Source: Egibacteraceae bacterium (GTDB taxonomy: Bacteria > Actinomycetota > Nitriliruptoria > Euzebyales > Egibacteraceae). Taken from it: 64,000 nucleotides of DNA. The translations under genes and the position numbers were made by a program. Below, one piece after another: positions 1 to 64,000 of this stretch. Where the stretch lies: assembly GCA_035540635.1 (NCBI GenBank), contig DATLGH010000003.1:62001-126000 (forward strand). Reading direction: 5' to 3'. Within the stretch, counting starts at the first letter, position 1. Each line of letters opens with the position of its first letter. Under the pieces are notes generated by a model that saw only the letters and a program-made list of their open reading frames with translations, had not been told where the DNA came from and did no database searches.

Positions 1-1
1 C

Positions 2-862
2 ACCGAGGCGCAACGGGAGGCGGCGCCACCCGCCGACGCACCGGCCGAGCCGAGCCCGGCGCCGCCCGAGGCGCCACCCCAGACCCCGCCCGAGGTCGCT
101 CCGGAGGCCCCGCCCGAGCCGGTGGCCCCACAGGGCCCTCCGGCACTCGCCGAGGACCCCGTCGGGCTCGCACAGCAGATCGTCGCGGCCGAGCAGGCGA
201 TCCGCTCGGACCACGCGAGCCCGCAGGAGCTCGCCGACGCGGGTCACGTCCAACAGGCGGCGTACCGCCGGCTCGCCGCGACGCCCGGGTGGCGCGACGC
301 GGTGCTCGGCGCCGTCCCTGCCGAGCTGCACGGGATCGTGGCCGCCCACGTCGACGCGCAGACCGGCCTGAGCGCCCTCACGACCCCGCAGTCGCAGCTG
401 CCGGTCTGGCGGATCCTCCCCCCACCCCCCGCCGAGGAGCTGCTCGGCCACTACCGCGAGGCCGAGGCCGCCTTCGGCGTCGGCTGGGAGTACCTCGCGG
501 CGATCCACCTCGTCGAGACGCGCATGGGACGCATCCGCGGCACGAGCCCGGCGGGGGCGCAGGGACCGATGCAGTTCATGCCGGGCACGTGGGCCGCCTA
601 CGGGGAGGGTGACGTCAACGACCCCCGCGACGCAATCCTCGCCGCGGGCCGCTACCTCTCGGCGAACGGCGCACCCGGCAACATGGACAACGCGCTGTTC
701 CGCTACAACCGCAGCAACGCCTACGTCAGGGCGATCACGACGTACGCGGAGCAGATGCGCGCCGATCCCCGCACGTACCGGGGCTACTACCACTGGCAGG
801 TGTACTACCGCACGACCGAGGGCGACCGCCTGCTCCCCGAGGGCTACGACGGCTCGAGGTGA
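2..862 (+). CDS. Lytic transglycosylase, secreted (5' end outside window)
   Basis: Peptidoglycan-cleaving lytic transglycosylase with a C-terminal SLT/goose-lysozyme-like domain. The frame is open from base 2, so the start and any signal peptide lie upstream. The first 45 codons are an Ala/Pro/Glu-rich low-complexity linker typical of wall-spanning actinobacterial proteins, followed by a helical region. The catalytic domain shows the ETRMGRI-type segment with the likely catalytic Glu (bases about 512-514), then GAQGPMQFMPGTWAAYG and the downstream RYNRSNAYV segment, as in SLT domains. Natural stop TGA at 860-862. A GTG at 122 could be an internal start but would discard the linker. The domain call is strong; the N-terminus is unknown. 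Confidence 0.85.
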   Translation, partial: TEAQREAAPPADAPAEPSPAPPEAPPQTPPEVAPEAPPEPVAPQGPPALAEDPVGLAQQIVAAEQAIRSDHASPQELADAGHVQQAAYRRLAATPGWRDAVLGAVPAELHGIVAAHVDAQTGLSALTTPQSQLPVWRILPPPPAEELLGHYREAEAAFGVGWEYLAAIHLVETRMGRIRGTSPAGAQGPMQFMPGTWAAYGEGDVNDPRDAILAAGRYLSANGAPGNMDNALFRYNRSNAYVRAITTYAEQMRADPRTYRGYYHWQVYYRTTEGDRLLPEGYDGSR

Positions 863-1021
863 CGCGCGCAGCAGGGCAGCGGCGACCCAGCTGCCGTCAG
901 GAAGGTCCCGAAAAAACCCATTGACGGGGAGGGCCGGAGCGAGTCAACTTTTGCCCCGCCGGGGGATCGGCGGCACGCGAAGGGGCGGGGTGCCAGCGCC
1001 CCGGGGACCAGAGGGGAAGCC

Positions 1022-2962
1022 ATGCACGCGACTCGTCGGCTCTTCGGTGCCACGCTCACGCTCGCCGTCCTGCTCTCGCTGCTGAGCGCACCGGCAAGCG
1101 CGGACCACCCCGACCCCGCCGACGCGGTTGCCGACGACGGGGTGGTCATCGACCCCAAGGCGCAGCACGGTCCCCAGGAGGGGCACCTGCCGGCGTCGAG
1201 CGAGAACGTCCAGCTCGTCGGCAGGCTCGACACGCTCGCGACCGTTCCCGGTGGCATCGCCGACGTCGCCGCCCACCGCCGCTACGCCTACCTCGGCGCC
1301 TTCCGCCCGGAGTGCACCGCGCTCGGCGGCGGGGGCACGGGTGTGCACGTCGTCGACATCCGCAACCCCGCGAAGCCGACGAAGGTCGCCTTCATCCCGG
1401 CGCACCCCAACTCCTACGTCGGCGAGGGCGTGTTCGTCATGGCGATGAGCACCCCCTCCTTCACCGGCGACATCCTCATCCACAACAACGAGCCGTGCGA
1501 CAGCACCCAGCCGTATGTGGGTGGCGTGTCGCTGTGGGACGTCACCGACCCGCGCAACCCCCGGCCGCTCGCCCTCGAGGCCGGCGACTTCACCCTCCCC
1601 GACGGCAGCGCCCGCATCATCCACGGCAAGCCGACGGCAGCGGCCAGCCACAGCGCGCAGGGCTGGACCGTGGGCGACCGGGCCTACCTCGCGATGGTGA
1701 ACAACCCCGAGGCGCGCGACGTCGACATCCTCGACATCACCGACCCGCGCAACCCCGTGCAGATCGCGGAGGTGGGCCTGCCCGACTGGCCGGCGGCCGT
1801 GGTGCAGGGACACGGCGACAACCCGCACCACCACGACATGCAGATCAACTTCATCGACGGGCACTGGTACCTGCTCGTGTCGTACTGGGACGCCGGGCAC
1901 GTCCTGCTCAACGTCGACGACCCCGCCAACCCCGTCTACGTCGGCCAGACGCGCTTCTTCGACCCTGACCCGTTCACGGGCCTTTCCCCGCCGACCGGCA
2001 ACGCCCACCAGGCTTACTGGTCGAGCGACAACCGTTTCATCCTCGGCACCGACGAGAACTTCAACCCCTACCGTCTCGTCCCGCGGATCACGTCAGGGCC
2101 GTTCGCCGGCGAGGTCTTCACCGCGGTTCCCGCCCCCGGCGCGGCAGCGGTCACCCCCGACGCGCCCCTGAGCGGACCCACACGGTTCGTGGGGCTGGCC
2201 TGCGACCCGGCCACCGTGCCGCCTGCCCAGAGCGCGGAAGAGATCGCGGTGATCGAACGCGGCGTGTGCGCCTTCCAGGTCAAGGCGCAGAACATCATCG
2301 CCGCCGGCTACGCGGGCGGTGTCGTGTTCAACGCGGCAGCTGCCGGGGCCTGCGAAGCACTGGTGAACATGCTCATCACGGACAGCAACGTGCCGATGAT
2401 CTTCGTGCCCCGCTCGGCGGGCTACAGGATCCTCGGGATCGAGGGCTACGTACCGGCGAACTGCCCCGCTGGTCCCAATCCGCCGCTACCGGCCGTCGGC
2501 ACTGGCGGGCAGGGCGTCGACATCCGCTCCATCTTCCAGGGCTGGGGCCACACGACGCTGTATGACGCGCGGACCCTCCAGCCGATCGACGCCTACGCCG
2601 TTCCCGAGGCCCTCGACCCCGCCTTCGCGCAGGGGTTCGGGAACCTCACGGTCCACGAGGTGAAGACCGACCCGCGGGCAGGCGTCAACATGGCGTACCT
2701 CTCCTACTACGCCGCCGGATTCCGCGTGGTGGCGTTCGACGAGACCGGCATCACCGAGATCGGTCACTACATCGCCGAGGGCGGCAACAACTTCTGGGGC
2801 GTCTTCCCCGTCCTGCCGGGCAACGTCGGCGAGAACGGCAGAGGCCGTGGGGCCGACCGGGCCCGCCCGTTGATCCTGCTGAGCGACCGCGACAGCGGGT
2901 TGTGGATCTTCCGCTACACCGGCAAGGAACCCAAACCGCGCCCCGGCCCCCGACGTCCGTAG
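1022..2962 (+). CDS. Secreted LVIVD-repeat beta-propeller with inserted PA domain
   Basis: 646-residue exported protein. The ATG follows a gaggggaag ribosome site. Residues 1-27 form a Sec signal peptide ending in ASA. The body has repeated LVIVD-type blades (VHVVDIRNPAKP, LWDVTDPRNPRP, VDILDITDPRNPVQI, LLNVDDPANPVY). At about residues 384-485 lies a protease-associated (PA) domain (FVGLACDPATVP, IAVIERGVCAF, AGYAGGVVFN, VPMIFVPRSAG), after which the propeller resumes (YDARTLQPIDAY, VVAFDETGITEIGHY). PA domains usually mediate substrate or protein contacts. No protease catalytic motif is present, so this is probably a surface binding or scaffold protein. Molecular function is unknown. Confidence 0.85.
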   Translation: MHATRRLFGATLTLAVLLSLLSAPASADHPDPADAVADDGVVIDPKAQHGPQEGHLPASSENVQLVGRLDTLATVPGGIADVAAHRRYAYLGAFRPECTALGGGGTGVHVVDIRNPAKPTKVAFIPAHPNSYVGEGVFVMAMSTPSFTGDILIHNNEPCDSTQPYVGGVSLWDVTDPRNPRPLALEAGDFTLPDGSARIIHGKPTAAASHSAQGWTVGDRAYLAMVNNPEARDVDILDITDPRNPVQIAEVGLPDWPAAVVQGHGDNPHHHDMQINFIDGHWYLLVSYWDAGHVLLNVDDPANPVYVGQTRFFDPDPFTGLSPPTGNAHQAYWSSDNRFILGTDENFNPYRLVPRITSGPFAGEVFTAVPAPGAAAVTPDAPLSGPTRFVGLACDPATVPPAQSAEEIAVIERGVCAFQVKAQNIIAAGYAGGVVFNAAAAGACEALVNMLITDSNVPMIFVPRSAGYRILGIEGYVPANCPAGPNPPLPAVGTGGQGVDIRSIFQGWGHTTLYDARTLQPIDAYAVPEALDPAFAQGFGNLTVHEVKTDPRAGVNMAYLSYYAAGFRVVAFDETGITEIGHYIAEGGNNFWGVFPVLPGNVGENGRGRGADRARPLILLSDRDSGLWIFRYTGKEPKPRPGPRRP

Positions 2963-3067
2963 CGGCGAACCGCCGACTGCCGTCGGGCAGGAGTGATCGA
3001 GGGGCCTGCCGCGTCTCGGGGTGGCCGGCAGTGCTTCGGCGCCCCCGTGACGGGGAAGGCACCGGGC

Positions 3068-4486
3068 ATGACCCGCCATCACTTCATCGACGGCACCTCG
3101 ACACCCGGCTTCGGCGAGAAGACCATCCCCGTCGTCGACCCCGCCACCGGCCGAGACGTCGGCGCCATACCGGCGGGTGGACCGGGTGAGGCCGACGCCG
3201 CGGTGGCGGCCGCGCGCAAGGCCGCCCCCGGCTGGGCCCGCGCGCCGACGACGAGCCGGGCCGCAGCCCTCAAGGCGGCCGCCCGCGCGGTGCGCGCATG
3301 CGCCGACGAGCTCGCACAGCTGCAGACCGCCGAGAACGGCAAACCCCTCGGCATGTCCCGCGGGGACGTCGAGACGGCGGCCGCAACCTTCGAGCAGTTC
3401 GCCGAGCTCGGGCCACTGCACCGGGGCCGATCCCTCCACGGCGACTGGGGCGCCCTCGACGCGATGGTGCACGAGCCCTACGGCGTCGCGGCCCTCGTCG
3501 TGCCGTGGAACGACCCCCTCGGGCTCGCCGCGCAGATGCTCGCCGCCACGCTCGTCGCCGGCAACACCGTCGTGCTGAAGCCCTCCGAGCGCACGCCGCT
3601 CGCCACCGCCCGCCTCGTCGAGCTGCTCGACCTGCCGGCGGGGGTCTGCAACCTCCTGCTCGGCGACGGCCGGGCGGGCGAACCGCTCGTCGAGCATCCC
3701 GACGTCGACCTCGTGCTCCACACCGGCTCGGTGGCCACGGGTCGGCGCATCGCCGAGGCGTGCGGCCGGCAGCTGAAGAAGGCCGTCGTCGAGCTCGGTG
3801 GCAAGGACCCGCTCGTCGTCGACGCGGGCGTCGACCCGCGGTGGGCCGCGGAGCAGGCGGCGCAGGGCGCCTTCGCCAACTGCGGGCAGATCTGCACTGC
3901 GGTGGAGCGCATCTACGTCCACGCCGACGTCGCCGACGCGTTCGTCGACGCGCTCGTGGAGCGGGCCGAGGAGCTCGTCGTCGGCGACGGCCGTGAACCT
4001 GGAACGGACATGGGACCGCTCGTCGACGCACGTCAGCGCAACCTCGTGCACCGCCACGTCACCGAGGCGGTGCATGCAGGCGCGATCCTGCGCACCGGTG
4101 GGGTGATCCCCGACGGCCCCGGCTTCTTCTACCCGCCGACCGTGCTGACCGGCGTGACGGACGACATGGCGGTCATGCGCGAGGAGACCTTCGGGCCGGT
4201 CGCGCCGGTTCGGGTCACCGCCTCCTTCGCCGAGGCGGTCGAAGCCGCGAACCGCACGGAGTACGGTTTGGCCGCGACGGTCCTCACCGCCTCGCAGGCG
4301 CACGCGCAGGAGGCGTGGCGCGAGCTGCGGGCCGGCACGGTGAAGGTCAACGCGGTGTGGGGCGGGGCGCCGGGCGGCGCCGCGCAGCCCCAAAAGGCGA
4401 GCGGTCTGGGCTACGGCTACGGCCCCGAGCTACTCGACGAGGTGACGACGACGAAGGTCGTGCACTATCGGCCGGCGGGCGGGTGA
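3068..4486 (+). CDS. NAD(P)-dependent aldehyde dehydrogenase
   Basis: 472-residue cytosolic aldehyde dehydrogenase oxidising an aldehyde to its acid. ATG at 3068 (MTRHHFIDG) is chosen because a ggggaagg ribosome site lies 10 bases upstream; the frame is open further upstream but without family similarity. The oxyanion Asn segment (VVPWNDPLG), cofactor Lys (LKPSERTP), general-base Glu (VELGGKDP) and catalytic Cys (FANCGQICTAVE) are all visible, followed by the EETFGPVAP motif. Length is close to family norm. Substrate cannot be read from sequence; the second enzyme at 16100-17503 is only distantly similar. It stands alone. Confidence 0.9.
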   Translation: MTRHHFIDGTSTPGFGEKTIPVVDPATGRDVGAIPAGGPGEADAAVAAARKAAPGWARAPTTSRAAALKAAARAVRACADELAQLQTAENGKPLGMSRGDVETAAATFEQFAELGPLHRGRSLHGDWGALDAMVHEPYGVAALVVPWNDPLGLAAQMLAATLVAGNTVVLKPSERTPLATARLVELLDLPAGVCNLLLGDGRAGEPLVEHPDVDLVLHTGSVATGRRIAEACGRQLKKAVVELGGKDPLVVDAGVDPRWAAEQAAQGAFANCGQICTAVERIYVHADVADAFVDALVERAEELVVGDGREPGTDMGPLVDARQRNLVHRHVTEAVHAGAILRTGGVIPDGPGFFYPPTVLTGVTDDMAVMREETFGPVAPVRVTASFAEAVEAANRTEYGLAATVLTASQAHAQEAWRELRAGTVKVNAVWGGAPGGAAQPQKASGLGYGYGPELLDEVTTTKVVHYRPAGG

Positions 4487-4693
4487 CCTCGCCGGGCGTC
4501 GGGGGCCTCTCGAGGTGACGCGCGCCCCTCTCCCCGCAGCGACGTTGCGGGAGAACCTCTCAGCAGGCGTCGTCGGGCAGGTCCCCGCACCGTGGTCGTC
4601 GTCGGCCACGAGCAGTGCGTACACCCGCTCGGCAGCGCTCTGCATCCGCGACCCCAGTGGCCCGGTTGCCTCGGCGCGAAACGCGTCGACCAA
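4430..4693 (-). CDS. Possible small divergent reading frame, unassigned
   Basis: Reverse-strand frame beginning with TTG at 4693. Codons between 4693 and about 4500 have very high third-position G+C, like real genes here, and predict a helical peptide (LVDAFRAEATGPLGSRMQ). It then runs antisense into the 3' end of the aldehyde dehydrogenase, so the true end is probably lost or the frame is a remnant. It sits immediately beside the left copy of the 4700-4752 operator repeat, which could serve both directions. No family recognised; it may be spurious. Confidence 0.2.
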   Translation of the reverse strand: MVDAFRAEATGPLGSRMQSAAERVYALLVADDDHGAGTCPTTPAERFSRNVAAGRGARVTSRGPRRPARSPARRPIVHDLRRRHLVE

Positions 4694-4697
4694 CTTG

Positions 4698-4752
4698 TTG
4701 TTGAAGGCTCAATAGCGCGCTATGGTGGAGGACATGAGGTTGAAGGATCAAC
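4698..4752 (+). promoter_or_regulatory. Promoter with paired TTGAAGGMTCAA operators
   Basis: TTGTTG (4698-4703), a 17-base spacer and TATGGT (4721-4726) form a plausible housekeeping promoter. GTTGAAGGCTCAA (4700-4712) overlaps the -35 region and the near-identical GTTGAAGGATCAAC (4739-4752) covers the transcription start region, 39 bases centre to centre. Each copy is itself an inverted repeat (TTGA...TCAA), as expected for a dimeric repressor site. The regulator is not in the immediate neighbourhood. The target is the VOC gene starting at 4772. Confidence 0.55.
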
Positions 4753-4771
4753 TTTCGAGAGGGCCGGTGCG

Positions 4772-5290
4772 GTGATCACGCGACTGAACCACGCGGTGCT
4801 GTTCGTCCGCGACGTCGAGCGCAGCGCCGCCTTCTACGTGAACGTGCTGGGCTTCCGTCGCCTGCCGATGGACGTCGGGTTCGACGCGGCGTTCCTCCAG
4901 GCCCCCGGTTCCACGAACGACCACGACCTCGGGCTCTTCGGCATCGGTTCCGCGGCGCAGCCGTTCCCGGCCGGCCGCAGCAGCGTCGGGCTCTACCACC
5001 TCGCGTGGGAGGTCGACACGCTCGAGGCGCTCGGCCGCCTCGAGCGGGCGCTCGCCGACTCGGGCGCGCTCGTGGGCGCGAGCGACCACGGCACGACAAA
5101 GAGCGTGTACGGGCGCGACCCCGACGGGCTGCAGTTCGAGCTCGCCTGGATCGTGCCCGCGGACCGCCTGACCGAGGACGCGCTCGATGCACGCTCGCGC
5201 ATCGGCCGCCTCGACCTCGCCCGGGAGCAGGCTCGGTACGGGTCTGCCACCCCGGGGGGAGTAGGAATCTCTCACTCCACACACCCCTGA
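4772..5290 (+). CDS. VOC-superfamily (glyoxalase/dioxygenase-like) protein
   Basis: 172-residue vicinal oxygen chelate protein. GTG at 4772 is chosen because the fold begins right there (VITRLNHAVLFVRDVERSAAFY) and it overlaps the stop of a 17-codon upstream frame (4722-4775) by GTGA, so it may be translationally coupled. Two beta-alpha-beta-beta-beta modules are visible; likely metal ligands are the His of RLNHAV, the His of YHLAWEV and the Glu of LQFELAW. This ligand pattern fits glyoxalase I, fosfomycin-resistance or ring-cleaving dioxygenase relatives; substrate unknown. The YceI-family gene follows 51 bases later, and both probably share the operator-bearing promoter at 4698. Confidence 0.8.
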   Translation: MITRLNHAVLFVRDVERSAAFYVNVLGFRRLPMDVGFDAAFLQAPGSTNDHDLGLFGIGSAAQPFPAGRSSVGLYHLAWEVDTLEALGRLERALADSGALVGASDHGTTKSVYGRDPDGLQFELAWIVPADRLTEDALDARSRIGRLDLAREQARYGSATPGGVGISHSTHP

Positions 5291-5341
5291 AACCGTTCCC
5301 AGGGCGCTTCGGCGCCGCCGCACCCCAAGAAGGAGAGCACC

Positions 5342-5917
5342 ATGTCGCAAGCTGTTTCCGTCCGCACCGTCGCCGGCGTGCAGGCCCCCGAGGCCGGCAC
5401 CTACGCCATCGACCCCGACCACTCGGTCGTCGAGTTCGTCGTGCGCCACCTCGGCCTTGCGAAGGTGCGGGGCCGGTTCAACGAGTTCGAGGGCATGATC
5501 GACATCGCTGAGGACATCGAGCAGTCGTCCGCGCGGGTAACCATCCAGGCCGCGAGCATCGACACGCGCTCGCCCGACCGTGACACCCACCTGCGCAGCG
5601 GTGACTTCCTGGACGCCGAGAATCACCCCGCTCTGGAGTTCCGGTCGACCCACGTGCGGCACGAGGGTGGGGAGTGGCTGGTCGACGGCGAGCTCACCGT
5701 CGCCGGCGTCACCCGCCCCGTCACCCTCGACGTCGAGTTCGAAGGTGCCGCGACCGATCCGTGGGGCAACGTGCGCATCGGCTTCTCCGCAGGGACCAGG
5801 CTCAACCGGGAGGACTTCGGGCTGACCTGGAACCAGGCGCTCGAAACCGGCGGTTGGCTCGTCGGCAAGGACGTCCGGATCGAGCTGTCGGTCGAGGCGA
5901 TCAGGCAGGGCTCGTAG
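5342..5917 (+). CDS. YceI-family lipid-binding beta-barrel protein
   Basis: 191-residue YceI-like protein. The family folds as an extended lipocalin-like barrel that binds isoprenoid chains. A gaaggagag ribosome site precedes the ATG. Hallmarks: TYAIDPDHSVVEFVVRHLGLAKVRGRF near the N-terminus, the IDTRSPDRDTHLRSGDFLDAE segment, and TRPVTLDVEFEG/DFGLTWN towards the C-terminus. There is no signal peptide, unlike E. coli YceI, so it is probably cytosolic. Its 3' end overlaps the convergent gene at 5901-6185 by 17 bases. Pairing with a VOC protein suggests a shared response, perhaps to hydrophobic electrophiles (inference). Confidence 0.88.
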   Translation: MSQAVSVRTVAGVQAPEAGTYAIDPDHSVVEFVVRHLGLAKVRGRFNEFEGMIDIAEDIEQSSARVTIQAASIDTRSPDRDTHLRSGDFLDAENHPALEFRSTHVRHEGGEWLVDGELTVAGVTRPVTLDVEFEGAATDPWGNVRIGFSAGTRLNREDFGLTWNQALETGGWLVGKDVRIELSVEAIRQGS

Positions 5918-6185
5918 GGCTGCTGCGCTCGAGCAGGCACAGCCCGAGCTGCGCCACCTCGGCAAGGGTGTCGCGGGCGTCGCCGCCCCACTCGGGGGCG
6001 TGCTCGCCGAGCAGCGTGGCGGTCGCCATCAGGGCGACCGCCACGTCCGCGTTCACCGCCACACCGAGCGCCGCGAGGTGTTCGGTCAGGGCGAGCTCGA
6101 GCAGATGGAGCTCTGCCGCCTGCCAGGCCTCGGCCTGCGCGGCCTGCCCCCGTACGCATGCCGCGAGGGCGCTGATGTCGTTCAC
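5901..6185 (-). CDS. Small helical hypothetical protein
   Basis: 94 residues from GTG at 6185 with a strong ggaaggggg ribosome site upstream. Ala- and Leu-rich, predicted almost entirely helical (for example AEAWQAAELHLLELALTEHLAALG), one Cys near each end, no signal peptide or clear transmembrane segment. No family recognised. It converges on and overlaps the YceI gene by 17 bases. The good ribosome site and GC-rich third positions support a real gene. Confidence 0.6.
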   Translation of the reverse strand: MNDISALAACVRGQAAQAEAWQAAELHLLELALTEHLAALGVAVNADVAVALMATATLLGEHAPEWGGDARDTLAEVAQLGLCLLERSSPTSPA

Positions 6186-6262
6186 GTGTCCCCCTTCCCG
6201 CGCCTCCTACGGTAGCGCCGGATCGGGGGGAGCGAAAGCCCCCCTTTCGGGGCGGGGCGTTG

Positions 6263-6826
6263 CTAGGAGCGGTCGTCCAACCGGGACCGCACGGCGTCGC
6301 GCACGCGGTCGACGAGCGCGGCCGCAGGCGCCGCCGCAAGCTTGCCGATCGGACCCGTCGGGGCCGAGGGGTGGGGGCGCGTCGGCACGATGGAGCGGGC
6401 GCCGTCGAGGGCCCTGCCGAGGCTGGCGAGCTCGTCGGCGGAAAGCGCCTCGCGCACCCGGGGGAAGAGCGTGGACTCCTCCTCCTCCACGTGGTGGCGC
6501 ACCTCGCTAACCAGCTGCTGCATGCGCTGGTCGAAGCCGGCCTCGTCGGCGGTCATCTTGTCGACCTCGTTCAGCGTCTGCTTGATCTCGAGGTGCTCGT
6601 CGACGGCCTCGTCGGCCAGCGCCTCCCCGTCCGGGACGGCCGCTCGCAGCCTCGGGTAGAACAGCAGCTCCTCGATCTCGCCGTGGACGGCGAGGTCGTG
6701 GACGACCTCGTGGGCGATCTTCGTGCGCTCCTCCACGTCGGTCGTGCCCTCGTACTGCTCGAACAGGGTCTCGATGTGGCGGTGGTCGCGGGTCAACAGC
6801 TCGATCGCGTCGGTGTTGCTCTCCAT
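6263..6826 (-). CDS. Hemerythrin HHE-domain protein
   Basis: 187-residue cytosolic HHE-cation-binding protein, likely with a di-iron centre used to bind oxygen or NO or to buffer iron. ATG at 6826 follows a gaggagg site. Metal-ligand pattern: TRDHRHIETLFEQYE (His), HDLAVHGEIEELLFYP (His and Glu), AVDEHLEIK (His/Glu), SEVRHHVEEEESTLFP (His and Glu). The last 40 residues are a basic, Pro/Ala-rich tail outside the four-helix bundle. Monocistronic by spacing. The ligand set looks complete; physiological role is not deducible from context. Confidence 0.88.
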   Translation of the reverse strand: MESNTDAIELLTRDHRHIETLFEQYEGTTDVEERTKIAHEVVHDLAVHGEIEELLFYPRLRAAVPDGEALADEAVDEHLEIKQTLNEVDKMTADEAGFDQRMQQLVSEVRHHVEEEESTLFPRVREALSADELASLGRALDGARSIVPTRPHPSAPTGPIGKLAAAPAAALVDRVRDAVRSRLDDRS

Positions 6827-6889
6827 GGCAAGCCTCCTCGGGACTGCGGGCGCGGTTCGCGTCCGGTTTCCCCCATGGGCCGGCGGTTA

Positions 6890-7674
6890 TCCCCGGGGGC
6901 CTCTGCCGGGCGGACGGCCCATGCGGACTGTGCGGCAGCCCGCGGCCGCGAGAAGCGCGACGAGGGCCAGGCCGGGCACACCGCCGCCCACGCCCGCAGC
7001 GCTCCCTTCGCAGCCGGACGGGTGGGGAGGGCGGCGCTGTCCACAGCGGTCGCGCCGGGCCCGGGCGTCAGGGCCGCTGCCGCCTGCCCGCCGACCGGGA
7101 CGCTGCCGGCGAGCTCGACGTCGACGAGCGCGGTGCCCGACCCCGTGCCGTAGCCGTAGAGCAGCGTGACCCAGCCCTGGTTGAGGACCGACCCGGAGTA
7201 CAGCGCGTAGCGCAGGTCCGACCAGGAGATCTCCGGAGCGATGGCGTCGACGCGGGGGTCCACGGCTGCGCCCATCGTCTGGATGCCCGCGGCGTAGGAG
7301 CCGCCGGACATGCCGACGACGGGGTCGCCGGAGGCGTCGGTCGCGACCGGCGCGTTCTCCACCGCCCAGTCGATGAGGGCCCTGACGTCACAGCCCTCGA
7401 CGTCGGGGTCGTTGATGCGGATCTCCCCGCCGGAGCAGCCGAAGCCCCGCTGGTCCCACGTGACCACGACGTAGCCCTCGGCGAGCAGGCGCGCGAGCGT
7501 GCCCGCGCCCGTGTCGACGAAGTCGCGTCCCGGCAGCCTGGTGCCCTGTCCCCGCTCCCGGCTGCCGCCCCACCCGTGCGTGCGGAGCATGAGCGGCGGC
7601 GCTCGAGGAGGCCCGGCGCTCCGCTGGGCGAGCGCGGGCAGGGCCGGGGACAGCCGGCTCGTCACCGCCTGCAC
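6890..7674 (-). pseudogene. Decayed S15/CocE-type alpha/beta hydrolase
   Basis: Reverse-strand frame with a clear alpha/beta-hydrolase core: PLMLRTHGWGGS, VVVTWDQRGFGCSGG, and nucleophile elbow VVGMSGGSYAAGIQ, followed by DPRVDAIAPEISWSDL. This matches CocE/NonD or X-Pro dipeptidyl-peptidase-like exported enzymes, which are usually over 450 residues. Here the start region lacks a recognisable signal or N-terminal strand, homology stops near 7100, and the rest of the frame is low-complexity. A hydrophobic segment resembling a C-terminal anchor (GGVPGLALVALLAAAGC) is found near 6900-6990 in another frame. I interpret this as a gene with an internal deletion and frameshifts. Confidence 0.55.
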
Positions 7675-7883
7675 CCCCGCCGGACGTTGGAGCGCCGCTA
7701 CCCGCTCCGGGGCGCCCGGGGCGAGGACAGCGATTCACGTGGAGCCCGGAGGTGGGCTTTGCGCCCCGGCCGGCGCCCGCACGGCCAGGACGGTTTCTAC
7801 GCATTCTCCCTGTTGCGTGCCGCCCACCGGCACGCGGATACTCCCGCCGGCGGAGAGGGTCAACCGGCCGGGGGGAGATCACC

Positions 7884-9140
7884 ATGTGGAGCCAGGTGCA
7901 CGAGATTGCGGCGGGGCAAGCAACGACTGCTCGGCCGCCCCGCAGGCGCGCTCTCACCGTCGCCCTTGCGGTGCTGCTCGCCACGGCGGCCAGCCTCGTC
8001 GCGTTGCCGGCGGCCGACGGCGCGCCCGCACGGCCGACCGGACCGCAGCGCTACGAGATCTGGGCCCTCGACCAGGGGGCGGGGATGAACCGCATCCACG
8101 TGTACAGCCCGGCCCTGCGCGAGCTCGCCCGCATCGAGCTCGACGGGATCGTCGACACGCCGCACATGATCGACTTCGACTCGCGCCAGCGGTACGCCTT
8201 CGTGGCGAACACCCGCTCGGGCAACGTCGTGGTGATCCGTGCGGTAGACCGCCAGGTCGTCGCGGTGATCCCGACCGGGGCGACGGCGCACATGGCGGCG
8301 GTGACCCCCGACGACTCCGCGGTGTGGGTGGCGAACATCGGCGCCGGCACGCTGACCGAGATCCTGCTCGACCTCGACGCGGAGCGTTTCACGCTCGGAC
8401 GGACGATCAGGATCGCCGACGACCCGCTGTTCCGGCAGTGGGAGGGGTTCCCGAGCGCCCGCCCGGTCTGCCATGAGTACACCGCCGACAGCCGCTACGC
8501 CTACGTCACGCTCGGCCCCGCGGCGGGGGGGCTGGTCGTCGTCGACCTCCACGAGGGCCGGCTCGTGCGGGTCTTCGACCCCGACGTGGTCAAGGCGAAC
8601 TGCGGCCTCGCCCGCTCCGCCGACGGCACGAAGATGTACGCCAACCACGGCCTGGTCGACCCGCCTGCCGGGGAGTGGTACGTGTTCGACACGCGCGACC
8701 ACACGCTCCTGCGAACGGCCGGCAGCGGAGGCGTCGACGCACACGGCGTGCGGGTCAGCCCCTCGGGCGGGGAGCTGTGGATGGTCAACCGCGCGTCGAG
8801 CAACGCCATCGTGGTCGACACCGCCACCGACGAGGTGCTCCGCACCATCCCGTTCGTCGGCCGCTCCCCCGACATCCTCGACTTCTCGCCGGACGGCACG
8901 CGCGTGTACGTGAGCCTTCGCGGGCCGGAACCGCGCAGCGGACCCCACGCCATCCAGGGTGAGACGCCCGGCTTCTCCGTGCTCGACACGGCCACCGGCA
9001 AGATCCTGGCCACGGTCGTCCCGTCCCCCGGCCAGCGCGCGAGCGACTTCCACGGCATCGCCGTGCGACGCTGCCTGACCCCGGTCTCGCCGAAGGCGTC
9101 GCGCACCGGGGCGCAACGCGCCGAACGCTGCGCCGACTGA
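7884..9140 (+). CDS. Secreted YVTN-type beta-propeller protein
   Basis: 418 residues from ATG 7884, preceded by gggggag. N-terminal signal with RRR followed by a long hydrophobic stretch (LTVALAVLLATAASLVAL) ends near ADG-AP. The mature part consists of about seven YVTN/40-residue blades: HVYSPALRELARIEL, AFVANTRSGNVVVIRAVDRQVVAVIPTG, VWVANIGAGTLTEI, AYVTLGPAAGGLVVVDLHEGRLVRVF, WMVNRASSNAIVVDTATDEVLRTIPF. No catalytic motif is visible; such proteins usually bind cofactors or partners outside the membrane. Second secreted propeller in this window, distinct from the LVIVD protein. Confidence 0.85.
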   Translation: MWSQVHEIAAGQATTARPPRRRALTVALAVLLATAASLVALPAADGAPARPTGPQRYEIWALDQGAGMNRIHVYSPALRELARIELDGIVDTPHMIDFDSRQRYAFVANTRSGNVVVIRAVDRQVVAVIPTGATAHMAAVTPDDSAVWVANIGAGTLTEILLDLDAERFTLGRTIRIADDPLFRQWEGFPSARPVCHEYTADSRYAYVTLGPAAGGLVVVDLHEGRLVRVFDPDVVKANCGLARSADGTKMYANHGLVDPPAGEWYVFDTRDHTLLRTAGSGGVDAHGVRVSPSGGELWMVNRASSNAIVVDTATDEVLRTIPFVGRSPDILDFSPDGTRVYVSLRGPEPRSGPHAIQGETPGFSVLDTATGKILATVVPSPGQRASDFHGIAVRRCLTPVSPKASRTGAQRAERCAD

Positions 9141-9329
9141 GCCGGTAGGTCGGCTGGCCGCCTGCGTCTTGCCGAGCGCTCAGCCGATCCGCCGGGAGGC
9201 CGGGACGGATCCGAGACCCCGCGCGCCATCCCCCTCCCACCGTGGGCGACTGGTGCGAACGCCCGGGGCGCCACTACCCTTCGGAAGTCGTGGCGGGCGT
9301 CAACCTCATCCCGCCGCGGAAGGTGAACC

Positions 9330-11249
9330 GTGGCTTCGACCCTGCATGCCGGCATCGGCATCGCCATCCTCGGTGTGCTGTCCGCTGCCATGACATTCGG
9401 CATGGCTCACCATGCGGCGCAGGTGTCAGCGCCCGAGGCCGAGTCCGAGCCCGCGACGTCGATCGCGGCGTTCAAGCCCCGGCCACCCGCACGCGCGCCG
9501 ACCGACCAGCCGATGCGCGCGGCCCGCCCGGCGCCGGCGTTCCGGATCTCCGGGAGGGGAGAGGGCCACGGCGTGGGCCTGAGCCAGTGGGGCGCCTACA
9601 GCATGGCCCGCGAGGGCGCCGACCACGAGACGATGCTGCACCACTACTACACCGGCGTGCGGGTCGGCTCGCACCCGGCGACCGCCAACGAGATCCGCGT
9701 CGCCCTCTTCCACGGCAACCCCGCCGTCGCCGACCCCGGGCGGGTCCTCCTGCAGTCGCCGGGCGGCGGCGTCGCCGTGGCGCTCGCACCCGGAGCCCCC
9801 GGGCACCTCATGCCCCCCGGCACGCAGTGGACCCTGGCGCACGACGGCGCGTTCGTGCTGCTCGACGGCAACGGCGCCGAGATCGAGCGAGGTCCGGGGC
9901 CCGTGGCCGTGACCTACCCCACCGGGGGGCCGGCGGCGCTGCGCCTGCCGCAGGTCGCGCGGTCGGGTGCCAACCACGAGGGCGGCCTGAACCGCGGCCA
10001 TCTCGAGGTCAGCGCCGGAGGTGGTGTGCTGCGCCCCGTGGTGACGCTGCCCATGGACGACTACCTGCTCGGGGTCGACGAGATGCCCGGCAACTGGCCA
10101 CTGGAGGCTCTGAAGGCTCAGGCGGTGACCGCCCGCACGTTCGCCGCCGGCCGTGTGGCGGCGGGACTGCGTCCCGAGTGCGCCTGTCACGTGACCGCCA
10201 CCGTGGCCGACCAGGTCTACGTCGGCTACGGCCACGAGGGCGCCGCCGGGACGAACGGGTGGCGGGGCGCGGTGACCGGCACGGGCGGCAAGGTGCTGAT
10301 CTACGACGGTGCCCTCGTCGAGGCTGTCTACTCCGCCGCGCACGCCGGCACGAGCGAGCACGTCGAGCAGTCGTGGGCCTTCGACGGCAGGACTTTCCCC
10401 TACCTGCGCAGCGTCGCGGACCCGTGGGTCCACGACCCGCTCGTCGTCGGGGAGTACCGCCGGGCTGCCTGGGCGCATGGTGTCGACCACGCCGTGCTCG
10501 CCGACCTCGTCGGCCTGGCCACCGTCGCCCGCGTCGAGGTGGCGCAGCGAACCGTCGGCGGCAGCCCCGAGGAGCTGGCCGTGTCCGGCTGGGATTGGAA
10601 CGGCGCACGGGTCGAGGACGTGCCGTTCCGCGGGCAGGGCATCGGCGTGGCCGCAGCCGATCTGTTCCTCGCGCTGCGCGCCCGCAACGCCCACCCACCT
10701 TCCCAGCAGATCGCCGAGTTCGGCTTCGTCGCCTTCCCCGACGTGCCGGGGCTCTCCCCCCACGCCTACAACGTCGCGGCGATCGCCGAGCGGGGCGTCG
10801 CCGCCGGTCGCCCCGACGGTCTCTTCGGCCCCGACGACCCCGTCCGCCGCGACCAGATGGCCACCTTCCTGGCCCGCGCCCTGAACCTGCCGCCCGTGGA
10901 GGAGGACCACTTCGGCGACGTGCCTGCGGACTCGGTGCACCGCCGAGCGATCAACGCGCTCGCCGCAGCAGGCGTCGCGGCAGGCCTCGGCGATGGGCGC
11001 TTCGGACCGGCCACCGCGGTGACCCGCGAGCAGATGGCCACCTTCCTCGCTCGTGGGTTCGCACTGGCCCTCCACAATGAGGACCGCTTCGCCGACGGCG
11101 CCGGCTCGGCGCACCGCCAGGCGATCAACGCGGTGGCCGATGCGGGCATCACCGCGGGTTGCGCGCCGACCCGCTTCTGCCCCCGCGACCCGGTCACCCG
11201 GGGACAGATGGCGAGCTTCCTCGCCCGCGGGATCGGCTACGGCTGGTAG
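9330..11249 (+). CDS. SpoIID/LytB-domain protein with three SLH repeats
   Basis: 639-residue surface protein. GTG 9330 follows ggaagg. A short N-terminal hydrophobic segment (residues 8-26) probably acts as signal or anchor. The SpoIID/LytB domain starts with GHGVGLSQWGAYSMAREG (about residues 79-96) and includes PMDDYLLGVDEMPGNWPLEALKAQAVTARTFA and YSAAHAGTSEHVEQSW, the usual catalytic-region motifs of this peptidoglycan lyase family. Residues 464-639 carry three SLH repeats, each with a DP..R.QMA.FLARG core. SLH domains bind pyruvylated wall polymers, so the protein is probably wall-attached and acts on glycan strands. No canonical sporulation genes are nearby. Confidence 0.9.
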   Translation: MASTLHAGIGIAILGVLSAAMTFGMAHHAAQVSAPEAESEPATSIAAFKPRPPARAPTDQPMRAARPAPAFRISGRGEGHGVGLSQWGAYSMAREGADHETMLHHYYTGVRVGSHPATANEIRVALFHGNPAVADPGRVLLQSPGGGVAVALAPGAPGHLMPPGTQWTLAHDGAFVLLDGNGAEIERGPGPVAVTYPTGGPAALRLPQVARSGANHEGGLNRGHLEVSAGGGVLRPVVTLPMDDYLLGVDEMPGNWPLEALKAQAVTARTFAAGRVAAGLRPECACHVTATVADQVYVGYGHEGAAGTNGWRGAVTGTGGKVLIYDGALVEAVYSAAHAGTSEHVEQSWAFDGRTFPYLRSVADPWVHDPLVVGEYRRAAWAHGVDHAVLADLVGLATVARVEVAQRTVGGSPEELAVSGWDWNGARVEDVPFRGQGIGVAAADLFLALRARNAHPPSQQIAEFGFVAFPDVPGLSPHAYNVAAIAERGVAAGRPDGLFGPDDPVRRDQMATFLARALNLPPVEEDHFGDVPADSVHRRAINALAAAGVAAGLGDGRFGPATAVTREQMATFLARGFALALHNEDRFADGAGSAHRQAINAVADAGITAGCAPTRFCPRDPVTRGQMASFLARGIGYGW

Positions 11250-11576
11250 CACGCGTCAACCTGCGCGTTGCGCCAGAGCGAAGGATCGACATGGCCTGGC
11301 TGAGGTCACCGTCGGCCGACCATGACGCTGCGGCGGCTCGAGCGCGCACGGCCTGTGCCGGGTTCGGCGGGTCGCGCGGCCAGCTCGGCGCGAAGTCGAT
11401 CGCAGGGAGCTGGCAGGCGGCCGTGCACGGCGGCCGGTGAGCTCGGGCCTTTCGCGACGACGGACAAGCCGCTTTCATGGATGCACGGTGGTGACGAGGT
11501 GCCTGCCGATGGACGTGGCGGGCCGCGCTGTTTCCCGGGAGGCCCGCCTGGCCGGGCAGGCCCAAGGAGGATCGTC

Positions 11577-12074
11577 ATGAGCGACGAGCGTGCATTTCCC
11601 TCACCGCTCGGTGTGCCTGCGGGGCCGTCGCTGTCCACACCGCAGCTCATCGCCGCCTACCTCGCCGGCGCGCGCACGGGTTGCGCGCCGGAGGCGCACA
11701 TCGAGTGGCCGGTGCTCATGGCCCACGACCACCTCGTCGCAGTGCACGTCGACGGCGCCGTGCTCATGCGCGGCGAGGTGCCCGCCGTCGCCGAACCGGT
11801 GCGGGCGGCGCTACAAGACGCCATGGAGGCCGTCGGCGTCCTCCTCGTCGAGGAGGAATCGGTGCTCGCCGGGGCCGTCGCTGCCGAGCTGGCCGTCCCG
11901 CGCGGGTTCGAATGGGACCTGTGGGCCCGAGACGCCGACGAGGCGCGCGAGGTGCTCGCCGCCCGTGCGCTCGGCCAGGCGGTCGGCATCCCGGAGGCGG
12001 ATGCCGACATCGAGCGCAGGCGGGCGGAAGCGCAGACGGAGGCCTTCCTCCGGCAGATCGAGCGGGAGTGGTAG
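11577..12074 (+). CDS. Hypothetical protein, 165 aa
   Basis: ATG 11577 sits 6 bases after a perfect aaggagg site, which decides this start over the longer open frame upstream. Cytosolic, acidic, with a mixed beta/helix region (HIEWPVLMAHDHLVAVHVDGAVLMRGEV) and a charged helical C-terminus (DADIERRRAEAQTEAFLRQIEREW). No family recognised. The preceding 327-base gap (11250-11576) shows no credible gene; it holds an 8-bp perfect inverted repeat, GGCGGGCC (11517-11524) with GGCCCGCC (11541-11548), which could fold in the leader. Confidence 0.65.
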   Translation: MSDERAFPSPLGVPAGPSLSTPQLIAAYLAGARTGCAPEAHIEWPVLMAHDHLVAVHVDGAVLMRGEVPAVAEPVRAALQDAMEAVGVLLVEEESVLAGAVAAELAVPRGFEWDLWARDADEAREVLAARALGQAVGIPEADADIERRRAEAQTEAFLRQIEREW

Positions 12075-12124
12075 CCGGAACCACGCCTCCCGCGGGCGGG
12101 TGGTAGTCACACCGCGCACCAAAG

Positions 12125-12142
12125 ATGATCCGATCGGATCAT
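12125..12142. promoter_or_regulatory. Perfect 18-bp palindrome over a start codon
   Basis: ATGATCCGATCGGATCAT is a perfect inverted repeat. Its last two bases are the first two of the ATG at 12141 proposed for the GGDEF-EAL gene. It could be an operator, in which case translation may instead begin at GTG 12153, which has GGAG six bases upstream. A chance 18-base perfect palindrome is unlikely. Confidence 0.45.
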
Positions 12143-14321
12143 GGAGTCCTGCGTGCATGCACCCGACTATGGAGGAGGCCGGGAAGGACCGAGGACGGGG
12201 GGAGGCATCGACACGTCGACACCGGCGATGCTGGCATTGTCGGGCAGCGTCGCGCTCGGCTACTTCGTCATCGCGCTCGTGGTGGCGCCCAGGATCCGCA
12301 TGCCGAGCGCGTCACCGAGGGTGGTACTGCTCGTCCGCGGTGCGGCGATCATGTTCTTCCTCGGATGTGGTCTGACGCACCTGCACATCCTCGTGCACAC
12401 CCACGGCGTCGGCGGCAGGGTCCGGCCGGTCGAAGCGCATGACCTCGCCATCCACGTCATGCAAGCGGTCGGCGCCTGGCTGTTCATCGTGGGCGCCGCC
12501 CTCAAGCTCGAGCTGCACGTCGTCGCCTCCGACCGGACCGCCCGGCAGCGCGACGTCGCCAGAGCGAAGCTGGCCGCGCAGCAGGTCATCACCGCGGCCT
12601 TCGAGCGGCGTGCCGCGAGGGCCTCGGCCCTCGCCCGCATGAGCGAGCAGGCACTGACGCAGCGCGACCCCGCCGACTTCGCCCGTCACGCGGCGACGGT
12701 CGTACGCGAGGCGCTCCCGCACCGTTGCTCCGTCAGCATCGCCGAGCACGCGCTCGCGCCGGTGTCCCCCACCGCTGACCGCCTCCTCATGGTGGAGTGC
12801 ACCGACGACTGCGACGACGGGGACATGGAGTTCATCGCTTCCGCGAACAACGTGATCACCAGCGCCGTACGGCGTCTGCACCTCGAGGAGAAGCTGCGCT
12901 TCCGCTCGTTGCACGACCCGTTGACGGGCCTGCCCAACCGCGTCCTGTTGATGGACCGCCTCGAGCAGGCGCTCAACAGGACGATGCGCTCGAACCTGCC
13001 GGTGTCGGTGCTCTTCATCGATCTCGACGGGTTCAAGCGCGTGAACGACGCGCTGGGGCACGAGGCCGGCGACCAGCTCCTCGGGGAGGTCGCTGCCCGC
13101 CTGCGCGCCGTCGCCAGGAGCGAGGACACGGTCGCGCGGCAGTCAGGCGACGAGTTCATCCTCGTGTGCGAGCGGACCGACGCCACCACTGCGCTGGACA
13201 TCGCCCGGCGCATCGCCGAGAGCGTCAGCAGGCCCTACCCGCTCGTCGACGGCGGCGTGCACGTCACCACCAGTATCGGCATCGCGACCAGCGATCGCGC
13301 CTGCGCCGCCGAGGAGCTGCTGCGCCGCGCCGACACCGCGATGTACTACGCGAAGCAGCGTGGCCCCGGCGGCGTCGAGACGTATGGGGAGGCGCTGCGG
13401 GCTCGGATCGTTCGCAAGGAGCAGATCGACCGCAACCTGCGGGGGGCCCTTATCCGCGGTGAGTTCTCCCTGGTCTACCAGCCGATCGTCGGCCTGCCCG
13501 TCCGAGGACGCCCCGAGCAGGTGATCGGCGCGGAGGCACTCCTGCGCTGGCACCACGGCGTCGACGGGCCGGTCCCCCCGGCCGAGTTCATCCCGGTGGC
13601 GGAGGCCCGGGGCCTGATAACCCCCATCGGCGAGTGGGTCATCGCCCAGGCATGCGCGCAGGCGGCCCGCTGGCGCGCACAGATGCCCGAGGACGAAGAG
13701 CTGCTCATGGCGATCAACCTCTCCGCACGCCAGCTCGCGGAACCCGATTTCGCGAGCAAGGTCCGCGCCGCGGTCCTCGCAGCCGGGGCCCGACCCGCGG
13801 ACATCGTCGTGGAGCTGACCGAGACGGCGATAACCGACGGCGACCAGGAGTCGGCGCCGTTGGCCGCGACGCTTCGCGAGCTGCGGGCGTTCGGCATGCG
13901 CGTGGCCCTCGACGACTTCGGAACCGGCTACTCCAGCCTGACCCATCTGCGCACGCTTCCGCTCGACATTCTCAAGGTCGACAGCTCCTTCGTGGCCGGG
14001 CTCGGCAAAGGCGGCAACGAGCAGGCGATCGTCACCGCGCTCGCCGGCTTGACCGAGGACCTCGGCGTGCAGGTGGTGGCAGAAGGCGTGGAGACCCCTG
14101 AGCAGCTCATCGCTGTCCGCAACCTCCGCTTTCACATGGCTCAGGGCTTCCTGCTCGGCCACCCGATGCGTCCCGCGGAGATCGCCGACCTTCTCCCGAT
14201 CGCGGGCGTCGATGCCGTCGCGGAGCGCGAAAGTGTAGAAGTTCGCGGGCGAGACGTCCCCAGCCTCACCAGACGCACGGACTCCGGGACGGCACCGAGT
14301 TCCCCGTCGACATCAGCCTGA
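12141..14321 (+). CDS. Membrane GGDEF-EAL cyclic-di-GMP protein
   Basis: 726-residue bifunctional c-di-GMP enzyme. Residues about 28-130 contain three hydrophobic segments forming a membrane sensor, then a helical linker and a small domain with four Cys/His-containing motifs. The GGDEF domain (about 256-425) has the variant SGDEF at 335-339 and an RSED allosteric I-site five residues before it. The EAL domain (about 436-690) shows EALLRW, NLSARQL, ELTET, DDFGTGYSSL, LKVDSSF and EGVETPEQ, so all catalytic phosphodiesterase residues appear present. It may both make and degrade c-di-GMP; direction unknown. The last 25 residues read through a PAS-like remnant in another frame, so the original C-terminus may be altered. 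Confidence 0.88.
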   Translation: MESCVHAPDYGGGREGPRTGGGIDTSTPAMLALSGSVALGYFVIALVVAPRIRMPSASPRVVLLVRGAAIMFFLGCGLTHLHILVHTHGVGGRVRPVEAHDLAIHVMQAVGAWLFIVGAALKLELHVVASDRTARQRDVARAKLAAQQVITAAFERRAARASALARMSEQALTQRDPADFARHAATVVREALPHRCSVSIAEHALAPVSPTADRLLMVECTDDCDDGDMEFIASANNVITSAVRRLHLEEKLRFRSLHDPLTGLPNRVLLMDRLEQALNRTMRSNLPVSVLFIDLDGFKRVNDALGHEAGDQLLGEVAARLRAVARSEDTVARQSGDEFILVCERTDATTALDIARRIAESVSRPYPLVDGGVHVTTSIGIATSDRACAAEELLRRADTAMYYAKQRGPGGVETYGEALRARIVRKEQIDRNLRGALIRGEFSLVYQPIVGLPVRGRPEQVIGAEALLRWHHGVDGPVPPAEFIPVAEARGLITPIGEWVIAQACAQAARWRAQMPEDEELLMAINLSARQLAEPDFASKVRAAVLAAGARPADIVVELTETAITDGDQESAPLAATLRELRAFGMRVALDDFGTGYSSLTHLRTLPLDILKVDSSFVAGLGKGGNEQAIVTALAGLTEDLGVQVVAEGVETPEQLIAVRNLRFHMAQGFLLGHPMRPAEIADLLPIAGVDAVAERESVEVRGRDVPSLTRRTDSGTAPSSPSTSA

Positions 14322-14500
14322 GGCCTCTGGAGACCGAGCACGGCAGGGTGGTGTCGGCAAGCCATCCGCGGCGTGACGGAGCGCAAGCGGGCGGGGGAGG
14401 CGCTCCGGCAGGCCTACGAGAAGCTGTCGGCCTCCGTCCACGAGCTGGAGCGCCACGACCCGACCTGCCGGTCTTCCCACACCCTCCCCAAGGTAGGGAT
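14272..14500 (+). pseudogene. PAS-domain sensor fragment, frameshifted
   Basis: Translating past the EAL gene in the next frame gives DGTEFPVDISLRPLETEHG then VVSA, and after one extra base near 14358 the other frame continues AIRGVTERKRAGEALRQAYE and LSASVHELERHD. This is the C-terminal half of a PAS domain plus the coiled linker typical of PAS-containing response phosphatases or kinases. No start or catalytic domain remains. The piece ends where the reverse-strand SLH remnant begins. Confidence 0.55.
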
Positions 14501-14806
14501 CGTCGGGCAGGTTCTCCTCGCCCGCGGAGACCAGCGGTCGCTGGCGGACGAGCTCGGCGGCGCGCACGACGAAGGTCGCCATCTGGTCGCGCCGCGCCCC
14601 CGGGAAGGCGCATACTCGCTCGAGCTCACCCCGCGGGCGATGCCGTACCAGACCACACACGCGATCGCTTCCCCGTGGACGTTGCCCTCGACATCGACGA
14701 ACCCCGGGGACGGCACGTCGCCTTCCGGACACGCAGCCGACGCCGCTGCGGCCCGCGGTACGGGACTGAGGTACGCCGCGGTCAATGCCGACACCCACGC
14801 GACATG
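14440..14806 (-). pseudogene. SLH-repeat protein fragment, frameshifted
   Basis: Reverse strand encodes one degenerate SLH repeat: PSPGFVDVEGNVHGEAIACV and WYGIARGVSSSEYAP in one frame, then after a frameshift in a GC run near 14605 RRDQMATFVVRAAELVRQRP in another. These match consecutive parts of an SLH repeat of the kind seen in the SpoIID protein at 9330. There is no signal peptide or partner domain, so this is a remnant of a larger surface protein. Confidence 0.5.
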
Positions 14807-14986
14807 GCGTCAACAGCTCCTCGACGGGTTCGTCCGAGGCGCGGCCCACGCCCGGGCCAGGCGCCAGCGTCGGGAAGGTCCGTGGCTCGGGCTCGACAGC
14901 GCCGGCGGCATGCGGTTAGGTGGTCGTCACAGGGGGACGTCCGCGCGGGTCCGTGGCGGCGCCCCCGCGAAGGCGAGGAGGAAACC

Positions 14987-16078
14987 GTGACGTCCCAGGA
15001 GTACGTGACGCTCGACTCGGCCGAGCAGCCCGGGATCAGCATCGAGGAGCTGCAGCTCGCCACCCGCAACCACGGCATGCCGCTCGAGGCGCTGCGCTAC
15101 GACGTGACCCCGCTCGGGCTGCACTACCTGCTCACGCACTTCGACATCCCCGCACTCGACCCCGCCACCTGGCGGCTGCGGATCGGCGGGTGGGTCGCAC
15201 GCCCGTTGACGCTCACCCTCGACGAGCTGCGCGCCCGGCCTACGGTCACCCGGCGCGTGACCATGGAGTGCGCGGGCAACGGCAGGGCGCGGCTGTCACC
15301 CCGCCCCGTCAGCCAACCATGGCTCCTCGAAGCGGTCGGCACCGGCGAGTGGACGGGCACGCCCGCCGCCGATGTCATTGACGAGGCCGGCGTCACCCCC
15401 GACGCGATCGAGGTCGTGTTCACCGGTGCCGACCGCGGCGTGCAGGGGGGCGTCGAGCACGCGTACGCCCGGAGCATCACCCTCGACGAGCTGCGGGCCA
15501 CGGGGGCGCTGCTGGCGTGGGGGCTGAACGGCGTCGCCCTGCCACCCCAGCACGGGGCGCCGGTCCGCCTCGTCGTACCCGGCTGGTACGGGATGACGAG
15601 TGTGAAGTGGCTGACGTCGATCGACCTCACGACCACGCCGTTCGACGGCTATCAGCAGGCAGGTTCGTACCGGTTCCGCCAGACCCCCGACGAGGTCGGT
15701 GATCCGGTTACGAGGCTCGCGGTCCGCTCGCTCATGATCCCGCCGGGCATCCCCGACTTCCTCACCCGCCGGCGCATCGTCGACCGCGGCACGCACGAGC
15801 TGCGCGGCCGGGCGTGGGCGGGACGGGCGCCGATCGCCGCGGTGGAGGTCAGCACGGACGGTGGCCGCACCTGGCAGGGCGCGGACCTGCACACGCCCTC
15901 CGACCCCGCGGCGTGGACCGCCTGGCGCGCCGTCTGGCACGCCGACGCCCCTGGCGAGACGGAGGTCTGCTGCCGGGCGCGGGACACGTCCGGCAACGCC
16001 CAGCCGGATACGCCGTCGTGGAACCTCGGGGGCTACGCGGTGAACGCCGTGCAGCGCGTCGCCGTCACCGTCCGCTGA
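14987..16078 (+). CDS. Sulfite-oxidase-family molybdopterin enzyme
   Basis: 363 residues from GTG 14987, directly after aggagg; the longer open frame upstream is unrelated remnant DNA. N-terminal oxidoreductase molybdopterin-binding domain with HYLLTHFDIP, the Mo-ligand Cys in RVTMECAGNGR, and PVRLVVPGWYGMTSVKWL, followed by a C-terminal Mo-co dimerisation Ig-like domain (VEVSTDGGRTWQGADL, CRARDTSGNAQPD). This matches sulfite oxidase/SorA/YedY relatives. No Tat signal is present, although many relatives are exported; this one appears cytosolic. Electron acceptor and substrate cannot be assigned. The convergent aldehyde dehydrogenase ends 21 bases away. Confidence 0.87.
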   Translation: MTSQEYVTLDSAEQPGISIEELQLATRNHGMPLEALRYDVTPLGLHYLLTHFDIPALDPATWRLRIGGWVARPLTLTLDELRARPTVTRRVTMECAGNGRARLSPRPVSQPWLLEAVGTGEWTGTPAADVIDEAGVTPDAIEVVFTGADRGVQGGVEHAYARSITLDELRATGALLAWGLNGVALPPQHGAPVRLVVPGWYGMTSVKWLTSIDLTTTPFDGYQQAGSYRFRQTPDEVGDPVTRLAVRSLMIPPGIPDFLTRRRIVDRGTHELRGRAWAGRAPIAAVEVSTDGGRTWQGADLHTPSDPAAWTAWRAVWHADAPGETEVCCRARDTSGNAQPDTPSWNLGGYAVNAVQRVAVTVR

Positions 16079-16099
16079 GGGCTCTCGAAGGAGGCCGGC

Positions 16100-17503
16100 T
16101 CACTGCGCCCGCCTCCCGCCTGGCGTGGACGGTGCGTTGACCCACACGGTCTTCGCGTTCGTGAACTCGCGGATGCCGGGGGCCGCCAGCTCCCGCCCGT
16201 AGCCGGAGTCTTTCACGCCCCCGAAGGGCAGCCGGGGGTCGGACTTCACGAGCTCGTTGACGAAGACCATGCCCGACTCGATGCGGGCCGCGAACCGCTC
16301 ACCCCGCTCGAGGTCGCCGGTCCACACCGCCGCGCCGAGCCCGAACCGTGAGCTGTTCGCCAACGCCAGGGCCGCCTCGTCGTGCTCGGCGTCCATGAGC
16401 ACGGCGACGGGCCCGAACACCTCCTCGGCCGCCGCGGGGGCCTGCGCATTCACGTCGCGCAGCACGGTCGGGGGGTAGTAGAACCCGGGACCCTCGACGG
16501 GCTGACCACCCGTGAGAAGGGTGCCGCCGTCCTGGTGGTCGAGCGTGCGGCGCACCTGATCGTGGACGGTGTCGCGCAGGTCGGCGCGGGCGAGTGGCCC
16601 GACGTCGGTCTCCTCGTCGGTCGGGTCGCCGACGACGAGCTGTGCGACCTCCTCGCAGAAGCGTTCGACGAACTCCTCGTAGACCTGCCGGGCGACGATG
16701 ATCCGCTTCGCGTTGATGCAGCTCTGCCCGGAGTTGAGAAAGCGACTCGCCACCGCCGTCTTCGCCGCCATGGCGAGGTCCGCGTCGTCGAGGACGGTGC
16801 AAGGGTCGGATCCCCCGAGTTCGAGCACGGTCTTCTTCAGGTGCCGCCCCGCGGCGCCGCCGACGGCCCGTCCGGCCCCGTCGCTGCCGGTCAGCGTCAC
16901 GCCACGCACCCGTCGGTCGGCGATGATCCGGTCCGCTTGCTCGTGGCTGATCACCAGCGCCGTGAAGCCACCTTCGGGCAGGCCAGCGGAGAGGAACGCT
17001 TCCTCGAGCGCGAGGGCGCACCCCGTGGTTGCGGCGGCGTGCTTCAGCAACCCGACGTTGCCCGCCGCAAGCGCCGGCACCGCGAACCGCAGCACCTGCC
17101 ACAACGGGAAGTTCCACGGCATGATCGCGAACACGGGCCCGAGTGGGTCGAAGCGGACGTAGCTGCGGACGGCCTCGGTGTCGTGCTGCTCCGGCGCCAG
17201 GTACCCGGGGCTGTGCTCGGCGTAGTGCCGGCACAGCCACACGCACTTGTCCACCTCCGCGCGCGCGGCGGTGATCGGCTTGCCCATCTCCGCGGTGACG
17301 AGGCCGGCGAGGTCGTCGCGACGCGCCTCGAGCACCTCGGCGGCCTTTGCGAGCACGCCCAGGCGCTCGTCGAGCGGGCGGTGCCCCCAGTCGTCCTGCC
17401 ACCGCGACCACGCCCGCGCCAGCCGCTCCCCCACGGCGGCGTCGTCGTGGCGCTCGTAACGGCGGAGCACCTCGCCCGTGGCGGGGTTCACCGTCTCGAT
17501 CAC
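16100..17503 (-). CDS. Succinate-semialdehyde-dehydrogenase-like aldehyde dehydrogenase
   Basis: 467 residues. GTG 17503 (MIETVNPATGEVLRRYE) follows ggaggtgcgac. All ALDH motifs are present: MPWNFPLWQVLRF, cofactor Lys in GLLKHAAAT, Glu in VLELGGSDP, catalytic Cys in NSGQSCINAKR, EEVFGPVAVL and the C-terminal PFGGVKDSGYGREL. The overall pattern, including the INAKR after the Cys, resembles NAD(P)-dependent succinate-semialdehyde dehydrogenases (GabD/YneI-like), which convert succinate semialdehyde to succinate. No aminotransferase lies nearby to support GABA use. A small gene at 17549 precedes it by 45 bases and may be co-transcribed. Confidence 0.88.
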   Translation of the reverse strand: MIETVNPATGEVLRRYERHDDAAVGERLARAWSRWQDDWGHRPLDERLGVLAKAAEVLEARRDDLAGLVTAEMGKPITAARAEVDKCVWLCRHYAEHSPGYLAPEQHDTEAVRSYVRFDPLGPVFAIMPWNFPLWQVLRFAVPALAAGNVGLLKHAAATTGCALALEEAFLSAGLPEGGFTALVISHEQADRIIADRRVRGVTLTGSDGAGRAVGGAAGRHLKKTVLELGGSDPCTVLDDADLAMAAKTAVASRFLNSGQSCINAKRIIVARQVYEEFVERFCEEVAQLVVGDPTDEETDVGPLARADLRDTVHDQVRRTLDHQDGGTLLTGGQPVEGPGFYYPPTVLRDVNAQAPAAAEEVFGPVAVLMDAEHDEAALALANSSRFGLGAAVWTGDLERGERFAARIESGMVFVNELVKSDPRLPFGGVKDSGYGRELAAPGIREFTNAKTVWVNAPSTPGGRRAQ

Positions 17504-17548
17504 GTCGCACCTCCGGATCAGCCGACCTCGCCCAACGCAGCCGGCGCG

Positions 17549-17827
17549 TCAGTGGTCGCGCTCGTCTCCCCTGGTGGCGCCCGCCATCACGGCGTCCACG
17601 TCGTACCCGTCGAGCTGCTGTCTGATCAGGCCCGTGGCCGCAGCGACCTGCTCGGCCAGCTTCGCCTGCCACTCCTCGTGGAACACCGCCCCGTCCACGA
17701 GCGTGCTCCGGTGCGCGTCGTCGAAGGCCTCGGCCCGCAGCAGCCGGCCGAGGCCTTCGAGCAGACGCAGGACCGTGACGGCGTCGGTTGCGGTGAGGTG
17801 GACGGCGGCAGGTCGGTCAACCATCAC
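17549..17827 (-). CDS. Small hypothetical helical protein
   Basis: 92 residues starting GTG-ATG at 17827/17824 (either could be the start). Predicted helices: ATDAVTVLRLLEGLGRLLRAEAF and VFHEEWQAKLAEQVAAATGLI. No Cys, no membrane segment, no recognised family. It lies 45 bases upstream of the aldehyde dehydrogenase on the same strand, so an operon is plausible. Codon third positions are GC-rich. Confidence 0.55.
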   Translation of the reverse strand: MMVDRPAAVHLTATDAVTVLRLLEGLGRLLRAEAFDDAHRSTLVDGAVFHEEWQAKLAEQVAAATGLIRQQLDGYDVDAVMAGATRGDERDH

Positions 17828-17894
17828 CGATCGCCTACCCGCGCTGCGTGACCTGCATGCATCTGGCGCACGTGGCGGCTGCTACGTTGCCTGC

Positions 17895-18554
17895 ATGCGC
17901 CACCCTTCCGCCTACCGCCAGCTCGCCACCGTCTGCTGCGCGCTCGTCCTCCTGCTCGCCGCCTGCGGTCCGGGCGGCGAGTCCGGCACGGACGACGAGG
18001 CGGCGGACGTGCGGGCGCAGCTCGAACAGGCGCAGGAGCGCATCGCCGAGCTCGAAGGCGAGCTCGAAGCGGCCCAAGAAGCGGCCCACGACGACGACAC
18101 TGAGCCGACCCCGCCGGGTGACCGCGGCGAGCCGGCGACCCCTCACACGCCGGAAGGACTCGTCGAGCAGCTCCGCACGTACTTCCCCGCCGCCGACCTG
18201 CCCGAGGGGTGGCAGCCCGGCACGACCAGCTGGGTGCCCGCCGACGTCCCTGTCGGTTACGGCCAGGCCGACGACCCGGCTTTCGGCACGCCCGGTGAGC
18301 TCGCGACTGCGCTGGCGGCCGAGGTGGCCGGCCCGCAGCTCGGCTCGGACGTCTGGGAGGTGACGGCACGGGTCCTCGCGTCCGAGGGCGCGGAGGCGAC
18401 AGCCGCCGTGCTCGTCTGGGGCCTCGCGGACGACGCGGTGGCCGGCAGCGACCTCCGGTTGTACCTCGCCCGCAACGACACGGGCTGGTACGTCGACTCT
18501 GCCGAGGAGCGCTTCCACTGCCGGCGCGGCGTGTCGGGGGACCTCTGCGTCTAA
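17895..18554 (+). CDS. Lipoprotein with coiled coil
   Basis: 219 residues. ATG 17895 begins a lipoprotein signal with a hydrophobic core (LATVCCALVLLLAAC) and lipobox LAAC, placing the mature N-terminal Cys at about residue 25. Next come a Gly/Asp-rich linker, a short coiled coil (VRAQLEQAQERIAELEGELE, about 38-66), a Thr/Pro-rich linker, and an alpha/beta globular C-terminus ending in a region with two Cys (FHCRRGVSGDLCV), which may form a disulfide. Outer-face membrane protein of unknown role. The ribosome site is weak. Confidence 0.72.
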   Translation: MRHPSAYRQLATVCCALVLLLAACGPGGESGTDDEAADVRAQLEQAQERIAELEGELEAAQEAAHDDDTEPTPPGDRGEPATPHTPEGLVEQLRTYFPAADLPEGWQPGTTSWVPADVPVGYGQADDPAFGTPGELATALAAEVAGPQLGSDVWEVTARVLASEGAEATAAVLVWGLADDAVAGSDLRLYLARNDTGWYVDSAEERFHCRRGVSGDLCV

Positions 18555-18578
18555 GGGGGTTCCTGGCGAAACCTCGGC

Positions 18579-18595
18579 GGTCAGCGGCGCTGACC
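18579..18595. terminator. Hairpin between convergent genes
   Basis: GGTCAGC (18579-18585), loop GGC, GCTGACC (18589-18595): a perfect 7-bp stem just after the lipoprotein gene and overlapping the stop codon of the MFS gene. It has no T-run, as usual for hairpins between convergent genes in high-GC actinobacteria. Confidence 0.4.
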
Positions 18596-19903
18596 CGCTG
18601 ACGGCGCCAACGGTGCAGCCACGAGCGTCTCGCGCATGCGCGCGGCGACGTCGGCACCGCTCGCTGCGGTGATGGCGGCGACGACGACGATCGCGGTCGT
18701 CGTGGAGTACGCGTCCGCGAGGACGCCGGCGAGGACCGCGCCGACGGCGAAGCCGATGTCGCGCCAGAACCGGTAGACCCCGATGGCCGCGCCGCGCCAG
18801 GAGGGATGAGCGACATCTCCCACGGCGGCGAGCAGGGTGGGGTAGGCCATCGCCGTTCCCGCGCCGAACAGGGCACTGCCGGCCGCCCAGACCGTTGCGG
18901 TGTCGCCCGAGGCGATCACGAGCAGGCCGGCGGCCTCGGTCCACTGTCCGCCGGCGATGAGCCACTTGCGCCCGATGCGGTCGCTCAGCCCGCCGGTGAG
19001 CAGCTGGCCGACGCCCCAAACCGCAGGAGCGACTGCGGTGAGCAGCCCGACCCTCGCGACGCCGAGGCCTCCCGCGGCGAAGTAGAGGGGGAAAAGCCCC
19101 CACGCCATGCCCTCGTTGAGGTTGTTCACCAGGCCCGCCTGGCTCGCGGCGGACAGGGAGGGTTGGCGCCAGGTCGCGAGGGCGACGACCTCACGGGTCG
19201 TCGTGCCCGCGCCGGCGAGCGTCCCTCGGGTGGCGGCACCCGCGCCGCGGCCCGTCGCCTGCTCGGCGACCTCCTGGGCGACGTGGCCTGCGGTCTCACG
19301 CACGAAGAGGGCGGACAGACCGAAGCCCAGACCCACGAACGCCACGCCGAGGAAGAACGGGGCGGGGCGCAGGCCCCAGGCGGCGGCGATCGCCCCGGTC
19401 GCCCAGGCGGCCGCCGCGACCGCGCCGTAGCCCGCCGCCTCGTTGAACCCCATGGCGAGACCACGCCGGGCGGGCCCCACGAGGTCTATCTTCATGATGA
19501 CCGTCACCGACCAGGCCAGTCCCTGGTTGACGCCGAGCAGGACGTTGGCGAGCACGACCCACTCCCACGCGGGCGCCCACATCAGCAGGAACGGCACGGG
19601 CGCCCCGACGACCCATCCGGCGAGCAGGACGGGCTTGCGCCCGTAGCGGTCGGCCAGCGCCCCGGCGAAGAGGTTCGTGCACGCCTTCGTCACCCCGAAC
19701 GCGGCGATGAACGTGAGCATCGCGGTGAACGAGCCGAGCCCGAAAGCGTCCTCGGCGAGCAGCGGCAGGACAGTGCGCTCCTGACCGACCATCCCGCCGA
19801 CGAGGGCGTTCACGCCGACGAGCAGGGCGAACTGGCCGAGGTTGTCCCGCAGTCCCAGCCGGACGGGACACGGGCCCGCCCCGGCCGGTGCCGGGGGGGT
19901 CAC
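18581..19903 (-). CDS. MFS transporter coupled to sulfur-transferase gene
   Basis: 440-residue major facilitator with about 12 transmembrane helices. GTG 19903 is chosen because it overlaps the upstream stop (GTGA at 19903-19900) and the hydrophobic protein begins there; the open frame farther upstream is antisense-like. MFS signature loops are visible: GALADRYGRKPVLLAG after helix 2 and GGLSDRIGRKWLIAG in the second half. Coupling to a persulfide-handling enzyme and divergence from an ArsR-rhodanese regulator suggest export of a sulfur species or thiol (inference); sequence alone gives no substrate. Confidence 0.85.
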   Translation of the reverse strand: MTPPAPAGAGPCPVRLGLRDNLGQFALLVGVNALVGGMVGQERTVLPLLAEDAFGLGSFTAMLTFIAAFGVTKACTNLFAGALADRYGRKPVLLAGWVVGAPVPFLLMWAPAWEWVVLANVLLGVNQGLAWSVTVIMKIDLVGPARRGLAMGFNEAAGYGAVAAAAWATGAIAAAWGLRPAPFFLGVAFVGLGFGLSALFVRETAGHVAQEVAEQATGRGAGAATRGTLAGAGTTTREVVALATWRQPSLSAASQAGLVNNLNEGMAWGLFPLYFAAGGLGVARVGLLTAVAPAVWGVGQLLTGGLSDRIGRKWLIAGGQWTEAAGLLVIASGDTATVWAAGSALFGAGTAMAYPTLLAAVGDVAHPSWRGAAIGVYRFWRDIGFAVGAVLAGVLADAYSTTTAIVVVAAITAASGADVAARMRETLVAAPLAPSAGQRR

Positions 19904-21258
19904 GGCGCCGTCCGCAGTTGGGTGCCCCTCGCGGCGGCGAGCTCCTCGGGGCCGCCCGCTAGTGCCGCGACGTCGCGGTGCCCGGCACGGGCGAGCAGGC
20001 TCGCCGCGGTCATCGCGCGCTCGCCGTGCGCGCAGTGGGTCAGCAGCGGCCCCCCGCCGAGGTCGTCGCCGGCAGCGGTCAGCGCGCCGAGCTCGACGTG
20101 GCGGGCGCCGGGCAGGTGGCCCGCCGCCCACTCCCCGTGCTGGCGGACGTCCACAACCCGCCGGTGCTGTTCGGCGTGCGCGGCATCGACCAGGGGGATG
20201 CGCGCGAGGTTCCTGCCCGCGGCGGCCCAGGCGTCCACTCCCCCGGCGAGCTCCCCTGCGAGCCGCTCGAAGCCGATGGACAGCGCCGCCCGGACGAGCT
20301 GCCTGCGGTCGGTGTCGGCGTCGGCCACGAACACGAGGGGACGGCCTCGGTCAACGAGCCAGCCGAGCCACGGGGCGAACTGGGGACGCAGGGGGATGGA
20401 CAGGGAGCCGGGGATGTGGCCGGCGGCGAACGCGGCGACGCCGCGCACGTCGACGACCTCCGCACCGGCGCCGACCAGCCGGTCGAGGTCCTCGACGGAA
20501 CGCGGCTCGAGGGCCGGTGGCTTCGGCCCATACAGCCGCGGGCCCGCCCGGTTCACGTTCCGCAGCTCGAGAAAGTACGGCGGGTAGCTGCCGAGGCCGC
20601 CGAGCAGACGGGCGACGAAGTCGTCCTCGTCGGCGGCCTGCAGCAGCGGGTTGGCCGCCCGCTCCGCGCCGATGGTGGTGACGCGATCGTCGCCGGCGCC
20701 CGTGGAGCAGAAGGACCCCGCACCGTGCGTCGGGTAGACGGTCAGCGCGTCGGGCAGGGACAGCAGGCGGTCGCGCACGGACCGGTACGCGGCCCGGGCG
20801 AGGCGGTCGGTGTGCGCGGCGCCCAACAGGTCGGGGCGGGCGACGCCCCCGACGATGAGCGTCCCGCCGGTGAACACGGCGAGCGATCGGCCGTCCTCCT
20901 CGATGAGGTAGGCGAGGTGCTCGGGTGTGTGCCCGGGCGTCGCCAGGGCCCGCAGGGTAAGACCGCCGACGTCGACCTCGTCACCGTCGTCGAGCAGCCG
21001 CGCGTCGAAGTCCACCGGGGCGCCGCCCGAAGCGAGCACCACCGCGCCCCCGGCGGCCAGCTCACCGCTGCCGGAGACGAAGTCGGCGTGCAGGTGGGTC
21101 TCCGCGGCGAAGCGGATCCGCCAGCCGCGCTCCTCGGCGATGCGGAGGTAGGGGGACGGGTCGCGGAAGGGATCGACGACCATCGCACCCCCGTCGCCGA
21201 GCCCGACGACGTACGAGCTGTTGCCCAGGCCCTCGTCGACGACCGCCACGATCTCCAT
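19900..21258 (-). CDS. Metallo-beta-lactamase fold / double-rhodanese protein
   Basis: 452 residues from ATG 21258 (MEIVAVVDEGLGNSSYVV), preceded by gggagg. Domain order: a metallo-hydrolase of persulfide-dioxygenase/glyoxalase II type (THLHADFVSG metal motif, TPGHTPEHLAYL, YPTHGAG; about 1-235), a first rhodanese-like domain lacking a catalytic Cys (VVDVRGVAAFAAGHIPGSL; VADAD in place of the loop), and a second rhodanese with the Cys loop THCAHGERA. The family (CstB-like, ETHE1-like) oxidises or transfers persulfide sulfur. It is transcribed divergently from its likely regulator and translationally coupled to the MFS gene. Confidence 0.88.
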   Translation of the reverse strand: MEIVAVVDEGLGNSSYVVGLGDGGAMVVDPFRDPSPYLRIAEERGWRIRFAAETHLHADFVSGSGELAAGGAVVLASGGAPVDFDARLLDDGDEVDVGGLTLRALATPGHTPEHLAYLIEEDGRSLAVFTGGTLIVGGVARPDLLGAAHTDRLARAAYRSVRDRLLSLPDALTVYPTHGAGSFCSTGAGDDRVTTIGAERAANPLLQAADEDDFVARLLGGLGSYPPYFLELRNVNRAGPRLYGPKPPALEPRSVEDLDRLVGAGAEVVDVRGVAAFAAGHIPGSLSIPLRPQFAPWLGWLVDRGRPLVFVADADTDRRQLVRAALSIGFERLAGELAGGVDAWAAAGRNLARIPLVDAAHAEQHRRVVDVRQHGEWAAGHLPGARHVELGALTAAGDDLGGGPLLTHCAHGERAMTAASLLARAGHRDVAALAGGPEELAAARGTQLRTAP

Positions 21259-21295
21259 GGCCGCACCCTCCCCACCCACCGGCACGCCATCCATT

Positions 21296-21315
21296 ATTCC
21301 ATAGATCTCTAGAAT
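21296..21315. promoter_or_regulatory. ArsR-type palindromic operator in divergent promoter
   Basis: A 20-bp near-palindrome (ATTCCATAGA | TCTCTAGAAT, 8 of 10 symmetric positions) in an A+T-rich island of an otherwise GC-rich region. It fits between a possible -35 TTCCAT (21297-21302) and -10 TATCAT (21320-21325, 17-base spacing) for the rightward regulator gene, and lies 38 bases upstream of the leftward gene. Dimeric ArsR/SmtB repressors bind such sites, so autoregulation and control of the sulfur module are likely. Confidence 0.65.
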
Positions 21316-21360
21316 TCGCTATCATGGGCTCGGCCGGTGAGCCCGACCGTGGACAGACTC

Positions 21361-22047
21361 ATGAGCAACCGCCAGCTGAAGGACGCGCTGTACGGCCAGC
21401 TCGCGAGGGCGGCCAAGGCCCTGGCGAACGGCAAGCGCCTCGAGGTGCTCGAGCTGCTCGCCCAGGGCGAACGCCGTGTGGAGGCGATCGCTCGGGCGAC
21501 CGCCATGAGCGTGACGAACACGTCCGCGCATCTCCAGGTGCTGCGCCAGGGCGGTCTCGTCGCCGCGCGCAAGGATGGCACCCGGGTGTACTACCGCCTC
21601 GCCGGTGACGACGTCGCGCGGTTCGTCATCGCGTTGCGCGACCTCGCACGGTCCCGCCTGGGGGATGTCGACCGCGCGGCCCGGGCGTACCTCGACACGC
21701 CCGATGACGAGCAGGGGCCCGTCTCGCGGGAGGAGCTGTGGGAGCGCATCCAACGCGGGGGCACCGTCGTCGTCGACGTCCGCCCCGCCGAGGAGTACGC
21801 CGCCGGGCACATCCCGGGCGCGGTGTCCGTTCCCGTCGACGAGCTGGAGGCCCGCCTCGCCGAGCTTCCCGAGGATACCGAGATCGTCGCGTACTGCCGG
21901 GGGCCGTTCTGCGTCTACGCGCCGCAGGCGGTGAGCGTCCTGCGGCGCCACGGGCGCACCGCACGCCAGCTCGAGGACGGCTTCCCCGAGTGGCGCCTCG
22001 ACGCGCGGCCCGTCGAGACCGCGCGGTCGCCCGCAGCCTCGCTGTAG
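21361..22047 (+). CDS. ArsR-family regulator fused to a rhodanese domain
   Basis: 228 residues from ATG 21361 (MSNRQLKDALYGQLARAA); a GTG at 21337 would add eight residues but would leave almost no leader after the predicted promoter. The N-terminal winged helix (about 1-95) has the ArsR recognition region VEAIARATAMSVTNTSAHLQ and DGTRVYYRL. The C-terminal rhodanese (about 120-215) has VVDVRPAEEYAAGHIPGA and the Cys-containing loop AYCRGPFCVYAPQ. The DNA-binding part lacks the usual ArsR metal-binding Cys pair, so sensing probably uses the rhodanese Cys (persulfide or sulfide; inference). Divergent from the persulfide-handling genes. Confidence 0.87.
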   Translation: MSNRQLKDALYGQLARAAKALANGKRLEVLELLAQGERRVEAIARATAMSVTNTSAHLQVLRQGGLVAARKDGTRVYYRLAGDDVARFVIALRDLARSRLGDVDRAARAYLDTPDDEQGPVSREELWERIQRGGTVVVDVRPAEEYAAGHIPGAVSVPVDELEARLAELPEDTEIVAYCRGPFCVYAPQAVSVLRRHGRTARQLEDGFPEWRLDARPVETARSPAASL

Positions 22048-22118
22048 CGGCCGCCGCTTGCCGTGCGGGGGGGAAGATCCGGCCCGGGTCGCGCCCGACC
22101 ATACGGATGCAAGTGAAC

Positions 22119-22134
22119 CCGGGCCATGGCCCGG
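22119..22134. terminator. Palindromic hairpin between convergent genes
   Basis: CCGGGC CATG GCCCGG is a perfect 16-bp palindrome (6-bp stem, 4-base loop) followed by an A/T-richer stretch with TTTT at about 22143. It lies between the ends of the ArsR-rhodanese gene and the convergent ABC ATPase gene, where a bidirectional terminator is expected. Confidence 0.4.
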
Positions 22135-22162
22135 CCGGATCATTTTCTCGCGCGATGAGGGA

Positions 22163-22897
22163 CTAGATCGCCACCGGCGCCGGCGGCTCGGGTTGCGCGC
22201 CCTCCGACAGGCGGCCGTCCTCGAGCCACAGCACACGGTCGGCGAGGCCGACGATGCGGGGATCGTGGGTGACGCACACGACACTCGTGCTCCCCTCGTC
22301 GACGAGTCCGCGCAGGATCCCCATGACGCCCGCGCCGGTGCGCGAGTCGAGCGCACCGGTCGGCTCGTCGGCGAGCACGAGCGGCGGGTCGTTGGCCAGC
22401 GCGCGGGCGATGGCCACGCGCTGGCGCTCGCCTCCGGACAGCTGAGCGGGCAGGTGGTCGAAGCGGCGCTCGAGCTCCATCCTGGCGAGCAGCTCGCGCG
22501 CGCGCTCCTCGGCCGGCGCACGCCGCCGACCCGCCGCCTCGAGGACGATCCGTACGTTTTCGACCGCAGTGAGGTTGGCGAGGAGATTGGCCGCCTGGAA
22601 GACGAAGCCGACGCGGCGCAAGCGCAGCTCCGGCAGGTGCCGCTCGCCCAGGCCGCTGATCTCGTCGCCGCCGAGCCACACACGACCGGACGACGGCCGC
22701 AGCAGCCCCCCGCACATGAGCAGCAGCGTCGTCTTCCCCGACCCGGACGGTCCCATGACGAGGACGAGTTCGCCCCGGCCGACCGTGAACGACGCGTCGA
22801 CCGTCGCGCTCACCTCCTCGGCCGTCGTCGCGTACGTCTTCGCCAGGCCCTCGACCCGCAGGACCGGTTCGGCCGCTGCGTCAGCCGGCTCGCTCAC
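22163..22897 (-). CDS. ABC transporter ATPase (MacB/LolD type)
   Basis: 244 residues. GTG 22897 overlaps the permease stop by 4 bases (GTGA). Walker A GPSGSGKTT, Q-loop in FQAANLLANLT, signature LSGGERQRVAIARAL, Walker B PLVLADEPTGALD and the switch His in VVCVTHDPR are all present, so it should hydrolyse ATP. The pattern is that of LolD/MacB-family ATPases that work with FtsX-like permeases for lipoprotein or lipid extraction or export. Last gene of a three-gene operon (24000-25199, 22894-24003, 22163-22897), each overlapping the next by 4 bases. Confidence 0.92.
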   Translation of the reverse strand: MSEPADAAAEPVLRVEGLAKTYATTAEEVSATVDASFTVGRGELVLVMGPSGSGKTTLLLMCGGLLRPSSGRVWLGGDEISGLGERHLPELRLRRVGFVFQAANLLANLTAVENVRIVLEAAGRRRAPAEERARELLARMELERRFDHLPAQLSGGERQRVAIARALANDPPLVLADEPTGALDSRTGAGVMGILRGLVDEGSTSVVCVTHDPRIVGLADRVLWLEDGRLSEGAQPEPPAPVAI

Positions 22898-24003
22898 GCG
22901 CGGAACACCTCTGCCGGGTGCAGGCGGGCGATAGGCCGGGCGGGGACGAATGAGGCCACGAGCGCCATGCCGGCGGTCGCGGCACCGGCGAAGCCGACGT
23001 CGGAGGGGCTGATCGAGGCGACGAAGACCGGTTGGAGGACCTCGGCGAGCGCCGCCACCCCGAAGGCGAGCGCGCAGCCCGCGACGAAGCCCGCCGCGGC
23101 GGAGATCATGGACTGCTGGAACACGATCGTGTACAGCCTGCGGTTGGAGAAGCCGATCGCCTTCAGCACCCCGTACTCCCGCGCCCGCTCGATCGTTGCG
23201 GTGTAGATGATGAGCCCGATCGTCGCCGCCCCCACCGCCATGGCGATGAGCACGAGGACGAACAGCATCGGCCGGAAGCCGTCGCCGAGGGTCCCCGCTT
23301 CGGCGTCGGCCAGAGCCTGGCTCGTCCGCGCGCGCACGCCGGCGACCTCCCGTTCGAGGTCGCGGGCGACCCGCGCGGTCGACGCGCCCTCGGTGCGCAC
23401 GAGGAAGTGGCTCGCCAGGCCCTGCGCATCGAAAAGGCGGGCGACGTCTCGCCGCTGCAGCCAGGCGTACTGGTAGACGAGGGCGTTGCCGCCGCGCACC
23501 ACCGCGGCGACGCGCATGCGGGTACCCCCGATGTCGAGCACGTCGCCGGGCGCCAGGCCGTGGATCTTCGCGAACACCCGGTCGATGACGAGCTCACCGG
23601 GGCGCGGTCTCGGTGCGGCGTCGCCGAGCCCCCTCGGCCAGCCCGCCGCGCGGGCGCCGTCGACACCGACGAGGAAGAGGTCGACGTCGCGGCCGTCGAG
23701 GGGGAAGGTAACGGCGCGGGTCAGCAGCGGGTAGACGCCGGCCACGCCCGCCACGCCGGCGAGCTCGTCGCGAAGGTCGGCGGACAGCGTCGAGGTGGAC
23801 TGGATGAGCCGGTCGGGGGTGGCCGCCTGGCTCACCCACAGGTCCGCGTCGACGTTGCGGGCGTAGTCGGTGGCCTGCGTCAGGATGCCGTCGTAGAGGC
23901 CCCGGACGATGAGGATGAGGAGCACCGCGAAGGCCACGCCGCCCGTCGACAGCAGGAAGCGGGCGCGCTGATGCCCGAGGTTCTTCCACGCGATGTTCGT
24001 CAT
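22894..24003 (-). CDS. ABC transporter permease, FtsX/MacB type
   Basis: 369 residues. ATG 24003 overlaps the previous stop (ATGA). Layout is that of MacB/FtsX permeases: N-terminal transmembrane helix (RFLLSTGGVAFAVLLILIVRG), a large extracytoplasmic domain (about 40-240), then three C-terminal helices with the conserved YGVLKAIGFSNRRLY loop and the final PARPIARLHPAEVFRA. It should form a dimeric mechanotransmission-type transporter with the adjacent ATPase. Cargo unknown; the SRPBCC/DUF5995 protein encoded just upstream is a candidate partner. Confidence 0.9.
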   Translation of the reverse strand: MTNIAWKNLGHQRARFLLSTGGVAFAVLLILIVRGLYDGILTQATDYARNVDADLWVSQAATPDRLIQSTSTLSADLRDELAGVAGVAGVYPLLTRAVTFPLDGRDVDLFLVGVDGARAAGWPRGLGDAAPRPRPGELVIDRVFAKIHGLAPGDVLDIGGTRMRVAAVVRGGNALVYQYAWLQRRDVARLFDAQGLASHFLVRTEGASTARVARDLEREVAGVRARTSQALADAEAGTLGDGFRPMLFVLVLIAMAVGAATIGLIIYTATIERAREYGVLKAIGFSNRRLYTIVFQQSMISAAAGFVAGCALAFGVAALAEVLQPVFVASISPSDVGFAGAATAGMALVASFVPARPIARLHPAEVFRA

Positions 24004-25199
24004 GGCCCGTCGCCACCACGGTCGTGCCCCGCAGGCCTGCCTGGCGGAGGTCCGGCCGTGGCGATCGCCCGGCCGTTCTCGAACGCCGTCCGACGAGCGA
24101 TGAGGGGGTCGAAGAAGCGTTTGGCGGTGAGGTGCTCGGTCGCCTCCGCGGGCAGCACGCGGTCCAGCATGCGCAGGTGAGCGGGGAACCAGCGCGGCGG
24201 AACCTCTCCCGCGAGGCGGTGCCAGGCCGCCTGGAGTGGTGTCGCGAGCAGGAGGAAGTCGGCCCGGAAGCGGGCGTAGTCGCAACGGTGCCGGTAGTGG
24301 TCGGCGTAGGTGGCGGCCAGGACGCGGGGGAGGTCCCCTTCGATATGGGCTCGCGCGCCCGCCACGAGCGCGCGCCAGAACGGCAGCGCCCCCGACGCCG
24401 TCGCGCTGCCGGCCGCGTCGATGGCCTCGAACGCCTCCTGCCAGTGGGGCTCGGCCGACCCATCCACGCTGCGCACGTAGAGGTCGTGGAAGCGGGGAAT
24501 GAGGCGGAGCGTCCACGTGGGGTGCGCGACGTCGCCGCGCGCGCACGCCTCGATCATGGCCTCCGTCACGTACTGGTAGACGCGGCTGAACCAGTGCCGG
24601 GCGTCACCGCCGGCCTCCATCGCGTCGGCGAGCGCGCGTAGGCGTCCCGCCGTGGCCTGCGCGGCGTCGGCCGCGGCGGGGTCGTCGTCGTCGCGGAAGG
24701 CGAGCGTGGAGTGCGCGCCCGCCGCCTCGGCGTCCTGCGAGGCGTCACCGACCACCGAGGCCAGCCGGCGAATGCTCTCTTCGAGCTGGGGGGCGAGGGT
24801 GCGGCGCACGAAAGCCGTGGCACCCGGGGCGACCAGGGCCATACCGAGCTCCCAGCACAGGCGTGTGCCGGCCCCCTCGGGAAGGAGGCGGATCTCGCCG
24901 CGGTGGTAGCGCACGGACCGCGATCCGACCGCGCGGTAGACGAACCGGAACGGCGCGTCGGCGTACTGGACGGCCTCGGTCACGGGCGCCAGGGGGCGGG
25001 GCAGGACGACCTGCCGGAGCGCCCCGACGCTGCCGAAGCCTCCGCTGTCGCCTTCCTCGAGCCCCCGCACCGGTGCGCTCGACCAGCGGTTCAGGCGCTG
25101 CGGCTGGCTGACGAACGGCCACACGGCCGCCGGCGCGGCCGGTAGCCAGCCGTCGAGCGTGAGCACGCTGAAGGACTGCCGGCGCACCCGCGTGGCCAT
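24000..25199 (-). CDS. SRPBCC domain / DUF5995 fusion protein
   Basis: 399 residues from ATG 25199, which follows gggagggcgg. Residues about 1-150 look like an SRPBCC (START/Bet v1-like) hydrophobic-ligand-binding domain (SFSVLTLDGWLPAAPAAVWPFVSQPQRLNRWS, FRFVYRAVGSRSVRYHRGEI, GTRLCWELGMALV). Residues about 200-390 resemble DUF5995 helical proteins (WFSRVYQYVTEAMIEACARG, PRFHDLYVRSVDG, YARFRADFLLLATPLQ). No signal peptide. First gene of the ABC operon, so it may deliver or sense the lipid-like cargo (inference). The fusion arrangement is unusual. Confidence 0.75.
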   Translation of the reverse strand: MATRVRRQSFSVLTLDGWLPAAPAAVWPFVSQPQRLNRWSSAPVRGLEEGDSGGFGSVGALRQVVLPRPLAPVTEAVQYADAPFRFVYRAVGSRSVRYHRGEIRLLPEGAGTRLCWELGMALVAPGATAFVRRTLAPQLEESIRRLASVVGDASQDAEAAGAHSTLAFRDDDDPAAADAAQATAGRLRALADAMEAGGDARHWFSRVYQYVTEAMIEACARGDVAHPTWTLRLIPRFHDLYVRSVDGSAEPHWQEAFEAIDAAGSATASGALPFWRALVAGARAHIEGDLPRVLAATYADHYRHRCDYARFRADFLLLATPLQAAWHRLAGEVPPRWFPAHLRMLDRVLPAEATEHLTAKRFFDPLIARRTAFENGRAIATAGPPPGRPAGHDRGGDGP

Positions 25200-25292
25200 G
25201 CTCCGCCCTCCCGCATCATCCCGCATCCGCTCGCACGCCGGATCATCTCCCCACCGGCCCGCGTCGTCAACGGACCAAGCCCCCCGACCTCC

Positions 25293-25321
25293 TTGACACC
25301 CCCGCACGCGCATCGTAAGAC
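25293..25321 (+). promoter_or_regulatory. Promoter with perfect TTGACA
   Basis: TTGACA (25293-25298), 17-base spacer, TAAGAC (25316-25321), in the 138-base divergent region before the membrane-protein gene. The predicted start near 25328 leaves almost no leader before ATG 25338 but a normal one before GTG 25368. Confidence 0.5.
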
Positions 25322-25337
25322 TCGGAGGCACGGGAGA

Positions 25338-26270
25338 ATGAAGCCCGTGTCAGCGCGGGAGGGAACCGTGCGCCCGGCGGCGAAGCGCGGGCAGCCCTCG
25401 GAGGAGGGGGCGCGCACGCAGGTGCGGCTGCAGTCCGCGGGACTGCGGTGGCTGCTGCTCGTGTCGGGGGTGCTCGTTCTGCTCGCGGGTGTCCAGCTGT
25501 TCGTGTTCACCGAGCGCACCGACGAGTACTTCGCCTGGACCGTCGTGCCGCCGGTGAGCGCGGCGTTCCTCGGTGCGGGCTACTTCGCGGCGATGGCGAT
25601 GGAGTGGGTGGCCGTGCGGCAGCGCACATGGGTTAGCGCCCGACTCGTCGCCGTGACGATCTTCTTCTTCGCGTCGCTCACGATGGGCGTCACGCTCGCG
25701 CATCTCGACCGCTTCCACTTCACCGGCCCGACCGCGGGAACGGTGGCGGTCACGTGGACGTGGATGGTCATCTACGGTGCCGTGCCGCCGCTCATGGCGG
25801 TCTGCCTCGTCGTGCAGCGGCGGATGCCGGGCGAGGACCCGCCGCGGGTCGCCCGACTGCCGGCCTGGTTCAAGGCATTGTTCGGCTTCCACGCGCTCGT
25901 GATGGTCGTCGTGGGGATCCCGATGTTGGTCGCGCCCGTCGCGACGGGCGCCGCGGTCTGGCCGTGGGAGCTCACGCCGCTGACCGGACGGGCGGTGGCG
26001 GCGTGGCTCGTCGGCATGGGGTTTGCCGGCGTCCTCGCCCTGTGGGAGGACGACTGGACGCGGCTGCGGCCCGTCGCGGTGAGCTTCATGCTCCTCGTCG
26101 CGCTGCAGCTCGTCGCGCTGCTGCGCTACGCCGACATGCTCGACTGGCGACGGCTGCGGTCCTGGCTGTACGTCCTGTACCTCGTCGACATGCTTGCCAT
26201 CGGGGGCGTCGCACTACGGGAGACCCGCCGGGCTGCCAGACGTCGCCCTCTGGACGCCCAGGGGGCGTGA
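25338..26270 (+). CDS. Polytopic membrane protein, seven predicted helices
   Basis: 310 residues from ATG 25338 (GGAGG nine bases upstream). GTG 25368 is a strong alternative: it has gggaggg just upstream and better fits the predicted promoter. After a basic cytosolic N-terminus there are about seven hydrophobic helices (LRWLLLVSGVLVLLAGVQLFV, VTIFFFASLTMGVTL, WTWMVIYGAVPPLMAVCLVV, ALVMVVVGIPMLVAPV and others) and a basic C-terminal tail. No conserved motif of a known transporter was recognised. Divergent from the ABC operon. Confidence 0.7.
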   Translation: MKPVSAREGTVRPAAKRGQPSEEGARTQVRLQSAGLRWLLLVSGVLVLLAGVQLFVFTERTDEYFAWTVVPPVSAAFLGAGYFAAMAMEWVAVRQRTWVSARLVAVTIFFFASLTMGVTLAHLDRFHFTGPTAGTVAVTWTWMVIYGAVPPLMAVCLVVQRRMPGEDPPRVARLPAWFKALFGFHALVMVVVGIPMLVAPVATGAAVWPWELTPLTGRAVAAWLVGMGFAGVLALWEDDWTRLRPVAVSFMLLVALQLVALLRYADMLDWRRLRSWLYVLYLVDMLAIGGVALRETRRAARRRPLDAQGA

Positions 26271-26310
26271 GGGCTGCGGTCTCGCCGCCATGCGCGCCTC
26301 GAGCCGGGGG

Positions 26311-27594
26311 TCATCGGCGGTGGAGCGCCGGGTGAGAGATGACCGCTGCGTTCGGAGGGCGCGGGTCCCAGCCCGTGGCGCGCGCCAGCCACACGAGGCC
26401 CCGCGCCCCGTACTGGTCGAGCGGGCGCAGCGACGCGTCGTGGAGGTTGAACAGCAGGCCGAGCGCGAAGCGCAGCCGCCGGTCGCTGACCATCGCCCTG
26501 GTCACGAGGCGTTCCATGCGCTCGGGGTCGGCGATCATGGTCACCAGGCCCCGGCCAAGCCGGTGGTAGTCGCCGTAGTGCCGCTCGACCTCGCGCGTGT
26601 ACTCCGGCACGGACTGCGCGCCGCAGTCCATGGCCGCATGCACGTGCCGGGCAGCGGTGCGACCCGTCTCGTAGGCGTAGGCGATGCCCTCGCCGGTCGC
26701 GGGGTTGATCATCCCGGCCGCGTCGCCGACGAGCACGTAACCCGGGCCGTGAGGGGGCCATACGCTGCCGCCCATGAACAACCGGCCCCCGCGCCGGCCG
26801 ACCGGCGCGCCGGGAGCGAGGACCCCGTCGCGTTCGAGCCGCGCGACGAACCGGTCGAGGTGGCCGTGCAGGCTGACGCGGTTCCACCCGTGCGCGGTGT
26901 TCAACAGCCCGACGCCGACGTTGACCGCACCCCCGACCCCGGGGAACGCCCATCCGTACCCGGGCAGCAACGCGCCGTTCTTTCGAAGATCGACGTAGAC
27001 GTCGAACCAGTCGAGCTGTAAGGAGCCCGCCGGGCTGTACTGCCGCAGTGCGAGCCCCACGGGATAGTGGAGGTCGTGCGTGCGACCGAGGGCGCGCAGC
27101 ACCCTGCCCGTCGAGCCTTCGGCGCACACGACCCAGGCGGCGCTGACCGTCTCCTCACGCGCGCCCGCACGGATGACGAGGCCCCGGACCCGGCCGCGCT
27201 CGACGACGGGCCGCAGGGCTCGCGTGTTGTAGCGGACCGTCGCCCCCGCAGCCGCGGCGTTGTCGAGCACGGTCGCGTCGAGCACCCGTCGGGGAACGAC
27301 GAGCCCGAAGTCGCACCACTGTCGCGTGGGGGGCATGCGTGCGGTCCTCGTCGTGGCTGCCGCGCGCACCCGGACTCCCTGCACGCGCCGCCAGTCGCCG
27401 AAGCGGTCGCCGAGTCCCATGTCGACGAGCATCCGCACGGCGCGTGGGGTGAGGCCGTCGCCGCAGGCCTTGTCGCGGGGGAAGGCCTTCTGCTCGACGA
27501 CGAGCACCGATCGCCCTTGCCGCGCGAGGTAGTAGCTCGCGGCAGCCCCCGCGGGCCCGCCGCCCACGACCGCGACGTCCACCTCGACCGCCAA
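26311..27594 (-). CDS. Geranylgeranyl-reductase-family flavoprotein
   Basis: FAD-dependent oxidoreductase that, in its family, saturates isoprenoid chains of lipids, menaquinone or chlorophyll. TTG 27594 is chosen because ggaggg lies seven bases upstream and the Rossmann strand begins four residues later; the frame is open to 27681 (GTG at 27654 also possible). Motifs: VAVVGGGPAGAAASYYLARQ, RDKACGDGLTPRAVRML (the CGDG family signature), and GYVLVGDAAGMINPATGEGIAYA. About 427 residues, normal for the family. It stands alone; the prenyl synthase operon 16 kb away could share its pathway, but nothing here proves it. Confidence 0.85.
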   Translation of the reverse strand: MAVEVDVAVVGGGPAGAAASYYLARQGRSVLVVEQKAFPRDKACGDGLTPRAVRMLVDMGLGDRFGDWRRVQGVRVRAAATTRTARMPPTRQWCDFGLVVPRRVLDATVLDNAAAAGATVRYNTRALRPVVERGRVRGLVIRAGAREETVSAAWVVCAEGSTGRVLRALGRTHDLHYPVGLALRQYSPAGSLQLDWFDVYVDLRKNGALLPGYGWAFPGVGGAVNVGVGLLNTAHGWNRVSLHGHLDRFVARLERDGVLAPGAPVGRRGGRLFMGGSVWPPHGPGYVLVGDAAGMINPATGEGIAYAYETGRTAARHVHAAMDCGAQSVPEYTREVERHYGDYHRLGRGLVTMIADPERMERLVTRAMVSDRRLRFALGLLFNLHDASLRPLDQYGARGLVWLARATGWDPRPPNAAVISHPALHRR

Positions 27595-27738
27595 CCCCGC
27601 GCCCTCCGCATGTCGATCGCGGCCACGCAGACGGGCGTCGGCCGCGAGGGTCACTCTGGCAAATCCTCCGGGCCGGAGCAAGCAGTTCGGCGAGGACGCC
27701 GCCGCTCCTGGGCGAGCGGGGGACAGCGCGCCCGCTTC

Positions 27739-28461
27739 TCAGCCGACCCCGAAGCTCCCCGTGTCGATCTGCCGGTCGAGGAACCGCCGAGCGACCGCGT
27801 GCAGGCGCTGGTTGTTGTCGCGCGCGTAACGCCGCAACCGTCCGAAGGCCTCACCGGTGTCGATGCCCTCCCGGTCCGCGAGCACCGCACTGGCCTGCTC
27901 GATGACGATGCGGCTGTCGAGGGCGTGCTGGAGCTGGGTGATCTGCTCCTCCGCAGCGGTGAGGACCCGCTGGTGGACCATGCCGATCGAGGCCATGGTC
28001 GCGAGCGCTCCGGCGACGACCGCGTCCTCGTCGCTGAAAGGGCCGGGCCGCTCGCGGAAGACGTTCAGCGCACCGATGTGCTGGGCCCGTAGCCGCAGCG
28101 GGCGGGAGTGCACGCTGCGCAGACCCCTGGCCGCGGCGTGCTCGACGAACGCCGGCCATTGTTCGGCATGGTCGAGGAGGTCCTCTGCCTCGACGCGGCT
28201 GCCGCTGCGGTGCGCGAGGACGCAGGGTCCCTCCTTCGTCTGCACCTCGAACTTCTCGAGGCTGTGCAGGTCGCTGCTGGAGGAGGCCGCCACCTCGAGG
28301 CCTCCCGAGCTGTTCATCAACAGCACGCCCGCCGCGTCCGCTTCGAGGAGCTCCACGGCGCGGTCGCAGAGCAGGTAGAGGAACTCCACGACGTCGTAGT
28401 CGGCGACCAGCGTGTCGGCCAGCTCGACGAGCGTGTGGGCCAGCAAGCGTGCGCGTTGCAC
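27739..28461 (-). CDS. GAF-ANTAR RNA-binding antiterminator
   Basis: 240 residues from GTG 28461. GAF domain about 15-165 (DVVEFLYLLCDRAVELLEADAAGVLL, RSGSRVEAEDLLDHAEQWPAF, LRAQHIGALNVFRERPGPFSDEDA), then a C-terminal ANTAR domain (ITQLQHALDSRIVIEQASAVLADREGIDTGEAFGRLRRYARDNNQRLHAVAR). ANTAR domains bind dual hairpins in nascent RNA and prevent termination. The canonical residue pattern is kept except that the usual A.G after EQA is ASAV rather than AKGV. Divergent from the HATPase gene at 28683; a second GAF-ANTAR gene lies at 29477. Confidence 0.9.
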   Translation of the reverse strand: MQRARLLAHTLVELADTLVADYDVVEFLYLLCDRAVELLEADAAGVLLMNSSGGLEVAASSSSDLHSLEKFEVQTKEGPCVLAHRSGSRVEAEDLLDHAEQWPAFVEHAAARGLRSVHSRPLRLRAQHIGALNVFRERPGPFSDEDAVVAGALATMASIGMVHQRVLTAAEEQITQLQHALDSRIVIEQASAVLADREGIDTGEAFGRLRRYARDNNQRLHAVARRFLDRQIDTGSFGVG

Positions 28462-28682
28462 CGTCCGGCGTTCCTTTCACGGTTCGTCTCGCGATGATGA
28501 CCCGCCACCGCCGGTGGCAACCCTCAGCAGTTGCCCCAACATCGACTGCATTCCCCTCGATCTGCCCTACACTAGTTCCGTCGCCGGTAGCCCGGCGCCC
28601 GCGCTCGAGACCCCGGCGCGTGATCGCAAGCGTCGCTCCAGCCCCCCGGTGGCGCTGTCCGAAGACTCCCCTGGACAGCGCC

Positions 28683-29126
28683 GTGCACGAAATCGCCACC
28701 CCACACCCGTCGCCACCGGGGCCGCTCCGGACAGTGACGCTGGCCCCGGCCACGCCGAGCGCCGCCGTCGCCCGTCGGGTCGTGCGCGAAACCGTGAGCG
28801 CCGAGCTCCCCGCGGAGACCGCCGAAACCGTCGAGCTGCTGACGAGCGAGCTCGTCGCCAACGCGGTGGCGGGCACCGGTGACCCCTGCGTCCTCGCGCT
28901 GTCGGTGCCCCACCCCGGTGTGCTGCGCGTCGAGGTGGGTGACAGCTCCCCCGCCTGGGGCACTGCAGGCTTGCCATATGAGCGGCGAGAGCGGGGTGTG
29001 CTGCCCCCCGACCCGATGGCCGAGGGCGGCCGGGGCCTGCTGCTCGTCGCCTTGCTCTCCCGATGCTGGGGCGTGGCCCCGTGCCCCACAGGGGGAAAGG
29101 TCGTGTGGTTCGAGGTGGCCTTGTAA
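28683..29126 (+). CDS. Anti-sigma/RsbW-like HATPase
   Basis: About 147 residues if translation starts at GTG 28683 (start uncertain, no strong ribosome site). A HATPase_c_2 fold of serine-kinase anti-sigma type: N-box region ELLTSELVANAVAGTG, G1 box LRVEVGDSSPAWG and G2 box EGGRGLLLVALLSR. Such single-domain kinases phosphorylate anti-sigma antagonists or bind sigma factors. No STAS-domain or sigma-B-like partner is in the window; the flanking GAF-ANTAR genes suggest a stress-signalling island. Confidence 0.75.
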   Translation: MHEIATPHPSPPGPLRTVTLAPATPSAAVARRVVRETVSAELPAETAETVELLTSELVANAVAGTGDPCVLALSVPHPGVLRVEVGDSSPAWGTAGLPYERRERGVLPPDPMAEGGRGLLLVALLSRCWGVAPCPTGGKVVWFEVAL

Positions 29127-29141
29127 CCCTGCCCAGGCTTG

Positions 29142-29177
29142 CCGGTCCACCGCCCCGGTCCCCGGCGGAGGGACCGG
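29142..29177 (+). terminator. Strong hairpin after HATPase gene
   Basis: CCGGTCC-A-CCGCC (29142-29154), a 9-base loop, GGCGG-AG-GGACCGG (29164-29177): 12 base pairs with one small internal loop, 15 bases after the stop at 29126. No T-run follows. It opens the 350-base gap (29127-29476), which otherwise holds only the tandem repeat at 29304 and no credible gene. Confidence 0.5.
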
Positions 29178-29303
29178 TCCTCCTCCCCTCCGGCTACTTG
29201 CCGGTCGCGCGCGACTTCGAGGTCGACCGCTGAGCATGGCGATCGGGCGGGGAGCGGCGGCTCCAACCAGCCGAAAACGACGCTCGCGCAACCTCCCCGT
29301 CCG

Positions 29304-29319
29304 GCTAGACTGCTAGACT
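29304..29319 (+). repeat. 8-bp tandem repeat GCTAGACT x2
   Basis: Two perfect copies of GCTAGACT in a locally A+T-richer patch 158 bases upstream of the second GAF-ANTAR gene. Each contains TAGACT, which could act as a -10 element, so this may be an operator or a duplicated promoter box. Confidence 0.4.
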
Positions 29320-29476
29320 GGGGAAGCAACACAGCGATTGAGACGCTGGTGGCCCGCCGCTTCCTTCGCGGGTGGGTACCGCTCTTTCGGTCTGCACTTC
29401 GCCGAGACGTTGACGCCTGTTTCAGGGTCAGGGTCGTCCCCTTCGCCCTCACCCGGGCTCCGCAGAAGGGAGCGCC

Positions 29477-30178
29477 ATGGCCGATCAGTCCGCGCTCAAC
29501 CGTGCCTTTGCCGACTACGCCCGCACCATCGCGCGACGCTACGAGATCGGCGACGCGCTCTACCGGCTCACCGACCAGGTGGTGGACATCCTCGGCGTGG
29601 ACGGTGCCGGGGTGTCACTCGCGGACCGCGACGAGGTGCTGCAGTTCGTCAGCGCGACCGACGAGCAGGTGACCATCGTCGAGGAGCACCAGGCCGGAAC
29701 CGGCGAGGGCCCGTGCCACGACGCCTACATGAAGGGCGAGCAGGTCACCTCCACCGACCTCACCGTCGACACCCGGTGGCCGGTGTACACCCCCGTCGCC
29801 GTCGAGCAGGGACTGCGCGCCGCGGCCGGCATCCCCATGGTCGTCGAGGGCGAGCGGATCGGTGCCCTGAACCTCTACACCGAGAGTGCTCGGGAGTGGC
29901 CCACCGACGAGCTCGAAATCGCCCAGCTGCTCGCGGACATGGCCACCGGCTACATCGTGAACGCGCGCAACCTCGCCGAAAGCGAGAAGCTGGCGAGCCA
30001 GCTCCAGCACGCGCTCGACAGCCGCGTCGTCATCGAGCAGGCGAAGGGTGTGGTGGCCGAGCGTCACGGCCTCTCGACCGCCGACGCCTTCCTGCGCCTG
30101 CGCCAGCACGCCCGCAGCCACAGCTCCAGGCTCCACGACGTCGCCAGCGCCATCATCGACGGCGAGATGTCGTTGTGA
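29477..30178 (+). CDS. GAF-ANTAR RNA-binding antiterminator
   Basis: 233 residues. ATG 29477 follows agaagggag. GAF domain about 15-165 (IGDALYRLTDQVVDILGVDGAGVSL, VEEHQAGTGEGPCHDAYMKGEQV, IPMVVEGERIGALNLYTES), then a well-conserved ANTAR domain (LASQLQHALDSRVVIEQAKGVVAERHGLSTADAFLRLRQHARSHSSRLHDVA), including the AKGVVAER stretch. Similar in length and layout to the protein at 27739 but clearly diverged, so probably an older duplication. Expected to act on leader RNAs elsewhere in the genome. Confidence 0.92.
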   Translation: MADQSALNRAFADYARTIARRYEIGDALYRLTDQVVDILGVDGAGVSLADRDEVLQFVSATDEQVTIVEEHQAGTGEGPCHDAYMKGEQVTSTDLTVDTRWPVYTPVAVEQGLRAAAGIPMVVEGERIGALNLYTESAREWPTDELEIAQLLADMATGYIVNARNLAESEKLASQLQHALDSRVVIEQAKGVVAERHGLSTADAFLRLRQHARSHSSRLHDVASAIIDGEMSL

Positions 30179-30251
30179 CCGCACCGGCCGCGCCGGACGT
30201 GGCCCCGGCGCGCGACCGGCAAGTTTCTCTTGCATCGACGGCGGGAAACCC

Positions 30252-30280
30252 TTGACAGTCAGGCCGTCAACCAGTACCAA
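30252..30280 (+). promoter_or_regulatory. Promoter TTGACA-17-TACCAA with inverted repeat
   Basis: Perfect -35 TTGACA (30252-30257), 17-base spacer, TACCAA (30275-30280). TTGAC (30252-30256) and GTCAA (30266-30270) form an inverted repeat across the -35 and spacer, a possible operator. The zinc-ribbon gene starts at 30451, leaving a leader of about 165 bases in which I see no gene. Confidence 0.45.
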
Positions 30281-30450
30281 TAGCAGCCACCTAACTGCAT
30301 ACCTCGCCGGGCAGGGCGCGACGCCCTCCGCACACCAGAGCCCCGGCCCACGATGCCCGAGTCCCCGGCACGTTGTGCAGCGCGAACTCCGCGCGCACAC
30401 GGGCGGGTGTGCCAGCCCCACGCCCCGGAAGAGCGCGTACGGGAGTTCGT

Positions 30451-30876
30451 ATGGACACCGAGATCTGGGGACTGTGCGGGTGGTGTGACCGGTGGTTCTA
30501 CTGCCCCGGCTGGTACGACAAGGGGGCCCCGCAACCGCTGTGCCCCGTCTGCGGCAGTGAACCCGCCGCTATCGACGAGCGTCCGACGGGTCGCACAACC
30601 ATCGCGGCGCCGCCACGGGAACCGCTCTCCTGTGCGGACGCGCCCGCACACCGCCTCATCACGGGCCTGTGCCCGAAGTGTGGCTCGTGGTTCGCCTGCA
30701 ACGACTGGTTCGACAGCAGCGTGCCGTTGCCCTGCTGCCCCTCATGCCACCTCCCGCCCGTGAAGATCCACTGCCAGACGCCGTCGGGGACGTTGAAGAT
30801 CAGCGTCGACCTCGACCGCAGCCTGGGGGGCCGGGACGACCCGCCTGCCAACTCGCGCACCCCCGCGACTCGCTGA
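30451..30876 (+). CDS. Tandem-duplicated zinc-ribbon protein
   Basis: 141 residues from ATG 30451 (gggag upstream). Two copies of one 35-residue unit: residues 7-41 and 72-106, each reading GLCxxCxxWFxCxxWxD....P.PxCPxC...P..I with identical spacing. Each copy has five aligned Cys, four of which (two CxxC pairs) would form a zinc site; conserved Trp-Phe and Trp-x-Asp surround the third Cys. A Ser/Thr/Pro-rich linker separates them and a polar tail follows. No known family recognised. Zn-ribbon units of this size usually bind nucleic acid or protein; function is unknown. Confidence 0.75.
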   Translation: MDTEIWGLCGWCDRWFYCPGWYDKGAPQPLCPVCGSEPAAIDERPTGRTTIAAPPREPLSCADAPAHRLITGLCPKCGSWFACNDWFDSSVPLPCCPSCHLPPVKIHCQTPSGTLKISVDLDRSLGGRDDPPANSRTPATR

Positions 30877-30961
30877 GGAGCCGACACCACCCCGTTTGCT
30901 GAGCTTGCCGGGCGGGCAGCAGGAAGTCCGCGAGGCAAGATCCGCGAGGCAAGGGGTGAAG

Positions 30962-31873
30962 ATGATCGTCAAGCACAAGGGGATCCGGCTCGGCCGTGCG
31001 CTCGGTTGGTTCAGCATCGCGCTGGGCTCCGCACAGGTGCTGCTCACCGAGCGGATGAACCGCCTGGTCGGCGTCGACGGGATGCCGACCGCCAAGGCGC
31101 TCATGCGCGGCGTCGGCGTCCAGGAGCTGACGGTCGGGGCTGCCATTCTCAACAGCCCCCGTCCGGTCGGCTGGCTCTGGAGCCGCGTGGCTGGCGACGT
31201 CATGCATCTCGCGATGCTGCGGGCGGCCATGGGGTCGAGCGGCAGCGACCGGTCCCGTGTCCGCGCCGCCGCCTACGCGGTGCTCGGAGTGGGCGTTGCC
31301 GACCTCGTCGCGGCGAGAGCCCTCGCGCGCGCATCCTCCCGCATCACCGAGGACGGCGCCACGCGGCTGCGCACGGCGATCACCGTCAACCGGCCACCCG
31401 AGGAGGTCTACCGCTCGTGGCGCGACTTCGAGCGGCTGCCGCAGTTCATGTACCACCTCGAGTCCGTGCAGCCGACCGAACAGGGCCGCTGGCACTGGGT
31501 GGCCCGCGCGCCGGCGGGCAAGACCGTCGAGTGGGATGCAGAGATCGTCGAGGACCGGCCGGGTGAGGTCGTGGCGTGGCGCTCGCTGGAAGGCGGCGAC
31601 GTGGACACCTGCGGGTTGGTCCGCTTCGCCCCGGCGACCGGCGACCGCGGGACCGAGGTCGTTGTCGAAATGGAGTACACGCCACCGGGTGGACGCGCCG
31701 GCGCCGTCGCCGCGAAGCTCTTCGGGGAGAGCCCCGAACAGCAGGTCCGCGACGACCTGCGGCGGTTCAAGCAAGTCATGGAGACGGGCGAGGTGGTGCG
31801 CTCCGACGGCAGCCCTGAAGGCAGCACGACGCACCGCCAGCTGAAGCAACGCCCGGCGCAACCGGTCGGCTGA
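30962..31873 (+). CDS. Membrane protein with C-terminal SRPBCC (cyclase/dehydrase) domain
   Basis: 303 residues from ATG 30962. The N-terminal half (about 1-135) is weakly hydrophobic with two or three possible membrane helices ([41 protein letters not shown]). The C-terminal half (about 140-285) is an SRPBCC fold of the cyclase/dehydrase type: [32 protein letters not shown] and [22 protein letters not shown]. Followed at 44 bases by an alcohol dehydrogenase on the same strand. This pair (a YgaP-like membrane SRPBCC protein and a formaldehyde-dehydrogenase-like ADH) is common in high-GC bacteria (recalled, not checked). Confidence 0.8.
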
Positions 31874-31917
31874 CGCTCGCCGCGGCAGCCGACGTCGAAG
31901 ACGAAAGAGGGATCGTG

Positions 31918-33093
31918 ATGAAGGCAACCTGCTGGATGGGACCGAGGACGGTCCGCGTCAAGGACGTGCCCGACCCGAAGATCCTCAACGGCCGTGACGC
32001 GATCGTGCGCATCACCTCGACGGCGATCTGCGGATCCGACCTCCACCTGTACGGCCACTACGTCCCGGGGCTCAAGGTCGGCGACATCCTCGGCCACGAG
32101 TTCATGGGAGAGGTCGTCGAGACCGGCCCGGAGGTGAGCAACCTCGCGGTGGGGGACCGCGTCGTCGTGCCGTTCCCGATCGCGTGCGGGGCCTGCAACG
32201 CCTGCAAGCGCGAGCTCTACTCGCTGTGCGAGAACTCCAACACCACGGCGCCGCGTGCGGAGAAGCTGTGGGGCCACTCCCCCGCCGGCATCTTCGGCTA
32301 CTCCCACCTGCTCGGTGGCTACGCCGGGGGACAGGCGGAGTACGTGCGGGTGCCCTTCGCCGACGTCGGGCCGCTCAAGATCGAAGACGACTCGCTCACC
32401 GACGAGCAGGTCCTGTTCCTGTCGGACGTCCTGCCCACCGGCTACATGGGTGCCGAGCTCTGCGATATCCGCCCTGGCGACGTCGTCGCCGTCTGGGGTG
32501 CGGGCACGGTCGGGCAGTTCGCTGCCCTGAGCGCGCGGCTGCTCGGCGCCGAGCGCGTCGTCGTCATCGACCGGGTGGCCCGCCGCCTCGAGATGGCGCG
32601 CGAGCATGCGGGCGCGGAGACCCTCGACTACGAGCAGACCGACGTCCTCGCGGAGCTCAAGGACATGACGGGCGGGCGGGGACCCGACGCCTGCATCGAC
32701 GCGGTCGGCCTCGAGGCCCATCACCCTGCGGCGCCGCTGCACGCCTACGACAAGGCCAAGCAGTTCGCGCGGCTCGAGACCGAGCGGTCGCATGCGCTGC
32801 GCGAGGCGATCATGAGCTGCCGCAACGGCGGCACGGTGTCGATCATCGGGGTCTACGGAGGCTTCGCCGACAAGTTCCCCATCGGCTCGGTCATGAACCG
32901 GTCGCTCACCATCAGGACCGGTCAGTGCCACGTGCACCGCTACATGCGCCCCCTGCTCGAGCGCATCACGAAGCGCGAGATCGACCCGACCTTCGTCATC
33001 ACCCATCACCTGTCCCTCGACGAGGCGCCGAACGGCTACGACACCTTCAAGCACGACAAGGACGAGTGCGTGAAGGTGGTCCTGCATCCGTGA
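31918..33093 (+). CDS. Zinc-dependent alcohol/formaldehyde dehydrogenase
   Basis: 391 residues; ATG 31918 (a GTG lies one codon upstream; agaggg ribosome site). Medium-chain dehydrogenase: catalytic zinc ligands in [13 protein letters not shown] and LGHEFMGEV, structural zinc lobe in [20 protein letters not shown] Rossmann motif [30 protein letters not shown]. The length, the insertion after the Rossmann fold ([19 protein letters not shown]) and GQCHVHRYM region match glutathione-independent formaldehyde-dehydrogenase-like enzymes. Probable oxidation of small alcohols or aldehydes with NAD; actual substrate unknown. Confidence 0.9.
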
Positions 33094-33119
33094 ACGCGTG
33101 ACCGCCGCGAGGGCGCGCA

Positions 33120-33875
33120 GTGACCGCTGAAACCGGAAACCCCCGGATCCGAGAGGGCGACCCGCCCCCCGAAACGGCCCCGCACACCGTCCGCGTGCCC
33201 GTGAACATCCACCGCTGGGACGACATCTCCTTCCTCCACTGGGCGTTCGACCCCGACGACATCGCCCCGCTCGTGCCGCAGGAGGCGACCCTGCTCACCC
33301 ATGAAGGCAAGGCGTGGGTCGGGGTCACGCCGTTCTTCATCCGGGTGCGCCCCCCCGGTGTTCCGGTGTCGCCCCCCGGATGGTCCTTCCCCGAGACGAA
33401 CGTGCGGACCTACGTCGCCGGACCTGACGGTCGGGACGGGCTCTGGTTCTTCCGCATGGAGGTCACCGCGGCATGGTTCGCGGCCGCGTTGCGCCTGGTC
33501 GGCCTGCCCTACGTCCGCCAGCGCATGCGCGTCGACCGAGAGGACGGTCGCTTCGTCTACAAGTCGGAGGCCCGTGACTCGCAGGGTGGCCACGACATCG
33601 TCCTGCGCCCCGGTGAGCCGCTCGACCCCCCGAGCGGCGGCCCCCTCGAGCGGTTCCTCACCGCCCGGTGGGGCGCCTACCACCGCGAGGGACCCCTGCT
33701 GCTCTACAGCCCGGTGGAGCACCCCGCATGGGACCTGCACACCGCCGCGGTGGAGAACTGCGACGTCGACGGCCTTTTCCGCGCCGCCGGTCTGCCCACC
33801 CCTGTCGAGTCACCTCTCGTCCACTACTCGACAGGGGTGACGGTGAAGGTCGGCCCGCCGCAGAAGGTGACGTGA
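33120..33875 (+). CDS. DUF2071/YqjF-family protein
   Basis: 251 residues from GTG 33120. Matches the DUF2071 (YqjF) family: FLHWAFDPDDIAPLVPQ near the N-terminus, VGVTPFFIRVRPPG, PETNVRTYVAGPDGRDGLWFFRMEV, and the C-terminal HPAWDLHTAAVE segment. The fold is an acetoacetate-decarboxylase-like beta barrel, but the catalytic Lys of true decarboxylases is not evident. No signal peptide. Its stop overlaps the next start by 4 bases (GTGA), so the two are coupled. Confidence 0.82.
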   Translation: MTAETGNPRIREGDPPPETAPHTVRVPVNIHRWDDISFLHWAFDPDDIAPLVPQEATLLTHEGKAWVGVTPFFIRVRPPGVPVSPPGWSFPETNVRTYVAGPDGRDGLWFFRMEVTAAWFAAALRLVGLPYVRQRMRVDREDGRFVYKSEARDSQGGHDIVLRPGEPLDPPSGGPLERFLTARWGAYHREGPLLLYSPVEHPAWDLHTAAVENCDVDGLFRAAGLPTPVESPLVHYSTGVTVKVGPPQKVT

Positions 33876-34411
33876 CCCGGGGCCACCCGACGTCCGGCAC
33901 GACCGGGACACACCCACCACGGGCGTTCGTCGGAGGTTCGCTCGTGCTGGGCTTCGGCCTTGGCGGGCTCGTCGACGGCATCGTCCTCCACCAGGTCCTG
34001 CAGTGGCACAACCTTGTGAGCGGCCAGGTGGCGAACACCACCCTGGCGGGACTGCGGACGAACCTGTTCTGGGACGGGGTGTTCCACCTCACGACCACCG
34101 CGCTCGTCGTCGCCGGCTTCCTGGCGCTCTGGCGGGCGTGGCAGGGCCCCCGCCACGCCGGCGGCGATCTGCGCGCCCTGCTCGGACTCGTGCTCGTCGG
34201 CTGGGGCGCGTTCCACGTCGTCGACCAGTTCGTGTTCCACCTGCTGCTCGGGCTCCACGACATCCGCGACGACGCGCCCAACGTCGGGCTGTACAACTGG
34301 GGGTTCTTCGCCGTCGGCGTGGCCCTCGCCGGGCTCGGCACGCTGCTGTGGAGGAGGGCGGCACGAGCGGGGTCGCGGCCGGGTGAGCGCCTGCGGGAAA
34401 CACCGCGATGA
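33872..34411 (+). CDS. DUF2243-family four-helix membrane protein
   Basis: 179 residues. GTG 33872 overlaps the previous stop. Four hydrophobic helices: LVLGFGLGGLVDGIVLHQVLQWH, GVFHLTTTALVVAGFLALW, LLGLVLVGWGAFHVVDQFVFHLLLG, WGFFAVGVALAGLGTLLW. The LGGLVDGIVLHQVLQWHN and GAFHVVDQFVFHLL segments with their His residues are the DUF2243 hallmark and could bind a metal or haem. Function unknown. Translational coupling to the DUF2071 gene suggests a joint task. Confidence 0.85.
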   Translation: MTRGHPTSGTTGTHPPRAFVGGSLVLGFGLGGLVDGIVLHQVLQWHNLVSGQVANTTLAGLRTNLFWDGVFHLTTTALVVAGFLALWRAWQGPRHAGGDLRALLGLVLVGWGAFHVVDQFVFHLLLGLHDIRDDAPNVGLYNWGFFAVGVALAGLGTLLWRRAARAGSRPGERLRETPR

Positions 34412-34534
34412 TCCTCGCGACGAGGTTCGACCCTAGCGCGAACGGGGAACCGACCGGCTACGGGCCGCCGACCGAGGAGTGATGACCGTGGCCGCGACCG
34501 TCTCGGGGCGCCGCGGCGTGGGAGCGTAGCGGCG

Positions 34535-35623
34535 ATGGACGCGCTCGCCGTCCTGGCGCTCCTCGCCGGTGGCGTCGTCGCGGTCGCCGTGGCCCTGGAC
34601 GTCTTCTTCACCGTCATCCACCCCGACATCGAGGGACCGATCGCACGGTTCGTCCAGCGGGGGGTGTGGGAGGCGTTCGCCGGGGCGGCCCGCGGATGGA
34701 GGGCGCGGCGCCGGGGCATCCTCGCGATGGCCGGCCCCGCGATCATCGCTACGACGTTCTTCGTCTGGGTGGCGCTGTTCATCCTCGGCTTCGCGCTCAT
34801 GTTCTACAGCGGTTTCGCCTGGTACCGCAGCGAACCAGAGCTCGGTGGCCTCACCTTCGTCGACGCGCTGTACTTCTCGGGCATCACCGTCACCGTGCTC
34901 GGCTACGGCGACATCACGCCCCTGCACGGGGCCTACAAGGTGCTCTCCTTCGTCGCGTCCGGTTCGGGTTTTGCGCTCCTCACCGGCGCGGTCACCTACC
35001 TGATCGAGGTGACGAGCAGCGTGGACGAGCGCTCCCGGTTCGCTCTGCGGGTCCAGGACGAGTCGGGAGGGCAGGCGCAGGGCGTCGGGTTCGTGCTCTC
35101 GGGCATGGAGTCGGGCGACGTGTCCTACCTCCGCAGTCGCCTCGAGGACCTCGCCGCCCACGTGCGCCTCGTGCAGGACAAGGCGCACCGCTATGCGATG
35201 GTGGCGCTGTACTACCGCTCACGGAATCCGGTGTACGACTTCGAGCCGGCGGTGCGACTCACGGCCGAGGCCGCGGCCGCGGCCCACGTGCTCACGCAGG
35301 ATCCCGTCTGGGCGGGTGCCGCGCCCTCCGTGCGCCACCTCGAGGCGGGCGTCAGCCGGTTGATGCGCACCGTCGCCGAGCAGTACCTCGGTGACGACAC
35401 CGCCGAGCGGGTCAGGCGGGCACCGGCCACGGAGGCCGACCACGAGCTCCTGCACCGCGTCGCCGAGCACCTGCGGGGCGCGGGGGCCAACGTGAACGGC
35501 GGCACGGTGGACCCGGCGCTGCGCCTGGCGGCGCGTTCGCGGGTCTTCCTGCGCGGCATGGACCGCATCACCGCCTGGACCGAGGAGAGCAAGGCAGCGC
35601 TGGCTGTGCCGGAACGCCTGTGA
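34535..35623 (+). CDS. Two-pore-helix potassium channel (Ion_trans_2)
   Basis: 362 residues from ATG 34535. Hydrophobic helix at 3-27, another at 66-95, then the pore loop LYFSGITVTVLGYGDITPLHG with selectivity filter TVLGYGD, and a final helix VLSFVASGSGFALLTGAVTYLI. The remaining 200 residues are a helical cytosolic domain without an RCK/TrkA-N nucleotide motif. Should conduct K+ or related cations; the gating ligand is not evident. A 15-codon frame (34482-34529, MTVAATVSGRRGVGA) ends five bases before the ATG and may be a leader peptide, but its own ribosome site is badly spaced. Confidence 0.88.
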   Translation: MDALAVLALLAGGVVAVAVALDVFFTVIHPDIEGPIARFVQRGVWEAFAGAARGWRARRRGILAMAGPAIIATTFFVWVALFILGFALMFYSGFAWYRSEPELGGLTFVDALYFSGITVTVLGYGDITPLHGAYKVLSFVASGSGFALLTGAVTYLIEVTSSVDERSRFALRVQDESGGQAQGVGFVLSGMESGDVSYLRSRLEDLAAHVRLVQDKAHRYAMVALYYRSRNPVYDFEPAVRLTAEAAAAAHVLTQDPVWAGAAPSVRHLEAGVSRLMRTVAEQYLGDDTAERVRRAPATEADHELLHRVAEHLRGAGANVNGGTVDPALRLAARSRVFLRGMDRITAWTEESKAALAVPERL

Positions 35624-35689
35624 GTGAGCGGGCCGCAGCGTCGCGCTCCTCGCCGCCGCCTCGTTGACGGGGGCCTCAGGCAAGCGGCG

Positions 35690-35940
35690 GTGAAGACGCC
35701 GTGGTCGCCGGGGTGCTGCTCGCCACCGGGCCGGTGGTCCGCGCTCCTGCTCGCCGTGCCGTTGATTCGGCCGCCCCCGTGCGGCTGCCGCCGTCGCCGT
35801 CCCGAGGCCCGGGACCGTCTGCGGCTGGCGAGGGCGTGGCGGAGCGCCCGGTTGCTTCACGCGGGCGCGTCGGCGACTACGTCGCCTGGCAGACAGCCGG
35901 TGCGGCGCTGTGGTGCGCGTGGCTCCTGCTGGGCCTGTGA
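35690..35940 (+). pseudogene. NuoL/MrpA-like antiporter C-terminal remnant
   Basis: Three frames together give VVAGVLLATGPVV, ALLLAVPLIR, RLARAWRSARLLHAG and RVGDYVAWQTAGAALWCAWL before a stop at 35938. The LHAG/RVGDYVAW join, with one base missing near 35870, resembles the C-terminus of proton-conducting NuoL/MrpA-type membrane subunits (LHSGxVGDYVAW, recalled from the family). Nothing else of such a protein remains. Confidence 0.35.
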
Positions 35941-35959
35941 CGCCGACCGAGCGCGAACG

Positions 35960-35996
35960 CCGAAGCGCCCCCGACCGAAGGGCGGGGGCGCTTCGG
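35960..35996. terminator. Very strong 14-bp GC hairpin
   Basis: CCGAAGCGCCCCCG (35960-35973), 9-base loop, CGGGGGCGCTTCGG (35983-35996): 14 uninterrupted base pairs. No T-run. It separates the rightward remnant at 35690 from the leftward membrane-protein gene ending at 36120 and can act in both directions. Confidence 0.7.
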
Positions 35997-36119
35997 GGAG
36001 AACCGTCGTCAGCGCTGAGCGGTCTGACGCTCAGGTGTCGTGCGGTCAGTCGTCGCGCGCGTCAGGCGCTGGTGCTTGCACCGCTCGGCCGCGGGTGCAT
36101 CCACCGGTAGCGGTCACGG

Positions 36120-36581
36120 TCAGCGGTCCCGGCCGCCTCGGAGGAGCCCGACGCCGAGGAGGAGCAGACCTACGGCCACGAGCGGCGCGCCGACGAACGC
36201 GAGGAGGATGAACCGGTTCGGCTCTGCCGCGTCCGGGGACAGCACCGACAGGAAGAAGGCGGCGGGAAGCAGGATGGCGCCGGCGGGGATGGCGTGCCGG
36301 ACGAACCCGCGCAGCCGTGCCGGCAGGCGGCACTCGTCGACGTAGCGCAGGGCGACGAGCGCGAGGATGAGCAGGACCCCGGCGTGCGCATGCCCTGCCC
36401 GCCACAGTTCCCGGCGCAGGGGGTTCTCCGCGTACGCCGGATCGCTGAGCAGCAGTCGCAGCAAGCTCACACCGCCGTAGACGACGGTTGGGAAGACGAC
36501 GAGCAGCGTGCCGGCGAGCCGGCGGGACTCCTGGCTGAGGCCGGAGGGGGTTGGGGTCGGTGCGGGGGCCGCCCGGTCCAT
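36120..36581 (-). CDS. Small membrane protein, four helices
   Basis: 153 residues from ATG 36581 (aaggg upstream). Pro/Thr-rich N-terminus, then four hydrophobic helices: LAGTLLVVFPTVVYGGVSLL, GHAHAGVLLILALVALRYV, IPAGAILLPAAFFLSVLSP, RFILLAFVGAPLVAVGLLLLGVGLL. The motif WRAGHAHAGVLLILALVALRYVD is striking and may bind a metal through its His residues. Divergent from a PadR regulator with a perfect palindrome between, so it is the likely PadR target. Confidence 0.75.
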   Translation of the reverse strand: MDRAAPAPTPTPSGLSQESRRLAGTLLVVFPTVVYGGVSLLRLLLSDPAYAENPLRRELWRAGHAHAGVLLILALVALRYVDECRLPARLRGFVRHAIPAGAILLPAAFFLSVLSPDAAEPNRFILLAFVGAPLVAVGLLLLGVGLLRGGRDR

Positions 36582-36635
36582 GTCAAGCCCTTCGTCGGTC
36601 AAGGGGTGACGGGCCGCCGAAAGGAACGCCGCCGT

Positions 36636-36688
36636 ACCGTCCACTGTGGACGGTCTCCGTTCATGGTAGACATACCACAGTGGACGGT
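36636..36688. promoter_or_regulatory. PadR-region operator: perfect 19-bp palindrome plus half-site
   Basis: ACCGTCCAC-T-GTGGACGGT (36636-36654) is a perfect 9+1+9 inverted repeat. A third copy of the half-site GTGGACGGT occurs at 36680-36688, 34 bases downstream. Both lie in the 134-base region between the divergent membrane-protein and PadR genes, as expected of an autoregulated PadR operator. Confidence 0.7.
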
Positions 36689-36715
36689 CAAGAGGATCTT
36701 TTGGAAGGTGCCGCG

Positions 36716-37255
36716 ATGGCTGACAGACCGCTGAACGCGACCGCCGCCTCCCTGCTCGGCTTCCTCCACTTCGGCCCGCAGACGGGATGGGACCTCCTGA
36801 AGATCGCCGAGGCGCTGATCGGTGACTTCTGGTCGCTGACCCGCAGCCAGGTCTACCGTGAGCTCGCCGCCATGGCCGAGCGCGGCCTCGTCGAGGCCGG
36901 CCCCGCCGGACCCCGGGACCGCCGACCGTACGCCCTCACCGGGCAGGGGCGTGCGGCCTTCGCCTCCTGGGTCCGCCAGGAGCCCGGTCCCGAGACCATC
37001 CGCTTCCCCCTGCTCCTCACCGTCACCTTCGGCCGCCACCTTCCGGGGGAGCAGCTGGCCGCCATACTCGAGGAGCACCGCCGGCGGCACGCCGCCCGTC
37101 TCGCCGACTACGAGGCCCGCAGGCGACGGCTCGACGACGCGGACGCCGACCCCTACGCCCTCGCCACCCTCGACTTCGGTCTGCACTACGAGCGCGCGGT
37201 GCTCGACTGGTTCGCCGGACTGCCCGACGTGCTCTTCCCGGAGCGGCCAGGGTGA
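36716..37255 (+). CDS. PadR-family transcriptional regulator
   Basis: 179 residues from ATG 36716 (ttggaagg upstream). N-terminal winged helix of PadR type (LLGFLHFGPQTGWDLLKI, WSLTRSQVYRELAAMAERGLVEAG, DRRPYALTGQGRAAFASWV), then a C-terminal dimerisation region of the Vir_act_alpha_C kind (LEEHRRRHAARLADYEARRRRLDD, YALATLDFGLHYERAVLDWF). PadR repressors commonly sense small aromatic or hydrophobic compounds and control a divergent transporter-like gene, which fits the membrane protein at 36120. Confidence 0.9.
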   Translation: MADRPLNATAASLLGFLHFGPQTGWDLLKIAEALIGDFWSLTRSQVYRELAAMAERGLVEAGPAGPRDRRPYALTGQGRAAFASWVRQEPGPETIRFPLLLTVTFGRHLPGEQLAAILEEHRRRHAARLADYEARRRRLDDADADPYALATLDFGLHYERAVLDWFAGLPDVLFPERPG

Positions 37256-37301
37256 ACCCCGAGCGTCACATCACTCGCTATCGACAATCGCTACGTGTAC
37301 G

Positions 37302-37715
37302 TCAGCCCTGCGGTTCGCTGATGTTGACCATCCAGTGGACACCGAACTGGTCGACGCACATGCCGAACTCGTCGCCCCACACCTGCTTCTCCAGCGGCAT
37401 CGTGACGGTGCCGCCGCCGGACAGCTTGTCCCAGTAGCCACGCAGCTCGTCGGCCTCGTCACCGCTGAGGCTGATCGCGATGTTGCTGCCGGGGTTGTGC
37501 TCCATGCCGGCCGGGAGGTCAGAGGCCATCAGCGTGAAACCCCGGTCCGTCTCGAGCAGGGCGTGCATGACCTTGTCCGCCTCGGGCGAGTCCGGCTGGC
37601 CGAACTCGCCGAACGTGCTCACCGTCAAGGCGCCGCCGAAGACGCTCCTGTAGAACTCCATCGCCTGCCGGGCGTTGTCGGGGAAGTTGAGGTACGGGTT
37701 GAGGCGGGCGGGCAT
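37302..37715 (-). CDS. VOC-superfamily PhnB-like protein
   Basis: 137 residues from ATG 37715, preceded by aaggagt. A glyoxalase/PhnB-type fold: LNPYLNFPDNARQAMEFYRSVFGG at the N-terminus, MHALLETDRGFTLMASDLP, and EKQVWGDEFGMCVDQFGVHWMVN at the C-terminus. It lies in the frame that the upstream ECF42 sigma gene would use if its missing base were restored, with no stop between, so a sigma-VOC fusion cannot be excluded. The good ribosome site supports separate translation. Such VOC genes often neighbour ECF41/ECF42 sigma genes. Confidence 0.85.
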   Translation of the reverse strand: MPARLNPYLNFPDNARQAMEFYRSVFGGALTVSTFGEFGQPDSPEADKVMHALLETDRGFTLMASDLPAGMEHNPGSNIAISLSGDEADELRGYWDKLSGGGTVTMPLEKQVWGDEFGMCVDQFGVHWMVNISEPQG

Positions 37716-37792
37716 CGTGACTCCTTTGCGTTCGTCGTCGCTTTGCTCCAGGGGCGCTCGCTCCGAGCGCGGCAGCCGGCTCGAAGGGTGCC

Positions 37793-39169
37793 TCACCGGT
37801 CTAGACGGTGGGGCAAGCGCCGGCTCATCGTGGCGGCCGTCTTTCCTGCCCCCACGGCGCTCGGGGCGATGGGCATCGGCGGAGGCGGCCGCGCGCTGCA
37901 GCAGGACGGCGCGTTCGCGGTCGTTGCGGGTGAGCGCCGCGGCCCGCGCGAACTCGCCTCGCGCCTCGTCGTGACGGTCGAGCTTCGCGAGCAGGTCGCC
38001 GCGGACGCTCGGCAGCAGGTGGTAGCCCTGCAGCGCGGGCACCCCGGCCAGCGTGTCGACGACAGCCAGACCGTCGGCGGGACCGGAGGCCATGGCGACG
38101 GCGACTGCGCGGTTGAGTTCGACGACGGGCGATGCCGTCCGGTCGGCGAGCGCGGCGTAGAGCTCGGCGATGCGCGACCAGTCGGTGTCTTCCGGCGTGC
38201 GCGCGCGTGCGTGGCAGGCGGCGATCGCCGCCTGCAGCGTGTAGGTGCCGGGCACGCCGGCGAGCGCCTCGGCGCGCTCGAGGGGGCCAGGCCGCGGCGG
38301 ATGAGCAGGCGGTCCCACCGGGCCCGGTCCTGGTCGCCGAGGAGGATCCCCTCGCCGCCGGGTCCGACCCGCGCGCGCAGGCGTGAAGCCTGCAGCTCCA
38401 TCAGCGCGACGAGGCCGTGGACCTCGGGCTCCCCAGGCAGCAGCCCGGCGACGATCCGGCCGAGGCGCAGGGCCTCCTCGCACAGTTGGGGGCGGATCCA
38501 CTGCTCACCGGCCGTGGCGGCGTAGCCCTCGTTGAAGATGAGGTAGACGACCTCGAGCACCGACGGCAGCCGGTCGGCCAGCTCGTCACCACGGGGCACC
38601 GCGAACCGCACCCGCTTCTCCGCGAGCGAGCGCTTCTCGCGGACGATGCGCTGCGCGACCGTCGCCTGGGCGACGAGGAACGTCCGGGCGATCTCGTCCG
38701 TGCGCAGCCCGCCCAGCAGCCGCAGGGTCAGCGCGACCCGTCCCTCGGCCGCCAGCACGGGGTGGCAGGCCATGAACACGAGCCGCAACAGGTCGTCGCC
38801 GATGTCGTCGACCGCGTCGACGAGGTCGTCCTCGGCGCCGTGCTGGCGGAGCTCGAGGTCCCGGCCGAGCTCGGTGACCTTGCGCTCGAGCCGCGCGTTG
38901 CGGCGGAACTGGTCGATCGCGCGGCGGCAGGCGACCGCCATGAGCCAGGCGCCGGGGTTGTCGGGGACGCCTGACTGCGGCCACCGCTCGAGCGCGGCCA
39001 CGAGCGCCTCCTGAGCGAGCTCCTCGGCCAGGCCGATGTCGCGGACCTTGCGCGTCAGCGCCGCGACGAGCCGCGCCGACTCGATCCTCCAGACCGCCTC
39101 GACGGTGCGGTGCGCCGAGGCGTGGGGCCCACCGCCGGGGCGGGAAGAAGGATGATCGGCAGCCGTCAC
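37793..39169 (-). pseudogene. ECF42-type sigma factor with TPR-like tail, one-base frameshift
   Basis: GTG 39169 overlaps the DGPF gene stop by GTGA. Sigma region 2 (AEELAQEALVAALERWPQSGVPDNPGAWLM, CRRAIDQFRRNARLERK) and region 4 (LTLRLLGGLRTDEIARTFLV, QRIVREKRSLAEKRVRF) are intact. The C-terminal extension typical of ECF42 begins normally (IFNEGYAATAGEQWIRPQLCEEALRLGRIVAGLLP), but near 38284 GGCCTGGCCCCCTCGAG has lost one base; the tail continues in another frame as ERAEALAGVPGTYTLQAAIA and ELNRAVAVAMASGPADGLAV. Either a recent mutation or a sequencing error. The sigma domains themselves remain translatable. Confidence 0.75.
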
Positions 39170-39648
39170 GGCGACCGATCAAACCACTTCCGCCGCCCGG
39201 CTGCAGTCGGGGCGCCCGGGCTGCTCCTGCTGCCGCGCACCTCCTCGCGCAGGCGCTCCTCCTGCTCCCGCAGCTCGGGCGTGAACGCCTCGCCGAAGTC
39301 CTCGGCCTCGAACACCGGCCGGATCTCGATCTCGGTGTGCACCCCTTCGGGGTTGGGGACGCGCTTGACCCACTCGATCGCCTCCTCCAGCGACGAGACC
39401 TGCCACAGCCAGTAGCCGGCGATCAGCTCCTTCGACTCGGTGAAGGGCCCGTCGACCACCGTGGTTCTCGGACCGTCGAAGCGCACACGGGCGCCCTTGG
39501 CGCTTGGCTGCAGCCCCTCACCGTCGAGCATGACGCCCGCCTTGACGAGCTCATCGTTGAAGTTGCCCATCGCCGCGAGCAGTCCCTCGCTGGGCAGCTT
39601 CCCGGCCTCGCTGTCCTCGGTCGCCTTCATCAGCACCATGACGCGCAT
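39166..39648 (-). CDS. DGPF-domain (YCII-related) protein, ECF42 partner
   Basis: 160 residues from ATG 39648 with aggaggaaa upstream. YCII/DGPF fold: MRVMVLMKATEDSEAGKLPS, FNDELVKAGVMLDGEGLQPS, and the diagnostic VVDGPFTESKELIAGYWLWQV followed by EAIEWVKRVPNP. DGPF genes sit next to ECF42 sigma factors in many actinobacteria; here the sigma gene follows with a 4-base overlap. A basic Ser/Arg-rich tail (about 130-160) is extra. No anti-sigma factor is present, consistent with regulation by the sigma C-terminal extension. Confidence 0.88.
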   Translation of the reverse strand: MRVMVLMKATEDSEAGKLPSEGLLAAMGNFNDELVKAGVMLDGEGLQPSAKGARVRFDGPRTTVVDGPFTESKELIAGYWLWQVSSLEEAIEWVKRVPNPEGVHTEIEIRPVFEAEDFGEAFTPELREQEERLREEVRGSRSSPGAPTAAGRRKWFDRSP

Positions 39649-39920
39649 CCTGGTTTCCTCCTGGTCCGTTGGCCTGCCGCCCCGCCTTCGACGTGGCTCG
39701 GGCGTCGCTTCTACCCATGCGTCGAGCAACGCTGGCTCAGATCGATACCTCGGGAGAAAGAAAGCTCACTGCCGTGCAATCAGGGTTCCCCAGGGCGCCT
39801 GGGCCTCGAGGTCATGGTGAGAACGCACCATCCGCCGGCCGTCCGCGGATGGTGCGTTCGCGCGAAGCTGGCGGCCGCCGTCCTCGTTACGGTGTGGACG
39901 ACCCAGATGAGGAGGGCGCC

Positions 39921-40723
39921 ATGTCCAGCACCGCGGAGACGTTCGAGCTGACCCGGGAACAGGCGGAGTTCTACGAGGCCAGGTTCGTGCCGGCCCTGTT
40001 CGCCGAGTGGGCGCCGCTGCTCGTCGACGCGGCCGCAGTCTGCCCGGGCAGCTCGGTGCTCGACGTGGCGTGCGGCACCGGCGTCGTTGCTCGTACCGCC
40101 GCCGCACGCGTCGGCGAGGAGGGCAGGGTCGTGGGCGTCGACCGGTCTCAGGGGATGCTGGAGGTCGCGGGCCAGCTCGCACCTCAGGCGCAGTTCCGCC
40201 TCGCAGACGCCGAACAGCTGCCGTTCGAGGACGGGTCGTTCGACATGGTGCTGTGCCAGGCTGGGCTCATGTTCTTCTCTGACCCGGCGCCGCGCTGGCG
40301 GAGATGGCCCGCGTAATCACGCCCCAGGGGACTGTGGGTGTCCAGGTGTGGGGCCGGCTGGAGTCCAGCCTCGGCTACCTGCCGTTCGTGGAGGTCGCCA
40401 GCCGCCACGCCGGTCGCGAGGCCATCGGCCTACTGACCACCTACTTCGTGCACGGCGACCTCGACCGGCTGAAGGAGCTGTTCGCCACGGCGGGACTGGA
40501 GGTGACAGCGACGACCACGCGGCTGGGCGCGATGCGTTTCGACTCCATCGACGAGTTCGTCACCATCGAGGTGGAAAGCACCCCGCTGGGTGGCATGCTC
40601 GACGACGCCACCCTGGAGGCCATCCGCGCCGACGCCCGCCAGGCTCTGGACCGGTTCGTCACGGACGGCGGCGTGTCGGTGCCGATAGAGGGCCACATCG
40701 TGGTCGCCCGGCGGGCCGGATGA
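39921..40723 (+). pseudogene. Class I SAM methyltransferase split by one-base frameshift
   Basis: ATG 39921 opens a UbiE/Methyltransf_11-like enzyme: motif I SVLDVACGTGVVARTAA, motif II VVGVDRSQGMLEVA, LADAEQLPFEDGSFDMVLCQAGLMFF. Near 40293 CCGCGCTGG appears to lack one base (expected DPAPALAEM), so the frame stops at 40316, while the rest continues in another frame as MARVITPQGTVGVQVWG... to 40723. With one base restored the protein is about 267 residues, normal for the family. Probably a sequencing error or very recent mutation. Its end overlaps the next small frame (ATGA). Confidence 0.75.
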
Positions 40724-40884
40724 CCGCGATCCATGCCGTCTACCGCCCGCGCCACGGGCTGTCCGAGCCCGCGCGGCAGATCTTCGTCGGCTCCGGACCG
40801 CTGAATGTCCTGGGATACGGGCCCTACGAGGCGCTGCTTGCCGACCACGGTCTGTCCTTCGCACGCCGACAGTGGGTATGCTGA
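40720..40884 (+). CDS. Small unassigned protein, 54 aa
   Basis: ATG 40720 overlaps the methyltransferase stop (ATGA). Predicted peptide includes YRPRHGLSEPARQIFVGSGP and NVLGYGPYEALLADHGLSF, with no family recognised. Coupling supports translation, but its short length and the disturbed surroundings leave it doubtful; it may be a C-terminal remnant. Confidence 0.3.
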   Translation: MTAIHAVYRPRHGLSEPARQIFVGSGPLNVLGYGPYEALLADHGLSFARRQWVC

Positions 40885-42618
40885 TTGCCCGCTACCGGCG
40901 TCGAGCCTACGCTGCCTGCCAGCGGGAAGCGTTCGACGTCGGGGAGGTGGCTGGTCATCGCCGGCACCGCGGCACATGACCCGCTCACGGGAAGGGCGGG
41001 TCCCGCCGCCGCGTGGCGGGAGGCCTACGCGCGGCTGGCGTCGCGCGACCGTGCCTCTCTCACCGCCGCCGAGCTCGACACCCTCGCAGAGGCCCTGTTC
41101 TGGATGGACCGGCCTGTCGATTCCGTCGGGGTGCGCCGCGACGCCTACGCCGCCCACGTCGCCGCCGGCGACTCCGACGGGGCGGCGATGGCGGCGTGGC
41201 AGCTGTACTACGAGCACGCGCTCGTCGGCGAGCTCGCGGTCGCCAGCGGCTGGCTCGAGCGCGCGTGCGAGCACGTCGGCGCCCGTGACGGGTCGGTGGT
41301 CGACGGTTTCGTCGCCGTCGCCGAGGCCGACCGCGACCATCTCGAGGGCCGGCTCGACGACGCGCTCGCATGCGCCGGTCGGGCCGTGGCCATCGGGCGG
41401 ACCAGCGGCGACCGGGATCTGCTTGCCATGGCGTTGCAGACCAAGGGCCGGCTCCTCGTGGCCCTGGATCGGGCCGCCGAGGGGATCTCCCTGCTCGACG
41501 AGGCCATGGTCGCCGTCATCAACGGCGAGCTCAGCCTGCTGTTCACCGGGTGGGTGTACTGCTCGGTGCTCGGCGTCTGCCACGACATCGCCGACCTGCG
41601 ACGCGCCGCGGAGTGGACCGACGCAGCCCTGCGCTGGTGCGAGACCGTGAACGAGGGTCTGCTCTACCCCGGTCTGTGCCGCATCCACCGGGTCGAGCTC
41701 GCCTGCCTGACCGGCGCCTGGAGCACCGCCGAGGCCGAAGCGCGTCGGGCCTGCGACGAGCTGCTCTCCCACGACCCGCGCTACGCCGGCGAGGCGGTCT
41801 ACCTGGCGGCCGAGCTTACCCGCCTGCGCGGTGACCTCGACGCCGCCGAGGCCGCCTTCCAGCGCGCGCACGCGCTCGGCCGCGAGCCACAACCCGGACT
41901 CGCGCTCGTGTGGCTCGCACAGGGCCGTGGCGCTGCCGCCGTCGCCGCGCTGCGCCTGGCGCTGCAGCCGGGCCCGTCAGCGCCCCTGGCGCGGTCGGCT
42001 CTGCTGGCCGCGCTCGTCGAGGCCGAGATCGCCGCCGGTGACCTCGACCATGCCGAGGAGGCTCTCCACGGGCTCGCCGCCGTGGCGCAGCGGACCGCCA
42101 GCCCCTACCTGGAGGCCACCGCCGCCGCGGCAGACGGCCTGGTCCGGCTCGCCCGCGGCGATGCCGCAGGGGCGCTGCTGCAGCTGCGCCGCGCGCGCGC
42201 GCTGCTGCAGGACCTGGCGATGCCCTACGAGGCGGCCCGCGTGCAGGTGGCGATCGGCATGGCCTGCGACCGTGCCGGCGACCGCGGTACCGCTGAGCTC
42301 GAATTGCGCGCCGCGGAGGCCACCTTCGCCCGCCTCGGCGCCCGCGCGGACCACGAGCGGGCACGTGGCCTGCTCGGCCAGACGCCGGCGTTGGGACCGC
42401 TCACGCCGCGCGAGGCGGAGGTCCTCCGCCTCGTCGCCCAGGGCCGCACGAACCGGCAGATCGCCACGGACTTGGTGATCAGCGAGCACACCGTCTCCCG
42501 ACACCTCACGAACATGTTCACCAAGCTGGGCGTGACCTCACGAGCGGGCGCTACCGCCTACGCCTACGAGCACCACCTCGTCCCAGGTCAGGCTTCACCT
42601 CGGCCGTCCTCGGCGTGA
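40885..42618 (+). CDS. LuxR-family regulator with TPR-like sensor region
   Basis: About 577 residues if TTG 40885 is the start; no better start with a ribosome site is visible, so the N-terminus is uncertain. Residues about 30-480 are helical TPR-like repeats (for example LAEALFWMDRPVDSVGVRRDAY, ALQTKGRLLVALDRAAEGISLLDEA, LTRLRGDLDAAEAAFQRAHALG). The C-terminal LuxR helix-turn-helix is complete: LTPREAEVLRLVAQGRTNRQIATDLVISEHTVSRHLTNMFTKLGVTSRAGATAYAYEH. No AAA ATPase motif, unlike MalT. Probably controls nearby metabolism; target unknown. Confidence 0.85.
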   Translation: MPATGVEPTLPASGKRSTSGRWLVIAGTAAHDPLTGRAGPAAAWREAYARLASRDRASLTAAELDTLAEALFWMDRPVDSVGVRRDAYAAHVAAGDSDGAAMAAWQLYYEHALVGELAVASGWLERACEHVGARDGSVVDGFVAVAEADRDHLEGRLDDALACAGRAVAIGRTSGDRDLLAMALQTKGRLLVALDRAAEGISLLDEAMVAVINGELSLLFTGWVYCSVLGVCHDIADLRRAAEWTDAALRWCETVNEGLLYPGLCRIHRVELACLTGAWSTAEAEARRACDELLSHDPRYAGEAVYLAAELTRLRGDLDAAEAAFQRAHALGREPQPGLALVWLAQGRGAAAVAALRLALQPGPSAPLARSALLAALVEAEIAAGDLDHAEEALHGLAAVAQRTASPYLEATAAAADGLVRLARGDAAGALLQLRRARALLQDLAMPYEAARVQVAIGMACDRAGDRGTAELELRAAEATFARLGARADHERARGLLGQTPALGPLTPREAEVLRLVAQGRTNRQIATDLVISEHTVSRHLTNMFTKLGVTSRAGATAYAYEHHLVPGQASPRPSSA

Positions 42619-42650
42619 GGTGTCCCTCCGCCACAGGCGGGAAGACCGTG

Positions 42651-42676
42651 GGCGGAGGCAGCCAGGATCCTCCGCC
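42651..42676. terminator. Hairpin after LuxR gene
   Basis: GGCGGAGG (42651-42658), 10-base loop, CCTCCGCC (42669-42676): a perfect 8-bp stem, 32 bases after the LuxR stop and before the convergent pseudogene. Confidence 0.45.
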
Positions 42677-42739
42677 CTCTACATTGCGGATCGGCACGCA
42701 CGACACCTGGGCACGCGGGACGGGCGGGACGAGCAGCCA

Positions 42740-43551
42740 AGATTCCCGCGCCCGCGCGGGAAAACCGGCTGCGGACGCCGGTCTTGTCGAACACGGCCTT
42801 CAGGTGCTGCTGGACGGTGTGGGGCGACACGAAGAGGTGCCGGGCGATGTCGGCGGTGGAGGCGCCCTGCAGCACGAGGCGGGTCACGTCCTGCTCCCGC
42901 TCGGTCAGTCCGTAGACATACATGCGCAGCGGCGCCATGCGGGCAGGGTGGGCGGGTCCCCGTCGGGCAGCTCGGCCAGCCAGCGCTCGACGCCGGGGGT
43001 GACCGAGTCGACCTCCCACCGGTCGGTCAGCACGAGGAGCCCGGGTGCGTCGGGCCGGTCGGGCTCGGTGGCCTCGCCGAGAAGCAGCCCCCGGCGCGCA
43101 CCTTCCGCCAGGTAGGGCGCCACGCCCTGCACGAACGTGACCTCCTGCTCGTCGAACAGCGCCTGCCCCGGCTCGCGGTACAGGCCGACGGCCCCCCACA
43201 CCTGGCCGTCGGCGGAGCGCAGCGCCGCGATGAGCTCCTGGTCGCCGCCGAGGGCCATGCTTTCGTGCCACCGCGGGCTGCGGCTCGGGGGTCGCCGCCG
43301 GTGGCCTCGTGCAGCGTCGAGACGCCACGCGCGGAGCGGGCCTCGTGCGGCAGCTGGGGCACGCCCTCGCCGAAGTGGCTGGTGATGAGCAGGGAGGCGG
43401 GATCCAGCGTGAACCAGCAGGGGGCCAGCCAGTGGGGCACTGCGCGTGCGAGCACCTCGGAGGAGGCGCGCCAGAACGACACCAGGTCGTTCCCCTCGCC
43501 GGCCAGGCGCGCAATCGCTTCCGTCGCCCGCTCCGCGGTGTGCGCTCTCAT
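42740..43551 (-). pseudogene. GAF-LuxR regulator, fragmented
   Basis: ATG 43551 begins MRAHTAERATEAIARLAGEG and FWRASSEVLARAVPHWLAPC; after a frameshift near 43260 the protein continues in another frame (MALGGDQELIAALRSADGQV, GLYREPGQALFDEQEVTFVQ, LVLTDRWEVDSVTPGVERWL); a third frame holds the LuxR HTH (YGLTEREQDVTRLVLQGAST, FVSPHTVQQHLKAVFDKTGV). Between the second and third blocks about 50 residues expected in the family are missing, so a true deletion accompanies the frameshifts. Dead copy of a common actinobacterial regulator. Confidence 0.7.
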
Positions 43552-43574
43552 CCAGTCCAGGCTAGGAGGACCCC

Positions 43575-43930
43575 GTGGCCCGGTGGGTGACGCCGGACCC
43601 GGCGCGTCGCGCCGCCATGCTGCGGGGATTCTTCTCCGTGGTGGTCGACGTCTCCCTGCGCCACGACGAGGTCTACGTCGACGGGGACCGCTGCGGGGCG
43701 GCGTTGTGGTGGCCACCCGGCGTCTCCCTCGTCGAGCCCGCCGAGGAGGAGCACTTCGCCCAGCGCATGCGGGAGGCGGTCGGGGCGGACGCCGACCGCA
43801 TCTTTCAGGCCATGGCCATCGCGGACGAAGGGCAGCCGGACACGCCGTGGGCCGTGCTCGGCTTCCTCGGCGTCGTGCCCGAGCGGCAAGGGCCGCGGGC
43901 TAGGCAGCGCGCTCATTGCCCCGAGGCGGA
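43575..43930 (+). pseudogene. GNAT acetyltransferase, truncated
   Basis: GTG 43575. The N-terminal two-thirds of a GNAT-type acetyltransferase is clear: PARRAAMLRGFFSVVVDVSL, GDRCGAALWWPPGVSL, AVLGFLGVVPERQG. An extra base near 43893 displaces the acetyl-CoA loop (RGLGSALI in the next frame), and the C-terminal part is missing; the convergent methyltransferase ends 20 bases further. It lies 23 bases from the dead LuxR gene, facing the other way. Confidence 0.65.
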
Positions 43931-43948
43931 AGCACCCGCCCGGGTAGG

Positions 43949-44815
43949 TCATCCCGCCTCGCCGCCGCCCGCCTCCGCGGGCGCCCGCTGGGCGAGGACG
44001 AGCCCGAAGCCGGGCAGCACCTCGCGCCAGGAGGCGCGGGCGAACCCGGCGTCGGCCAGCAGCCCACGGAACTCGTCGGGGGTGTGGAAGCCGACCCATC
44101 CGGGGTCGGTCCGGCGGGCCAGGGGGGCGCTCGCGGCGTTGTACCAGGCGGGTCCCGGGTCGACGATGGCGTAGATGCCTCCGGGCCGCAGGCTCTCCCG
44201 CACGGCCGCGGCCGTTCGCGCGGGCTCCGGGAAGTGGTGGTGGGCGAGGCAGGTGAACGCGGCGTCGAAGGCGCCGGCGAACGTTGGCGGGAGGTCCCCG
44301 GCGTCGGCCTGAAAAAAGGCGGTGTGGTCGAGCCCGTGCGCGCGTGCGGCGCGGTGCGCGGTGACGACCATGCCCGCGGCGAGGTCGACGCCGACGACCT
44401 CGCCGCGCGGTACGAGACCGGCGAGGCGCTGCAGCTCGCGACCCGGGCCGCACCCGAGGTCGAGCACCCGCGCGTCCGACGGGAGCAGCGGGGCCAGCAC
44501 GTCGAGCGCCTCGTCGACGATGGGGCGGGAGAAGGGCTGGACGTACGCCTCGTAGATCTCCGCCATCTGGTCGAAGGCGGCGACGAGGTGGTCGTGGCGG
44601 CTCCCGCCGTCGAGCACCACCGGGTCCGGGCACGCGACCGAGAACCGCGGTCCGAGCCCCGGCCGGGGCACGGAGACGGGGTCCTCGCCCGTCACACGGC
44701 TGCGCAGCCCGAGGGTCCGCTTCAGCGCCTGCGCGGGGTACAGCACCGTGGCGGCGTACGACCACATCGCGCCGACGAGGACGCCGCCAGCGACGGGGTC
44801 GTGGCCGTCCGCCAT
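43949..44815 (-). CDS. SAM-dependent methyltransferase, last gene of isoprenoid-linked operon
   Basis: 288 residues. ATG 44815 overlaps the previous stop (TGATG); a GTG one codon upstream is also possible. An N-terminal extension (about 1-60) includes a hydrophobic stretch (AGGVLVGAMWSYAATVLYPA) that could touch a membrane. The class I fold follows: ARVLDLGCGPGRELQRL (motif I), GEVVGVDLAAGMV, FDAAFTCLAHHHFPEPARTA, LRPGGIYAIVDPGPAW. All SAM-binding motifs look intact. Tenth gene of a co-oriented array starting with a prenyl diphosphate synthase; possibly methylates an isoprenoid or lipid product (inference). Confidence 0.85.
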   Translation of the reverse strand: MADGHDPVAGGVLVGAMWSYAATVLYPAQALKRTLGLRSRVTGEDPVSVPRPGLGPRFSVACPDPVVLDGGSRHDHLVAAFDQMAEIYEAYVQPFSRPIVDEALDVLAPLLPSDARVLDLGCGPGRELQRLAGLVPRGEVVGVDLAAGMVVTAHRAARAHGLDHTAFFQADAGDLPPTFAGAFDAAFTCLAHHHFPEPARTAAAVRESLRPGGIYAIVDPGPAWYNAASAPLARRTDPGWVGFHTPDEFRGLLADAGFARASWREVLPGFGLVLAQRAPAEAGGGEAG

Positions 44816-45366
44816 CACCCGGCCGCGTCGGGCCGGCGCCGCACGACGATGGGCACCGGCGTGGCCGTGAGCCCCGGGATGGTCAGCTCGCCGCGGTAGC
44901 TGCGGTCGGCTTTCAGGTCCTCGCCGATGATCGCGGTCACCCGGACGAGCATCTGCTGGCCGGGTTCGAGGGTGACGACGGCGGGCTCGAACGCGAGCGG
45001 CGGGCGCACCTCGGCGCCGTCCTCGTCGGTGAACGCCGACGCCGCCACCGGGGCGGAGACCGGCCCGTCGAGATCGTTCTCGACCAAGAACACGCCGAGG
45101 GCGGAGCCGCCCGCCTCGGCTTCCAGGACCATCGCGGCGACGGCCGGCGACTCCTCCGGGCGGGTCCGCTGGGGTGCCCGGGCCGGCGTCCCGCGAGCGG
45201 CCATGGAGCGAAGGTCGCCGAGGCGCACGGGCAGCCGCAGGTCGTCGGCGAGCTGGCGCAGCGTCCGCAGGTAGTCCACCGTGAGCTGCCCGAGCGCGCT
45301 GTAGTAGCGGGCGTTGGCCTCGGTGGCCCGGCGCACCGCCTCCTCAAGCGACAGCGCTTCCGCCAC
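44815..45366 (-). CDS. Helix plus beta-sandwich protein (operon gene 9)
   Basis: 183 residues from GTG 45366, three bases after the upstream stop. N-terminal amphipathic helix (RYYSALGQLTVDYLRTLRQL), then a linker and a beta-sandwich (LGVFLVENDLDGPVSAPVAA, PAVVTLEPGQQMLVRVTAII, DLKADRSYRGELTIPGLTATPVPIVVRR). The same order of elements, including P.xLxLxPxe and Dl.Ag.Y.GxLxxPG, occurs in the protein at 49250, so the two look paralogous. No signal peptide, no catalytic motif. Possibly a structural or scaffold protein of the operon's product. Confidence 0.75.
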   Translation of the reverse strand: MAEALSLEEAVRRATEANARYYSALGQLTVDYLRTLRQLADDLRLPVRLGDLRSMAARGTPARAPQRTRPEESPAVAAMVLEAEAGGSALGVFLVENDLDGPVSAPVAASAFTDEDGAEVRPPLAFEPAVVTLEPGQQMLVRVTAIIGEDLKADRSYRGELTIPGLTATPVPIVVRRRPDAAG

Positions 45367-45369
45367 CGG

Positions 45370-45954
45370 TCAGCCCTGCCTCGGGCCCGAACCGCAGGGA
45401 CGCTGGCAGTAGAAGTGGTCGTACCAGTGGTGCACCTGGTCGGCGCAGTCGTCGACGCTGACCTCGTGGCACGAGTCGCCTCCGCGCCGGATGGTCGACA
45501 CGGTCCAGCGGAGCACGTGCACGCGGCACCCGCGCACCCACACCGTGTGCGTGCGGTCTCCGGACGCCGCGTCGGTGGGTACGGCGGCCGACACGACGAA
45601 CGTGGCGTCCTCGTACGGGTCGATCGTGGCCTTGGCGGGGTCGACCGTGACGCCGCTGCCCTTGACGTCGACGCCGACGGCCTGGGACGCCGGGCCGCAG
45701 TTCGTCACGGTGATGCGCAGGACGGCGGTGCCCCCGGGGCACACGTGGCTGCGCACGGGCCCTAGTCGCCGCGGATACCAGCACGGGTCGGGGATCTCGC
45801 AGCCGCAGCCGCCGGCCGCCCGCGCGAGCAGGGCGCCCGGGTCGGGCAGCACCACGCCCGACAGCAGGTCGCGTCCCAGGCGGGCGCTCCTCGTCAGCAG
45901 GTCGCCGACGGCCTCGGCCGCGCCGGCGAGCGTCGTGGGGCGCGTGGTGGTCAT
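45370..45954 (-). CDS. Cys-rich beta-sandwich protein (operon gene 8)
   Basis: 194 residues. ATG 45954 overlaps the upstream stop (ATGA). N-terminal helix (GAAEAVGDLLTRSARLGRDLLSG), Cys cluster (GGCGCEIPDPCWYPRRLG), a beta-sandwich (AVLRITVTNCGPASQAVGVD, GVTVDPAKATIDPYEDATFV) and a Cys/His-rich tail (CHEVSVDDC, HHWYDHFYCQRPC). Ten Cys in total without any export signal suggest metal binding rather than disulfides (inference). The P-A-x-A-T-I-D-P-Y strand pattern resembles the other beta-sandwich proteins of the operon. Confidence 0.72.
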   Translation of the reverse strand: MTTTRPTTLAGAAEAVGDLLTRSARLGRDLLSGVVLPDPGALLARAAGGCGCEIPDPCWYPRRLGPVRSHVCPGGTAVLRITVTNCGPASQAVGVDVKGSGVTVDPAKATIDPYEDATFVVSAAVPTDAASGDRTHTVWVRGCRVHVLRWTVSTIRRGGDSCHEVSVDDCADQVHHWYDHFYCQRPCGSGPRQG

Positions 45955-46664
45955 CGCGGCTGCTCCTTCGGTGGGGCCGGCTCCGCCTCGACGGTGATGG
46001 CGTAGGTCCAGCCGGCCAGGTGCCAGATGGCCGTGTAGGTGCGCCCGGGCTGCAGCCGGTCCGAGGCGCTCAGCGTGAGGGCGATCTCCGCCACGCCGCC
46101 GGGCTCGACGGGTCCTGCACCCTGGTCGACGCCGATGCGCAGCAGGCCGCCGTGCTCGCCGGCGAGGCCGTCCATCAGCCGGTCGAGGCGCGCGCTGCCC
46201 TTCGCCTTGTCGTCGCGGAGCGCCCCCCCGATGGCACGGTCTGCGCCGTCCACGGGGAAGAGGCCGACCGCGTCCGCGCGGGGCACCTCGACGGCGACGT
46301 TGCCCTCGTTCACGAGGGTCAGGCGCTCGGTCGCGCGTCCACCCGGCGCGACGCGGAGGCGCAGCTGCGCCGGGTACAGCTCGACCGCGCGGTTCGGCTC
46401 CACCTCGACGACCGCCGGGTAGCGCTCCTCCCCCGCCGTCAGGGTCCCCTCGTACATGCCCGCGGGGGTCGTCGTCGGCAGGGTGAGGCGCACGAGCGTG
46501 CCGGGGCCGCTCGGGGCTAGGAGGACGGCGACCGCCTCGGGGTCGGGCAGGTCGACCTCGAGCGCGAACGACGCCTCGCCGAGCGCGAGGGGGACGAAGG
46601 CCTCCACGGCGTCGGGCAGTCCCCGGAAGCGCAGCGGCCCGGTCCGGTTGGTCGCCGTGGCCAT
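45951..46664 (-). CDS. Double beta-sandwich protein (operon gene 7)
   Basis: 237 residues from ATG 46664. Two Ig-like modules: about 25-95 (LVRLTLPTTTPAGMYEGTLTAGEERYPAVVEVEP) and about 95-235 (AQLRLRVAPGGRATERLTLVNEGNVAVEV, GRTYTAIWHLAGWTYAITVEAEP). The recurring ending AG/PG-x-Y-x-G-x-L......P.xxVxxEP is shared with the genes at 44815 and 49250. A short helical insertion (DKAKGSARLDRLMDGLAGEHG) interrupts the second module. No signal peptide or catalytic motif. Unknown function. Confidence 0.72.
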   Translation of the reverse strand: MATATNRTGPLRFRGLPDAVEAFVPLALGEASFALEVDLPDPEAVAVLLAPSGPGTLVRLTLPTTTPAGMYEGTLTAGEERYPAVVEVEPNRAVELYPAQLRLRVAPGGRATERLTLVNEGNVAVEVPRADAVGLFPVDGADRAIGGALRDDKAKGSARLDRLMDGLAGEHGGLLRIGVDQGAGPVEPGGVAEIALTLSASDRLQPGRTYTAIWHLAGWTYAITVEAEPAPPKEQPR

Positions 46665-46667
46665 GGG

Positions 46668-47090
46668 TCAGCCCTCTCCGGGCTGCTCTGGGCCTGCGGG
46701 CTGGTCGACGTCGAGAACGCGGGTCCGGCTGGGCCCGCAGCGCTCGCAGGGATTCGGCCGGTAGGGCTCGGTGATGACCTGCGCCTCGCCGCACAGGCGC
46801 AGCGCGAGCAGTGGCAGTCCGAGCACCGACAAGCCGACGGTGAAGTCGGCCGGCAGGTGCCCGCGGATCGAGGGGAGCTCCTTGATGCGCAGGGACGCGT
46901 CGAGGGGGGTGAGCGTGAGCGTCACCGGGTTGACGGTCACGGGGTTGAGGGTGACCGGGTCCACGCCCAGGCGGATCTTCGGGAGGGTGTCGACGTTGAT
47001 GTGGAAGGTGCTGGGGATGCCGCTCACGCTGACGGGCCCTATGGGCCCGGTGATCTTGCTCACGAACGGCTGTGGGATGCTCACACCCAC
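46668..47090 (-). CDS. Beta-rich repeat protein with C-terminal CxxC (operon gene 6)
   Basis: 140 residues from GTG 47090, after ggaaaggaag. Beta-strand-rich with short internal repeats (SKITGPIGPVSVSGIPSTF; PVTLNPVTVNPVTLTLTPLD), a hydrophobic strand region (FTVGLSVLGLPLLALRL), and a C-terminal NPCERCG motif. No transmembrane helix long enough to be certain and no signal peptide. The only sizeable gap inside the operon (54 bases) precedes it. No family recognised. Confidence 0.68.
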   Translation of the reverse strand: MGVSIPQPFVSKITGPIGPVSVSGIPSTFHINVDTLPKIRLGVDPVTLNPVTVNPVTLTLTPLDASLRIKELPSIRGHLPADFTVGLSVLGLPLLALRLCGEAQVITEPYRPNPCERCGPSRTRVLDVDQPAGPEQPGEG

Positions 47091-47144
47091 CGGGCTTCCT
47101 TTCCCCGGGACGTCACCGCATCGTCCTCCGTGCCGGAATGTCCG

Positions 47145-47702
47145 TCAAGGCCGGGGTGGGTCGTCGCCGTCGGGGAGCAGGTCGAGGCGCTCGAGCAGCC
47201 TGTCCTCCGCCTCGGCACGGCCGCCCGGGTACCGCGTCGGGGGCCGCGGCGCGGGAGCGGTCGGGCGCCCCGCCCGACCGGGGTCCGAGCGGAAGTCGCG
47301 GGCCAGGTCCTGCAGCGCGGGGCTGCGGGCCGATGCGTCGAGGAGGATCTCGATCGCCTGGAGCATCCGCACCGCGGCCTCGTCGGAGGCCTGCACGCGC
47401 AGGCGGCCGGTGAGGACCGCCTCCGTGACCTCGAGGTAGCCGTCGAGCAGGTGGAGCACCGTGGCCCGGTCGGTGGCGCCGTGCCCGTCGGGCTGCGCCC
47501 CCGCCGCGGCGGGCGCGGCGACGAGGCCGGCGGCCGTGAACGCCACGTCGACGGTCTCGTCGTCGAGGGTGATGCGCGCCTGCCGGGAGCCCACGACCGC
47601 ACGCAGGCGCGCGAGCGCCGCCGCGTCCGCGTCGCCGAGGCGCCGCACGAGCTCGCCGACGTACTCCCCCAGCGTCCGGTGGGGCGGGCCGTCAGTCGAC
47701 AT
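47145..47702 (-). CDS. SCP2-like lipid-binding protein (operon gene 5)
   Basis: 185 residues from ATG 47702, overlapping the previous gene by 11 bases. An SCP2-type fold is suggested by ARITLDDETVDVAFTAAGLV, ATVLHLLDGYLEVTEAVLTGRLRVQA and AVRMLQAIEILLDASARSPALQDLARDF, a pattern seen in actinobacterial sterol-carrier-like proteins. The C-terminal 40 residues are Pro/Arg-rich. Such folds hold acyl or isoprenoid chains, fitting an operon with a prenyl synthase. Assignment is by pattern only. Confidence 0.68.
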   Translation of the reverse strand: MSTDGPPHRTLGEYVGELVRRLGDADAAALARLRAVVGSRQARITLDDETVDVAFTAAGLVAAPAAAGAQPDGHGATDRATVLHLLDGYLEVTEAVLTGRLRVQASDEAAVRMLQAIEILLDASARSPALQDLARDFRSDPGRAGRPTAPAPRPPTRYPGGRAEAEDRLLERLDLLPDGDDPPRP

Positions 47703-48690
47703 GCTCGAAGACCCCCAGACCCTCGGCGGACAGCTCCGTCCCGCCAACCCGCCCGCGGCAGCGGAACGTGCCGGGCAGCTCGTGGATGAACCCGTACCCG
47801 CGCCGGACGGGGTCGGCCGCGATGATCTGCCCCGCCCCGTCGACGCGGAAGTCGACGGCCACGTCGTCCCCGCCCTCGCGCGCCTCGATGCGCACGGACG
47901 CGGGCAGGTCGGGGGCCGCGCGGTCCTGGTGCAGCGCGGCCATCGCGCCGGGCAGCCGGCGCAGCGGCGCGGTCCAGCGGCCGTGCCTGCGCACCGTCAC
48001 GCTCGACCCGACGAACGTCCGGCGGATCCCCGGCGCCCGCACGAGCAGGAGCGGGCGCCCGGGGCGGCGACGGGCCCGGTCGGTGGTGCGGGCGAGCACG
48101 ATCGCCGGACCCTCGGGGGCGAGGAAGCTCCCCCAGTCCCAGCCGAGGTCCTCGCCCCAGTGCCAGCGGCCCCAGTTGTGGTCGTGGTAGCCGCTGGCTG
48201 CCTCGAGCGCCAGCGTCCGGTCGCCGACGCGGACGGTGCCGGAGACGGCCAGCCGCGGCACGGCGTACCAGGCCACCCACCCGGGGCCGAGTGGCATCGG
48301 CGCGTCGGCGACGTGGGCGGGGCCGACGGCCACGCCGGTGACGCGCACGTCCACCGCGTCGTCGCGCAGGCGGAGGGCGGCGTGCACCCGCCCCGTCGCG
48401 TGGTCGACGCCGAGCGCGGCGTCCTCGAGCGCGATGCTCGCCGTGCCGAGCGTCGCCGCGGCGGCCTCGCGCACGATCACGCCTCCCGCCCAGCCGGCCC
48501 CCGGCAGGTGGACGAGCCCGGCGGCGGCGACCCGGGAGCGCGGGTCCCGGGGCGGCCCGTGCAGCGACACGTTCACCAGGCCGACGGCGCCGGCTGCGTG
48601 GTCGAACACGTTGAGGTGCAGCCACTCCTTGTACGCGGCGGCTGCGGGGTCGGTCGGGTGCGGCGGGCGGAGGGGGTCGAGCGGGATCAC
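47692..48690 (-). CDS. CrtC/AttH-like (hydroxyneurosporene synthase-type) protein (operon gene 4)
   Basis: 332 residues. GTG 48690 overlaps the upstream stop (GTGA). Two lipocalin-like barrels with the family signature SGYHDHNWGRWHWGEDLGWDWGSF at about residues 165-190 and EWLHLNVFDHAAGAVGLVNVSL near the N-terminus. The CrtC family hydrates carotenoid end double bonds; AttH relatives act on hydrophobic substrates. The HDHNWG motif is intact. No signal peptide. In this operon it is the best candidate for modifying the prenyl product; actual chemistry unknown. Confidence 0.8.
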   Translation of the reverse strand: MIPLDPLRPPHPTDPAAAAYKEWLHLNVFDHAAGAVGLVNVSLHGPPRDPRSRVAAAGLVHLPGAGWAGGVIVREAAAATLGTASIALEDAALGVDHATGRVHAALRLRDDAVDVRVTGVAVGPAHVADAPMPLGPGWVAWYAVPRLAVSGTVRVGDRTLALEAASGYHDHNWGRWHWGEDLGWDWGSFLAPEGPAIVLARTTDRARRRPGRPLLLVRAPGIRRTFVGSSVTVRRHGRWTAPLRRLPGAMAALHQDRAAPDLPASVRIEAREGGDDVAVDFRVDGAGQIIAADPVRRGYGFIHELPGTFRCRGRVGGTELSAEGLGVFEHVD

Positions 48691-49253
48691 CGCAGCAGGG
48701 GGCCCGACGCGAGGCCGGGTGCGCCACCGCCGGGGCGCACGCCCCGCGACGGCAGCGTCGGCGCGGCGATCGCCTCGACGGCCCGGCTGACCTCGACGCC
48801 GAACGCCCACATGCCGAGGAGGTAGTCGGCGAACGTGGCGGGTGCCGGCGCGTCGTCCGTCTCCGCCCGCTCGGCGGGCAGCGGCAGGAGGGCGAGGGTC
48901 TCCTCGAGGTCGTCGGCCAGCAGGAGGGCGAGGTCGTTGCGGAGGTGGTCGAGCACCGGGCTCGGCGGCGCCTCCGCCATGCGGTCGATGCCCAGCGCCG
49001 CCCACACGGCCTCGCCGTTGCCCCCGATCCGGCCGGCGGTGATGGCCTCGTGCAGCCGCGCGCCCTCGGTCGAGCGCGCCACCTCCCGTCCGAGCGCGGC
49101 GAAGCCCGCGGTCAGCGAGCCGACCGCGTCGGCGCCCGACATCAGCCGCAGGCTCGCGAGGCGTGCGGCCAGCGACGCGACGAGGCTGACGGTCGTCCGC
49201 CCCGCCTCGCCGGGCACGTCGACGAGCAGGGCGCGGGGGGCATCGTCGGTCAC
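48687..49253 (-). CDS. Helical unknown protein (operon gene 3)
   Basis: 188 residues. GTG 49253 overlaps the upstream stop (GTGA) and its own stop overlaps the next start. Mainly helical (TTVSLVASLAARLASLRLMS, SLTAGFAALGREVARSTEGA, HLRNDLALLLADDLEETLALL, DYLLGMWAFGVEVSRAVEAIA), with a Gly-rich turn GRIGGNGEAVWAALG and a flexible Gly/Pro tail. No Cys, no membrane helix. No family recognised. Confidence 0.7.
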   Translation of the reverse strand: MTDDAPRALLVDVPGEAGRTTVSLVASLAARLASLRLMSGADAVGSLTAGFAALGREVARSTEGARLHEAITAGRIGGNGEAVWAALGIDRMAEAPPSPVLDHLRNDLALLLADDLEETLALLPLPAERAETDDAPAPATFADYLLGMWAFGVEVSRAVEAIAAPTLPSRGVRPGGGAPGLASGPLLR

Positions 49254-49762
49254 GCGCGAGCCTCCGTCGCGGGGTCGGCGGCGGGCTGCTCGGGCTCGAC
49301 GTGCAGCCGCAGCGCGACGCCGGCGCTGCGGAAGCCGGGCAGGAGCAGGGCCCCGGAGTAGGTGCCGGCGGGCAGGTCGGCCGGGAGGGGCAGGCCGACC
49401 GCCATCGTCGCGACCTCGTCGGGGGCCAGGAGCAGCGACGGCGGGTCGATCTGCGCGTCGGGGAACCAGGTCGTGCCGTCGGGCGTGACGAGGGGGGATA
49501 CGGTCGGGCTGACCATGCAGTGCGCCCGCTGGCGGTTCTCGATCTCGACCTCGACGCGGACGTCGCTCCCGGCGGAACCGGCCGCCTCGAGCGGCGCCCC
49601 GTCGGGCCGCAGGACCGTGCCGGGCACCGGTGGCGCGACCGCCGCCTGCATCCGCCGGAGGTAGCGCAGGGTCTCCTCCGCCAGGCGCGCCTGGAAGTCC
49701 GCCTGCAGCCGCAGGAGGTCGTGGAGTGGCCCGCCGTCGTCGTCCGAGGGCTCGTTGGTCAC
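49250..49762 (-). CDS. Helix plus beta-sandwich protein (operon gene 2)
   Basis: 170 residues from GTG 49762 (a TTG two codons upstream is less likely). N-terminal amphipathic helix (LHDLLRLQADFQARLAEETL), linker, then a beta-sandwich (VRVEVEIENRQRAHCMVSPT, PSLLLAPDEVATMAVGLPLP, DLPAGTYSGALLLPGFRSAG). Architecture and C-terminal strand pattern match the protein at 44815. Follows the prenyl synthase by 16 bases. No signal peptide or catalytic motif; possibly a shell, scaffold or carrier component. Confidence 0.75.
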   Translation of the reverse strand: MTNEPSDDDGGPLHDLLRLQADFQARLAEETLRYLRRMQAAVAPPVPGTVLRPDGAPLEAAGSAGSDVRVEVEIENRQRAHCMVSPTVSPLVTPDGTTWFPDAQIDPPSLLLAPDEVATMAVGLPLPADLPAGTYSGALLLPGFRSAGVALRLHVEPEQPAADPATEARA

Positions 49763-49778
49763 GCGCAAGGGCTCGGCC

Positions 49779-50837
49779 TCATCTCATCCGCTCGATCACA
49801 TAGTGCAGCATCTCGCGCAGGAACCGGCGGTCGTCCGAGTCGGGGGCGGACCCGAGCGCGCGGGCATCGGCCTCGAGCGCCCGCTCGCTGTACTCGCGGG
49901 CGATCCTGCGCCCGTGCCCGAGCGAGCCCGCCGCGACCATGGCGCGCAGCAGCCAGGCCACCTCGTCGGCGGGCTTCGCCTTGCGGGGGGTGTGCAGCAG
50001 CGTGAGCGCCCGGTCCCGGTCATCCGGTCCGGCGGTGCGGACGAAGTGCAGGAGCATCACGGTGCGCTTGCCCTCCAGCAGGTCCCCCGCGATCTCCTTG
50101 CCGTACAGCACCTCGTCGGCTTCGAGGTTCAGCAGGTCGTCCTGGACCTGGAACGCGATGCCGGCGAGGGAGCCCAGCTCGACGAGCGGCAGGAGCTCCT
50201 CGTCCAGCGGCGCTTCGGGCCCGGGCGGGCTGCCACAGATGACGCCGATACGCAGCGGTGCGATGACCGTGTACCAGCAGGTCTTCTTGTAGGCCATGCG
50301 CACGTAGGAGCGGTCCGTGAGGTCGAAGCGGTGCTCGGCGATCCAGCCCAGCTCGAGCGCCTGTCCCTCGGCGGACTCGCGCGCCATGCGCTCGACCTCG
50401 CGGAGCACGAGCAGCGCCTTGCGCATGCCGATCGCCGACACGTTCTCGAGCAGCGGGCCCATGGCGAGCACGTTCGTCGCGTCCCCCACGTTGACGGCCA
50501 CGGGCGCCCCGTGCGAGCGCAGCATCGTGATCTTGCCCCGCCGGAACTCCGAGCCGTCCTCCACGTCGTCGTGCAGGAGGAAGGCGTTGTGGAACAGCTC
50601 GAGGGCGGTCGCCGACAGCAGGGCCTGCTCGGTGCGCCCGCCGACCGCGCGGCACGCGGCGAAGCAGATGGCCGGGCGCAGGCCCTTGCCCTCGCGGAAG
50701 GGGTAGTCGGCGAGGAGGTCGTAGAGCGGCCCGTACCCGGTACGCCGGCGCTCGGCGAAGATGCGCTCGAGCTCGGCCAGCACGTCGCGCCGGGCGTCGC
50801 CCAGCACCCGTTCGATCAAGGCCACGTCGTACGCCAC
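49779..50837 (-). CDS. Trans-polyprenyl diphosphate synthase (operon gene 1)
   Basis: 352 residues from GTG 50837. Condenses IPP with allylic diphosphates. First Asp-rich motif FLLHDDVEDGSEFRRGK is complete (DDVED); second motif is QVQDDLLNLEA, with Asn in place of the last Asp; GDLLEGKRTVMLLH is the usual following motif; FREGKGLRPAICFA is the N-terminal substrate-binding GK.LRP. The altered second motif may change IPP handling or product. It leads a ten-gene array that continues to 43949. A GC hairpin (50890-50909) and a 232-base divergent region precede it. Confidence 0.9.
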   Translation of the reverse strand: MAYDVALIERVLGDARRDVLAELERIFAERRRTGYGPLYDLLADYPFREGKGLRPAICFAACRAVGGRTEQALLSATALELFHNAFLLHDDVEDGSEFRRGKITMLRSHGAPVAVNVGDATNVLAMGPLLENVSAIGMRKALLVLREVERMARESAEGQALELGWIAEHRFDLTDRSYVRMAYKKTCWYTVIAPLRIGVICGSPPGPEAPLDEELLPLVELGSLAGIAFQVQDDLLNLEADEVLYGKEIAGDLLEGKRTVMLLHFVRTAGPDDRDRALTLLHTPRKAKPADEVAWLLRAMVAAGSLGHGRRIAREYSERALEADARALGSAPDSDDRRFLREMLHYVIERMR

Positions 50838-50889
50838 TGACCCTCCCGGCGGCCCGCCGAGCCACCCCGGCCGGCGAACGGTTCAGTGT

Positions 50890-50909
50890 GGGCGGGGTCC
50901 GCCCCGCCC
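50890..50909 (-). other. Leader hairpin of the prenyl synthase operon
   Basis: GGGCGGGG (50890-50897) and CCCCGCCC (50902-50909) form a perfect 8-bp stem around a 4-base loop, 53 bases upstream of the operon's first start codon. It could be a 5'-leader structure or a terminator for DNA to the right; no T-run. Confidence 0.4.
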
Positions 50910-50992
50910 GCAAGGCGAGCCGTCCAAGAAGGTGCCGCAGGCGAACAGTCGATTCGGCGAGCACGCCGGCGGCAACGCAGTGCAGCGGAGTG

Positions 50993-51026
50993 TTGACATC
51001 CCGCCCGGCCAGGCGGATGGTAAGGT
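50993..51026 (+). promoter_or_regulatory. Promoter of DsrE-family gene
   Basis: TTGACA (50993-50998) with GATGGT (51016-51021, 17-base spacing) or TAAGGT (51021-51026, 22 bases, less likely) upstream of the gene starting at 51070, whose ribosome site is gggaggtg. Confidence 0.45.
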
Positions 51027-51069
51027 CGCCGGGGGTTGCGGCGAGGGGCCCAAGCGGGAGGTGAACAGC

Positions 51070-51431
51070 ATGGCGAAGCTGCTGTTTGCAGGAACTTCCG
51101 CCTCCGACGATCCCACCCGTGCTGCCCTGCCCTTCCTCGGGGCGAAGGGTGGCGGGAATCGGGCCACGAGGCGGAGATCTTCCTCATGGGAGAGGCCGTG
51201 TACCTGATGAAGACGGAGGTCGCCGACGCCTGCAACCCGGTCGGCTGGCCGAACGTTGGTGAAGTACTTCGCGAGGTCGTCGACAACGGCGTCCCCGTGT
51301 ACGTCTGAGGGGGCTGCGCAGCTGCCCGTGCGGTGGCCGAAGCAGACCTTGAAGGCAAGAACGCTCAGTTCACGAGTCCGGCCGAGTTCGCAGACCACTG
51401 CGCGCAGGCCGACAACGTCATCACAATCTGA
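51070..51431 (+). CDS. DsrE-family protein with in-frame TGA (Sec candidate) and upstream frameshift
   Basis: ATG 51070 begins MAKLLFAGTSASDDPTRAAL / PFLGAKG, as in DsrE-fold proteins. One base appears lost near 51145; the next frame continues GHEAEIFLMGEAVYLMKTEV and VGEVLREVVDNGVPVYV. At 51306-51308 is TGA, then the same frame continues GGCAAARAVAEADLEGKNAQF to ADNVITI and a TGA stop at 51429-51431. Relatives carry CxxC where TGA-GG-Cys stands here. A stem-loop with GGU at 51332-51334 lies 23 bases past the TGA. Either a selenoprotein with a sequence error or a gene dead from two lesions. Confidence 0.55.
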
Positions 51432-51577
51432 GCTGGTCCTCCCCGCCCGCTCCCGGTCCACCTCCGTCAACCTGCGAGCGCCTGAACACGGTTCCGGGAC
51501 AAGTGAGAGGGGAGCCCAACAGGCCCTTCGCCTGCGTGGTTGCCCCATCCACCCGCGCCGGGTGTCGCTCGCCAGCA

Positions 51578-52984
51578 TCATGATTCTGGTGGGATGTTCT
51601 GGTTGACACGGAAGATGTTGTCAGGGTCCCATCTCCGTTTGAGGGCCTGGAGGCGGGCGAACGTCTTGCTGCCATAGGCGTGCTGGACGCGGCTGTGCCC
51701 CTCATCCCCGAGGAAGTTGACGTAGACACCGCCGGCCGATGCGGTCTGGGCCTCTTCGAACAGTGCGTGCGTATGGGCTGTGTGCAGCGGTGACTGCGCG
51801 GGATCGACCCATCGGGTGTTGACGTTGAGCACGAAGGGGGCGTGCCGGTGAGAGTAGGCGGTCTCCGCCTCGCCGACACGGGCGACGGCGCCGCCCATGG
51901 TGGCGATCTTGAAGTCGGACAGCGGAGAGGTGTGCGACACGGCGTAGCGCGCGAGGACGTCGACGATGTCATCGTCGAGGTTCGCGAGATACTCAGCCTT
52001 CCAGTAGTTGCAGAAGCCCGGCTCCCAGCTGGCGTCGAACATCGCCTGAAAGTCTGCGTAGGACCGTATCGTCAGGGCGTCGGCCGCCGGTTGACCGAAG
52101 GCGCGCAGCGGCGCGAGCGCGGCTTGACCCTCCTCGATTGGCCCGGCGTAACAGGCTGCAAGGGCGATGATGGGACGGCCGTAGAGCTCGGCGGGCAGGA
52201 ACGGGACACGAGGAGCGGTGCGGCAGACGGCGATGACCGTCAGGGCGTCATCAGCCTCGGGAGCGAACTCGCGGAACAGGCGCAGGACGTCTCGGGCCTG
52301 ATCGGCCGGCCAGACCACCAGCCCGCACAGCACCCGTGGGCCGACCCGATGGAGCCGGAACTCGAACGACGTCACGATGCCGAAGTTGCCGCCGCCGCCG
52401 CGCAATCCCCACAGCAAGTCCTGGTTCTCGCGGCTGCAAGCACGCACGATCCGACCTTCTGCGGTGAGCAGGTCGGCGGCGACCAGGTTGTCGCAGGCGA
52501 GGCCGAAGGCGCGCTGCAGCCAGCCGATGCCTCCGCCAAGGGTCAGCCCGGCGACCCCGGTCGTGGACATGATCCCGAGCGTGGTCGCAAGGCCATGCTC
52601 TTGCGCCTGTCGGTCGAACTCGGCCCCTACGGCACCGGGTCCTACCACAGCAAGGCGGCGCGCAGGGTCGACGGACACCGACGCCATGGGCCGCAGGTCG
52701 AGCACCACCCCGCCGTCGCACGTCCCGAACCCAGCGACGTTGTGGCCACCTGCCCGCACCGCAACCACAAGTCCACGTTCTACGGCGAAGGCAAGCCCCC
52801 GCTTGACGTCCCTGACGTCCCGGCAGCGCACGATCGCGGCGGGACGCCGGTCAATGCTGCCGTTCCATACCCTGCGGGCTTGGTCGTAGCGAGGATCCGG
52901 CGGGCGGATGACCTCGCCCCGGATGTGGCGCGCCAGGACGTCGAGGTCCCGGTGGCTGACCTGGTGCCTGGTTTCGGTCGACAT
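51578..52984 (-). CDS. Berberine-bridge-type FAD-linked oxidoreductase
   Basis: 468 residues from ATG 52984. FAD_binding_4 domain with the covalent-flavin His motif VAVRAGGHNVAGF, GVVLDLRPMASVSVDP, GLTLGGGIGWLQRAFGLACD and LLWGLRGGGGNFGIVTSFEFRLH, and a C-terminal BBE segment (YVNFLGDEGHSRVQHAYG, LKRRWDPDNIFRVNQNI). The family oxidises sugars or secondary metabolites using oxygen or other acceptors. No signal peptide. Divergent from the HxlR regulator at 53108, which probably controls it. Confidence 0.9.
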   Translation of the reverse strand: MSTETRHQVSHRDLDVLARHIRGEVIRPPDPRYDQARRVWNGSIDRRPAAIVRCRDVRDVKRGLAFAVERGLVVAVRAGGHNVAGFGTCDGGVVLDLRPMASVSVDPARRLAVVGPGAVGAEFDRQAQEHGLATTLGIMSTTGVAGLTLGGGIGWLQRAFGLACDNLVAADLLTAEGRIVRACSRENQDLLWGLRGGGGNFGIVTSFEFRLHRVGPRVLCGLVVWPADQARDVLRLFREFAPEADDALTVIAVCRTAPRVPFLPAELYGRPIIALAACYAGPIEEGQAALAPLRAFGQPAADALTIRSYADFQAMFDASWEPGFCNYWKAEYLANLDDDIVDVLARYAVSHTSPLSDFKIATMGGAVARVGEAETAYSHRHAPFVLNVNTRWVDPAQSPLHTAHTHALFEEAQTASAGGVYVNFLGDEGHSRVQHAYGSKTFARLQALKRRWDPDNIFRVNQNIPPES

Positions 52985-53107
52985 GCTCGCCCTCCAGCCA
53001 GCTGCGATACGTGGACCCTGCTCTCACCATCGACCCGTCTCTTGCTCAGGGCCAGTGAAGGATCTGTACTAGGAGATGCTGGAGACGAACGCGGGTGGGA
53101 GGCGACG

Positions 53108-53460
53108 GTGGGCGAGTACGGGCAGTTCTGTCCGGTGGCCAAGGCCGCCGAGGTGCTGGATCAACGATGGACGCTGCTGGTCGTTCGGGAGCTCGTCGCT
53201 GGCAGCACGCGGTTCAACGACATCCATCGGGGGGTCCCGCGCATGTCGCGGACCTTGCTGTCGCAACGGCTGAAACAGCTCGTCCGGCAAGGACTGGTCG
53301 AGCGCCGGGAGGACGACGAGGGTCCGGTGTACCACCTCAGCGACGCGGGGCATGAGCTCCACGAGGTCATAGAGGTTCTTGGCAAGTGGGGCATTCGGTG
53401 GATGAACTCCCTCGGCGGACAGGACCTCGACCCCGCACTGCTGGTCTGGGACATGTCATC
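53108..53460 (+). pseudogene. HxlR-family regulator, 3' truncated at a junction
   Basis: GTG 53108 after gggagg. A complete HxlR winged helix is readable: FCPVAKAAEVLDQRWTLLVV, GSTRFNDIHRGVPRMSRTLL, RLKQLVRQGLVERREDDEGP, VIEVLGKWGIRWMN, ending DPALLVWDM at about 53455. Related actinobacterial proteins continue with an SCP2-like ligand domain after this point, but here the DNA switches abruptly to NRPS/PKS sequence in another frame. DNA binding may still work (about 115 residues), with an aberrant tail running on to 54349. Confidence 0.65.
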
Positions 53461-54387
53461 GCCCAGGTCGAGCGGGCGTTCGGACGCCAGCTGCCCGTGT
53501 CGAGCCTCCTCGAGGGGCGCACGATCGAGCGGCTGGCGTGCCTGCTGCGCGACGAGCCCGCCGCCCGCTCACCCCTCGTGGCGATCCACCCGCGCGGTGC
53601 GCACCCGCCGGTCTTCTGGGTGCATCCGCTCAGCGGAACCGTGTACTGCTACGTCGAGCTCGCCGAGGCCCTGGGCGACGACCGGCCGTGCTTCGGCCTT
53701 CAGGCCACCGGCTTCGCCGGAGGGAAACCCCAGACGCGCATCGAGGACATGGCCCGCCGCTACGTGCAGGAGGTGCAGCGCCTGCAGCCCGCGGGGCCCT
53801 ACCGGCTGGGCGGCTGGTCGATGGGCGGGGTGGTCGCCTTCGAGATGGCGCGTCAGCTGGAGGAGCGCGGCGAGCGGGTGGCGCTGCTCGCCCTGCTCGA
53901 CCCGGCGCCCCCCGGCGCCGGCGCGGACGGCGACGACAGCGCCGCCGGAGAGCCGCTGCTGGGCTTCGTGCAGCACCTGGGGCTGTGGCCGGACGACCTC
54001 ACCGTGTTCGGCAGTGGCTTGTCGCAGCTCGACCCGTCCGAGCAGCTCGCCTGCGTGCTCGAGCAGGCCCGGCGGGCGGGACTCGTGCCACCGGACCTCG
54101 AGGTGTCGGAGCTCGACCGGCAGCTGGCCGTGTTCACGAGCAACCTGGAGGCGATGCGCCACTACGCCCCGGCCCCCTACACCGGCCGGGTCACGCTCGT
54201 GGAGGCCGCCGGCTCACGGCACGGGCGCGCGATGCACGGGGCCCGCTGGGACGACCTCGCGCTCGGTGGGCTCGTCCGGCACACCGTTCCCGGCGACCAC
54301 TCCACGATGCTCCGCCGGCCTCACGTGGGCGTGCTCGCCGAGCGTCTGACCGCTTGTCTCCACGAGACGGGCGCGAGCACGCCATGA
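53456..54387 (+). CDS. NRPS/PKS terminal fragment: carrier-domain end plus thioesterase
   Basis: Begins abruptly with HVIAQVERAFGRQLPVSSLL and GRTIERLACLLRDE, the C-terminal half of a peptidyl/acyl carrier domain (the phosphopantetheine Ser region is missing), then a full type I thioesterase: VFWVHPLSGTVYCYVELAEA, catalytic Ser in LGGWSMGGVVAFEMA, Asp in LLDPAPP, His in VPGDHSTMLRRP. No start codon with a ribosome site is evident; the first in-frame GTG is at 53494. This is the 3' end of a synthetase gene fused by deletion to HxlR. Its stop overlaps the PPTase start (ATGA). Confidence 0.7.
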
Positions 54388-55205
54388 GCCCGCGCGTCGC
54401 GCGAGCAGACGGGTGGGTCCGCCGGGGCGGTGCGGCCGGGCTGGCCCTGGTGGACGGCGACGTGCACGTATGGCTCGCCGACCTCGACCAACCGGCCTGG
54501 CCCCTGCTGCGGCTTGCCGACACGCTGTCGCCCGACGAGCGGGAGCGCGCGGAGCGCCTGCGCTTCCCCCGCGACCAGCGGCGCTTCACGGTCGCGAGAG
54601 GGGTGCTGCGCACGCTGCTCGCCGGCTACGTGCATCATGAGCCCGCGGCGGTGCGGCTGCGCTACGGGCCTCGGGGCAAGCCCGAGCTCGCCACGCCCTC
54701 GGGTGGCCCGCCGATCCGCTTCAACTCCTCACGTTCGCAGGGGCATGCGCTCTACGCCTTCGCGCGAGGCAGGCGCGTCGGCGTCGACCTCGAGGCGCTT
54801 CGCGCGGTGCCCGAGGCTGCGGCGATCGCCGAACGGTGGTTGCCCGTCCGTGAGCGGGACGCGGTGCTCGCCACCCCGCCCGACCGGCGGGACGAGGCGT
54901 TCCTGCGGAGCTGGACCTGCACGGAGGCGTATGTGAAGGCGCTGGGCGTGGGGCTCGTCGACGACCTCGAAGACATCGGGGCACCGCTCACCGTGGCGAC
55001 CCTGCCGACCCGCCGGGTCGCCGGTGGAGACGTGGGGGGGAGCGCCGGCTGGTCGCTGGAGGCGCTGCCCCCCGTCGACGGCTACGTCGCGGCGCTCGTG
55101 GTCGAGGCGGAAGACCACCGGCTGCGCTGCTGGGTCCTCGACGCTGCCGGCACCGCCGCCGTGTCCCCTATCCGGCGCGGCAGACGAAGTCGAGCTCGTA
55201 GGTAA
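54384..55205 (+). CDS. Sfp-type 4'-phosphopantetheinyl transferase
   Basis: 273 residues; ATG 54384 overlaps the thioesterase stop by 4 bases. Transfers phosphopantetheine from CoA to carrier proteins. Motifs: RFPRDQRRFTVARGVLRTLLAGY, YGPRGKPEL, IRFNSSRSQGHALYAFARG, the Mg-binding GVDLEAL and RSWTCTEAYVKALGVGL (WxxxEAxxKAxG; the usual WxxKEA Lys is Thr here). The overlap shows it was the last gene of the biosynthetic operon whose upstream part has been lost, so it may now serve other carrier proteins or be redundant. Confidence 0.88.
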   Translation: MSPRVARADGWVRRGGAAGLALVDGDVHVWLADLDQPAWPLLRLADTLSPDERERAERLRFPRDQRRFTVARGVLRTLLAGYVHHEPAAVRLRYGPRGKPELATPSGGPPIRFNSSRSQGHALYAFARGRRVGVDLEALRAVPEAAAIAERWLPVRERDAVLATPPDRRDEAFLRSWTCTEAYVKALGVGLVDDLEDIGAPLTVATLPTRRVAGGDVGGSAGWSLEALPPVDGYVAALVVEAEDHRLRCWVLDAAGTAAVSPIRRGRRSRARR

Positions 55206-55620
55206 GGTCGAAGCCGTCCTGGTAAACGGTGCCGTGACCGGTGGCCGGCAGCGTGTTCGACGCCTGTCGACGACCGTGAGCCTCGCGACCGTGACCGGTG
55301 AGGGCCCCACCTGGCCGCGTCCTTGTATGCGCAGGTTGATCGTGCCGACCCCGCAGCCTTCCCAGCGCCCCGGTGAACACGCCGGTCCCCTACTGGACCC
55401 GACCGTTCTGGTGGACGACGCCTCGAACCTCTTCCGCGAAGGTGCCCGCGTGGGTCGGGAGAGGTCGACCGTACGGACGTCGGTGGAGTCGATCGCGGCG
55501 CGGAGATCCCTCGACCGCCTCGGGTTGCAGGGCGGTGTCGACGGCGACGGCGATGTCGCCAGCGCGTAGCGGGACGAGCGACACGGAGTCCAGTGGCGAC
55601 ACCATCTGCACCGCATCACC
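55168..55620 (-). pseudogene. Degenerate beta-barrel protein remnant
   Basis: Piecing three reverse frames together gives AGTFAEEVRGVVHQNGRVQ, GCGVGTINLRIQGRGQV, VTVARLTVV and GHGTVYQDGFDLTYELDF before a stop near 55170. The pattern resembles small DUF3224/allene-oxide-cyclase-like barrels. Several frame changes within 450 bases indicate decay. Tentative. Confidence 0.3.
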
Positions 55621-55682
55621 GAGACCCCTTCGCCGAGCACGCGACCAGCGCGTACGTCGTGAACGCGCAGCATCGGCTTCGA

Positions 55683-56030
55683 TGTCGCCACCCGCCATCG
55701 GCGTCGTGGCGTCCTTGACCCGCGGGCGCCCGAAGCCGACCGTCGGGCTGCGCTGCGAGCTGGATGTGCTGCCCATCAACGAGGACCGCGGGGTGGGGTA
55801 CGACTCCACCCATCCTGGCTCGATGCATTCCTGCGACCACGACGGGCACATGGCCGTGCTGCTCGGAGCGACCGCCGTCCTTGCCGAGAAGGAGGGGTCG
55901 ACGGCAGCGTGCGCGTCGTCTGCCAACCGGCCGAGGAGCCAGCCGGCCGCGACGTGCAGGCGACGATCCACGACGGACTCCTCGAGCGAAGGCAACGCAG
56001 GTTGCGGACGTCGTTCCTCCCACCGACGGC
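55683..56030 (+). pseudogene. M20 amidohydrolase N-terminal remnant
   Basis: Forward frame reads RPKPTVGLRCELDVLPINED, DSTHPGSMHSCDHDGHMAVL and LGATAVLAEKEG; after a frameshift near 55900 it continues GSVRVVCQPAEEPAGRD. This is the zinc-binding N-terminal part of an M20/hippurate-hydrolase-like amidohydrolase, with HSCGHDGH changed to HSCDHDGH. The remaining two-thirds is absent. Confidence 0.55.
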
Positions 56031-56081
56031 GGGGTATGGCCTTGTTCGCAGACGACGTTTTGAGGTTTTGGAGGTGCGCGC

Positions 56082-56666
56082 ATGAGGATCCGCAAGCGAC
56101 CGGCAGGCCCCCCCGCTGCCAGTGTCCGTCCCCCGCGCTCAGGCGTCGGTCGCGGTTCCTCATCCGCCGCCGAGGCGGTGTCGGACGCCCTGCGCCGCGG
56201 TGAGAGCCCGCACCTCACCGGCCGTCGACGTGTCGCGTTGCTGCAGATCATCGGCGCAGGTGCGCTGGGTGTCGTTGGCCTGTACCAGTTCGGGCTCCTC
56301 CGGCGGGTGCCCGAGCCCTCGCTTCCCGGCTTGGACGCGGATGCCGTCGATGCCTCCGGCGAGGCATATGAGCTGCTACGAACCCCTGACAGCGCGCTGG
56401 GCATCGCCAGCGCCGGCGTGACGCTCGCGCTGGCGGGGATGGGCGGGGTCGACCGGGCCGAGGAGCAGCCGCTCCTGCCGCTGACGCTGTTCGCCAAGAC
56501 GGTCGTGGACGCCCTCGGGGCGCTGTACCTGACCGCCGAGCAGCTCACGAGACACCGCAAGGTCTGCTCGTGGTGCTCGGTCAGCGCGGCAGCGCTTCTC
56601 GCCAGCGTTCCCGCTGCTTGGCCCGAAGCGCGGGCGGCACTCAGGTCCCTTCGGGACCGCCGCTGA
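56082..56666 (+). CDS. VKOR-like membrane thiol oxidoreductase
   Basis: 194 residues from ATG 56082, after ttggagg. About four hydrophobic helices (VALLQIIGAGALGVVGLYQFG, SALGIASAGVTLALAGMGGV, LFAKTVVDALGALYLTAEQL, VSAAALLASVPAAW) and the redox motif KVCSWCSV (CxxC) in the final third, plus the LPGLDADAVDASGEAYEL loop seen in vitamin K epoxide reductase relatives. Such proteins reoxidise periplasmic disulfide catalysts with quinone. No DsbA-like partner is adjacent. Assignment to the VKOR group is by motif and topology. Confidence 0.7.
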   Translation: MRIRKRPAGPPAASVRPPRSGVGRGSSSAAEAVSDALRRGESPHLTGRRRVALLQIIGAGALGVVGLYQFGLLRRVPEPSLPGLDADAVDASGEAYELLRTPDSALGIASAGVTLALAGMGGVDRAEEQPLLPLTLFAKTVVDALGALYLTAEQLTRHRKVCSWCSVSAAALLASVPAAWPEARAALRSLRDRR

Positions 56667-56703
56667 ACCCGAGACGGTTCATGACGATCCAGGAGAACCG
56701 CTG

Positions 56704-57720
56704 ATGCCATCACCATCCACGACTGCCCGGGGAGTCGCTGTCGTGACGGGCGGGACGGCGGGAATCGGGCGAGCGAGCGTCCGCTGCCTGGCCGAGCGCG
56801 GCTGGGACGTCGGTGTCATCGCCCGTGGACAGGACCGGCTCGACGCCACCGTCGCCGAGGTCGAGCGGCTCGGTCGCCGGGCCGTGGCGGTGTCCGCCGA
56901 CGTGGCGGACGCGGCAGCTCTGGATGACGCCGCCGACCGCATCGAGGCGACGCTGGGGCCGATCGACGTGTGGGTCAACAACGCGTTCACGGGCGCCATC
57001 GCCTTCTTCGAGGAGGTGACGCCCAAGGAGTTCGAGCGCATCACCGGGGTCACCTACCTCGGTTTCGTCAACGGCACCCGCACCGCCCTCGCACGGATGG
57101 CGACGCGCAACCGCGGCACGATCATCCAGGTCGGATCGGCCCTGGCGTTCCGCGGCATCCCTCTGCAGGCCGCCTACTGCGGTGCCAAGCACGCCATCGT
57201 CGGGTTCACCGAGTCGGTCCGAACGGAGCTGCTGCACAAGGGCCTCGACATCAACCTGTGCTCAGTGCACATGCCCGGAGTGAACACGCCCCAGTTCGGC
57301 TGGGTGCTGCACCGCGGCATCGATCACCACCCGATGCCGGTCCCGCCGATCTACCAGCCGGAGGTCGCCGGCCGGGCTGTCGCCCACGTCGCCGAGCATC
57401 CGCGGCGCTCGATGTGGGTGGGATTGCCGACCGTCCTCACGATCCTCGGCAACCGCTTCGCCCCGTCCCTGCTCGACCGCTTCCTCGCCCGCACCAACGT
57501 CGAGGACCAGCAGTCCCCCGACCACGACCCGCCGGGCGAGCGGTCCAACACCTGGGAGCCGGTGCCCGGCGGGGACATCGCCGCCCACGGCGCCTTCGAC
57601 GACCAGGCGCACGCGCGCAGCCCCGAGCTGTGGCTCAGCCTGCACCGCGGCGCCGTTGCGGCAGCCGGCGCAGCGCTGCTCGGCATCGCCGCCGCAGCGG
57701 CGGGCTCGCGACGCAGCTGA
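56704..57720 (+). CDS. Short-chain dehydrogenase/reductase with C-terminal membrane tail
   Basis: 338 residues from ATG 56704. Classical SDR: cofactor motif VVTGGTAGIGRA, NNAF, catalytic Ser in IIQVGSALAF and YCGAK (Tyr/Lys). After the Rossmann fold (about 1-250) comes a polar linker and a C-terminal hydrophobic helix (GAVAAAGAALLGIAAAAAGS), which may anchor it to the membrane. The family reduces or oxidises carbonyl/hydroxyl groups with NAD(P); Arg in IARGQDR after strand 2 suggests NADP. Followed by 6-phosphogluconate dehydrogenase and GH15 genes, a likely transcription unit. Confidence 0.87.
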   Translation: MPSPSTTARGVAVVTGGTAGIGRASVRCLAERGWDVGVIARGQDRLDATVAEVERLGRRAVAVSADVADAAALDDAADRIEATLGPIDVWVNNAFTGAIAFFEEVTPKEFERITGVTYLGFVNGTRTALARMATRNRGTIIQVGSALAFRGIPLQAAYCGAKHAIVGFTESVRTELLHKGLDINLCSVHMPGVNTPQFGWVLHRGIDHHPMPVPPIYQPEVAGRAVAHVAEHPRRSMWVGLPTVLTILGNRFAPSLLDRFLARTNVEDQQSPDHDPPGERSNTWEPVPGGDIAAHGAFDDQAHARSPELWLSLHRGAVAAAGAALLGIAAAAAGSRRS

Positions 57721-57763
57721 CTGGAACGAGCGCACCCGCTCGGCATCCTGACAGGAGTCACAC

Positions 57764-58716
57764 ATGAGGTTGGCGGTCATCGGTTTGGGACGGATGGGGC
57801 TGAGCCTCGGAGAGCTCGCCATCGACCGAGGGCATGAGGTCGTCGGGTGGGATCCGAGCGCGGACGCGCGGTCCACGGCGGCCGACCTGGACATCGAGGT
57901 GGCGGGTGACCTCGGCGACGTCGCCGGAGCGCTGCCGACCCCGCGGGTGGTGCTCATGTGGGTCCCCCATGGCAATCCGGTCGACGCGAACCTCGTCACG
58001 CTGCGGGAGGGCCTCGAGCACGGCGACGTCGTCGCCGACTGCGGCAACTCGCACTGGGAGGACTCCCGACGCCGTCACGACGAGCTGGTCGACGACGGCA
58101 TCCGGTTCCTCGACATCGGCACGAGCGGGGGGATCAGCGTCGCGCTCGGCTGGCAGGGTGCGTTCATGGCAGGCGGCCCGAGGGACGCCTTCAATCTGGT
58201 GCAGCCGCTGCTGCGGGACCTCGCCGTGGCCGACGGCGCCGTCTTCTACGCCGGGCCGTCGCCGTCGGGGCATTTCGTGAAGCTGGGCACAACGCGATCG
58301 AGTTCGGGATGATCCAGGCGATCGCCGAGGGGGTCGAGCTGCTGCGCGGCTTCGACCATGAGCTCGATCTGCCGGCGGTGTTCGAGCACTGGAACCACGG
58401 GACGGTGATCCGCAGCTGGCTGGTCGGGCTGATGGGCAACGCGCTCGCGCACGGCGGGATCGGTCCGGAGGGTGACGTCGCAGTCGGTCTCGAGGGGCTG
58501 TCGACGGTGGTGGAGGACACCGGCGAGGTCAAGTGGGTCACCCAGTGGGCGTCCGAGCACGACATCCCGACACCGGTGACCGCGATGGCCCAGCAGCTGC
58601 TCATGGCCTACCGCGACGTCGACTGGCCGGCGGCGAAGGCCGTCGCGCTGCTCCGCAACCAGTTCGGCGGCCATCCGATCCGCCGACGCGACGCCGCCGC
58701 GGGGCAGCGTTCATGA
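57764..58716 (+). pseudogene. gnd: 6-phosphogluconate dehydrogenase (decarboxylating), one-base frameshift
   Basis: ATG 57764 begins MRLAVIGLGRMGLSLGELAI, then VVADCGNSHWEDSRRRHDEL, FLDIGTSGGISVALGWQGAF. At about 58287 AAGCTGGGCACAAC is one base short of the expected AAGCTGGTGCACAAC (KLVHNAIEFGMIQA), so the frame ends at 58312 while the rest runs on in another frame to 58716 (GVELLRGFDHELDLPAVFEH, GHPIRRRDAA). Corrected length is about 317 residues, the YqeC/GndA short form. Its end overlaps the GH15 start (ATGA). Probably functional in reality if the base is a sequence error. Confidence 0.82.
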
Positions 58717-60539
58717 GCGAGCTTCCCGACGGCTGGCCGTCGCAGCCGCCCATCACCGACTACGCCATGTTGTCGGACTGCCACGCCCCAGCGCTGGTGT
58801 CACGCGACGGGTCGGTGGACTGGTGGTGCCCGCCTCGCGCGGACGGGCCGTCGGTGTTCGGCCGCCTGCTCGATGCGGACGCTGGCCACTGGACGCTGTC
58901 GGCGGTCGACCCTGCCGAGATCTCCCGCCGCTATCTCGACGACACCCTCGTGCTGGAGACGACGGTGATCACCGAGAGCGGGGAGGTGCAAATCCTCGAC
59001 TGCCTCGCCCTGGAGCCGGGCGCCCGGGGGCACGACATCGGCTTCAAGGTCCCGCAGCTGCTGGTCCGCAGCGTCGAGGGCGTGCGCGGCAGCGTGACGG
59101 TGCGCTGCGAGTTCGCACCGCGTGTCGAGTACGGGCTCACCGTGCCGCACCTCGAGGAGTCCGATGGTGTCATCGTCGCCGAGGGAGGACCCGTCCGGCT
59201 GCGGCTGTCCACGCCGGTGCCTCTGCGCATCGACGAGGGCACGGCGACCGGCGAGCTGACCGTCGAGGAGGGGAAGCAGCACACGTTCGCGCTGGCCTAC
59301 GCGTCGCTGCACGGCAAGGACGAGGCCGCCGGCACCGAGCCGGGCGAGGCGCTCACCGAGACGCTCGCAGGCTGGCGATCCTGGGTCGACGCGCACGACC
59401 CCTACGAGGGTCCGCATGCCGAGGCGGTGCAGCGCAGCGCCCTGGTGCTGCAGGCGCTGACCTACCAGCCCTCCGGTGCGGTCCTGGCCGCGCCGACCAC
59501 CTCGCTGCCCGCCGAACTCGGGGGATCCGACAACTGGGACTACCGCTACGCCTGGCTGCGCGACCTCTCCCTGACCACCCAGGCCCTGTGGATCGGCGCC
59601 TGCCCCGACGAGGTCGGCCGGTTCCTGCAGTTCATCGCCGACGCAGCCGGCCAGCCGGCCGAGGGCGACCGCGTCCAGATAATGTACGGCCTCGACGGAC
59701 GACGTTGGCTGCCCGAGCACGAGCTCGACCACCTCGCCGGCTACGCCGACAGCCGCCCCGTGCGCATCGGCAACGACGCGTGGGACCAGTCCCAGCTCGA
59801 CGTCATGGGCGAGGTCCTCGACCTCGCGCTGCGCTACCGCGACCAGCTCGACCCGATCAACGAGCGCACCCGACGACTCCTGCGCTGGATGGCCGAGGAA
59901 GCCGCGACGACGTGGCAGGCCGAGGACGCAGGCATGTGGGAGTCCCGCGACGGCGGCCGGCACTACACGACCTCGAAGGTGATGTGCTGGGTCGCGCTCG
60001 ACCGCGCCTTGCAGCTCGCCGACCTCCTCGACGCGCAGGACGAGATCGACCGCTGGCAGGCGATCGCCGAGGAGATCCGCCAGACCGTCCTCGAGCAGGC
60101 TTGGAACGCCGACATCGACGCCTACGCCGGCGCGCTCGGCTCGGACCGCCTCGACGCCTCCGTGCTGCTCATGCCGCTCGTCGGGTTCCTCGACGCCCGC
60201 GACGAGCGGATGCGCGCCACCATCCGAGCCATCCAACGCGAGCTCACCCGCGACGGGCTCGTCTACCGCTGGGACGGCGACGCCAACGGCTTCGTGCTGT
60301 GCACCGCCTGGCTCGTCGAGTGCCTCGCCCTGGCCGGCGAGCACGACGAAGCCGCCGGTCTGCTCGACCGGCTCGTCGCCCGCGCCAACGACCTCGGCCT
60401 TTACGCCGAGCAGATCGAGCCCGCCACCGGCGCGCACGCCGGCAACTACCCCCAGGCGTTCTCCCACGTCGGCATAATCAACGCCGCCTGGCGGATCGGG
60501 CAGACCGCCGACCAGCAAACACCTTCGTCACCTACGTGA
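58713..60539 (+). CDS. Glycoside hydrolase family 15 (glucoamylase/trehalase-like)
   Basis: 608 residues; ATG 58713 overlaps the preceding stop. N-terminal beta domain (ITDYAMLSDCHAPALVSRDGSVDWWCPPRADGPSVFGRLLD), then an (alpha/alpha)6 barrel with GSDNWDYRYAWLRDLSLTTQALW, NDAWDQSQLDVMGEVLDLAL, ESRDGGRHYTTSKVMCWVALDRAL and GLYAEQIEPATGAHAGNYPQAFSHVGIINAAW, where the two Glu candidates (WES and AEQIE) lie. No signal peptide, so it acts on an intracellular glucan or trehalose. Neighbouring Gnd suggests feeding glucose into the pentose phosphate route (inference). Confidence 0.9.
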   Translation: MSELPDGWPSQPPITDYAMLSDCHAPALVSRDGSVDWWCPPRADGPSVFGRLLDADAGHWTLSAVDPAEISRRYLDDTLVLETTVITESGEVQILDCLALEPGARGHDIGFKVPQLLVRSVEGVRGSVTVRCEFAPRVEYGLTVPHLEESDGVIVAEGGPVRLRLSTPVPLRIDEGTATGELTVEEGKQHTFALAYASLHGKDEAAGTEPGEALTETLAGWRSWVDAHDPYEGPHAEAVQRSALVLQALTYQPSGAVLAAPTTSLPAELGGSDNWDYRYAWLRDLSLTTQALWIGACPDEVGRFLQFIADAAGQPAEGDRVQIMYGLDGRRWLPEHELDHLAGYADSRPVRIGNDAWDQSQLDVMGEVLDLALRYRDQLDPINERTRRLLRWMAEEAATTWQAEDAGMWESRDGGRHYTTSKVMCWVALDRALQLADLLDAQDEIDRWQAIAEEIRQTVLEQAWNADIDAYAGALGSDRLDASVLLMPLVGFLDARDERMRATIRAIQRELTRDGLVYRWDGDANGFVLCTAWLVECLALAGEHDEAAGLLDRLVARANDLGLYAEQIEPATGAHAGNYPQAFSHVGIINAAWRIGQTADQQTPSSPT

Positions 60540-60622
60540 CATTGGTCGCTCGGCTTGCATGCCCGTCGCCTCATCTGGCAACCGCTTCCAGAGGGCAGCG
60601 ATCACGAAGGGGTCATCCCGCG

Positions 60623-60903
60623 ATGGCAGGACGAACCTACGAACAGCAGACCACGAGCACCGGCCTCCGCCGCCCCGCTCGGGCTGATGGTGAGCACGGG
60701 CGTGCCGGTGGTCCTCATCGTCCTCGGCGTTGCGCTGCTCGGCAGCGGCGCCATCGACTGGGCGAGCGCGATCGTGTGGGGCATCGTGCACGGCCGCCTT
60801 CACCCTACTTCGGCAAGGCCCCCCTGTGGCGAGTCTGATGGGGCACCTGCTGTTCGGCCTGGTGCTCGGCCTTGGCTACCAGTTGCTACCAATCGGAGGC
60901 TGA
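60623..60903 (+). pseudogene. Small membrane protein, frameshifted
   Basis: ATG 60623 (MAGRTYEQQTTSTG). The hydrophobic part is split over frames: LMVSTGVPVVLIVLGVALLG and SAIVWGIVHG in one, TAAFTLL and SLMGHLLFGLVLGLGYQLLP in another, ending at 60903, four bases before the next ATG. Two net one-base shifts. Probably a three-helix membrane protein related to its neighbour by function only. Could be intact in the real genome. Confidence 0.45.
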
Positions 60904-60906
60904 CAC

Positions 60907-61383
60907 ATGCTCGCACGACGTCTGCTCCTCGGCGCGGTCGCCGGTGCCACCGGCACCGCCGTGCTGAACCTCACCACCTACCTCGACATGGCGATCCGCG
61001 CGCGACCGTCGAGCCAGATGCCCGCCGAAGCCGCCGACGAGCTGACCGACAAGGTCGGCCTGCCGCTGGCCGGCGAGGACGACGGTGACGAGGCCGCCCA
61101 GGCCCGTAAGACGGCGCTGGGCGCGCTCTTCGGCTTCGCCACCGGCATCGGCCTCGGCGCCAGCTTCGGTGCCCTGCGCCCCGCGCTCCGGTCCGTGCCC
61201 ACCTCCGTTCTCGCCGCCGGCGTGGGGCTATCCGCGACGGTCGCGAGCTCCGGGCCGCTCGTCGCGCTGGGGCTCACCGACCCGACCGAGTGGGGCGCCG
61301 AAGGTTGGGTGTCCGATCTCGTCCCCCACCTCGCCTACGGCCTCGCGACCGTCCTCGTCCACGACGCCCTGGACCTCGAATAG
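60907..61383 (+). CDS. Membrane protein, 158 aa
   Basis: ATG 60907 after cggagg. Hydrophobic segments at about 5-25 (LLLGAVAGATGTAVLNLTTYL), 68-85 (ALGALFGFATGIGLGASFG), 97-120 (TSVLAAGVGLSATVASSGPLVALG) and 138-152, with an acidic cytosolic or external loop (LPLAGEDDGDEAAQA). Glycine-rich helices. No family recognised. Follows the broken small membrane gene by three bases, so the two probably formed one unit. Confidence 0.75.
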   Translation: MLARRLLLGAVAGATGTAVLNLTTYLDMAIRARPSSQMPAEAADELTDKVGLPLAGEDDGDEAAQARKTALGALFGFATGIGLGASFGALRPALRSVPTSVLAAGVGLSATVASSGPLVALGLTDPTEWGAEGWVSDLVPHLAYGLATVLVHDALDLE

Positions 61384-61548
61384 GCGAGTTGTGCTTGACA
61401 GGCGGGCAGGGCGGCCATCCTGGCTGTGGCCGGCTGGTTTGAGCCGCTCGATGACGCTCGGGAGAACCGGTCGAGGCTGGGCTGGTAGCCGATGATGCGC
61501 ACGGTGATGCTGCGCGCCCGGCGCATGACCATGGAGGGGATGAGGATC

Positions 61549-61923
61549 ATGGCGGCGACGAAGCGCCGGAACGACAGCGGCACCGAGAACCAGACCGTCG
61601 AGCACCTCGAGCAGCTGCTGTCGGCCGCCAAGGACGCCGGCACCCCGGTGTTCGTCTCGCCGCACTACTACTACCCGCACGACGACCAGTGGCAGTTCGG
61701 CGGTCAGCTCGAGCAGATGATGCACGACATCGACATGTTCGAGCGCTCAGGGCCGCTCGATGCCGAGGGGCTCGAGGGCTCCGGCGCCGATGGCACGACA
61801 CCCTCAAGCCCTACATCGCCGACGGCCAGACCGTCGTCACCAGCCCCCACAAGGTGTACGGGCCGGAGAACAACGCCGTGCGTGCTCACCACCGAGGAGG
61901 CCACGAAGGCGCTCGCAGGCTGA
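61549..61923 (+). pseudogene. Isochorismatase-family cysteine hydrolase, degraded
   Basis: From ATG 61549: ENQTVEHLEQLLSAAKDAGT, PVFVSPHYYYPHDDQWQFGG, MMHDIDMFERSGPLDAEGLE. At about 61793 one base is missing (GATGGCAC for GAT-TGG-CAC) and the next frame reads WHDTLKPYIADGQTVVTSPH and KVYGPENN. The segment that should carry the catalytic Cys is deleted, and the final TTEEATKALAG returns in the first frame. The N-terminal strand with the catalytic Asp is also missing. Dead gene with a true internal deletion. Confidence 0.65.
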
Positions 61924-62025
61924 CGGCATCGAACGGTTGCCGATCGGTGATCGCCGGAAGGAACCGCCGCGTGCGGCGGTTCCCCGCCACTGACCGCTGC
62001 GCGACCGGATGAGGGAGAACACGAC

Positions 62026-63423
62026 ATGAGCGACACCTTCGATGTGATCGTCCTGGGAGCCGGCTCGACCGGCACGAACGTGGCGGGGTACGCCCGCGAC
62101 AACGGGCTCTCCGTCGCGGTCGTCGAACGCGAGCTGGTCGGGGGCGAGTGCTCGTACTGGGCGTGCATGCCCAGCAAGGCGCTGCTCGGCCCCGTGCACG
62201 CCGTCGCTGCCGCGCGGCGCCTGCCAGGCGCGGCTCAGGCGGTGACCGGCCAGATCGACGTCGACGCCGTGCTAGCCCGACGCGACGAGTTCATCTCCCA
62301 CCTCGACGACGGCCCCCAGGCCGACTGGCTCGCCTCGATCGACGCCGCGCTCGTGCGCGGACACGGCCGTCTCGTCGGTAAGCGGCAGGTCGAGGTCACC
62401 GCTGGCGACGGCAGCACCCGCACGCTGACCGCCGCGCGCGGGGTCGTGGTCGCCACCGGCAGCCGTGCCGCCACCCCGGCGGTCGACGGGTTGACCGACA
62501 TCGCCACGTGGGACAACCGCGACGTCACGACCGCCAAGCAGATCCCCCGACGGCTGCTCATCCTCGGCGGCGGGGTCGTCGGCGTGGAGATGGCGCAGGC
62601 GTACCGGCGCCTCGGCGCGGAGGAGGTCACCGTCGTCGAGATGGCCGGGCGCATCCTCGGCCCCTACGAGCCGTGGGTCAGCGAGGTGCTCACCGAGGCG
62701 CTGGAGGACGAGGGCATCAGCGTCCGCTCCGGCGTCGCCGCGAAGGCGGCCCGCCGGACCGGCGGCGACGGTCCCGTCACCCTCACCCTCGACGACGGCA
62801 GCGAGCTCGTCGGCGACCAGCTCCTCGTCGCCGCCGGGCGCACCTTCAACACCGACGACATCGGGCTGGAGGCGATCGGACTGGAACCGGGCGGTCCGCT
62901 CGAGGTCGACGACCAGCTGCGGGTCGCCGCCGTCGACGGGGGCTGGCTCTACGCGGCCGGCGACGCCAACGGCCGGACGCTGCTCACCCACCAGGGCAAG
63001 TACCAGGCGCGGCTCGTCGGCGACATCCTCGGGGGAAAGGACCGGGCCGCCTGGGCCGACCATCGCGCCGTCCCCCAGGTCGTGTTCACCGACCCGGAGA
63101 TCGCCGCCGTCGGCCACACCGAGGCACAGGCGCGCGAGACCGGCCTCGAGGTGAGCGTTGTCACCGTGCCGATCACCTCCGTGGCCGGCGCCGCCCTCGT
63201 CGGCAAGGACGTGGCCGGCAAGGCCCAGCTCGTGATCGACGCCGAGCGCCGAGTCGTCGTCGGGGCGACGTTCGTCGGCCCCCACGTCGGCGAGCTGCTG
63301 CACTCCGCGACGATCGCCATCGTCGGCGAGGTGCCGATCGACAGGCTGTGGCACGCCGTCCCCGCCTTCCCCACCGTCAGCGAGGTCTGGCTCCGCCTCC
63401 TCGAAGCCGACCGGGGCGTGTGA
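62026..63423 (+). CDS. Pyridine nucleotide-disulfide oxidoreductase (mercuric reductase/LPD-like)
   Basis: 465 residues from ATG 62026, after gagggag. FAD motif VIVLGAGSTGTNVAGYARDN; redox-active disulfide GGECSYWACMPSKALL (CxxxxC); NAD(P) motif LLILGGGVVGVEMAQAYRRLGA; second FAD motif GWLYAAGDANGR; C-terminal catalytic His-Glu in WHAVPAFPTVSEVW. All parts of a class I flavin disulfide reductase are present. No N-terminal heavy-metal domain and no Cys pair at the C-terminus, so mercuric reductase is unlikely. Stop overlaps the glutaredoxin-like start (GTGA), suggesting it reduces that protein or a thiol. Confidence 0.9.
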   Translation: MSDTFDVIVLGAGSTGTNVAGYARDNGLSVAVVERELVGGECSYWACMPSKALLGPVHAVAAARRLPGAAQAVTGQIDVDAVLARRDEFISHLDDGPQADWLASIDAALVRGHGRLVGKRQVEVTAGDGSTRTLTAARGVVVATGSRAATPAVDGLTDIATWDNRDVTTAKQIPRRLLILGGGVVGVEMAQAYRRLGAEEVTVVEMAGRILGPYEPWVSEVLTEALEDEGISVRSGVAAKAARRTGGDGPVTLTLDDGSELVGDQLLVAAGRTFNTDDIGLEAIGLEPGGPLEVDDQLRVAAVDGGWLYAAGDANGRTLLTHQGKYQARLVGDILGGKDRAAWADHRAVPQVVFTDPEIAAVGHTEAQARETGLEVSVVTVPITSVAGAALVGKDVAGKAQLVIDAERRVVVGATFVGPHVGELLHSATIAIVGEVPIDRLWHAVPAFPTVSEVWLRLLEADRGV

Positions 63424-63745
63424 CGGGGGCCACGATCACCGTGTTCTGGCGGCCCGGCTGCATGTTCGGCTCCGCCCTGCTGCGCGACCTAGAACGCCTC
63501 GACGTGCCCCACGAGCGGCGCGACATCTGGCAGGATCCCAAGGCCGCCGCGGCCGTCCGGGCCGCCGCCAGCGGCAACGAGACCGTCCCCACCGTCCGCA
63601 TCGGCGAGGTGACCTTCGTCAACCCGTCCGCGGCGGCGGGTGCTCGGCGCCATCCATCGACTCGACCGCCAGCGAACTGCCCCGCCCCTCTGAACCGGGC
63701 GGGTCCGCCCGCTGGCTGAACCGGCTCCTCGGCGGGGGCGACTGA
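63420..63745 (+). pseudogene. Glutaredoxin-like protein, 3' frameshifts
   Basis: GTG 63420 overlaps the reductase stop. Thioredoxin-fold N-terminus intact: ITVFWRPGCMFGSALLRDLE (single Cys, CxxG-like CMFG), VPHERRDIWQDPKAAAAVRA, NETVPTVRIGEVTFVNPSAA. Near 63639 and 63689 two one-base additions move the frame; the sequence then reads VLGAIHRLDRQRTAPP and SEPGGSARWLNRLLGGGD, ending at 63745. Uncorrected, the frame runs to 63719 with a random tail. Mycoredoxin-like proteins have CxxC; here the second Cys is replaced by Gly, a monothiol form. Confidence 0.65.
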
Positions 63746-63777
63746 GCCGGCTCCGTGGTTCGTCGCGATCCGGCGGG

Positions 63778-63987
63778 TCAGCGGCGGAGGCGGCGCACCG
63801 CGGCGCGGGCTATCAGCGCCACCGCAACCGGAGCGCTCATCGACAGCGCCATCGCGACGGCCCCTCGTGCCGGATCGGGCAGAGGCTTCAGCGCGGCGCC
63901 GATGCGGCCGGTGAGGTACATCGGCGGGGCTTCTCGGAGCACGTCTTCCTTGGCGTGTCCGCCGGCGGCTTCCCAGGTCTCCCACAT
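63778..63987 (-). CDS. Small protein with C-terminal membrane helix (may extend past the window)
   Basis: 69 residues if ATG 63987 is the start; the frame stays open to the window edge, so the N-terminus may lie outside. Polar N-terminal half (AGGHAKEDVLREAPPMYLTG), hydrophobic helix at the C-terminus (GAVAMALSMSAPVAVALIARAA) and basic end RRLRR. Resembles phage-holin-like or actinobacterial membrane-associated small proteins only in general shape. No family assigned. Confidence 0.5.
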   Translation of the reverse strand: MWETWEAAGGHAKEDVLREAPPMYLTGRIGAALKPLPDPARGAVAMALSMSAPVAVALIARAAVRRLRR

Positions 63988-64000
63988 GTGGCCGGCCCCG

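What the first reader, a model, noticed from the sequence alone, without database searches (positions are those of the whole stretch)
43949..50837. Ten-gene operon linking a prenyl synthase to a set of beta-sandwich proteins
Seen: ten same-strand genes, most overlapping by 1-11 bases, encode a trans-prenyl diphosphate synthase, a CrtC/AttH-like double barrel, an SCP2-like protein, a methyltransferase and six proteins I cannot assign. Four of these (49250, 45951, 45370, 44815) have beta-sandwich patterns; 49250 and 44815 share an N-terminal amphipathic helix plus a strand pattern ending in AGxYxGxLxxPG. None of the unassigned six shows a signal peptide. Known: prenyl synthases make allylic diphosphates, CrtC hydrates carotenoid ends, SCP2 folds hold lipids. 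Inference: an intracellular isoprenoid product is made, modified and held by a protein scaffold or shell. I know of no described system with this composition.
Basis: partly seen in the sequence, partly recalled or inferred. Interest (0 to 1): 0.9.

Follow-up and report, generated by a model that had tools for sequence, protein, structure and literature searches.

The report
Modular four-gene granule-like system in bacteria
Four small proteins of unknown family travel together between distant bacterial phyla, each time beside one of three different sets of lipid- or isoprenoid-type enzymes, which suggests an undescribed intracellular granule or scaffold whose enzyme contents are interchangeable.

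Summary
The ten-gene minus-strand operon is real. It consists of two modules. Genes 46668, 45951, 45370 and 44815 form a four-gene core that I found, in the same order, in 22 genomes of at least seven named phyla, and it is rare within the lineages sampled. In 21 of the 22 it sits beside one of three enzyme sets. Type A is the window's set (prenyl synthase, CrtC/AttH-like protein, SCP2-like protein, methyltransferase) and recurs in Cellulomonas, Roseobacter and one Gemmatimonadota-class genome. Type B is another prenyl synthase, a geranylgeranyl-reductase-like flavoprotein and a phasin-like helical protein. Type C is a DUF362 protein, a dehydrogenase, a small protein and a beta-propeller. Core proteins lack signal peptides. 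Several pair an N-terminal amphipathic helix with an Ig/PapD/MSP-like sandwich, and many carry lysine-rich tails, some with PAKKA motifs like nucleoid-binding PHA-granule proteins. PHA synthase is absent from 13 of 19 host genomes, classical encapsulin from 18 of 19. Best explanation: a coat and positioning module for a hydrophobic inclusion whose contents the enzyme payload sets. That is inference; no experiment exists. No Pfam/NCBIfam model at threshold, and no paper found, covers the core.

The parts
49779..50837 (-). P0001: trans-prenyl diphosphate synthase (type A payload); nearest solved structure is the GGPP synthase 1wmw
   Evidence: PF00348 E 1.2e-47; 1wmw E 3e-59; DDVED and DDLLN motifs and KTC present; 57-68% identity in Cellulomonas/Roseobacter
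49250..49768 (-). P0002: N-terminal amphipathic helix plus Ig-like sandwich, distant paralogue of P0009; PAKKA-type tail in Roseobacter homologues
48687..49253 (-). P0003: unassigned type A protein, the most conserved of the unassigned genes (72% mean column identity in type A)
   Evidence: no family match
47692..48690 (-). P0004: CrtC/AttH-like protein with a conserved YxDHNWGxWxWGxD motif
   Evidence: profile matches 2ich E 8e-4 and 7a0q E 0.005; weak Tocopherol_cycl/DUF2804 hits; alignment
47145..47702 (-). P0005: SCP2-like protein (weak match), start taken at the ATG giving MSTDGPPH
   Evidence: PF02036 E 0.036, below cut-off; conserved in type A
46668..47090 (-). P0006, core gene 1: repetitive beta-rich N-terminus of variable length and conserved C-terminal part IPxxRxHxPAxF...LCGEAQVITEPYxPNPCExCG
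   Evidence: AlphaFold2 confident only for the hairpin 76-106
45951..46664 (-). P0007, core gene 2: protein with Ig-like region(s)
   Evidence: hhalign to the P0009 family 95.9%
45370..45954 (-). P0008, core gene 3: N-terminal helix, PapD/MSP/ASH-like sandwich and near-invariant HHWYDHFYC tail with conserved Cys/His
44815..45366 (-). P0009, core gene 4: amphipathic helix plus Ig-like sandwich; lysine-rich tail in many homologues, not in this one
43949..44818 (-). P0010: class I SAM methyltransferase (type A payload), directly after the core in all the ten-gene loci
   Evidence: PF13649 E 1.8e-19; 50-59% identity in Cellulomonas/Roseobacter

Best explanation
The operon encodes a type of intracellular inclusion built from two modules. 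The four-gene core (46668, 45951, 45370, 44815) makes a set of cytosolic coat or scaffold proteins. Amphipathic helices at the N-termini of 44815, 45370 and the related 49250 lie on the surface of a hydrophobic body, the Ig/PapD/MSP-like sandwiches bind one another or docked enzymes, and in many species lysine-rich tails tether the body to the nucleoid, as PhaF and PhaM do for polyhydroxyalkanoate granules. The second module is a payload that decides what the body holds. Here it is a prenyl diphosphate synthase making a linear isoprenoid, a CrtC/AttH-like protein that probably adds water to or rearranges an end, a methyltransferase that probably caps it, and an SCP2-like carrier. Shown by sequence: the core, its association with different payloads, the protein architectures and their conservation. 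Inferred: lipid binding, the inclusion itself, nucleoid tethering, and each chemical step.
For: A core of four adjacent genes in one order across at least seven named phyla. It occurs with three different enzyme sets, A in 8 genomes, B in 8, C in 5, none in 1. Within type A the block core-plus-methyltransferase and the block of the other five genes are in opposite order in Cellulomonas/window and Roseobacter, so they behave as separable blocks. The N-terminal helix moment exceeds composition shuffles (p<=0.05) in 4 of 4 P0002, 11 of 18 P0009 and 9 of 20 P0008 homologues, against 0 of 18 for both P0006 and P0007. Basic tails on many P0009 homologues and literal PAKKA motifs on Roseobacter P0002; PAKKA lysines attach PHB granules to the nucleoid in PhaM, and PhaF combines an amphipathic granule-binding helix with a histone-like tail (PMC9049629). 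Type B carries an extra phasin-like helical protein with a basic tail, and a type C P0009 has Pfam Phasin as its best hit, below threshold (E 0.0017). No signal peptides by hydropathy. PHA synthase is absent from 13 of 19 hosts, so the body is not simply PHA.
Against: No experiment. Phasin matches are all below curated cut-offs, and the type B helical protein shows no excess helical moment in the N-terminal 50 residues tested. The window's own P0009 and P0002 lack the basic tail. Amphipathic helices also serve coiled coils. Type C has no prenyl enzyme nearby, so a shared cargo chemistry is not established. The near-invariant Cys/His tail of P0008 and the CxxC end of P0006 are not explained by a simple coat role.
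Confidence: 0.45

Rival explanations
1. A proteinaceous compartment: the core proteins assemble into a closed or lattice shell around payload enzymes, a functional counterpart of encapsulins with exchangeable cargo.
For: Same core with different enzyme payloads mirrors encapsulin logic (PMC8346489). Two Ruegeria plasmids carry a prenyl synthase about 41% identical to the Roseobacter type A homologue (sharing KKTCWY) in an operon with a family 1 encapsulin, and next to it a P0009-like sandwich protein.
Against: No HK97-fold match in the core; the P0008 model is a PapD/MSP-like sandwich with a helix. Classical encapsulin gene in only 1 of 19 host genomes and not linked. No recognised cargo-loading peptide.
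Confidence: 0.2
2. A soluble enzyme scaffold or chaperone set for natural-product biosynthesis: the sandwich proteins hold the enzymes in a multi-enzyme complex and pass hydrophobic intermediates, without any inclusion.
For: SCP2-like and CrtC/AttH-like payload proteins are of kinds that handle hydrophobic ligands (family knowledge); PapD/ASH-like domains are common protein-binding modules; rare, patchy distribution resembles secondary-metabolite clusters.
Against: Does not account for PAKKA-type tails or the phasin-like partner.
Confidence: 0.22
3. An envelope-associated system: the helices bind the inner face of the cytoplasmic membrane and the payload modifies a membrane isoprenoid such as a carotenoid, hopanoid or quinone.
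For: Squalene/phytoene synthase genes are present in 14 of 19 host genomes; CrtC-like and reductase-like enzymes act on membrane isoprenoids (family knowledge).
Against: No transmembrane segments or signal peptides in the core; basic tails like those of nucleoid-binding proteins fit the nucleoid better than the membrane.
Confidence: 0.1

Closest known systems
PHA granule (carbonosome) with phasins and the nucleoid-binding PhaF/PhaM proteins
   Same: Amphipathic helical surface proteins, lysine-rich PAKKA tails in some members, no signal peptides, clustered with biosynthetic enzymes
   Different: PHA synthase absent from 13 of 19 hosts; coat proteins carry Ig-like sandwiches; phasin models matched only below cut-off; payload is not a polyester pathway
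Family 2 encapsulins with polyprenyl transferase or terpene cyclase cargo
   Same: Exchangeable enzyme cargo, prenyl synthase in the operon, spread over many phyla
   Different: No HK97-fold shell gene found in the operon; P0001 scores 152.7 bits against a cut-off of 450 for the encapsulin cargo model
CrtC/AttH/tocopherol-cyclase superfamily and the plant plastoglobule (the plastoglobule comparison is recalled knowledge, not tested)
   Same: A CrtC/AttH-like protein beside prenyl-lipid enzymes; tocopherol cyclase is a plastoglobule enzyme
   Different: Only superfamily-level similarity; no plastoglobulin homologue was looked for
PapD/MSP/ASH-like immunoglobulin folds
   Same: Fold of the P0008 middle domain (Foldseek E about 1e-5)
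   Different: N-terminal helix and HHWYDHFYC tail were seen only in this family here

Membership tests
Phasins / PHA granule-associated proteins | Match to a phasin family model above its curated cut-off | tested here: not met
   Best: L079 P0009 to PF05597 E 0.0017, 18.9 bits against 28.8; L077 to TIGR02809 E 0.08
Phasins / PHA granule-associated proteins | Amphipathic granule-binding helix with basic PAKKA-type tail (PhaF/PhaM type) | tested here: inconclusive
   Helix and basic tail in Roseobacter P0002 and many P0009 homologues, tail absent in the window proteins; binding not testable
Phasins / PHA granule-associated proteins | PHA synthase in the same genome | tested here: not met
   PhaC_N found in 6 of 19 core-bearing genomes, not in the window's genome
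Encapsulin nanocompartments | HK97-fold shell protein in the operon | tested here: not met
   No Pfam match in the operon; PF04454 in 1 of 19 genomes, unlinked. PF04454 covers classical encapsulins; family 2 shells were not searched genome-wide
Trans-prenyl diphosphate synthase family | PF00348 over cut-off with both Asp-rich motifs | tested here: met
   162.7 bits against 27; DDVED and DDLLN
CrtC/AttH superfamily | Profile similarity to solved AttH/CrtC-domain proteins | tested here: met
   2ich E 8e-4, 7a0q E 0.005; superfamily level only
CrtC/AttH superfamily | Hydratase or cyclase activity | not testable with these tools
   needs an assay
SCP2 sterol carrier family | PF02036 over cut-off | tested here: not met
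   14.8 bits against 21.3

The most novel reading that the evidence does not exclude
A previously undescribed kind of bacterial organelle: a common four-protein coat and positioning module that several phyla have combined with interchangeable isoprenoid or other lipid pathways to make chemically different inclusions.
Probability: 0.4. Interest if true: 0.92.

Novelty: categorically new. Interest (0 to 1): 0.8.

Why it matters
Bacterial inclusions with a dedicated protein surface are known for PHA, triacylglycerol and a few other materials. A mobile coat module with swappable enzymes would be a new organising principle, would point to unknown isoprenoid products in soil and marine bacteria, and could be used to build designer lipid bodies. 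Cultured Cellulomonas hosts make the question testable now.

Tried and rejected
Core proteins as anti-phage defence: no PADLOC match except a generic methyltransferase domain on P0010. Core proteins as phage structural proteins: no PHROGs match of note. Conserved C-terminal glycine of P0006/P0008 as a processing signal: set aside on my reading, because it can arise from ribosome-binding sites embedded before an overlapping next start codon; not tested further. Plasmid homologues of P0006 and P0008: none. A PHA granule: PHA synthase absent in most hosts. Classical encapsulin shell: absent from 18 of 19 hosts. The AlphaFold model of P0006 is too weak for a fold search. Weak P0008 hits in other genomes of the window's phylum cover only the generic Ig-like domain and were not counted. 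The core tree is poorly resolved and cannot say whether payloads were swapped once or several times. Flanking genes outside the listed payloads are not conserved between lineages. Promoter and terminator scans found nothing. Literature searches found no matching system, but the library holds open-access papers only.

Full report
What is there. The ten minus-strand genes between 43949 and 50837 are real and tightly packed. Only the prenyl synthase and the methyltransferase pass Pfam cut-offs; the other eight are unassigned or weakly assigned.

The unit is conserved, and it is two modules. One scan of 84,980 genomes with the protein at 45370 gave 15 loci in Gemmatimonadota, Pseudomonadota, Actinomycetota, Chloroflexota, Fidelibacterota, Planctomycetota and Acidobacteriota. 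The genes 46668-45951-45370-44815 recur in that order beside it, and all 15 genomes hold the 46668 family. The Solirubrobacter locus lacks a recognisable 44815 homologue, and the Betaproteobacteria and Chloroflexi assemblies are broken inside the cluster. All ten genes recur in two Cellulomonas and four Roseobacter genomes. In Cellulomonas the order is that of the window; in Roseobacter the blocks 1-5 and 6-10 are exchanged. Targeted searches added three genomes from the Gemmatimonadota class and three from the Acidobacteriota class.

Three payloads. In 21 of 22 genomes the core lies beside one of three enzyme sets. Type A (8 genomes) is the window's set; the divergent Gemmatimonadota-class member (L064) has the prenyl synthase, CrtC/AttH-like and a weak SCP2-like gene but no recognised methyltransferase. 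Type B (8) has a different prenyl synthase, a flavoprotein whose best solved relative is digeranylgeranylglycerophospholipid reductase, and a helical basic-tailed protein. Type C (5) has a DUF362-containing protein of about 767 aa, an NAD-dependent epimerase or 3-beta-HSD-like protein, a small unassigned protein and a beta-propeller-like protein. Type C has no prenyl synthase in the stretch examined. No other flanking gene is shared between lineages. The system is rare: 1 of 396 genomes in the window's phylum had a full-length match, 1 of 296 in the Roseobacter family, 5 of 246 in the Gemmatimonadota class, 2 of 150 in the Cellulomonas family, 4 of 260 in the Acidobacteriota class. This pattern suggests horizontal transfer. 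The concatenated core tree groups payload types more than shuffled labels do, but its deep branches are unsupported.

The core proteins. 45370 folds as an N-terminal helix, a PapD/MSP/ASH-like sandwich and a tail with near-invariant HHWYDHFYC. 44815 and 49250 are related to each other and have an amphipathic helix followed by an Ig-like domain. 45951 shares the Ig-like region by profile comparison. 46668 has a variable repetitive beta-rich N-terminus and a conserved end with CxxC; its monomer model is confident only for a hairpin. None has a signal peptide or membrane segment by hydropathy. Many 44815 homologues and the Roseobacter 49250 homologues end in lysine-rich tails, the latter with literal PAKKA motifs; the window's own proteins lack the tail.

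How it probably works. The combination of amphipathic helix, basic tail and absence of export signals resembles PhaF and PhaM, which bind PHA granules and the nucleoid (PMC9049629). Phasin models themselves match only below cut-off, and PHA synthase is missing from 13 of 19 hosts. I therefore propose a coat and positioning module for a hydrophobic inclusion whose contents the payload makes. For type A, a linear isoprenoid made by the prenyl synthase (closest to a GGPP synthase) would be hydrated or rearranged by the CrtC/AttH-like protein, methylated, and handled by the SCP2-like protein. These chemical steps are inference.

Rivals. A closed protein compartment is possible: two Ruegeria plasmids place a related prenyl synthase and a sandwich protein like 44815 in or beside an operon with a family 1 encapsulin. 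But the core has no recognised shell fold and classical encapsulin is absent from 18 of 19 hosts. A soluble scaffold or a membrane-bound system also remains open.

Novelty. I found no named family at threshold for six of the ten proteins, and no described system with this composition, within open-access literature and the libraries available. The conserved modular core is established by sequence; its function is not.

Noticed in passing
L061 5109-10481 and L070 (Ruegeria plasmids): Family 1 encapsulin in an apparent operon with DUF3237, an FAD oxidoreductase and a prenyl synthase related to P0001, flanked by a P0009-like sandwich protein; a prenyl-associated family 1 encapsulin may deserve its own study.
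   Followed up: partly
L005, L006, L008, L078, L079: Type C payload: a DUF362 protein of about 767 aa with an epimerase, a small protein and a beta-propeller, next to the same core; its product is unknown.
   Followed up: partly
window 26311-27681: Flavoprotein in the window related to the type B geranylgeranyl-reductase-like enzyme (profile E 2e-48), unlinked to the operon.
   Followed up: no
window 51578-55205: Berberine-bridge-type oxidase, thioesterase and phosphopantetheinyl transferase upstream of the operon, suggesting a separate secondary-metabolite region.
   Followed up: no
window 37793-42618: Sigma-70 region 2 protein with DUF6596 (37793-39169) and a large LuxR-family regulator (40885-42618) downstream of the operon.
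   Followed up: no
L011 8844-10432 (Solirubrobacter soli): Minimal core of three genes without a recognised payload; the same genome has an unlinked encapsulin.
   Followed up: no
window 45370-45954 and 46668-47090: Near-invariant Cys/His residues at the ends of P0008 and P0006 could bind metal; no family matched.
   Followed up: no
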